From: a bacterium
Lineage (GTDB): Bacteria; Auribacterota; UBA3054
Reading direction: 5' to 3'
DNA: 32,866 nucleotides
Assembly (NCBI GenBank): GCA_017539325.1
Contig: JAFYHD010000146.1
Location: forward strand, 1 to 32,866
The notes under the pieces were generated by a model. It had not been told where the DNA came from, ran no database searches, and saw nothing but the letters and a program-made list of their open reading frames with translations. Position 1 is the stretch's first letter, and each line of letters opens with the position of its first letter. A program made the translations under genes and the position numbers. Below are positions 1 to 32,866 of the stretch, piece after piece.

Positions 1-2633
<2,633 letters not shown>

Positions 2634-2663
2634 AGTCTCGGATAGATTTGGTAATAATAATTC

Positions 2664-2693
2664 ATTATACTATTATCGCCCGTCCGGTGCCAA
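2664..2693 (-). promoter_or_regulatory. Predicted sigma70-type promoter of the pseudokinase-ligA operon
   Basis: On the minus strand TTGGCA (2693-2688) is followed after 18 nt by a perfect TATAAT (2669-2664). This would start transcription about 24 nt before the ATG at 2633. It lies in the 192-nt divergent gap shared with gdhA. Confidence 0.6.
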
Positions 2694-2722
2694 CACCAAA
2701 AATGGGGAGAGGGATTTATATT

Positions 2723-2740
2723 ATCCTATTGAAATAGGAT
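2723..2740. promoter_or_regulatory. Perfect inverted repeat, candidate operator before gdhA
   Basis: ATCCTATT-GA-AATAGGAT is an exact 8-2-8 palindrome. Its right half contains most of the predicted gdhA -35 box, so a dimeric regulator bound here would block or recruit RNA polymerase. A second, shorter palindrome TATCCGGATA lies at 2761-2770 near the predicted transcription start. The regulator is unknown. Confidence 0.5.
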
Positions 2741-2757
2741 TTCTTATTTGATACCAT
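2729..2757 (+). promoter_or_regulatory. Predicted gdhA promoter
   Basis: TTGAAA (2729-2734), a 17-nt spacer and TACCAT (2752-2757) match the sigma70 pattern at the key positions. The leader to the gdhA ATG would be about 60 nt. Confidence 0.45.
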
Positions 2758-2825
2758 ATTTATCCGGATATTTTGAAAATAAGAAACACAGAGAAATACA
2801 CAACGATCCAAGGAGACAAAGCAAA

Positions 2826-4175
2826 ATGAACGCCTACGTTCAAAGCGTCATCGAAAAAGTTAAGGCGAAATATCCGCATCAGCCGGAATTCTGCCAGACC
2901 GTGGAGGAGGTTTTGACCTCGCTTGAACCCGTTATCGCGAGCGATCCCGCTTACGAGCAGGCTGACATCTTGGGCAGGATGGTGGAGCCCGAAAGAATGT
3001 TCACCTTCCGCGTCGTCTGGACGGACGACAACGGAAACGTGCACACCAACACCGGCTACCGCTGCCAGTTCAACGGCGCCATCGGCCCCTACAAGGGCGG
3101 TCTGCGCTTCCATCCCTCCGTTTATCCCGGCATCATCCGTTTCTTAGGATTCGAGCAGACTTTCAAGAACGCCCTGACCGGCCAGCCTATTGGCGGCGCC
3201 AAGGGCGGCTCCGACTTCGACCCCAAAGGGAGGAGCGACGCGGAAGTGATGCGTTTCTGCCAGAGCTTCATGACGGCCCTCTACCGCTACATCGGTCCGG
3301 ACATTGACGTCCCGGCCGGCGACATCGGCGTGGGCGGCCGCGAGATCGGTTTCCTCTACGGCCAGTACCGCCGCCTGAAAGGCGCCTTCGAGAACGGCGT
3401 CCTGACGGGCAAGGGTCTGACTTACGGCGGCTCCCTCATCCGCCCGGAAGCGACCGGCTACGGCGCGATCTATTACCTCAACGAAGTCCTGAAGCACGAA
3501 AAAGATTCCCTTAAAGGCAAGACCATCGTGAGTTCCGGCTACGGCAACGTGACGTGGGGCATTTGCAAGAAAGCCGCCGAATTGGGCGCCAAGGTCATCA
3601 CCATTTCCGGCTCCCAGGGCTACATCCTCGACGAAGCGGGCGTCACCACTCCCGAAAAGATCGACTTCCTTCTGAAGATGCGCGCCGCCAATGACAAGAA
3701 CATCAAGGCCTACGCGGACAAGTTCGGCGCCAAGTTCTTCCCGAAAGAGAAACCCTGGGGAATAAAGGGCGACATCGTCATGCCCGCCGCCACCCAGAAC
3801 GAAGTTGACGTCGCCGAAGCGAAGCAGATCGTCGCCAACGGCACGAAGTACTACATTGAGGTCTCCAATATGCCCACCACCAACGAAGCTCTCAACTACC
3901 TGAGAGGCGAGAAGGGCATAGTGGTCGCCCCCTCCAAGGCCGCGAACGCCGGCGGCGTCGGCGTCTCCGCCCTGGAAATGTCCCAGAACAGCGAGCGCCT
4001 CAATTGGACCGCCGAGGAAGTGGACGAGAAGCTGGCCGTCATGATGAAGAACATCCACGACGCTTCCGCCGAAGCCGCGGAAGAATACGGTTTGGGCTAC
4101 GACCTTGTGGCCGGCGCCAACATCGCCGGTTTCAAGAAAGTCGCGACCGCCATGCTGGAACAGGGCCTCTTCTAA
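2826..4175 (+). CDS. gdhA: NADP-type glutamate dehydrogenase
   Basis: GdhA makes glutamate from 2-oxoglutarate, ammonium and a reduced nicotinamide cofactor, the main ammonium-assimilation route when nitrogen is plentiful. The 449-residue length equals the hexameric small-subunit family. Visible motifs are GPYKGGLRFHPSV (88-100) with K90, K114 in QTFKNALTG, the active-site GGAKGGSDFDPKG (123-135) with K126, PAGDIGVGGREIG (164-175), and the dinucleotide-binding SSGYGNVTWG (236-245). NADP rather than NAD use is inferred from this subfamily. The ATG at 2826 is chosen because AGGAGA (2811-2816) sits 9 nt upstream and the protein then begins like its relatives. An in-frame extension starting at 2748 has no family support. 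Transcription probably starts at the promoter around 2729-2757 and ends at the hairpin overlapping the stop codon. Confidence 0.97.
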   Translation: MNAYVQSVIEKVKAKYPHQPEFCQTVEEVLTSLEPVIASDPAYEQADILGRMVEPERMFTFRVVWTDDNGNVHTNTGYRCQFNGAIGPYKGGLRFHPSVYPGIIRFLGFEQTFKNALTGQPIGGAKGGSDFDPKGRSDAEVMRFCQSFMTALYRYIGPDIDVPAGDIGVGGREIGFLYGQYRRLKGAFENGVLTGKGLTYGGSLIRPEATGYGAIYYLNEVLKHEKDSLKGKTIVSSGYGNVTWGICKKAAELGAKVITISGSQGYILDEAGVTTPEKIDFLLKMRAANDKNIKAYADKFGAKFFPKEKPWGIKGDIVMPAATQNEVDVAEAKQIVANGTKYYIEVSNMPTTNEALNYLRGEKGIVVAPSKAANAGGVGVSALEMSQNSERLNWTAEEVDEKLAVMMKNIHDASAEAAEEYGLGYDLVAGANIAGFKKVATAMLEQGLF

Positions 4176-4197
4176 GGGGAAGAGGCTCTTGATTTTT
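4165..4197 (+). terminator. Rho-independent terminator overlapping the gdhA stop codon
   Basis: GCCTCTTC (4165-4172) pairs perfectly with GAAGAGGC (4179-4186) around a 6-nt loop, followed by TCTTGATTTTT. The left arm is inside the gdhA coding sequence and the stop codon is in the loop. Confidence 0.75.
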
Positions 4198-4217
4198 AAA
4201 AAAGCTTGTGATACTAT
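4189..4217 (+). promoter_or_regulatory. Predicted rpsT promoter
   Basis: TTGATT (4189-4194), a 17-nt spacer and TACTAT (4212-4217) resemble a sigma70 promoter. The -35 box lies in the tail of the gdhA terminator, so the two signals are nested. The leader would be about 52 nt. Confidence 0.5.
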
Positions 4218-4275
4218 TATCAGCACCATTTGAAAATTTTCGAAACATTTAACTAAGTAAAAACCAAGTTCATCT

Positions 4276-4536
4276 ATGCCTTCACATCAGCATCGCGTCA
4301 AAAGCCTCAAGCAGGCTGCCGTACGTCAGGAACGAAACACGCAGGTCAAATCCCGCGTGAAGACCATGTCCAAGAAAGTCTCTCCCGAGAGCCAGGATCT
4401 CGAGAAAGATCTGCGCAACGCTATCTCCACGGTTGCCAAAGCTTCGCAGCTCGGCGTTCTTCATCGCAAGGCTGCCAGCCGTCGCATCTCCCGCTTGGCC
4501 AAACGCGCCAACAAGATCCAGGCCGAGAAAGCCTGA
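4276..4536 (+). CDS. rpsT: 30S ribosomal protein S20
   Basis: S20 is a small basic protein that binds 16S rRNA early in 30S assembly. The 86 residues have the expected length, high Lys/Arg content and the typical C-terminal block LHRKAASRRISRLAKRAN (about 62-79). An N-terminal basic helix (SLKQAAVRQERNTQVKSRVK) fits the family's three-helix bundle. No Shine-Dalgarno sequence is visible before the ATG at 4276 (the leader reads AAACCAAGTTCATCT), which is unusual next to the strong sites of neighbouring genes. S20 synthesis is autoregulated at translation in Escherichia coli, so weak initiation could matter here, but that is inference. The gene is monocistronic, bounded by the promoter near 4189-4217 and a hairpin downstream. 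Confidence 0.95.
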   Translation: MPSHQHRVKSLKQAAVRQERNTQVKSRVKTMSKKVSPESQDLEKDLRNAISTVAKASQLGVLHRKAASRRISRLAKRANKIQAEKA

Positions 4537-4561
4537 CTTCTTATCATAGACGTCCCAAAAG

Positions 4562-4617
4562 GGCCGCATAAGCTTTTGCCTGCCGCGTGTGGGGAAGAAC
4601 TTGTGCGGTCTTTTTTT
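4562..4617 (+). terminator. Terminator after rpsT
   Basis: GGCCGCATAAG (4562-4572) pairs with CTTGTGCGGTC (4600-4610), with two G-U pairs, followed by seven T (4611-4617). The 27-nt loop is long and might fold further. Since it lies before the sulfhydrylase gene it could instead be an attenuator, but no known riboswitch core is visible. Confidence 0.65.
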
Positions 4618-4664
4618 ATTCGCTAGTAATAAACAAAATAACCATAAGCTTAGAGAGGTCCACC

Positions 4665-6023
4665 ATGAACGACAATGAAAACCCCCTTCTGAACCCCAAG
4701 TTCGACATCACCTGCCTGGGCGGCGGGTACAAGAAACTCTCCAACAAGGAATATAGCCTCGCCACCATCTGCACGCAGGGCGGCTGGCAGCCCGTCAACG
4801 GCGGCCCCAGGGCTCTGCCTATCTTCCAGAGCACGACCTGGCGCTACGCCACCAGCGAGGAGATGGGCAAGCTCTTTGACCTGGAAGCCACCGGCTACTT
4901 CTACACCAGGCTGCAGAACCCGACCGACGACGTCGTGGCCAACAAGATCGCCGACCTTGAGGGCGGCATCGCGGGCGTCCTGACCGCTTCCGGCCAGGCC
5001 GCCAGCTTCTTCTCCATCTTCAATATCGCCTCCGCGGGCGACCATGTCATTAGTTCCGCCTCCATCTACGGCGGAACGCTTAACCTCTTCGCCGTCACTT
5101 TGAAGAAGCTCGGCATCGAGGTGGAGTTCGTGGACCAGGATCTTCCTGAAGAAGAGTATGACAAATATTTCCGTCCCAACACCAAGGCGGTTTTCGGCGA
5201 AACTTTGACGAACCCCAACGTGAAAGTCCTGGACATCGAGAAGTTCGCCCGCATAGCCCACAAGCACGGCGTGCCCCTCATTGTGGACAACACCTTCCCG
5301 ACGCCCATCAACTGCCGCCCCATCGAGTTCGGCTGCGACATCGTCATCCACTCCACCACGAAGTATCTCGACGGGCACGCCTGCGCGACCGGCGGCATTG
5401 TCATCGACTCCGGCAATTTCGACTGGGACAAGCACGCTGACAAGTTCCCCGGCCTCACCACCCCGGACGAGAGCTACCACGGCCTCACCTACACCAAGGC
5501 CTTCGGGAAACTGGCCTACACTATCAAGCTGGTGGCCCAGCTCATGAGGGACATCGGCGCCCAGCAGGGCCCGATGAACGCCTTCCTTCTGAACCACGGC
5601 CTCGAGACGCTGCACCTCCGCGTGCCCAGGCACTGCGAGAACGCCCAGAAGGTCGCTGAGTTCTTGGAATCCAGGCCGGAAGTGGAATGGATCAACTATC
5701 CCGGCCTTAAGAGCAGCCCGGACTACGAACTAGCCAAGAAGTACCTGCCCAACGGCAGCAGCGGCGTCATAGCCTTCCGCGTGAAGGGCGGCCGCAAGGA
5801 AGCCTCGGAATTCATCGACCGCTTCAGGTTCATCGGCGTGGAAACGCACGTGGCCGAGAACAGGACGATCGTTCTGCATCCCGCCAGCCATACGCACCGT
5901 CAGCTGACGGACGAGCAGCTGGAAGCCGCCGGCATCCCGGTCGGCCTTATCAGGCTCTCCGTGGGCCTCGAGGATGTCAACGACATCATCGCCGATCTCA
6001 AGCAGGCCTTCGAGAACAAATGA
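4665..6023 (+). CDS. metY: O-acetylhomoserine sulfhydrylase-type PLP enzyme
   Basis: Members of this Cys/Met-metabolism PLP family make homocysteine from O-acetylhomoserine and sulfide, a direct-sulfhydrylation route to methionine. The 452-residue protein has the PLP-phosphate segment TGYFYTRLQNPT (76-87), the stacking-tyrosine region SIYGG (133-137), the cofactor-binding VDNT (207-210) with D208, and the Schiff-base lysine K233 in HSTTKYLDGH. The C-terminal HPASHTHRQL matches the substrate-carboxylate arm of the family. Close relatives include cystathionine gamma-synthase and methionine gamma-lyase, so exact substrate use is inferred from the longer length and the TRLQNPT and HPAS motifs. 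The ATG at 4665 is preceded by GAGAGGT (4653-4659) at 5 nt. An upstream in-frame extension from 4587 is rejected because it overlaps the rpsT terminator. Confidence 0.92.
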   Translation: MNDNENPLLNPKFDITCLGGGYKKLSNKEYSLATICTQGGWQPVNGGPRALPIFQSTTWRYATSEEMGKLFDLEATGYFYTRLQNPTDDVVANKIADLEGGIAGVLTASGQAASFFSIFNIASAGDHVISSASIYGGTLNLFAVTLKKLGIEVEFVDQDLPEEEYDKYFRPNTKAVFGETLTNPNVKVLDIEKFARIAHKHGVPLIVDNTFPTPINCRPIEFGCDIVIHSTTKYLDGHACATGGIVIDSGNFDWDKHADKFPGLTTPDESYHGLTYTKAFGKLAYTIKLVAQLMRDIGAQQGPMNAFLLNHGLETLHLRVPRHCENAQKVAEFLESRPEVEWINYPGLKSSPDYELAKKYLPNGSSGVIAFRVKGGRKEASEFIDRFRFIGVETHVAENRTIVLHPASHTHRQLTDEQLEAAGIPVGLIRLSVGLEDVNDIIADLKQAFENK

Positions 6024-6041
6024 TCAGGTAAGCAAAAAAAC

Positions 6042-6071
6042 AAAAAAGCGCGCCTTACGGCGCGCTTTTTT
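6042..6071. terminator. Bidirectional terminator between convergent metY and batE
   Basis: GCGCGCC-TTAC-GGCGCGC (6048-6065) is a perfect 7-bp stem with a 4-nt loop, flanked by six A on the left and six T on the right. It can therefore terminate transcripts from both sides. It lies between metY (stop 6023) and batE (stop 6077). Confidence 0.92.
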
Positions 6072-6076
6072 GTTTG

Positions 6077-6847
6077 TCATAAGATCGTCTTTATCTGGCT
6101 TTCTTCCAGCCAGCCGGCTTGGCTTTGCCCTTCCTCCTGGTTTACCAGGATCTTTTTCCAATTGCCCTGCGATCTCGTCACCTTGACTTCCGAGCCTGAT
6201 CTCAGAACGAAGATCTCGGTGTAGGAGGCGTCGGGACCGGCGTGGATCTTCGCTTCCTCAGCCGTTACGACGCCCTGATGCGTGGCGTCATAGTATTTGT
6301 AGGAGGCGGACGCGAAGAAGACGAGCGTCAGGACGAGAAAGACCAGGGCTAACTTCTTGGCGACGCTTCTTACGCTCCCGTTCTTGGAGAGAATGAAAAC
6401 GCTCAGGACAAGCCAGAGGATGATCCAGAAGATCAGGGCCAGCTTAGCCTGTTCCTGAAGCCCGAGGTAGAAATAGAGGAAGAAAAATGATCTCAGAGCG
6501 GAGGGAACTTCCTTCCTCGCGATGTTGTCCTCGGTCTGGCTCAGGGCGCGTTTTAAATTGGCGGAAGTGTCGGCGTCGCGGGGAGCGAAGAGCTCCGCTT
6601 TCCTGTAATAGGCGATGGCGTTGCCAAGGTCGCCAGTCTTGTAGTAGGCGTTGGCGAGGTTGTAGCTCAAAGCGGGGGAGGAGAGTCCTTCCTGCGCCGA
6701 ACGGTTGTAGCACGCTATGGCTTCCTGGTAATTCTGGTTCGTGTAGGCGGAGTTTCCCTGGGCGAAGTATTTCGCGGCCTCAAAAGAGCCGGCCCGCGCC
6801 GCTAAGGAAAGGCAGAAGGTCAAAATGATCGCTATGATATTTTTCAT
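6077..6847 (-). CDS. batE: BatE-like protein: signal peptide, TPR, two membrane helices, SH3b
   Basis: This is the last gene of the MoxR/Bat operon. The 256 residues start with a signal sequence (1-19), followed by TPR repeats (about 24-105, including SPALSYNLANAYYKTGDLGNA), two or three hydrophobic segments (about 118-130, 135-154 and 165-183) and a bacterial SH3 domain (about 191-256) with the IHAGPDASYTEIFVLRSGSEV pattern split across its strands. Bacteroides BatE has the same TPR-plus-SH3 arrangement. The true start is the ATG at 6847, because AGGAGG (6860-6855) lies 7 nt upstream and the ATGA overlaps the batD stop. A longer reading from 6973 runs inside batD. Function is not established for the family; an envelope scaffold working with the VWA proteins is a fair inference. 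Confidence 0.85.
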   Translation of the reverse strand: MKNIIAIILTFCLSLAARAGSFEAAKYFAQGNSAYTNQNYQEAIACYNRSAQEGLSSPALSYNLANAYYKTGDLGNAIAYYRKAELFAPRDADTSANLKRALSQTEDNIARKEVPSALRSFFFLYFYLGLQEQAKLALIFWIILWLVLSVFILSKNGSVRSVAKKLALVFLVLTLVFFASASYKYYDATHQGVVTAEEAKIHAGPDASYTEIFVLRSGSEVKVTRSQGNWKKILVNQEEGQSQAGWLEESQIKTIL

Positions 6848-8625
6848 TTCAAAGTCCTCCTTAATTCTTTCAAGAGACGGGAGGTGTCGGAGAGCAACTG
6901 GTCGTTGTCGCACTTCGGGCCGTAGTTGCCGGCGAAGCGCGCCATCTCTATCCTTGTCATGAGATCCTGCCATTCTTTCTTCAATTCAGCGTCCTCGATG
7001 GTGTCGGCGGAAATTGAGCCCTTGGGGAGATCAAGGGTGTCGGCGACGTAATCGTTGAGGGCGGCCGAGAGGCAGCCGCAGAAGTCTTTGATGGCTTCCG
7101 GCTTTCCTTTGAGTTTTTTGGCTTTCTTGAGATTCTGCTCGGCTTTCGAGTAAGCCTGGCTTTTTCTCTTGAAGCTCGGGTCTTCCTCTTTGGAGCGCCT
7201 GAGGGCGAAGAGCGCGCAGAGGATAAAGAACGCGGGAGGGATCAGCGCGGCCGCGAGCAGAAGCTTTCTGTTGCGTATGCTGTCGAGCGCATCGTCGCCG
7301 CTTTCCAGCTTTATGCCGAAGATGTCCTGGTTTAGGATCTTGATGGCGGGGGAGGCGCCCCTTTGGATCGGGATGGCCTCGGAGACGGTCACCTTCTGGC
7401 TCTGCGCGGACTTCTCGACGGTAAGCGGGAAGGGCCCGGCGGTTAAAGTCTGGTAATCGTTCTTGGCGGTGTCGAAGTACGAGAAGGAGACGGCCGGCAG
7501 TTCCGTTATCTCGGAACTCAAGGGCACCCACATCTGGCTGTAAGTCTTGATGCCTTTCAATTGCCCGTCCGCCACGCTCGTCTTCTTGTCGACTACGGGA
7601 TCGTAGACCGTGAAGCCAGTAGCGTTGGTGCTGGCAAGATCGACGACGGCCTGGTCTATGTTGCCGATGCCGGTCAGCGTCAGCTTAAGCGTGACAGGCT
7701 CGCCTTCCTTGACCTTTTTGGGCGTGACTTCGGCCGAGAGGGCGAAACGCCCGACGGCGCCTTTGAAATCTTTCGGTTTGTTCTGAGTGGGAAGAGTCTT
7801 GACGTTGATGGCCAGAGGCTCGGAAACGACGTTCTTCTCGACCGTGCGGTAGCGCTGGAAAAGGCTGAAGGGATCGTCGAAGGGATCTCTGGAGCGGCTT
7901 CTGTTGGCTATGGGAACGTTAACCGCTACGCGCATGCTGGCGGGACCGATAGAGAGCTTGCCGGCTTTCAGGGGGATTATGAGTTTCTGAAAGCGCAGGT
8001 AGTTGTAGATCTGGCCGCGGTAGCGCTGGCGGTCCTGCTGGTACTTGCCGATGTCCTGGACGTTGAAGCCGGTGAACTGCAGCTCCGGCTGGCTGGCGTC
8101 GGAAAGGTTGACGTCTTTGTAGTAGAGCGTGATCGTTAGGAAGATCTGTTCGCCTAAGAAAGTGTTCGTCGTGCTGGCGTCCAGTTCCAGGAAGAGTTCG
8201 CCGCCGGTTTCCGTCGTGGCGGGGGAGTTGGCCGAGCTTTTCCTGGCCTCGCTTACGTCGATGGTGATCTTCGGCAGATTGTAAGTCTTGCCGTCGACCT
8301 TCACTTTCGATTCGCCGATCGTCAGCTTACCGGTTCTCACGGCCTGCAGTTCGTAGCTGAATTCCTGCGAGGAGGACTGCACGCCGTTTACGATGGAGAT
8401 GTTGCTGCTCTGGCTCGGCCCCATGATGACGCGGAAACCGTCCATTTCGCCAAGCGTGGGCGGCGAGGCGTTCTTGGCGTTCTCCACCGTGACAGTGTAG
8501 CGCAAGGACTCGTCCATGCTGATGGCTCTGCGGCTGCAGCTGGCCGAGACTTTAGGTTCGGCCAGCGCGCAGACCGCGAACATCAGGGTTAGGAAAAAGA
8601 CTTTAATTTTCATCGTATTTTTCAT
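6844..8625 (-). CDS. batD: BatD, membrane-anchored beta-domain protein
   Basis: BatD proteins accompany MoxR and the VWA proteins BatA/BatB, and have been linked to oxygen or stress tolerance in Bacteroides. The 593 residues contain a signal peptide (about 1-22), repeated beta-rich domains (about 24-410), a DPFDDPF motif (248-254) common in BatD, a single membrane helix (about 454-476) and a cytoplasmic helical tail ending near RIEMARFAGNYGP (558-570). Its stop overlaps the batE start (ATGA) and its start is 11 nt after the batC stop. No good ribosome site precedes ATG 8625, and an in-frame ATG at 8613 would shorten the signal peptide by four residues. Either is possible. The tail resembles tails of two other proteins in this operon. 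Confidence 0.88.
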   Translation of the reverse strand: MKNTMKIKVFFLTLMFAVCALAEPKVSASCSRRAISMDESLRYTVTVENAKNASPPTLGEMDGFRVIMGPSQSSNISIVNGVQSSSQEFSYELQAVRTGKLTIGESKVKVDGKTYNLPKITIDVSEARKSSANSPATTETGGELFLELDASTTNTFLGEQIFLTITLYYKDVNLSDASQPELQFTGFNVQDIGKYQQDRQRYRGQIYNYLRFQKLIIPLKAGKLSIGPASMRVAVNVPIANRSRSRDPFDDPFSLFQRYRTVEKNVVSEPLAINVKTLPTQNKPKDFKGAVGRFALSAEVTPKKVKEGEPVTLKLTLTGIGNIDQAVVDLASTNATGFTVYDPVVDKKTSVADGQLKGIKTYSQMWVPLSSEITELPAVSFSYFDTAKNDYQTLTAGPFPLTVEKSAQSQKVTVSEAIPIQRGASPAIKILNQDIFGIKLESGDDALDSIRNRKLLLAAALIPPAFFILCALFALRRSKEEDPSFKRKSQAYSKAEQNLKKAKKLKGKPEAIKDFCGCLSAALNDYVADTLDLPKGSISADTIEDAELKKEWQDLMTRIEMARFAGNYGPKCDNDQLLSDTSRLLKELRRTLK

Positions 8626-8636
8626 AGGGGAATATT

Positions 8637-10289
8637 TTACCAGTTTTTGTCAACAGGCACGATCGCTCCGGGCATTTTTTTGCGGTTCTTTTCCTTGTCG
8701 GAGTTGTCTTCCTCGAAAGCGCGGAGCATCTGCTCGGCCTGTTCCTTGGTCATCTCCTCGCTTTCCTTCTGATCCTGCGGCTGCTGCTGTTGCTGCTGCT
8801 GATCCTGGTTTTGCTCCTGATTCTGCTGCTGATTTTGATCCTGCTGGTCCTGTTGATCCTGCTGATCTTCCTGCTGCTGGTCCTGCTGGTCTTGCTGATC
8901 CTGGTCTTGATCCTGATTCTGGTTGTCGTTCTGTTGCTGCTGCTGATTCTGCTGCTGCTTTTCGTTGTTCTTCTGGTCGTCGTCCTCGAATTCCTTCCTC
9001 GCCTTGATAAAATTGTCCAGAGCGACGAACTGGTTCGTGGGCGCTTCAGTTATGAGGGATCTGAGCTTTTCTTCAGCGGTTTTGGAGGCGGCGGAACCAA
9101 GCTTTAAGAATTCCACGGCGTTCGTGATCTTCATGGCGAGCGTCTTGGTGCTGGCGACAGGGAGGGCTTCTTCTTCGCCTTCCGCTTTTTCCTCGCCTTC
9201 ATTTTCATCTTTTTGTCCGCTGCGAGACTTCAGTTCCTTGACGATCTCCTGGCCGATGGAGTTGAACTTGTCGGCGCATTCCTTCAAGGCGGGAGCGTCT
9301 AAGAGCGAGAGGTCGATGGAGAGGTCGTAGAAGTTGTTGAAGACTTCCGCGCAGCGCCCGGCCAGATCGTTGACGTAGGGCGAAACGTTTTCCGAAACGA
9401 GGCCGACAGCGGTCGCCCTGGCTTCCTGGAAGCGGTTGGAGAGAGCCTGGAAGACGTCCGTCTGGGGAACGCCGCCCTTTATGCACTGGCTGAGGCCTTG
9501 GCCGACGTTCGCGAAAGCTTGGTAGAGGTTGACCAGCGCTTCGTTTTCCGGCGTCTGCTCGAGGCCCTGCTGCACCGGCGCTTCGCCTGTGGACTGCAGC
9601 CTTTCCGGCGGCAGGTTGGTGAAGAGCGCCTGGAAACCGACGATCAAGTAGTCGGCTTTTTCGGAATGGGCGTACTGGTTCGTCATGATGCCGCTAAGGA
9701 AGTCGGGCGGGATGTCATTGCTCTTTTCGAGGCTCTTTACGGTCTTTAAGAGCGTCAGGTTCTGCGCTCTGATGAGCGCTTCGAGTTCTCTCAGAAGCTT
9801 CTGCAGGGGATCTTTCTCCTGCTCGTCCTTCTGCTGGCTCGCCAGCTCTTTCATCAGTCTCGTGACGTACTCGATGTTGGCCTTGGTGTCCTCGTCGTCG
9901 CGGTCAAGTTCGTTGGCTCTTTTGTAGCTCTCCAGGGATTCTTTCAGTTTGCCCTGGCGGAAGAGGCAGTTGCCGATGTTGTAATGGCACTTGGCTTCCA
10001 GGTCTTGAGAGGCGCCGCTGGCGGCTCTCTGGAAAGCGGAGATCGCTTCGTCGTATTTTTCAAGGCGGTAGCAGGCGAGACCGGCGTTGTAGTTCGCTTC
10101 CGGATTGTCGGGGGCGTCAATCTGCGCGTCGGCGTATTTCTGTTCGGCTTCCTGGAAATTTCCGTCCTTGAAAGCCCTGTTGCCGTCGGCGATCTTGGAG
10201 GCTAGCTCTTTGCTTTCGGCGGCGCTGAGATCATTTGCTAAGCTTAAAAGCGAAAGCGCGAAGAGTAGAAGTATGTTTTTCATTTTCAT
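8637..10289 (-). CDS. batC: BatC, secreted TPR protein with Gln/Asp-rich tract
   Basis: The 550-residue protein has a signal peptide (about 1-23), TPR repeats (about 30-145, including EANYNAGLACYRLEKYDEAI and KCHYNIGNCLFRQGKLKESL), a long helical middle (about 150-435), an extreme Gln/Asp tract (445-507) and a conserved-looking end (about 514-550: TKEQAEQMLRAFEED then VDKNW). BatC proteins usually end in a short basic or acidic linker and a KDW-like tail, so the ending supports the assignment. The middle helical insert and the Gln tract make it longer than a typical BatC. The start ATG at 10289 overlaps the batB stop as ATGA and is preceded by AAGGAG. It is probably periplasmic and may bridge BatA/B and BatD/E; that role is inference. 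Confidence 0.85.
   Translation of the reverse strand: MKMKNILLLFALSLLSLANDLSAAESKELASKIADGNRAFKDGNFQEAEQKYADAQIDAPDNPEANYNAGLACYRLEKYDEAISAFQRAASGASQDLEAKCHYNIGNCLFRQGKLKESLESYKRANELDRDDEDTKANIEYVTRLMKELASQQKDEQEKDPLQKLLRELEALIRAQNLTLLKTVKSLEKSNDIPPDFLSGIMTNQYAHSEKADYLIVGFQALFTNLPPERLQSTGEAPVQQGLEQTPENEALVNLYQAFANVGQGLSQCIKGGVPQTDVFQALSNRFQEARATAVGLVSENVSPYVNDLAGRCAEVFNNFYDLSIDLSLLDAPALKECADKFNSIGQEIVKELKSRSGQKDENEGEEKAEGEEEALPVASTKTLAMKITNAVEFLKLGSAASKTAEEKLRSLITEAPTNQFVALDNFIKARKEFEDDDQKNNEKQQQNQQQQQNDNQNQDQDQDQQDQQDQQQEDQQDQQDQQDQNQQQNQEQNQDQQQQQQQPQDQKESEEMTKEQAEQMLRAFEEDNSDKEKNRKKMPGAIVPVDKNW
8769..8957 (-). repeat. Low-complexity tract encoding Gln/Asp repeats in batC
   Basis: These 189 bases encode residues 445-507 of BatC, of which 41 of 63 are Gln, with DQ, DQQ and QQQ units. 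On the plus strand it appears as ctg/ttg triplets with gatcctg words. Such tracts can slip in replication and may differ between strains. Confidence 0.9.
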
Positions 10290-11308
10290 GCGGCTTCTCC
10301 TTCTTTAGCTGATTTCCTCTGGCCGTCTTTTACAACGGACTGCAGGAAGAAGCAGAAAAACGCGGCGCACAAGGGCCACTGGAACCTGTGCTCGTAGTGC
10401 TTCTTCTTGGAAGAGTCGAGCTCCTTGGTGTCCATGTTCGCGATCCTTTTCGTATAGATGGCGTCAAGCTCAAGCCCGGAAGCGACGGCCTGGGCGTAGG
10501 CGCCGCCCGTTTCCAGCGCGATCTTCTGGAGCGTCTCTTCGTTGAGTTTGGAGAGCACCTGGTTGCCGTTTCGGTCTGTGATGTAGGTCTTGCGGCCCTT
10601 CTCGTCCGTGATCTGGATGGGGCTGCCGCTGGGCGTTCCGATGCCGATGCAGAAGATCTTGACGCCTTTTTCCTTGGCCATCTTTATGGCGTTGTCGAGG
10701 TCGCCCTGGAGGTTCTCGCCGTCCGTTATGAGGATGAGCGCCCTGGTGTTGCGTTCGTTGCCCTCGAAGGCGTTGACGGATTTTATGATGGCTTCGCCGA
10801 TCTGCGTTCCGCCCTTCGGTATGAGCGAGGGGTCGAGTTCACTTAGGAACATCTTGGCCGCGCCGTAGTCCAAGGTCAGGGGGCACTGCACGAAAGCGCT
10901 GCCGGCGAAGGCGACCAGGCCTATGCGGTCGCCCTGCATGATCTGCATAAGGTCTAAGATCGCGCGTTTGGCGCGCTCAAGCCTACTTGGCGCTATATCC
11001 TGCGCCAGCATGCTTCTCGATACGTCCACGGCGACTATGATGTCGCGGCCTTCTCTTTTCATCTCCTCCCAGGTGTAGCCCCACTTCGGTTCCATGAGGG
11101 CGAGGACCAAAAACGTCAGGCCGAAAAGGAAGAGGAAGATCTTGAGCACTCTTCCGCCCGCGCTTCTGGTCGTGAGCTTGTCGAGCATTTCCCTGGAGGC
11201 GAATTTTTCCAGCATGGCGCTCCTTTTGCGGTCTCTGTAGAAGAGGAAGACCGCCAGGGCAATCACGATCCAGAGAAGGTGTATGTAATAAAGTTTTTCA
11301 AAGTACAT
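10286..11308 (-). CDS. batB: BatB, VWA-domain membrane protein
   Basis: The 340-residue protein has two N-terminal hydrophobic segments (about 7-23 and 54-72), a von Willebrand factor A domain (about 85-285) and a C-terminal hydrophobic segment. The metal-ion-dependent adhesion site is complete: DVSRS (DxSxS), the Thr in GGTQIGEAI, and the Asp in ITDGENL. It should bind a partner through a divalent cation. The ATG at 11308 is preferred because AAGGAG (11320-11315) is 6 nt upstream and itself overlaps the batA stop codon. A start at 11362 would lie inside batA with no ribosome site. It overlaps batC by 4 nt. In the family, VWA proteins act with MoxR ATPases as chaperone or insertion pairs; the client here is unknown. 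Confidence 0.92.
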   Translation of the reverse strand: MYFEKLYYIHLLWIVIALAVFLFYRDRKRSAMLEKFASREMLDKLTTRSAGGRVLKIFLFLFGLTFLVLALMEPKWGYTWEEMKREGRDIIVAVDVSRSMLAQDIAPSRLERAKRAILDLMQIMQGDRIGLVAFAGSAFVQCPLTLDYGAAKMFLSELDPSLIPKGGTQIGEAIIKSVNAFEGNERNTRALILITDGENLQGDLDNAIKMAKEKGVKIFCIGIGTPSGSPIQITDEKGRKTYITDRNGNQVLSKLNEETLQKIALETGGAYAQAVASGLELDAIYTKRIANMDTKELDSSKKKHYEHRFQWPLCAAFFCFFLQSVVKDGQRKSAKEGEAA

Positions 11309-11318
11309 TTTTTTCTCC

Positions 11319-12308
11319 TTAAGGCAGTTTTTGGAATCTGGTAGCCAAAAGCAGAGTTTCAATGATAAGAAGCGCGGCGGCCGCGAAGACCAGACCCGGG
11401 AATCTTTCTATCCATTCCATGTAGGTCAGGGATTCCGTTTTGGTCTTCTCCAATTGGTCTATCTCCTTGTAGATCTTTTCAAGCGAGGCTTTCTCGGTGG
11501 CGCGGAAATACTGGCCGCCCGTGGTCTTTGCGATCTCTTTCAAAAGATCCTCGTCGATCTCGACGGGGACCTGCTGCAGGATCTTACGGCCGAAGAAGTC
11601 GGTGCCGGGGACGGGCGCCATGCCTCTCGTGCCGGCGCCTATGGTGTAGATCTTGATGCCGAGGGCCTTGGCGCTCTGCGCGACGGCCAAGGGCGCCATC
11701 TTGCCGGCGTTGTTCATACCGTCGGTCAGAAGAACGACCACTCTGCTCGTGACGCTGGAGTCTTTCAGCCTCAAAAGCGCCGTGGCAAGCGCGTCGCCGA
11801 TGGCGGTCGCGCTCTGGTCGGCCATGCCGATCTCGCACTGCTCGAGGAGCTGCAGGAGCGTTCCGTAGTCGAGAGTAAGCGGGCACTGCGTGTAAGCGTC
11901 GGCGCCGTAAACGACGAGGCCGATGCGGTCGCTCGATCTGTGCTTGATGAAGTCGGCGGTCACTTCTTTGACGACGTCGAGCCTGTTGCGGTCCTTGGCC
12001 AGGTCTTCCGCGATCATGGACCCCGAGGTGTCGATGGTCAGCATGATGTCGATGCCTTCCGTCGTCACTTTGGTGTCCTCTTTGCCTTTCTGGGGGCGGG
12101 CCAGGGCGATGGCTAAAAGCGCCACGGCGGCCACTCTCAGAAGGACGATGAAGGGGCGGAGCTTGACGGCCAGCGTCGGCCTTATCCTTTTAAGCAGGCT
12201 GATGTCGGAGTATCTGACGCCGGCTTTTCCTTTCTTGCTCAGCGCGTCCCAAAGGATCACGGGGATGAGCAGCAGAAGCAAGAGCCAATATGGGTCGTGA
12301 AGGATCAT
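11319..12308 (-). CDS. batA: BatA, VWA-domain membrane protein
   Basis: The 329-residue protein has an N-terminal membrane segment (about 7-22), a second (about 50-69), a VWA domain (about 85-290) and a C-terminal membrane segment (about 305-325). The MIDAS motif is intact: DTSGS, the Thr in SATAIGDAL, and the Asp in LTDGMNN. The N-terminal DPYWLLLLLLIPVI with nearby RYSD resembles the BatA start. It differs from BatB by its shorter ends and by the FFGRKILQQVPVEIDEDLL insert. ATG 12308 overlaps the upstream stop as ATGA and has AAGGAGG at good spacing. BatA and BatB are adjacent, 10 nt apart, and likely form a membrane pair facing the periplasm. Confidence 0.93.
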   Translation of the reverse strand: MILHDPYWLLLLLLIPVILWDALSKKGKAGVRYSDISLLKRIRPTLAVKLRPFIVLLRVAAVALLAIALARPQKGKEDTKVTTEGIDIMLTIDTSGSMIAEDLAKDRNRLDVVKEVTADFIKHRSSDRIGLVVYGADAYTQCPLTLDYGTLLQLLEQCEIGMADQSATAIGDALATALLRLKDSSVTSRVVVLLTDGMNNAGKMAPLAVAQSAKALGIKIYTIGAGTRGMAPVPGTDFFGRKILQQVPVEIDEDLLKEIAKTTGGQYFRATEKASLEKIYKEIDQLEKTKTESLTYMEWIERFPGLVFAAAALLIIETLLLATRFQKLP

Positions 12309-13276
12309 TGCTTTCCTCCTTCTTCTTTTTGTTCAGCGGTCTCCTTGGTCTGCTCGATGAAATTTTTGATGTTGTCAGTGGCTTCCTTCGCCAGTTCCGC
12401 GGAGGTCTCGCTCTTGGCGAATTTGATCATGTCGCATTCGCCCAGGAAGGAGCGGAGCATTTCCCTCTGTTCATAACTGAACTTGGGGTCCTGCCTCAAG
12501 ACGGCGAGGAATTCTTCCGTGGTCAGTTCCGGAGCGCGGATCTCGAATCTGTCTTCAACGTAAGTTCTCAAAACAAGCGAGAGACGGCTGAAATATTCTT
12601 TGTAAAGTTCTTTTTCCAAGAGCCCCTCGGCGAGGAGGGCCTCCAGGGCGGCAAAAGCTTTGACGTGCGCGGGCACCGGCGGGGGAGCGGCTTTCTCTTT
12701 CTTCCTTCTAAGGCAGAGAAGCAGGACGAGGGCGACGGCGGCCAGCGAGGCGAGCACGATGATTATTTTCGTTCTGTTCTTTTCCTTGAGGAGCAGCTCG
12801 ACCACGCCCTTGATGTCCCTGATGTCGTCCATCTCTCCTTCCTTCGCGATGGAGACTACTTCCACGCAGAGAGCGGAACTATAGAGCGTGTTGGTGTTGC
12901 CGTTTATAACGAAATCGACTTTCGCGGGCGGGATCTCGTAGACGCCGGTCAGGTAGGTCTCGAGTTCGTAGGTCTGTTTTTTGACGACGCGGCCGCCCGG
13001 CAGCGTTTCATCCGGCAAATTCTCCCAGTCGTGGATCAGAAGGCTCTTTATGGGCGCCAGGTTCTCGGCGAAATCGGGCATCGCGACGTCGATGTTAGTC
13101 AGGGCGTTGACGGAGATGGTGTATTTCACAAGGTCTCCTACCCTGACCTGCGGCCTGTCGACGAAGACGTTCACCGCGACGGGGTCGCTGGTCTCATGGC
13201 CTGTGAATTCCGCCTTCTTCTTCTGGCAGCCAAGTAGTGCCGCGGCGAAAAGTGTTAGCAGAAAAAATTGACGCAT
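12305..13276 (-). CDS. Lipoprotein with beta domain, membrane helix and DUF4381-like tail
   Basis: The 323-residue protein starts with a lipoprotein signal (lipobox ALLGC, Cys17). A beta-type domain follows (about 34-145), then a membrane helix (about 170-189) and a helical inner tail (about 203-310) with YFSRLSLVLRTYVEDRF, LTTEEFL and CDMIKFAKSE. This tail pattern (helices, TxEE, then D-x-x-K-F-A) is that of DUF4381-like proteins encoded beside MoxR/VWA genes. Combining a lipobox and a membrane helix is unusual; cleavage at Cys17 would leave a lipid-anchored N terminus and a transmembrane C terminus. It sits between the TPR gene (1-nt gap) and batA (4-nt overlap). GGAGG precedes its ATG. Its role is probably regulatory or structural within the Bat complex; this is inferred from context. 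Confidence 0.7.
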   Translation of the reverse strand: MRQFFLLTLFAAALLGCQKKKAEFTGHETSDPVAVNVFVDRPQVRVGDLVKYTISVNALTNIDVAMPDFAENLAPIKSLLIHDWENLPDETLPGGRVVKKQTYELETYLTGVYEIPPAKVDFVINGNTNTLYSSALCVEVVSIAKEGEMDDIRDIKGVVELLLKEKNRTKIIIVLASLAAVALVLLLCLRRKKEKAAPPPVPAHVKAFAALEALLAEGLLEKELYKEYFSRLSLVLRTYVEDRFEIRAPELTTEEFLAVLRQDPKFSYEQREMLRSFLGECDMIKFAKSETSAELAKEATDNIKNFIEQTKETAEQKEEGGKQ

Positions 13277-13277
13277 G

Positions 13278-13772
13278 TTATTTTTCCTCCTGCTTCTCGA
13301 CCTTCGCTTCCTCTTTCACTTCTTTTTTCTCTGTTTCTTTCTCCGCGAGACTGGGGTCAAGCTCGGTGTATCTCTTCCTGGCCGCGGCCGCCTCTTTCTG
13401 GCGTCCGAGCTTCGTTAGGGAATCGACCACTCTTTTGGGAACGTCCTTGTCGTTCGCGAAGGTGGGGTCAAGAGCCTCGGCGCGGTAGTAGTAGGCGACG
13501 GCGTTGGCGAAATCGAGCTTGTCGTAATAGATGTTGCCGATAGTAACACAGACGCCGGGCCTTTCCTTGGCCGGGATCTGATAATCGCTGAGATATTTCT
13601 GCAGCTCTTTGGCGGCCTGCAGGTCGAGCCCTTTGGTCCTTAAGGTTACGGCGAGCGCCCTCTGCTGCTCAGCGGTCCAGTTCTCCGCCTTAGGCGGGAA
13701 GTAGAGCCTGTAGGCGATCAGAAGGAGCAGTATGAAGCAAAGTATCTGTATGAAGGAAATAATTTTTGACAT
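13278..13772 (-). CDS. Small membrane-anchored TPR protein
   Basis: The 164-residue protein has one N-terminal membrane helix (about 6-24), then TPR-like helices (about 36-135), with GNIYYDKLDFANAVAYYYRA as the clearest repeat. A tail rich in Lys and Glu follows (about 143-164). TPR helices mediate protein contacts, so it may scaffold the MoxR-DUF58-VWA complex. It lies 4 nt after the DUF58 stop, without a clear ribosome site, and 1 nt before the lipoprotein gene, which points to translational coupling. No family name is assigned with confidence. Confidence 0.7.
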   Translation of the reverse strand: MSKIISFIQILCFILLLLIAYRLYFPPKAENWTAEQQRALAVTLRTKGLDLQAAKELQKYLSDYQIPAKERPGVCVTIGNIYYDKLDFANAVAYYYRAEALDPTFANDKDVPKRVVDSLTKLGRQKEAAAARKRYTELDPSLAEKETEKKEVKEEAKVEKQEEK

Positions 13773-13776
13773 AAGT

Positions 13777-14658
13777 TTAGAAAATGGTTTTTTCCCGGCG
13801 TTTGAAGAAGCGGACGATCTCGTCGGCGTAGTTGGCGCCCGTCGAGACGCGCATGGAATCGACGCCCGAAGAGGTGAAGTTCCTGTCGCGTTCCTCGTTC
13901 CTCATGAGCGAGAGTTTTTCCAAGGTGCGGCGGACTTTGCCGTCGTAAGTGTCGACCGTTATGGCTTCGCCGGTCTCGGCGTCCTCTAAAGTGATGAGGC
14001 CTATAGGCGGGAGAGAGCTTTCCCTCGGGTCGGAAACGGCGACCGGGATGAGGTCGTGGCGCTTGCTGGCGAGGTTGATGGGCTTCTCAAAGCCTTCGCA
14101 CAGAAAGTCCGAGATAAGGAAGACCACGGCTTTCCTACGGCAGACCTTGTTGAGGAAGTCAAGCGCGGAGCCGACGTCCGTTTTGGAACGCTCGCTCTTC
14201 TTGAAGCCCAAGACTTCCCTTATCACTCTCAGAACGTGGGAGTGGCCTTTCTTCGGCGGGATGTAGAGCTCGATCTGATCGGTGAAGATGATCAGCCCGA
14301 CGCGGTCGTTGCTTCTTATGGCGGTGTAGGCCAGAAGGCCCGCGATCTCCGCGGCGATCTCGTTCTTGCTTTTCGTCAGAGATCCGAAGGCGCCGGAAGA
14401 GCTCGCGTCCACCATCAGCATGACGGTCAGCTCGCGCTCCTCGACGAAGCGCTTCACATACGGCACGCCGGTCCTGGCCGTGACGTTCCAGTCGATGGTC
14501 CTGATGTCGTCGCCGGGCTGGTAGAGCCTGACTTCGTCAAACTCCATGCCGCGCCCTTTGAAGGCGCTTTTGTATTCGCCGGCCATGACTTCGGTCACCT
14601 GATGGCTGGTCCTGATCTGGATCTGGCGGACTTTCTGGAGCAGTTCTTTGGATAACAT
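13777..14658 (-). CDS. DUF58 protein, MoxR partner
   Basis: The 293-residue protein has the DUF58 signature: GRGMEFDEVRLYQPGDDIR (35-53), IDWNVTAR (55-62) and VKRFVEERE (68-76). After it comes a VWA-like fold with DASSS (84-88) in the metal-site position. DUF58 genes nearly always follow moxR; MoxR ATPases are thought to act on DUF58/VWA proteins. No membrane helix is seen, so it is probably cytoplasmic. AAGGAG (14672-14667) lies 8 nt before the ATG. The gap to moxR is 32 nt. Confidence 0.92.
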   Translation of the reverse strand: MLSKELLQKVRQIQIRTSHQVTEVMAGEYKSAFKGRGMEFDEVRLYQPGDDIRTIDWNVTARTGVPYVKRFVEERELTVMLMVDASSSGAFGSLTKSKNEIAAEIAGLLAYTAIRSNDRVGLIIFTDQIELYIPPKKGHSHVLRVIREVLGFKKSERSKTDVGSALDFLNKVCRRKAVVFLISDFLCEGFEKPINLASKRHDLIPVAVSDPRESSLPPIGLITLEDAETGEAITVDTYDGKVRRTLEKLSLMRNEERDRNFTSSGVDSMRVSTGANYADEIVRFFKRREKTIF

Positions 14659-14690
14659 CTTAATTTCTCCTTAAGCAAAGGGAAAATTTA

Positions 14691-15680
<990 letters not shown>

Positions 15681-15691
15681 GTTTTCTCCTT

Positions 15692-16561
15692 TTAGATGTA
15701 AAGCTCATCCGTTTCCTTTTGACGGTTGGGCTTGTTACGGATTAATAATTCTTTCAAAAAATCATAGGCGCGCTTTTCCTCCATGGCGGAGGGCTCGTAG
15801 CCGGCGTAGCGCACGTTGAAGCAGAGGGCGCAGACCTCTTTGGCGGTCCTCAGCATCCTCTGGTCAACGCTCATTTCCTTCGCTTCCTTTTCGCCGAAGG
15901 AATCGAGGTCGGCTATGGAATATTTGGCGCGCAGGTAGTTTCTGATCAGGCTTTCGCACTTTCCGAAGTAGGCGGCTTGCTCGCCCTTCAGTCTCAGCTC
16001 CTTGCTTTCCTCCAGTTTCGCGAGGTATTCTTCCTCGAGATTCTGTTCGGGAAGCGCTTCAACTTTCTTCGCGCCCTTCTTTCTGATGACGAGGAAAACC
16101 AGCGCGGCAACAAGGACGACGGCAAGGGAAACAGCGATGACGAGCCAGGGGAGAGCGGCGCCCCTTACGTTCAAAGTCACGCCCGCCAGATCGGAGCTAG
16201 CGAATTCGCTGTCCTTCAATCCCCGCGACATGACCTCGATGAGGCCGGTCTCGACGGAGGACCCGGGAGCGTTCGTGACCAAAAGATCGATGACGTAGGT
16301 CGCGGTGTGCTGGACCCCGCCGACGCCCGGCTTCGACTCGTTGTAGCTGACGATGTCTTTAATCAGGGCGCCTTTCAGTTCCTTGAAGCGGGGAGTGCGC
16401 ACGGAGATCGTCTCATAGCCGGTCCAGGTGGCCGTCATCTTAAGCTGCGTGCTCTTCTGCGAGACGACGTTCGTGCTCTCGGGCAGGATCTCCCAAATTA
16501 CTTCCGAATGGACGCTCAGCGCCAGAAGGAAGACCGCCAGTATGTAAGAAATGTTACGCAT
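15692..16561 (-). CDS. Secreted beta-domain membrane protein with BatD-like tail, first gene of the Bat operon
   Basis: The 289-residue protein has a signal peptide (about 1-19), a short beta-type domain (about 20-132), one membrane helix (about 138-159) and a helical inner tail (about 170-280) with AAYFGKCESLIRNYLRAKY and CALCFNVRYAGYEPS (244-258). The tail ending resembles BatD's RIEMARFAGNYGP. It was not recognised as a named family. The start at ATG 16561 gives a clean signal peptide; an in-frame TTG at 16600 would add 13 polar residues before it and is rejected. No strong ribosome site is visible. As the first gene, it may be the membrane partner of MoxR. The candidate operon promoter and a palindrome lie 60-90 nt upstream. 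Confidence 0.7.
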   Translation of the reverse strand: MRNISYILAVFLLALSVHSEVIWEILPESTNVVSQKSTQLKMTATWTGYETISVRTPRFKELKGALIKDIVSYNESKPGVGGVQHTATYVIDLLVTNAPGSSVETGLIEVMSRGLKDSEFASSDLAGVTLNVRGAALPWLVIAVSLAVVLVAALVFLVIRKKGAKKVEALPEQNLEEEYLAKLEESKELRLKGEQAAYFGKCESLIRNYLRAKYSIADLDSFGEKEAKEMSVDQRMLRTAKEVCALCFNVRYAGYEPSAMEEKRAYDFLKELLIRNKPNRQKETDELYI

Positions 16562-16615
16562 GCCGGATATATTGCAAAAATCGTGCCAATAATTAACCAA
16601 CTATGTTTGAGTAAT

Positions 16616-16655
16616 TTAATAAATTGGCCTCGCTGGGTTTTGTCAAAATGACAAA
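16616..16655 (-). promoter_or_regulatory. Candidate promoter and overlapping palindrome before the MoxR/Bat operon
   Basis: On the minus strand a perfect TTGACA (16646-16641) is followed by AT-rich candidate -10 boxes 17-19 nt on (TTTATT, TTATTA or TATTAA, between 16623 and 16616). The -35 box lies inside an exact inverted repeat TTTGTCA-AAA-TGACAAA (16639-16655), which could be an operator. The -10 match is imperfect, so the promoter is tentative. Confidence 0.45.
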
Positions 16656-16721
16656 GCGAAGTGAATGTATTTAATCTATAAAAAAGGCTGTTTTTTAAGG
16701 ATATTTATATATAGTTTGCTT

Positions 16722-16751
16722 TTGCGTATCATTGTTACCGATTAAGATAAT
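16722..16751 (+). promoter_or_regulatory. Tentative promoter of the first PEP-CTERM paralogue
   Basis: TTGCGT (16722-16727), an 18-nt spacer and GATAAT (16746-16751) are the best match in the 228-nt divergent gap. The leader would be about 30 nt and contains GAGG (16781-16784) as the ribosome site. Confidence 0.35.
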
Positions 16752-16789
16752 CCTTTAAACATCCGTTAACCAAAACCAACGAGGTTATT

Positions 16790-19312
16790 ATGAAACGAGT
16801 TCTTATAGCTTTGCTGCTCCTGGTCTGCGTTCCGGTTTTCGCCGGCGTCGTCTATCAGGAAGATTTTGAAAGCTACGAAGTGGGCACCCAGATGGCCGAA
16901 CAGGAAGGCTGGGAATTTTACAACGATTACAAAGGCAACACTACGGTGGTGACCAACGCTCCCAATATCGAGTCCAAGGCCATGGAACTGAGCCAGTCTT
17001 TGGACGGCTCCACCGAGTACGTCATGGTCCTGACTCCGACCTTCGACGCCAAGCCTGAAAGTATCTTCAAAGAGGTCACCAAGGTCTCCACGAAAGTTGT
17101 CTCCAGTTCCGGCACCGATCTTTTCGCGCTCTATGACAAGAACATGAACCGCTTCTTCTATCTGCATCTGAACGCGGTGGACGGCTTGATGGCTTCGAAC
17201 CCGGGCGGCGTTTCCTTTGATAATTTCAACTCCGACGGTCTGACCCCCAACGAGATCTCTTTCGTTTTCGACCATCTCAACAATCAGATCACGTCTGTGA
17301 CCTGCAACGGCGAGACTCAGGAATGCGCCATTATGCTGGAAACCACCTGCGAACAGCCGTGGAGACTGCGTCTTTCCACGTATCTTGGCAGTTTGGTCGA
17401 AGGCGCCGCCGGCACCTACTATGACTACGTTACGGTCGAGAATGTGAACCGCGCCGAAGAGCCCACCATCTTCTGCGACAGCGACGCGGTCATTCCTCTT
17501 GATTCCACCAGCGCGGAGTTCACGCTCTTCAACGGCGGCCCCGAAGGCGAGATCAACTTCAGCGTCACGACCGACGCCGATTGGCTGGAAGTCACTCCCG
17601 ACAGCGGCACCTTCACCGACTCCACCGCCCTTACCCTGAAGGCCAAGGAAGACATGCCCGACGGCTTCTACCGCGGCAGCATGACCGTCTCCGGCGGCGC
17701 CGGCGAACCGAAAGTGGTTTCCGTCATGTGCTCGAAAGGCAACGTTATCTTCGAAGAAAAATTCGACGATATGGAAGACGGCTCAATCGTCGGCCAGCGC
17801 GGCTGGACGCTTGACATGGGCGAAGTCATCGTCACCAACGCCTACGATTGCAGCGGCAAATGCATGTTCATTTATGGCGCGGGCGGCAACAACGCCTGCA
17901 GCATGTACCTGCCGGAAGCTTGTTGGTATGAAAACCTTGTGGTGAAGGTCTCCTACGACGTGTATTGGCCTGTCGACGGCACGGCCACCGACGTCTGCAT
18001 GCTGCAGAAAAACAGCCACGAAAAGTTTGAAAACTACGTTTCGAGAGACGACAGCGGCGAAGGTTTCAAACTGGTGAACATCCAGAAGCAGAGCGGCGCC
18101 AAGAGCATCAAGAATTTCCCCCTCGCCTCCTATGACAAGTGGGTCACGGTCGAATACACGATCGACCTCCAGGCCAACATGCTTCTCAGTTTCGGCTGGG
18201 ACGGCGCCATCACCAACTTCAACAACTTCCAGCTGAAGAAACCCGAAGTGAATTTCTACAATTCCTGGGGATATGCCGTTTGGGATAACGCCAACGGTGT
18301 TCTTGAATGCAATCACGGCATCGACAACTTGAAGGTCGAAAGAGTCGAAAGGGAAGCGGATCCTACTTTGATCGTTCCCATGTCCGCCTCTGTCGGCGTT
18401 AACGAAAGCGCCGCAATCACCGTCTTGAACGGCGGCAAAGGCACCTTCGACTATACGGCTGAAGTTCTCGATCTTCCCGAGAACGTCACCCTTGATCCAA
18501 GCAGCGGAACCGTTGAGGAAACTCAGGAAGTGACGCTCACCGTTGACAGGGAAGGCTTAGAGGACAACTACTATCGCACCAGAGTTGTGTTCAACGCCGG
18601 CGAAGCCGGATGCGCCACCACCATCGTTTCCTTTGTGGTAGGCGGCGTTTATTACTCCGCCGACTTTGAAGAACCGTTCTTCACGCTTGGTGACTTTGCC
18701 GGCCAGGACGACTGGGGCGACAACAACCCCGGCGCCAACGTTGCCTACGTCCTCAGCACCAACGACAACCAGACCGTGATGATCGAGATCGGCGGCGGTT
18801 ACGGCGGCTACTACCATAGCCTTGACGTGCCCGCCAACAACCTCGTCAGATTCGACTGCGACGTCTTCCTCCCGCCCGCCATCTTTGAAAGGGAAGATCT
18901 GATCGGCAGGGAAGTCATTTACTTCAAGCAGAACAGCATGTACTCTTCCGCCGCTGACATCACGCTGGACATCGACTTCATGGACGGCGTTCCCATTGTT
19001 TACGGTCTCGACCACGCCAACGACTACATGTTCTCGACGACCGAGTACGCTGAGGATTGGATGCACGTTTCCTACGTCATCGACTACAAGGAAGGCTTGC
19101 TCACGGAATTCACCATCGACGACAATTCCGAATATCCCGTGGACGCCTACATCAATGACTCGTACAAAGGCGCCGGCTGCAACCTCTTCTGCCTGTGCGT
19201 CACCTATCAAGGCAACATCCAGTTCGACAACGTCAAAGTCAGCGTTGTTCCTGAACCGGCTGTCTTAGGCTTCCTCGCTCTCCTTGCTCTGGCTCTCATC
19301 AGACGCAAATAA
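16790..19312 (+). CDS. PEP-CTERM surface protein, alternating LamG-like and BACON-like modules (copy 1)
   Basis: The 840-residue protein has a signal peptide (1-19), then LamG-like module A (about 22-218, starting EDFESYEVGTQMAEQEGW), BACON/Ig-like module 1 (about 227-317, with DADWLEVTPDSGTFTDS), LamG-like B (319-518, FDDMEDGSIVGQRGW), Ig-like 2 (525-618, with LDPSSGTVEE), LamG-like C (620-818, FEEPFFTLGDFAGQDDW) and a PEP-CTERM tail from VPEP (819-822): hydrophobic helix and RRK. The tail predicts exosortase processing. BACON-type domains often accompany glycan-binding proteins, so carbohydrate or cell-surface contact is plausible. Conserved paired cysteines (for example DCSGKC, CNLFCLC) suggest disulfides. 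Module names rest on sequence feel; no catalytic site was found. It is the first of three paralogues and has its own terminator. Confidence 0.8.
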   Translation: MKRVLIALLLLVCVPVFAGVVYQEDFESYEVGTQMAEQEGWEFYNDYKGNTTVVTNAPNIESKAMELSQSLDGSTEYVMVLTPTFDAKPESIFKEVTKVSTKVVSSSGTDLFALYDKNMNRFFYLHLNAVDGLMASNPGGVSFDNFNSDGLTPNEISFVFDHLNNQITSVTCNGETQECAIMLETTCEQPWRLRLSTYLGSLVEGAAGTYYDYVTVENVNRAEEPTIFCDSDAVIPLDSTSAEFTLFNGGPEGEINFSVTTDADWLEVTPDSGTFTDSTALTLKAKEDMPDGFYRGSMTVSGGAGEPKVVSVMCSKGNVIFEEKFDDMEDGSIVGQRGWTLDMGEVIVTNAYDCSGKCMFIYGAGGNNACSMYLPEACWYENLVVKVSYDVYWPVDGTATDVCMLQKNSHEKFENYVSRDDSGEGFKLVNIQKQSGAKSIKNFPLASYDKWVTVEYTIDLQANMLLSFGWDGAITNFNNFQLKKPEVNFYNSWGYAVWDNANGVLECNHGIDNLKVERVEREADPTLIVPMSASVGVNESAAITVLNGGKGTFDYTAEVLDLPENVTLDPSSGTVEETQEVTLTVDREGLEDNYYRTRVVFNAGEAGCATTIVSFVVGGVYYSADFEEPFFTLGDFAGQDDWGDNNPGANVAYVLSTNDNQTVMIEIGGGYGGYYHSLDVPANNLVRFDCDVFLPPAIFEREDLIGREVIYFKQNSMYSSAADITLDIDFMDGVPIVYGLDHANDYMFSTTEYAEDWMHVSYVIDYKEGLLTEFTIDDNSEYPVDAYINDSYKGAGCNLFCLCVTYQGNIQFDNVKVSVVPEPAVLGFLALLALALIRRK

Positions 19313-19336
19313 AAGAGCGCTTCTCTAACAAAAAAA

Positions 19337-19363
19337 GGCCCGGCCCATGCCGGGCCTTTTTTT
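19337..19363 (+). terminator. Terminator after PEP-CTERM copy 1
   Basis: GGCCCGGC-CCAT-GCCGGGCC (19337-19356) is a perfect 8-bp GC stem with a 4-nt loop, followed by seven T. The A run on its left would allow weak action in the other direction. Confidence 0.95.
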
Positions 19364-19400
19364 GTTATTAATGTATAATTATCTTGGTTTTTTTAAGGTA

Positions 19401-19429
19401 TTAATTTTCAAGGTCTTGTTTTGTATAAT
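19401..19429 (+). promoter_or_regulatory. Predicted promoter of PEP-CTERM copy 2
   Basis: A perfect TATAAT (19424-19429) lies 17 nt after a weak TTAATT (19401-19406). A second TATAAT at 19374-19379, also preceded by TG, lies 50 nt upstream but has only terminator sequence where its -35 would be. The leader from the first is about 45 nt. Confidence 0.5.
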
Positions 19430-19480
19430 CTTAGGTACAAATCTGTGGAAATTTTTAATCAACGAACAAAAGGTGTTTTA

Positions 19481-22006
19481 ATGAAACAGCTTCTTATCCT
19501 TTTTCTCTTCGGCGCGCTGTCCCTCGCCGCTGAAACGGTGATCCTTGAGGAGAACTTCGAAAGTTACGAAGTCGGAACTCAGATGTCCGAACAGGAAGGC
19601 TGGGGAATTTTGGGCAACTTCACCGGCAACACCACGGTCGTCACCGGCATTTCCGGATTTAGCGGCAAGTGCATGGAAATGAGCAGGTCCGAGGACGGCA
19701 ATCCCAACGATGTGGTGGTGATGATGCCGGGCGCGGATCTTGTTCCGGCGGATCCTTTGAAAGAGCTCACGAAAGTCTCGCTTTCCTTCGTCTGCTCCAC
19801 CGAAAACGATATGATAGCGCTGCACGACGCCAACGGCAACCCCTTCTTCTATCTCCGCTGCAACTCAGTGAACGGCGCGTTGGTCAGCGTGCCTGGCGGC
19901 GTTTCTTTCAGCAATCTCTACAAGGACGGCCATACTCCCAACACCTTCTCAGTGATCTTGGACTTCAACGATAAAAAGGCCGTTGAAGCAACTTTGAACG
20001 GCGTTACGCAGGAATGCGCCGTCGAGTTCTCCGGCAGCTGCGTGATGCCCACCAGGCTGTACTTTTACGTGCAGCTCTCCACCATGCAGGAAGGCTGCAC
20101 CGCCTCCTATTTCGACGACATCCTGATCCAAACCATTCCCCGTCCCGCCGGCCAGGCCATCATCTGCGACGACAGCGCGCTTATTCCACTCGACAAGACC
20201 GAGGCGCAGTTCACCGTAAAGAACGGCGGCGAATCCGACATCACCTTCACGGTGACATCCGACGACGAGTGGCTGGCAGTTACGCCTGACAGCGGCACCT
20301 TCAGCGACAGCCAGACGCTTACGCTCTCCGCCAAGGAAGGCTATCAGGACACTTTCCGCCGCTGCAACATGACAATTGACGGCGGCTTGGCCGGAACGAA
20401 AGTCGTTTCCGTCATGTACCAGGGCGGCAACATCATTTTCAAGGAAGACTTCGATTCCATGACGGACGGCACCATAGTAGGGCAGCGCGGCTGGACGCTT
20501 GACGTCGGCGACGTGGTCATCACCAACGCCTACGAATGCGAAGGTAAGTGTATGTTCCATTATCTCTCCGGCGGCAACAACGGCTGCAGCATGTATCTGC
20601 CGCAGCCCTGGTATGAGAACATGATCGTAAAGGTCAGCTACAAGCTCTATTGGCCCAGCACCAGCGGCGCCACCGGCGTCTGCCCGCTGCAGAAAGATTC
20701 CGGCACCACGGAAAAATTTGAGGCCGGCTACGTGCCCGACAACAGCGGCGAAGGCTTCACACTTTCCTACATCAACAAGCTGAGCGGCGGCAGCACGGTC
20801 GCCAAATCCATCCGCGATTTCCCGATCGCTCCCTACGACCAGTGGGTGCCGATCGAGTACACCCTCGACCTGCAGACGCAGAAACTTCTCTCTTTCGGCT
20901 GGGACGGCACAATTACGAACTTCGTGAACTGGTCTCTGCCCAACCCCTCCTGCAATTACTTCTGCTCCTGGGGACACGCCGACTGGGATCCCACGGGCCC
21001 CACCGCGCTCCACGCCATCGACGATCTCACCATAGAGAGAGTGCCCAGGTCCCAGGAAGCCACCCTTATCGCCCCGACTTATGTCAGCGGCGGCGTTGAA
21101 CCCTTCTTCACCATCGAAATGCGCAACGGCGGATCCGGCAGTTTCGACTACACCGCGGAGATCTTAGACATTGACGACGCTTTGAAGATCAACAGGCCGA
21201 CTGGCACCATTAGTGACGTGGGCACTATCACCGTGACCCCCGACAGGAGCCAGCTTGACGAAAATTATTATCACGCAAGGGTAAGGATCGACGCCGGGGA
21301 AGCCGGCTGCGTGACTTCCATCGTCGCCTTCGTGGTCGGCAACGTCTATTACTTCGCCGATTTCGAGGAACCCTTCTTCCATTCCGGCGACATCACCGGC
21401 CAGGACGATTGGATGAACGACAACCCCGACTGGAACCTCGCCTACGTTCTGACCACCAACGATCAGCAAACCCTCTGCGTAGAGACCGGCGGCGGCTGGG
21501 GCGGCTACTATCACAGCCTCGACGTACCCAGAAACAACTTCGTAAGGTTCGAGATGGATATTTTCGTCCCGCAGGCGATCTTTGAAGATCCCGACAGGCT
21601 CACCAACCCCATCCTGCACTTGAAGCAGAATGACAAATACAACCCCTCCATAGAGCTGAGGATCGCTCCCGACCTGATGGACGGAGTGCCCATTCTGGTG
21701 GGCGACGCCGTGGGCTACGAAGACTATCCTTTGGCCATCGCTGATTATCCGGATGATTGGACGCATTTGAGCTATACCATAGACTACCTGGAAGGCAGTC
21801 TGGTGGAATTCAGTATCGGCGATGTCACCACGTTCCCGGAGTATGTTTACACCAGGGACTCCGACGTGCCCTGCACGCTGTTCTGCGTTTGCGTTGGCAG
21901 CGAGGTGGATCTCCAGGTGGACAACGTCAAAGTCAGCGTCGTTCCCGAGCCGGCCGCATTCATGATCCTTGCGCTTGCGGCTCTGCTCGCGAAAAGGCGG
22001 GGATGA
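19481..22006 (+). CDS. PEP-CTERM surface protein, alternating LamG-like and BACON-like modules (copy 2)
   Basis: The 841-residue protein has the same plan as copy 1: signal peptide (1-17), LamG-like A (about 22-220, ENFESYEVGTQMSEQEGW), BACON/Ig-like 1 (about 227-316, DDEWLAVTPDSGTFSDS), LamG-like B (about 319-520), Ig-like 2 (about 525-615) and LamG-like C (from FADFEEPFFHSGDITGQDDW), then VPEPAAF with a hydrophobic helix and KRRG. In module A it has drifted more from copies 1 and 3 (GISGFSGKCMEM replaces APNIE-KAM). The start ATG 19481 is preferred over an in-frame extension from 19421 because it gives a clean signal peptide after AAAGGTG. No terminator follows, and the next gene starts 55 nt on, so read-through into the phosphodiesterase gene is likely. 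Confidence 0.8.
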   Translation: MKQLLILFLFGALSLAAETVILEENFESYEVGTQMSEQEGWGILGNFTGNTTVVTGISGFSGKCMEMSRSEDGNPNDVVVMMPGADLVPADPLKELTKVSLSFVCSTENDMIALHDANGNPFFYLRCNSVNGALVSVPGGVSFSNLYKDGHTPNTFSVILDFNDKKAVEATLNGVTQECAVEFSGSCVMPTRLYFYVQLSTMQEGCTASYFDDILIQTIPRPAGQAIICDDSALIPLDKTEAQFTVKNGGESDITFTVTSDDEWLAVTPDSGTFSDSQTLTLSAKEGYQDTFRRCNMTIDGGLAGTKVVSVMYQGGNIIFKEDFDSMTDGTIVGQRGWTLDVGDVVITNAYECEGKCMFHYLSGGNNGCSMYLPQPWYENMIVKVSYKLYWPSTSGATGVCPLQKDSGTTEKFEAGYVPDNSGEGFTLSYINKLSGGSTVAKSIRDFPIAPYDQWVPIEYTLDLQTQKLLSFGWDGTITNFVNWSLPNPSCNYFCSWGHADWDPTGPTALHAIDDLTIERVPRSQEATLIAPTYVSGGVEPFFTIEMRNGGSGSFDYTAEILDIDDALKINRPTGTISDVGTITVTPDRSQLDENYYHARVRIDAGEAGCVTSIVAFVVGNVYYFADFEEPFFHSGDITGQDDWMNDNPDWNLAYVLTTNDQQTLCVETGGGWGGYYHSLDVPRNNFVRFEMDIFVPQAIFEDPDRLTNPILHLKQNDKYNPSIELRIAPDLMDGVPILVGDAVGYEDYPLAIADYPDDWTHLSYTIDYLEGSLVEFSIGDVTTFPEYVYTRDSDVPCTLFCVCVGSEVDLQVDNVKVSVVPEPAAFMILALAALLAKRRG

Positions 22007-22018
22007 AATTTGGTTTTT

Positions 22019-22027
22019 TGTTAAAAT
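22019..22027 (+). promoter_or_regulatory. Extended -10 box before the phosphodiesterase lipoprotein gene
   Basis: TGTTAAAAT fits an extended -10 (TGn-TATAAT with one mismatch). The ATG is 35 nt downstream. No -35 is evident. The same nonamer precedes two other genes in the window. Confidence 0.45.
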
Positions 22028-22061
22028 AGAGTAAACAAATAAACCGATACGAGAACAAGTT

Positions 22062-22982
22062 ATGAAACGATTTCTCCTCCTTATCCTGGCGGCTCTGGCC
22101 CTCTGCTCGGCCTGCACCGATAAAGATAAAGAAGGGCCGAAGGCCGGGCACGTCATTTTCATCGCCGTTGACGGCGTGTCTACGCCCGCCTTTAAGGATC
22201 CCAAGCTGCTGGAAAGGCTCCCGAACCTCAAGATGATGATGGAGCAGGGCAGCTACACCCTGGAAAAACGCTCCGTGATGCCGTCGGCTTCGGCCATCAA
22301 CTGGGCCTCCATTTTCAACGGGCTTCCCACGGAGCAGCACGGGTTTGGGCATTGGAATTCCTTAAAGCCCGAGATCCCGCCCGTTTTGGACAACGGCAGG
22401 GGAATGCCGCCGACCATCTATACGCTGCTTAGGGAACAGCGTCCGGACGCTGAGACCGGCTGCGTATACGACTGGGACGGCATCGGTCCGCTCATCGACG
22501 AGGAGGTCATCAACTATCACCTGTACCGCAAGCCGGACAGCAGCGCGCTTGAAAAGTATGTCAGGGAAGACGCCGTCAGGTATATCCTGGAGAAGAAGCC
22601 GACGTTCTTCACAGTTTACATTGGCGAACCGGACGAAGTGGGTCATAATGAAGGCTGGGATACGCCCAAGTATTATGAATGTTTGGAAGAGACCGACCGG
22701 ATGGTGGGCATCATAATCGAGGCCTGCAAGGAGGCTGGCATCATGGACGATACGATCTTCGTCTTCTCGTCCGACCACGGAGGTTCGGAAAAAGGGCACG
22801 GAGAACTTAAGATGCTGCATCTTGAGACGCCCTTAATTCTCTACGGAAAACATATCCGCAAGGGCTTCGTCCTTGACGAGCCGGTGATGCAGTACGACTT
22901 GGCCGCCACACTCTCCTACGCTTTGGGACTGAAGATCCCGCCGGCCTGGCGCGGTCGTCCGCTGACATCAATGTTCGATTAA
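22062..22982 (+). CDS. Lipoprotein of the alkaline phosphatase/phosphodiesterase superfamily
   Basis: The 306-residue protein has an N-terminal lipoprotein-like signal ending at Cys18 (CSAC; the -3 residue is atypical). The body looks like the type I phosphodiesterase/nucleotide pyrophosphatase fold: metal-binding Asp37 in FIAVDGVS, a nucleophile segment SASAINWASIFNGLPTEQHG (75-94) with Ser77 in the place of the usual Thr, GEPDEVGH (188-195) with Asp191 and His195, and SSDHGG (236-241) with Asp238 and His239. These spacings match the two-zinc site. The substrate could be a nucleotide, a phosphodiester lipid head or a phospho- or sulfo-modified glycan; a sulfatase is less likely because the CxPxR signature is absent. 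It is shorter than most relatives. It lies between two PEP-CTERM paralogues on the same strand with short gaps, so a joint surface role is plausible but unproven. Confidence 0.75.
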   Translation: MKRFLLLILAALALCSACTDKDKEGPKAGHVIFIAVDGVSTPAFKDPKLLERLPNLKMMMEQGSYTLEKRSVMPSASAINWASIFNGLPTEQHGFGHWNSLKPEIPPVLDNGRGMPPTIYTLLREQRPDAETGCVYDWDGIGPLIDEEVINYHLYRKPDSSALEKYVREDAVRYILEKKPTFFTVYIGEPDEVGHNEGWDTPKYYECLEETDRMVGIIIEACKEAGIMDDTIFVFSSDHGGSEKGHGELKMLHLETPLILYGKHIRKGFVLDEPVMQYDLAATLSYALGLKIPPAWRGRPLTSMFD

Positions 22983-23000
22983 TGGAAAAGCAAATATTTT

Positions 23001-23009
23001 TGTTAAAAT
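23001..23009 (+). promoter_or_regulatory. Extended -10 box before PEP-CTERM copy 3
   Basis: TGTTAAAAT again, 37 nt before the ATG at 23046. AAACCGAT follows at 23015-23022; the same octamer follows the box of the phosphodiesterase gene (22041-22048) at a different spacing. Confidence 0.45.
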
Positions 23010-23045
23010 TATAAAAACCGATTAACAACCAACACAGGATGAATT

Positions 23046-25583
23046 ATGAAACGAATCCTTATTCTTTTGGCGCTCCTTTCCTTCGCCGCCTCCAATCTGG
23101 CCTTTTCCGATACCCTCTATCGGGAAGATTTCGAAGCGTATGAAGTGGGAACGCAGATGACAGATCAGGAAGGCTGGGATTTCTACAGCACCTACACCGG
23201 CAACAGCACGGTTGTGGACAACGCTCCCAATATCGAGGGCAAAGCCATGATCCTTTCTCCCTCCGCGACCGGTCACGACGAATACGTCATGGTATTGACG
23301 CCGAGCGTTGATCTTACGACGCCTAATGCGGCGGCCAATCTGGTCACCGTCAGCGCCAAAGTCATAATGGCCAGCAGCATCGATCTTTTCGCCATCTATG
23401 ACAAGGACATGAACCGCTACTTCTATCTGAAGGGCAACCGCGCCGACGGTACGCTGGAAAGCTACCCCTCCGGCGTCGTTTTCAGCAACCTCTACACCGA
23501 CGCGACGACCCCCGACGAGATCGCTTTCGTTTGGGATCCCTTCGAACAGAAGGTCGTAAAGGTCTCCTGCAACGGCGAGGAAAAGGAATGCAGCATTCTG
23601 CCCAGCGGCACTTGCGCACAGCCTTCCAGGCTGCGCCTTTCCCTGCAGCACACTTCCTTGGACGGCGCCGAGGGCACTTACTACGATTATGTGGACGTTT
23701 CCTATTCGCCCCGTTCCGCCGATCCTATGCTTTACTGCCCTGAAGAAGCGCTCATCCCTCTGGATGCCGAAAGCGTTGAATTCGAGATCTACAACGCCGG
23801 CCCGGACACCACCACCATCAACTATTCCGTCACCACCTCCGGCGATTGGCTGAGCGTCACTCCGACTAGCGGCTCATTCAACGAATCCGCAATCCTGACT
23901 CTGAAGGCCGCGGAAGGTTTGGAAGAAGGCTTCTACACCGGCTCCATGACCGTTGACGGCGGCGATGCCGGAACGAAAGTCGTTTCCGTCACCTGCTCCA
24001 ACGGCAACGTGATCTTCGAGGAGAATTTCGACGACATGGAAGACGGCAACATCGTCGGCCAGAAGGGCGGCTGGACGGTGGACGTCGGCAACGTCGACAT
24101 CACCAACGCCTACGACTGCTCCGGCAAGTGCATGTTCATGCACCGCTGCGGCGGCAGCTACGCCTGCAGCAGATACTTGCCGAAGCCCTGGCCTTCTAAT
24201 ATGATCATCAAGGTCAGCTACGACCTCTACTGGCCCAGCGACAGCAACTGCGACGACTCCTACGTTCTCATGAAGGACAACGGCCAGAACGAAAAGTTCG
24301 AAGGCCAGTTCATGCCCACCTATCCCGACGGCCTCGGCATCAAGATGATCAAGAGAAGCAACAAGGACGGCAGCGAGCAGGAAAAACGCGTCAAAGATTT
24401 CCCGCTCTCTCCTTTTGACACCTGGAACAGGGTGGAATACTGCCTTGACCTGCAGAGCCAGAAGCTTCTCTATTTCTCAATGGGCGAGAACGTCACCAAC
24501 TTTGTTGACTGGCCCTTGATGAACCAGGGCTGCAACTTCTTCAACTCCTGGGGCCATTCCGCCTGGAACGGAGTGGAGGACGGCAGCCGTGTGGCGGTCG
24601 ACAATTTGAAGATCGAAAGAATCCCCAGAGAGGCAGATCCTGAGCTGGTGGTTGACAAGTTCGTTTCCATCGGCCTCGACGAAAGCATCGCTTACAGCGT
24701 CCGCAATGCCGGCGCCGGAAGCTTCGACTTCACGGCGGAAGTCCTCGACCTCGACGACGCTGTCACCTTAAGCCAGACAAGCGGCACGGTGGAAAGCTCC
24801 GTCGACATCAACGTCGCTGTCAACAGGGAAGTTTTGGAAGACAATTACTACAGGTTCAGAGTCAGAGTGGACGCCGGGGAAGCCGGCTGCTCCACCACCA
24901 TCTTCGCCTTCGTGTCCGGCAACGTCTATTACTTCGCCGACTTTGAGGAGCCTTTCTTCACTCTCGGCGACTTCGCTGGTCAGGACGAATGGGTGGACGA
25001 CAACGGCGGTGAAAACATCGCCTACATCTGCTCCACCAACGACCAGCAGTCCCTCTACATGGAATACGGCGGCAACTGGGGCGGTTATATGCACACTTTG
25101 GAAGTTCCCAGCAGCAGTATGGTGAAGTTCGAGTTTGACGTTTTCGTTCCGCCCGCCATTTTCGAAGATCCCGAATGGATGGATCAGACCATACTCTATC
25201 TAAAGCAGAACAGCAAAACCAGGCCTTCTAAGGAGCTGATGCTAAGCGTCACTTCCGTTGAAGGCGTTCCGTATGTCTACGCTACGGCCAAAGACTACGA
25301 CATGACGTTCTGCGAAACGGAATACGCGAACGAATGGATGCATGTCTCCTATGTCATCGATTACCTTGAAGGCTATGTGACCGAATTCACGATCGACGAC
25401 AACACCTTCACGACCGATGAGCTGGTCACCGAAGACGCCGGCGTGCCCTGCACCCTGTTCTGCCTGTGCGGCGCTTACACCGCCAATCTGACCTTCGACA
25501 ACGTCAAGGTCTCGGTCGTTCCCGAACCGGCCGCGCTCGTCGCGCTCATCGCGCTTCTGGCCCTCGGCCTTCGCCGCAGATAA
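23046..25583 (+). CDS. PEP-CTERM surface protein, alternating LamG-like and BACON-like modules (copy 3)
   Basis: The 845-residue protein repeats the plan of the first two copies: signal peptide (about 1-21), LamG-like A (EDFEAYEVGTQMTDQEGW onward), BACON/Ig-like 1 (SGDWLSVTPTSGSFNES), LamG-like B (FDDMEDGNIVGQKGGW), Ig-like 2 (TLSQTSGTVESS), LamG-like C (FADFEEPFFTLGDFAGQDEW), and a PEP-CTERM end from VPEPAAL to RRR. Module A is closest to copy 1 (VDNAPNIEGKAM). Conserved cysteine pairs recur (DCSGKC, CTLFCLC), while an extra Cys appears in the MHRCGG segment. No enzymatic motif is visible. Anchoring would need an exosortase encoded elsewhere. CACAGGAT precedes ATG 23046 as a weak ribosome site. 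A strong bidirectional terminator follows. Confidence 0.8.
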   Translation: MKRILILLALLSFAASNLAFSDTLYREDFEAYEVGTQMTDQEGWDFYSTYTGNSTVVDNAPNIEGKAMILSPSATGHDEYVMVLTPSVDLTTPNAAANLVTVSAKVIMASSIDLFAIYDKDMNRYFYLKGNRADGTLESYPSGVVFSNLYTDATTPDEIAFVWDPFEQKVVKVSCNGEEKECSILPSGTCAQPSRLRLSLQHTSLDGAEGTYYDYVDVSYSPRSADPMLYCPEEALIPLDAESVEFEIYNAGPDTTTINYSVTTSGDWLSVTPTSGSFNESAILTLKAAEGLEEGFYTGSMTVDGGDAGTKVVSVTCSNGNVIFEENFDDMEDGNIVGQKGGWTVDVGNVDITNAYDCSGKCMFMHRCGGSYACSRYLPKPWPSNMIIKVSYDLYWPSDSNCDDSYVLMKDNGQNEKFEGQFMPTYPDGLGIKMIKRSNKDGSEQEKRVKDFPLSPFDTWNRVEYCLDLQSQKLLYFSMGENVTNFVDWPLMNQGCNFFNSWGHSAWNGVEDGSRVAVDNLKIERIPREADPELVVDKFVSIGLDESIAYSVRNAGAGSFDFTAEVLDLDDAVTLSQTSGTVESSVDINVAVNREVLEDNYYRFRVRVDAGEAGCSTTIFAFVSGNVYYFADFEEPFFTLGDFAGQDEWVDDNGGENIAYICSTNDQQSLYMEYGGNWGGYMHTLEVPSSSMVKFEFDVFVPPAIFEDPEWMDQTILYLKQNSKTRPSKELMLSVTSVEGVPYVYATAKDYDMTFCETEYANEWMHVSYVIDYLEGYVTEFTIDDNTFTTDELVTEDAGVPCTLFCLCGAYTANLTFDNVKVSVVPEPAALVALIALLALGLRRR

Positions 25584-25607
25584 ACCGGCATAATCAAAAA
25601 CCGAAAC

Positions 25608-25642
25608 AAAAAAAGGCGGAGGAATTTTTCCTCCGCCTTTTT
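25608..25642. terminator. Bidirectional terminator between PEP-CTERM copy 3 and addA
   Basis: GGCGGAGGAA (25615-25624) pairs with TTCCTCCGCC (25628-25637) around a 3-nt loop, with an A run on the left and five T on the right. It serves both convergent transcripts. Confidence 0.93.
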
Positions 25643-25653
25643 CTTTACGCTGA

Positions 25654-28584
25654 TCACATCTCCAAATAGACAAGTTCGCCCGTGATATTCTCAAGATTGT
25701 AAATATCTTTGAGCACTTTTACATAAAGGTCTATCTGTACCTGGTTCTCCTCGTGCGGATGCCCCGTCTTGAAATCGTAAACGACGATCCTTTCCGGAGC
25801 CTGCGCGCTGGGAAAGAAATGCACCCTGTCCATGATGCCTTTCACAAGCTTGTCTTCTATCAGCGCCATGAATGGCATCTCGCGCCGCACTTCGCATTCC
25901 TCCGCGGGCTTTACGAAAACGTTCTCAGGATGCCTTGCAATGTAAGCGTCAATGACCGCCTTCGCTTCCGCGGCATCAGGGGAGGCAAGCTCGGCGGGCG
26001 CGGAGACCGCGTCGGAAAGCCATAGGATGCTCTCGCAATAGGCGTGGATCGCGCTTCCGCGCCGCATGGCCTCGTCCCTTTCCTTGGCGACAAACGGCAT
26101 CTCCTCGCTGATCTCTTCCTCTCTTTCCTCCTCTCCCAGCTTGGAAGGAGAGATGACTTGCCGTCTTCTTGTCATGCTGCTGTTGAAAGCAGGGGAGAGG
26201 AAGGTTTCGGTTTGCTCACTGTCTGGCTTCCCAGATTGTTCCTTTTTGTACCAGTCGCTTTTCCCGACAGAGCCTTCCAGCTCCTGCAGTTGGGAATTAA
26301 TCATGTTTTCGGAATTTGACTTGTTGCAGACGATATAGAGAGCCTTGGCAGCCCTTGTCAGGGCTACGTAGAAAAGGTTGCAGTTTTCCAGACAATTTTT
26401 ATCAAGAAGTTCTTTTTCCAAATCGTAGTATTCTTCGGAAGCGAAATACGCGATCTTGTTGCATTTCTTGATAAAAGTCGACACTTGCGGCCGCTCGAGA
26501 TCTTTGGAAGTAATCTCGCCTCTAAGATAGCTGCCGGTTTTGAGCTCGCGTAAAGGAAGATCTTTTACCGGCACCACGACCATGTCGTAGGTAAGGCCTT
26601 TGGCCGTATGTATAGTGGAGACGATTACTTTTCCAGTGTCGGATTTTTCGCGTGGATGCTCGTAAGTTTCGATATAATCGATAAGGTCTTCCAAGTTGTT
26701 CGGGTGTCCCTTGTAGGCGGCGATCGCCAGCATAAAATCGGAAAGGTTCCGGGAAACGCTTCTGGCTTCGGCGGGATCGGCGTCCTCTTTCCAAGCCGCC
26801 AGCAGACGGGATACCGTTTCAAAAACGCCGTCACTAAGAAGCCTCCTTCTCCAGCCGGAAAGCGTTTCCTCAAGGTTGCCTTCCATAAAGAGCGCCTTCA
26901 GGGGAGAATTCCTAAGAATAAATAGGGAAAGCGTGTCGCCGGGATCGGCCAGGCAGCGCAAAAAGGCCAGCATGATCCTGGTCTCGGGATAATCTTTTAT
27001 GGTGACGTTGGAGGATGAGGCGCAGGGGATGCTCCGTTCTTTCAGCAAGGCGAGCACTGCTTCCACCTGGTCGTTTTTTCGGCAAAGGACGGCGGAAGAA
27101 AGGCCGTGTTTCCAAGGTTCGACTTCCTCCAATGGTTTGACAGTCGCCTCAAAAATATCCTTCGCGTCCTCGACAAAACTTATGGAAGCAAAGCCTGAAC
27201 CACCGATAGCGGAGACATGTTCACTGTAATCGACATCACTGGCCCATTTGGTGAAACAGGGCAGAGCGAAGACGCGATTTACCATGGTCAGGATATCCGG
27301 AACGGAGCGGTAGCAAGTGGAGAGCCGCTCTACTTCGAAGCCATCGCTATAACGTTCGAGGAATTTGTTGAAAATCTCGGGGGAACTGCCGCGCCAACTG
27401 TAAATGGATTGCTTAACATCGCCAACCACGAAAAGACTTTTTTCCTCGTCGGATACCGCTTCTCCCACCAGGGGGTGCATGATCTCCCATTGCTGCCAGG
27501 AAGTGTCCTGGAACTCGTCTATTAGGAAATGGCTGATTCCGGCATTGAGCCGGAAATAGACGTCCAGTCCGATCTCCGGGATCGCCAGAAGTTTCGAAAC
27601 GGCCAGGGAGACGTCGGAGAAGGTGAAGATATTCCGCTCGAATTTAAGGGCCAGCAGGACTTTCTGGTAATCCCGGGCCAGCTCGTAGGCCGCCGTCGTT
27701 TCGCCGCACTTTTTCATGATCTCGCGGGTGCCGAGATAGCGCAGCATATTTTTCAGATCCTCCAGCGACTCTTCCGTCAGCATCAGTCCGTCAATGGCCG
27801 ACCAGTCAGGTTTGCCGTATTTAAGGAGATTTTTAACTTGGGAATTTTTATTGGTAAGATCAGAGCATTTCCCGGTAGATGCCGCTTTGGAAATAGCGTC
27901 GAAAAGCGTTTTCAAAACGCTTTCCTTCTTCGGAAGAGAAGTATGCAGTTCTTTCAGATCACAGGATGATACCGGGGAACTGAGTCGTATTTTCGCTACG
28001 GTTTCCGGCGGGATGGAGAGACTCTGCTTTCCCAGCCTCCCTAGCTCCTCCAGAACTGTTTTGGAGACGTGGCGCAGCTCTTTGTCTTCGCTCAGCGACG
28101 AGAGCAGGTAGAAAAGGCTGGCGGGCTTCCTGCTCTTCAGAACCAAAAGTTCGTTCAGAGCGTCTTTCAGCAATTGATTTTGGAACTTTTCGTCGAGGAT
28201 CTCCACTGAGGGATCCAAACCGAGATCGAAAGCGAAACAGCGCAGAAGTTTATAGAAGAAACTGTCATAGGTTGAGACCTTGGCTAAAGGCAGTTCCTTG
28301 ATAAGCAGCGCCAGCCATTTTTCGCAATCTTCCTTGCTGGGGACGCCGTCCAATTCCGCGGAAACATAAAGCTCCCGCAATTTTTTTTCGCAAAGAACGG
28401 CGTTCACCAGATCCAGCAGGATGCGCTGAAGCATTTCATGTGCCGCGGCTTTTGTGAAAGTGAGCGCCACTATCTCCGAGGGGCGGACACCCAGGCTCAG
28501 GAGTTTGATATATCGCTTGGCCAAGCGGAAAGTTTTGCCCGTGCCGGCGGAGGCGATGATGGCGCTGTTGGCTATCATTGGCAT
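25654..28584 (-). CDS. addA: AddA-type helicase-nuclease subunit
   Basis: AddA is the motor and nuclease of AddAB, which resects double-strand DNA breaks for RecA loading. The 976-residue protein has Walker A ASAGTGKT (11-18), motif Ia ALTFTKAAAHEM (40-51), motif II LIDEFQDTS (354-362), motif III VVGDVKQSIYSWRG (386-399), motif IV STCYRSVPDIL (422-432), motif V VSTIHTAKGLTYD (655-667) and motif VI NLFYVALTRA (736-745). A C-terminal RecB-type nuclease follows: His848, GIMDRV Asp919, Asp937 and Lys939 in YDFKTG, and QIDLYVKVL. All catalytic residues look present. It is shorter than many AddA proteins (about 1200). ATG 28584 has GAGG 8 nt upstream and overlaps the addB end by 10 nt; the ATG at 28578, which forms ATGA with the stop, is the alternative. 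Confidence 0.92.
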   Translation of the reverse strand: MPMIANSAIIASAGTGKTFRLAKRYIKLLSLGVRPSEIVALTFTKAAAHEMLQRILLDLVNAVLCEKKLRELYVSAELDGVPSKEDCEKWLALLIKELPLAKVSTYDSFFYKLLRCFAFDLGLDPSVEILDEKFQNQLLKDALNELLVLKSRKPASLFYLLSSLSEDKELRHVSKTVLEELGRLGKQSLSIPPETVAKIRLSSPVSSCDLKELHTSLPKKESVLKTLFDAISKAASTGKCSDLTNKNSQVKNLLKYGKPDWSAIDGLMLTEESLEDLKNMLRYLGTREIMKKCGETTAAYELARDYQKVLLALKFERNIFTFSDVSLAVSKLLAIPEIGLDVYFRLNAGISHFLIDEFQDTSWQQWEIMHPLVGEAVSDEEKSLFVVGDVKQSIYSWRGSSPEIFNKFLERYSDGFEVERLSTCYRSVPDILTMVNRVFALPCFTKWASDVDYSEHVSAIGGSGFASISFVEDAKDIFEATVKPLEEVEPWKHGLSSAVLCRKNDQVEAVLALLKERSIPCASSSNVTIKDYPETRIMLAFLRCLADPGDTLSLFILRNSPLKALFMEGNLEETLSGWRRRLLSDGVFETVSRLLAAWKEDADPAEARSVSRNLSDFMLAIAAYKGHPNNLEDLIDYIETYEHPREKSDTGKVIVSTIHTAKGLTYDMVVVPVKDLPLRELKTGSYLRGEITSKDLERPQVSTFIKKCNKIAYFASEEYYDLEKELLDKNCLENCNLFYVALTRAAKALYIVCNKSNSENMINSQLQELEGSVGKSDWYKKEQSGKPDSEQTETFLSPAFNSSMTRRRQVISPSKLGEEEREEEISEEMPFVAKERDEAMRRGSAIHAYCESILWLSDAVSAPAELASPDAAEAKAVIDAYIARHPENVFVKPAEECEVRREMPFMALIEDKLVKGIMDRVHFFPSAQAPERIVVYDFKTGHPHEENQVQIDLYVKVLKDIYNLENITGELVYLEM

Positions 28585-31286
28585 AGCAGTTCCTCCACGG
28601 AAGCGAAGCGTTCCTCCGCGGACATTTCGCAGAAGAAACGGTAGGGACATTTTTCGCAGATCTTGTTTTTCGGATCGTAAACATTCCCGAAAGAACTTTC
28701 CCTAATATCCGCCAGTACGGCTTGTAGCCTGATCATGGGCGTTTCAAGTTCCCGCTCGAGATAGAAAGCGGTCTGCCGTTTTTCGCCGCTGAAACTAACG
28801 AAGGATGACCGCCAGGATGACATCGGGTAACGTTCCTCAAGCAATGCGGCATAGGAGCTCATCTGCATATCGTCTTCCAGGTCTTTTTCTGTTTTCGCGG
28901 CGGCTCCGGTCTTGTAATCCACGACGCAGAATTCTTTTTCACCTTTCTGATCCAGTCTATCGAGACGTCCTGTGAGGACGATCCCGTCGATCTCCTTTTC
29001 CAGTTTTTCTTCCGCCTGCACTATCCGCCAGCCTTCCTCTTCGCGCCTGCAGTGTTCTAGAGAGAAGGGCTCGAATTTTCTTACGAGTTGATTCAGCTGG
29101 AATTCTGCCAGGGCGGGCGGAAAGCTTGTCAGTTCCCGACGTTTCACGGTTTCCAGGGAATCGATCAGGAATTTTTCGCATTCTTCGTAGTCAGTACTCA
29201 AGCGGCCTTCGATCTTCGCTTTGGCGAAAAGCTCCATTACTTCGTGGGCGATGTTGCCCAGGAAAAGGGGCGACAGTTCATTATAGATCCTGCTTTTTCC
29301 TTCCACTCCCAGCTGCCGCAGGGCGAACTTGAAAGGACATTCCAGAAAATCGTTGAGCCTTGACACGCTGATGCGCTTAAGGCTATGCTCCAATTTTTCC
29401 CTGATATGAAAGCTGAGTTCTTTTTCGGGGATTTTTGGAAGGAAAAGGGAAGGGAAAAGCCTTTTTTCACCAGAACTTTCGGAGTAGAATTTCCTGATAT
29501 ATTCGGCCCTGGCGCGAATGCTCTCACTCTCGTCGCAAAGCAGCGGGGAAAGATCCCGGAAGGAGCCGTCCAGGGACTGTTTGCAGGAGAAGAGGCAGGT
29601 TTCCGCGGCAGGTTCCACGAGCGTTCTTAAAAAGTAGCGGTCTCTTCTCAGTATGTCCTCGCAATTCGTCATTCCAAGCCGCGTTTTGAGCTGGTCCGGC
29701 AGAAAAATATCGGCGGACTCTCTCTTGGGCAGAATGCCTTCGTTAAGGTCGCAGATAATTATGACCGGAGAATCGTCGAGGAAAACTTCCAGCCAGCCCG
29801 TAAGGTCTATGGCGTTCGTTTCAGTTTGAGAAGTAATATGGATCTTGCGCGCTGCTTTTGAAAGGCGATTAAGGAAGGCGAATCCGGAAATGTTTCCTTC
29901 TCTGATTTTCGATGAAGACAGGGCTATGGCATACTCCGTCAGCTTTTCCCAAGCCGAGGCGTTCTCGGGGGTTTGGCCTGGTAAGATTTTAGCGAGAGTC
30001 TCCCTGAATACTGTCAGCCATTCTTGTTTCAACCTTTCTTGACGCCAGGGCTCCAGAAACGCTTCCAGCCAGTCGTAGACTTGTCTCGCCGTTTCGTTGC
30101 CGGTCTTGGCGAACATCCAGTCTTTGGGATATTCGCCCAATGTTTTCTCGAGGCTGTCCAGCCAGCCTGGCAGAAAGTCTTCAAGATGATTTTTCGTCAC
30201 GGCTCGTTCCAGGCAGGGCAGGCGCAGCGCTCTCAAGTAGGCGTAAACGTCCGGCTTTTCCAACAATTCAGTAATGGATCGCAGGAACATGCCGGCTTCC
30301 GTTTCCGCGAAAGGCCGTCCTGAGGCTTCGTGTATCTGGATCTTTGAGGTTTTTCCCAACTCTTTCAAAAAAGGAACGAGATCGCCGTCCTGGGTTGCCA
30401 CGGAGACGTCGCTGCAAGACAGTTCGCCGTTAGGGGAAAGTTCTCTAAGTTTCGCGAAGACGCCTTCCGCTTCGGTTGGAGGATCGGAGAAGATCATTAT
30501 CGATCCGGTTTTGGGAGAGAGGGGAGGGAAGAGAGCGTCTTTTTTGAGAAGGCCTTTTTCGTCGAACCAGTCTTCCCCGACCGCCATGACGCTGACGTCG
30601 AAGTCCGGCCTTTCGTAAAGCGCTTCCAAGAGAGGTATCCTTTCGCGGTAGCCGATGACATACAGCTTTCTTTTTTCGCCGGGGGGTGAATTAAGAAAAT
30701 CTTCAAGAGACAGGCACTCGTCCTTTAGCCCGCTTTTCTCAAGTTCCACGAGGTAGCGTGCAAAAAGCTCTTCCAATTCTTCCCAGCGCTCGCTTTCCCT
30801 TTCTCCGGCCATGTCTGTCAATGCTTCCCTGACTTTGTGGCAATTGACAAGATTCAGCGCCAGCTCTTTTCTCAGTTCCTCTAAACGCTCGCTGAAACTT
30901 ATGAGCACGCTTTCCGGTATATCCGTTTCCTCTGATCTGAGGGCGAAGACTTTTTCCAGACGGCCGCGCTCAGCGTCAAGGGCTTTCCTCCAGATGTCCA
31001 GGACCTCAAAAGGGGAGGCGAGGGAAACGCCGGCGGCCTCCCGGGCCAGGCGGCGCAGGAAGGAGATGTCGGTCTCGGTCTTCGGGGGCAGGAAGAGCAG
31101 CTTTTCCCTGGCGCAGATCTCGGATAGGATCTCCAGGAACCTTCGCCCGGCGCGCTGGCCGGGCAGGATGAAGGTTATGGCGCTGAGGTCCAGGAGGCTC
31201 TTGTTCCTCAGTTCCTTGACGAGCTCTTCCGCGATGGTTCTCAGGACCGCGCGGCCGGGCTTTACTGTTTTCAGAAGTTTAATCAC
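28575..31286 (-). CDS. addB: AddB-type subunit with Fe-S nuclease domain
   Basis: The 903-residue protein (GTG start at 31286) is the partner of AddA. The N-terminal helicase-like part has no intact Walker A; the expected place reads LPGQRAGRRF (about 41-50), so it is probably an inactive, Chi-scanning-type helicase fold. The C-terminal nuclease keeps GRLDRL with Asp776, VVDYKTG with Asp790 and Lys792, and QMSSY. Four cysteines fit the AddB iron-sulfur staple: one in FLECPFKFAL (about 650) and three in CEKCPYRFFC (about 877, 880, 886). The family member resembles the proteobacterial/PVC AddB form lacking an ATP site. The start is uncertain: the extended -10 TGCTATAAT at 31301-31293 would place the transcript start almost at the GTG, giving a near-leaderless message; an in-frame TTG at 31304 overlaps that promoter. 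Confidence 0.88.
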   Translation of the reverse strand: MIKLLKTVKPGRAVLRTIAEELVKELRNKSLLDLSAITFILPGQRAGRRFLEILSEICAREKLLFLPPKTETDISFLRRLAREAAGVSLASPFEVLDIWRKALDAERGRLEKVFALRSEETDIPESVLISFSERLEELRKELALNLVNCHKVREALTDMAGERESERWEELEELFARYLVELEKSGLKDECLSLEDFLNSPPGEKRKLYVIGYRERIPLLEALYERPDFDVSVMAVGEDWFDEKGLLKKDALFPPLSPKTGSIMIFSDPPTEAEGVFAKLRELSPNGELSCSDVSVATQDGDLVPFLKELGKTSKIQIHEASGRPFAETEAGMFLRSITELLEKPDVYAYLRALRLPCLERAVTKNHLEDFLPGWLDSLEKTLGEYPKDWMFAKTGNETARQVYDWLEAFLEPWRQERLKQEWLTVFRETLAKILPGQTPENASAWEKLTEYAIALSSSKIREGNISGFAFLNRLSKAARKIHITSQTETNAIDLTGWLEVFLDDSPVIIICDLNEGILPKRESADIFLPDQLKTRLGMTNCEDILRRDRYFLRTLVEPAAETCLFSCKQSLDGSFRDLSPLLCDESESIRARAEYIRKFYSESSGEKRLFPSLFLPKIPEKELSFHIREKLEHSLKRISVSRLNDFLECPFKFALRQLGVEGKSRIYNELSPLFLGNIAHEVMELFAKAKIEGRLSTDYEECEKFLIDSLETVKRRELTSFPPALAEFQLNQLVRKFEPFSLEHCRREEEGWRIVQAEEKLEKEIDGIVLTGRLDRLDQKGEKEFCVVDYKTGAAAKTEKDLEDDMQMSSYAALLEERYPMSSWRSSFVSFSGEKRQTAFYLERELETPMIRLQAVLADIRESSFGNVYDPKNKICEKCPYRFFCEMSAEERFASVEELLCQ

Positions 31287-31292
31287 AAGGCA

Positions 31293-31301
31293 ATTATAGC
31301 A
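31293..31301 (-). promoter_or_regulatory. Extended -10 promoter of addB-addA
   Basis: TGCTATAAT on the minus strand is a perfect extended -10 element. Its end is 7 nt from the GTG start of addB. A -35 box is not evident. It faces the divergent TGTTAAAAT at 31331, only about 30 nt away. Confidence 0.55.
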
Positions 31302-31330
31302 CAAGTTTCATTGCCGGAAGGGCCAAAATG

Positions 31331-31339
31331 TGTTAAAAT
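31331..31339 (+). promoter_or_regulatory. Extended -10 box before the LamG-like gene
   Basis: TGTTAAAAT lies 30 nt before the ATG at 31369, the third exact occurrence of this nonamer in front of a gene here. AAAGGA (31355-31360) is the ribosome site, 8 nt before the ATG. Confidence 0.5.
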
Positions 31340-31368
31340 GTTCCCATAAACATTAAAGGATGGCATTT

Positions 31369-32866
31369 ATGCGCAATATTTATCGAAGCCTCTTTCTTTT
31401 GGCCCTGGTTTCGGCTTTCACAGCCCGGGCAACGGTCTACACTTTCCCCAATATCTCCACGGCGCCTCTGCCGGGTGCGAGGGAAGTGGAGCTGAAGTTC
31501 CTGAATAAGGAGCCTTGGCGCTCGGACGTCTTGGGAGATTTCTCCTGCCTGTCGGGGGAAATCGAAGTCTCCGCCAAATTCGGATACGTTTCCTTCTGGT
31601 TCAAGCCTAATTTTGATTCCGACGACGGGAAGGATCACTCTATTCTGACGATCGGGGATCTTCGCGACGGAATGGCGCTTGCGAAGACCGGCAAGGGCCT
31701 TTTGAAAATAAGCTCGTCCTCGCGGGGAAAGACCGCTGCTTCGAGAAGCGCCGTCAGCTTCAAAGCGGGGGAGTGGCATCACATCGCCTTCGCCTGGTTC
31801 GTGAACGATGAGGATGTTCCCTGCGGACTGCCCCTGTATTTCGACAAGGAGTGCGTGGCGGGGGAGGTGCCCGGCAAGGAGGCCTTTTTCGAAGAGGAAT
31901 CATCCGCGTACACCATAGACGTGTTTCCCGACAGCGGGGAATACAGGGATCTGGTTTTCCGCAACGAGAAGGTCGGGAAAAGGTCTACGCTTGACAACGG
32001 CGCTTTGCTGAGGACAGTCTACACGGATTATTTCAGGACCTTCCCGGCGGAGGAGATAAAGATAACGGCCGAGCCCTGGGGCATCCACGCGGACAAAAGG
32101 ATACTTCTGGGATATTCGAAGAAGTTCGGATTGATGGCGAAAAGGAACGGCGTGTTCGAAATGGTGACGGACGAGATGAACGCCTACGGCAACTGGTCGT
32201 ATTTCGACGCCAAGCCCTTTATTACGTGGTCGACGGACAACGGGTGCGCTCGTCCTGACGCGAAAGTGCCGGCGGCCATAGAGGGAGTCGCGGAAGGGAA
32301 GGTCAAGGTGAAGGCTTCCTACCGCGGGAAGGAGGCGGAGTTCGCGACGGAAGTGATCTCGCCGGAGAAGCCCGACATGACGGTGCAGTTTATCGAACTC
32401 TTGCCGCGCTACAGTTACAAGGAACTGAAAAACAAGATCGCGCCGGGAGACCAGGTGACGTCTGTGGTTCACGTGGCCAACTACGGCCCGGTCGCTTCGC
32501 CTGCTGGGCTGAAGCTGCGTTTCTGGGTGGGGGAAGAGTCGGCGCCTTTGTGCAGCAAATCCGTGGATCTGGAAAGTTTTGAGCCGCAGCAGATCAGGAA
32601 GTATTCTTTCGTCTGGACTTTCCCGAAGGAAAGTTTGCTGATGAACGCAGAGGTGGCGCTGGATAACGACTTGTGTCTCGTGAATAATAAGGTTTCGGAG
32701 TGGTGCGACGCGAGGCCTCTGTGGTTCGCTTTTTCGCCCATGGTCACAACGAATTATTTCAAAGAAAGGAAAATGAACTGCGTGGGTTCTTTATCCATGT
32801 TCGACTGGGTGGCGGGGCACAAGCTGAACCTGGACAAGCTGCTTTTGGACACCAAGTATCCCGACA
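31369..32866 (+). CDS. Secreted LamG-like protein, incomplete at the window end
   Basis: The visible 499 residues are open to the window edge. They start with a signal peptide (about 1-21), then a concanavalin/LamG-like domain (about 22-215) with VSFWFKPNFDSDDGKDHS, a GDLRDGMAL strand and WHHIAFAWFV, a pattern typical of large secreted proteins in Lentisphaerota. The following region (about 220-499) has beta-rich segments, including a likely Ig-like domain around TVQFIELLPRYSYKELK and VVHVANYGPVASPAGLKLRF (roughly 340-430), resembling CARDB-type domains that appear in such proteins. No catalytic motif is visible. It is divergent from addB and probably independent. The function is unknown; surface or polysaccharide-related secretion is an inference from the fold. 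Confidence 0.75.
   Translation, partial: MRNIYRSLFLLALVSAFTARATVYTFPNISTAPLPGAREVELKFLNKEPWRSDVLGDFSCLSGEIEVSAKFGYVSFWFKPNFDSDDGKDHSILTIGDLRDGMALAKTGKGLLKISSSSRGKTAASRSAVSFKAGEWHHIAFAWFVNDEDVPCGLPLYFDKECVAGEVPGKEAFFEEESSAYTIDVFPDSGEYRDLVFRNEKVGKRSTLDNGALLRTVYTDYFRTFPAEEIKITAEPWGIHADKRILLGYSKKFGLMAKRNGVFEMVTDEMNAYGNWSYFDAKPFITWSTDNGCARPDAKVPAAIEGVAEGKVKVKASYRGKEAEFATEVISPEKPDMTVQFIELLPRYSYKELKNKIAPGDQVTSVVHVANYGPVASPAGLKLRFWVGEESAPLCSKSVDLESFEPQQIRKYSFVWTFPKESLLMNAEVALDNDLCLVNNKVSEWCDARPLWFAFSPMVTTNYFKERKMNCVGSLSMFDWVAGHKLNLDKLLLDTKYPD

Follow-up and report, generated by a model that had tools for sequence, protein, structure and literature searches.

A genus-restricted family of exosortase-tagged proteins built from predicted concanavalin-like and BACON-like modules

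What kind of proteins do three similar, closely spaced bacterial genes encode, and what might these proteins do? The genes lie in the window, the stretch of 32,866 nucleotides analysed here. The original prediction described their products, from the letters alone, as a tandem array of proteins of 840, 841 and 845 residues at 16790-25583, forming an undescribed family of surface or exopolysaccharide-associated proteins. In the present work, we examine this description by means of profile comparison, structure prediction and comparison with related genomes. We will show that the three proteins, called P1, P2 and P3, are a real, well-conserved and genus-restricted new protein family. Their kind is already familiar, namely that of exosortase cargo made up of lectin-like and Ig-like modules, and they do not constitute a new system.

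All three open reading frames were found at the predicted place and with the predicted lengths. Their features, together with those of an intervening gene (PDE), are the following.

16790-19312, plus strand: P1, open reading frame for an 840-residue protein with signal sequence, modules A-Ig1-B-Ig2-C and PEP-CTERM tail
16838-17467, plus strand: P1 module A, predicted concanavalin-like (residues 17-226 by module HMM; profile comparison, structure model)
17459-17740, plus strand: P1 module Ig1, BACON_2-like (residues 224-317 by module HMM; Pfam match)
17732-18352, plus strand: P1 module B, predicted concanavalin-like (residues 315-521 by module HMM; profile comparison)
18344-18649, plus strand: P1 module Ig2 (residues 519-620 by module HMM; hhalign match to Ig1)
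18632-19240, plus strand: P1 module C, predicted concanavalin-like (residues 615-817 by module HMM; AlphaFold2 model of 18641-19246, Foldseek)
19247-19309, plus strand: P1 PEP-CTERM tail, consisting of VPEP, hydrophobic helix and RRK (PF07589, 18.0 bits, below the cut-off)
19481-22006, plus strand: P2, 841-residue protein (counted from the ATG), plan as in P1
19529-20158, 20150-20428, 20420-21049, 21041-21346 and 21329-21934, plus strand: P2 modules A, Ig1, B, Ig2 and C
21941-21997, plus strand: P2 PEP-CTERM tail
22062-22982, plus strand: PDE, 306-residue lipoprotein-type protein of the phosphodiesterase/alkaline-phosphatase superfamily (PF01663, 1.2e-26)
23046-25583, plus strand: P3, 845-residue protein, plan as in P1
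23103-23729, 23721-24005, 23997-24629, 24621-24926 and 24909-25511, plus strand: P3 modules A, Ig1, B, Ig2 and C
25518-25580, plus strand: P3 PEP-CTERM tail

P2 and P3 align with P1 end to end at 52-54% identity, which is far above chance. Each protein starts with a hydrophobic signal sequence, recognized by inspection, and ends with VPEP, a transmembrane helix and basic residues; in the full-length AlphaFold2 model these parts appear as helices 2-16 and 828-844. The signal peptides and VPEP tails foreseen for all three are thus present as predicted features, the tails scoring 18-19.4 bits against PF07589, for which the curated cut-off is 20.7. Conserved cysteine pairs had also been noted. The near-invariant cysteines are there (C182, C231, C358, C362, C374, C615, C802 and C808 in P3 numbering), while their pairing is only putative. 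In agreement with the reported lack of catalytic motifs, no match to enzyme families was obtained for P1, P2 or P3. The tandem array holds as a set of three paralogues but not as an uninterrupted run, PDE being situated between P2 and P3.

The internal architecture was examined with module profiles, cut from a 24-row ortholog alignment according to the five proposed modules and compared profile against profile with hhalign. The E-values obtained were 9.5e-7 for A against B, 3e-7 for B against C and 9e-12 for Ig1 against Ig2, the link between A and C running through B alone, while the reversed-sequence controls all gave E-values of 0.04 or worse. Each protein can therefore be described as a chain that alternates between two kinds of homologous modules, (ConA-like - Ig)x2 - ConA-like - PEP-CTERM. 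The BACON-like assignment is confirmed for Ig1, which passes the curated cut-off of BACON_2 (PF19190, 25 bits) in P1, P2 and P3 with 45.6, 48.6 and 42.8 bits (E-values of 7e-12, 8e-13 and 5e-11, respectively). For LamG (PF13385, Laminin_G_3), P1-P3 gave no Pfam match at E<=1, and sub-threshold weak matches were seen in 4 of 42 module sequences from paralogues. The A-Ig-B-Ig-C plan is common to all three proteins, as proposed, but is not unique to them: the (ConA-like - Ig)n chain comes in several lengths, and at least ten further PEP-CTERM proteins of the same genome carry longer or shorter chains of these modules according to the module HMMs. In a 2368-residue protein of a sister species (G006, L031:4252-11355), the whole cassette is flanked by Kelch and InlB-like repeats, and the protein has no PEP-CTERM tail.

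The full-length AlphaFold2 model of P3 is all-beta, with a mean pLDDT of 85.4. As a fold query it turned out to be uninformative, with stacked Ig domains of low TM-score dominating the matches, and a single-module model was therefore used instead. Module C of P1, folded alone with 42 relatives, reached a pLDDT of 93.9 and a pTM of 0.90. A Foldseek search of this model against the PDB returned 71 matches at E<=1e-3, with ConA-like folds dominating the best 50 of the 71. The best match is TtX122 (TM about 0.6), and others include the lectin domain of galactocerebrosidase, calreticulin, Emp46/47, VIP36, ERGIC-53, L-type lectins, the bacterial lectin YwfG, PL7 lyases, GH16 and CBM22. The matches are moderate, with TM-scores of about 0.6 and sequence identities of 8-14%, and the nearest solved folds are mostly domains that bind or act on sugars. 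They support a predicted concanavalin A-like beta-sandwich for module C, despite the lack of Pfam LamG matches in P1-P3. Of the proposed LamG/concanavalin-like modules, it is thus the concanavalin part that is borne out, by structure prediction and by the weak matches in paralogues, and not LamG as defined by Pfam.

Searches of the solved structures by sequence, using single proteins and profiles of the family, gave no match, and no homologue of described function was found by sequence search. With the positive outcome for the fold, the proposal that exosortase-tagged surface proteins of ConA-like and Ig/BACON-like modules form an undescribed family is supported.

The family is present in all eight species of the genus, with 30-40 matches in each, and the relatives' named records are ruminant gut assemblies from yak, water buffalo and goat. 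Among the seven remaining genomes of the order, no family match was seen at E<=1e-5, and at the phylum level the full-length profile finds no match outside the genus at E<=1e-6 in 37 genomes. The profile of the B/C-type module gives 32 matches in this genome of 2 Mb, compared to 37-53 in its sister species; outside the genus, with 44 phylum genomes searched, it gives two single weak matches (3.5e-5 and 2e-4). In the tree, P1, P2, P3 and a fourth paralogue, P4, form separate ortholog clades, with P4 as the sister of P2. P4 is absent from the array of the window, present in G003 and G004 with an extra N-terminal A module (L074:7460-10600 and L075:11573-14713), and found as a fragment in G002. 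Across species the order of the paralogues is fixed between a Bat operon and an AddAB-like pair, and the ortholog dN/dS values of 0.12-0.29 show purifying selection. Taken together, the separate clades, the fixed order and the dN/dS values indicate that the duplications predate the genus and that the copies have been kept by selection. In the window, the array is flanked by a complete-looking Bat/MoxR operon at 6077-16600, which is encoded by the minus strand and diverges from P1, and by an AddA/AddB-like helicase-nuclease pair at 25654-31304, convergent with P3.

Notwithstanding the name 'viral BACON', a phage or plasmid origin is unsupported. A PHROGs search gave no match, plasmid and phage records contain no match to P3, and in a viral structure library only generic LamG-like phage proteins were matched by fold.

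Regarding the sorting machinery, profile searches indicate about 34 proteins with PEP-CTERM tails in the genome and a single exosortase (PF09721, 1.2e-34, contig C127). This is a 686-residue protein (L014:5887-7947), fused at its C-terminus to a DUF3485/EpsI-like domain and surrounded by housekeeping genes, with a YbbR/CdaR-like gene and pyrF as neighbours. In other families of the order, the open frames that hold the exosortase matches are comparably long (712-776 codons). Within the genus, seven of the eight species have one exosortase, and the assembly of the remaining species is 83% complete. The expected co-occurrence with the family is thus seen, but it is not specific: the exosortase is present in 33 of 44 phylum genomes and the full-length P1-P3 family in eight alone, so that the co-occurrence carries no specific information. 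The exopolysaccharide association, on the other hand, finds no support. Wza/Poly_export (PF02563) was found in none of three genomes of the genus, and the exosortase lies in no recognizable polysaccharide locus, no polysaccharide genes being seen on its 9.8-kb contig, although polyprenyl sugar-phosphate transferases (PF02397) are present in all three genomes. The classical exopolysaccharide link thus appears to be weak in this genus. Exopolysaccharide synthesis and export genes are a general correlate of the exosortase, rather than a property of the cargo itself (Haft 2006, PMC1569441).

The gene set, the module homology, the predicted folds, the sorting signal, the purifying selection and the presence of an exosortase gene are established by computation, whereas export, cleavage, surface location and glycan binding are inferred. 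The single exosortase would cut the PEP motif of P1-P3, and the proteins would reach the cell surface or an extracellular layer. Each would stand there as a rod, in which three concanavalin-like modules are spaced by two BACON-like Ig modules; BACON-type Ig modules have been proposed as spacers (PMC11216935). The rods would bind glycans multivalently, be it those of plants, of mucus or of the cell's own surface, and would act as adhesins or matrix proteins. As a precedent, exosortase or PEP-CTERM mutants no longer form biofilms or adhere to the polysaccharide that they make themselves (PMC12188702), or, in another case, no longer flocculate (PMC9850573). We lean, by a small measure, towards this reading of P1-P3 as non-catalytic, exosortase-sorted, multivalent glycan-binding rods, with the glycan binding suggested by the predicted fold. 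Ligands that differ between the paralogues would account for the retention of all three old duplicates. It is important to point out that the fold gives no guarantee of sugar binding, as neither enzymatic activity nor plant cell wall binding was detected for TtX122 (PMC10916295).

This last result would also fit a structural surface-layer or matrix coat, in which the rods would pack against one another or against the outer membrane, the ConA-like modules serving as scaffolds that bind no sugar. The large number of modules per genome, the different lengths of the chains and the many near-invariant cysteines point in the same direction. However, the paralogues have diverged by about 50%, yet every one of them is conserved from species to species, a pattern more easily explained by distinct partners than by a single repetitive coat, and we consider the coat to be a rather unlikely, yet real, competitor to the glycan-binding rods.

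Another option is that the four genes constitute one unit, in which PDE would remove a phosphodiester substituent from the glycan to which P1-P3 bind or are anchored. PDE is predicted to be an enzyme by its metal-site motifs, PDEVGH and SDHGG, which are kept across species. It is 83-93% identical between species and unchanged in position, being located between P2 and P3 wherever that stretch is assembled; the order P2-PDE-P3 is seen in G000, G003, G004, G005 and G007, and P2-PDE followed by the start of P3 in G001. Synteny inside a single genus is nevertheless weak evidence for joint function, and a terminator separates P1 from P2. The relevant elements are:

19334-19364, plus strand: intrinsic terminator after P1, GGCCCGGC-CCAT-GCCGGGCC followed by T7
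25608-25644, no strand assigned: candidate stem-loop terminator in the gap that separates P3 from the convergent AddA-like gene

The terminator after P1 recurs in four other species (G003, G004, G005 and G007) and is strong, so that P1 is probably transcribed alone. Upstream of P2, a conserved non-coding stretch at 19380-19445 (GTATAATTAT...GTATTAATTTTCA...TATAAT), common to G000, G003, G005 and G007, is probably a promoter. The counts from the promoter and terminator scans are at chance level, the P1 terminator alone being backed by the four other species. A search for a common promoter or 5'-UTR motif of the PEP-CTERM genes supports no claim, as TTTGnTAnAAT is found genome-wide and TTAACC shows no more than a weak enrichment. 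A joint function of PDE with P1-P3 is conceivable, and the one-unit arrangement seems improbable to us.

Finally, it is very unlikely that at least one module is a hidden polysaccharide lyase or hydrolase of ConA-like fold: the fold matches include structures of PL7 and GH16, and the adjoining PDE has enzyme motifs, but P1-P3 lack any enzyme family match, and the residues invariant over the 42-row module alignment (F, G, Q, W, W and D) correspond, to our knowledge, to no catalytic set of PL7 or GH16.

Compared to known systems, P1-P3 share with the PEP-CTERM/exosortase cargo of Haft 2006 (PMC1569441) the signal sequence, PEP motif, transmembrane helix and basic end, the many cargos per genome with one exosortase, and the little homology to known proteins. 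They differ in that no Wza-type export protein was found, the exosortase is outside an EPS locus and fused to an EpsI-like (DUF3485) domain, and the chains consist of homologous ConA-like/Ig modules. The BACON/BACON_2 + DUF1735 spacer-lectin proteins of Bacteroidota (PMC11216935) similarly display a surface Ig-like spacer beside a LamG-type or other binding module. There, however, the Ig domain stands at the N-terminus of a lipoprotein, next to what is usually the only partner module, and often in a polysaccharide utilisation locus, whereas in P1-P3 the Ig modules alternate within the chain, which ends in a PEP-CTERM tail; LamG3 is rarely found with BACON/BACON_2 (PMC11216935). TtX122 of Teredinibacter (PDB 8q28, 8q29 and 8q2a) is the closest in fold, an extracellular beta-jelly-roll with a TM-score of about 0.6, but it is only 13-14% identical, belongs to redox proteins and has shown no binding or activity. 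Bacterial L-type lectin adhesins (YwfG, the SasG A-domain) carry a ConA-like lectin fold on the cell surface, as predicted for P1-P3, with other anchoring and with undetectable sequence similarity.

PEP-CTERM proteins are numerous, and we know of a ligand for almost none of them. Being small and genus-limited, with a lectin-like fold predicted at high confidence, old conserved paralogues and one exosortase, the present family is a clean set for testing the ligands of exosortase-sorted proteins, and it also allows one to ask whether exosortase sorting works without the classical exopolysaccharide export route. As a more speculative and rather doubtful extension of the glycan-binding reading, one rumen genus may have built its cell surface from a single (ConA-like - Ig)n family of its own, expanded to about 30-50 modules in each 2-Mb genome. 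A fusion of exosortase and EpsI would sort the chains in the absence of a Wza-type system, and each chain would have its own glycan. If true, the cell surface would be a modular system whose function parallels that of Sus-type or cellulosome-scaffold displays.

Two further observations concern other genes. The same genome encodes large S8 subtilases that carry Ig-like modules as well as PEP-CTERM tails and may be surface proteases (L023:7642-12195 and L024:2-3685). In the window, the stretch 777-2633 encodes a Ser/Thr protein kinase domain joined to at least two LysM domains.
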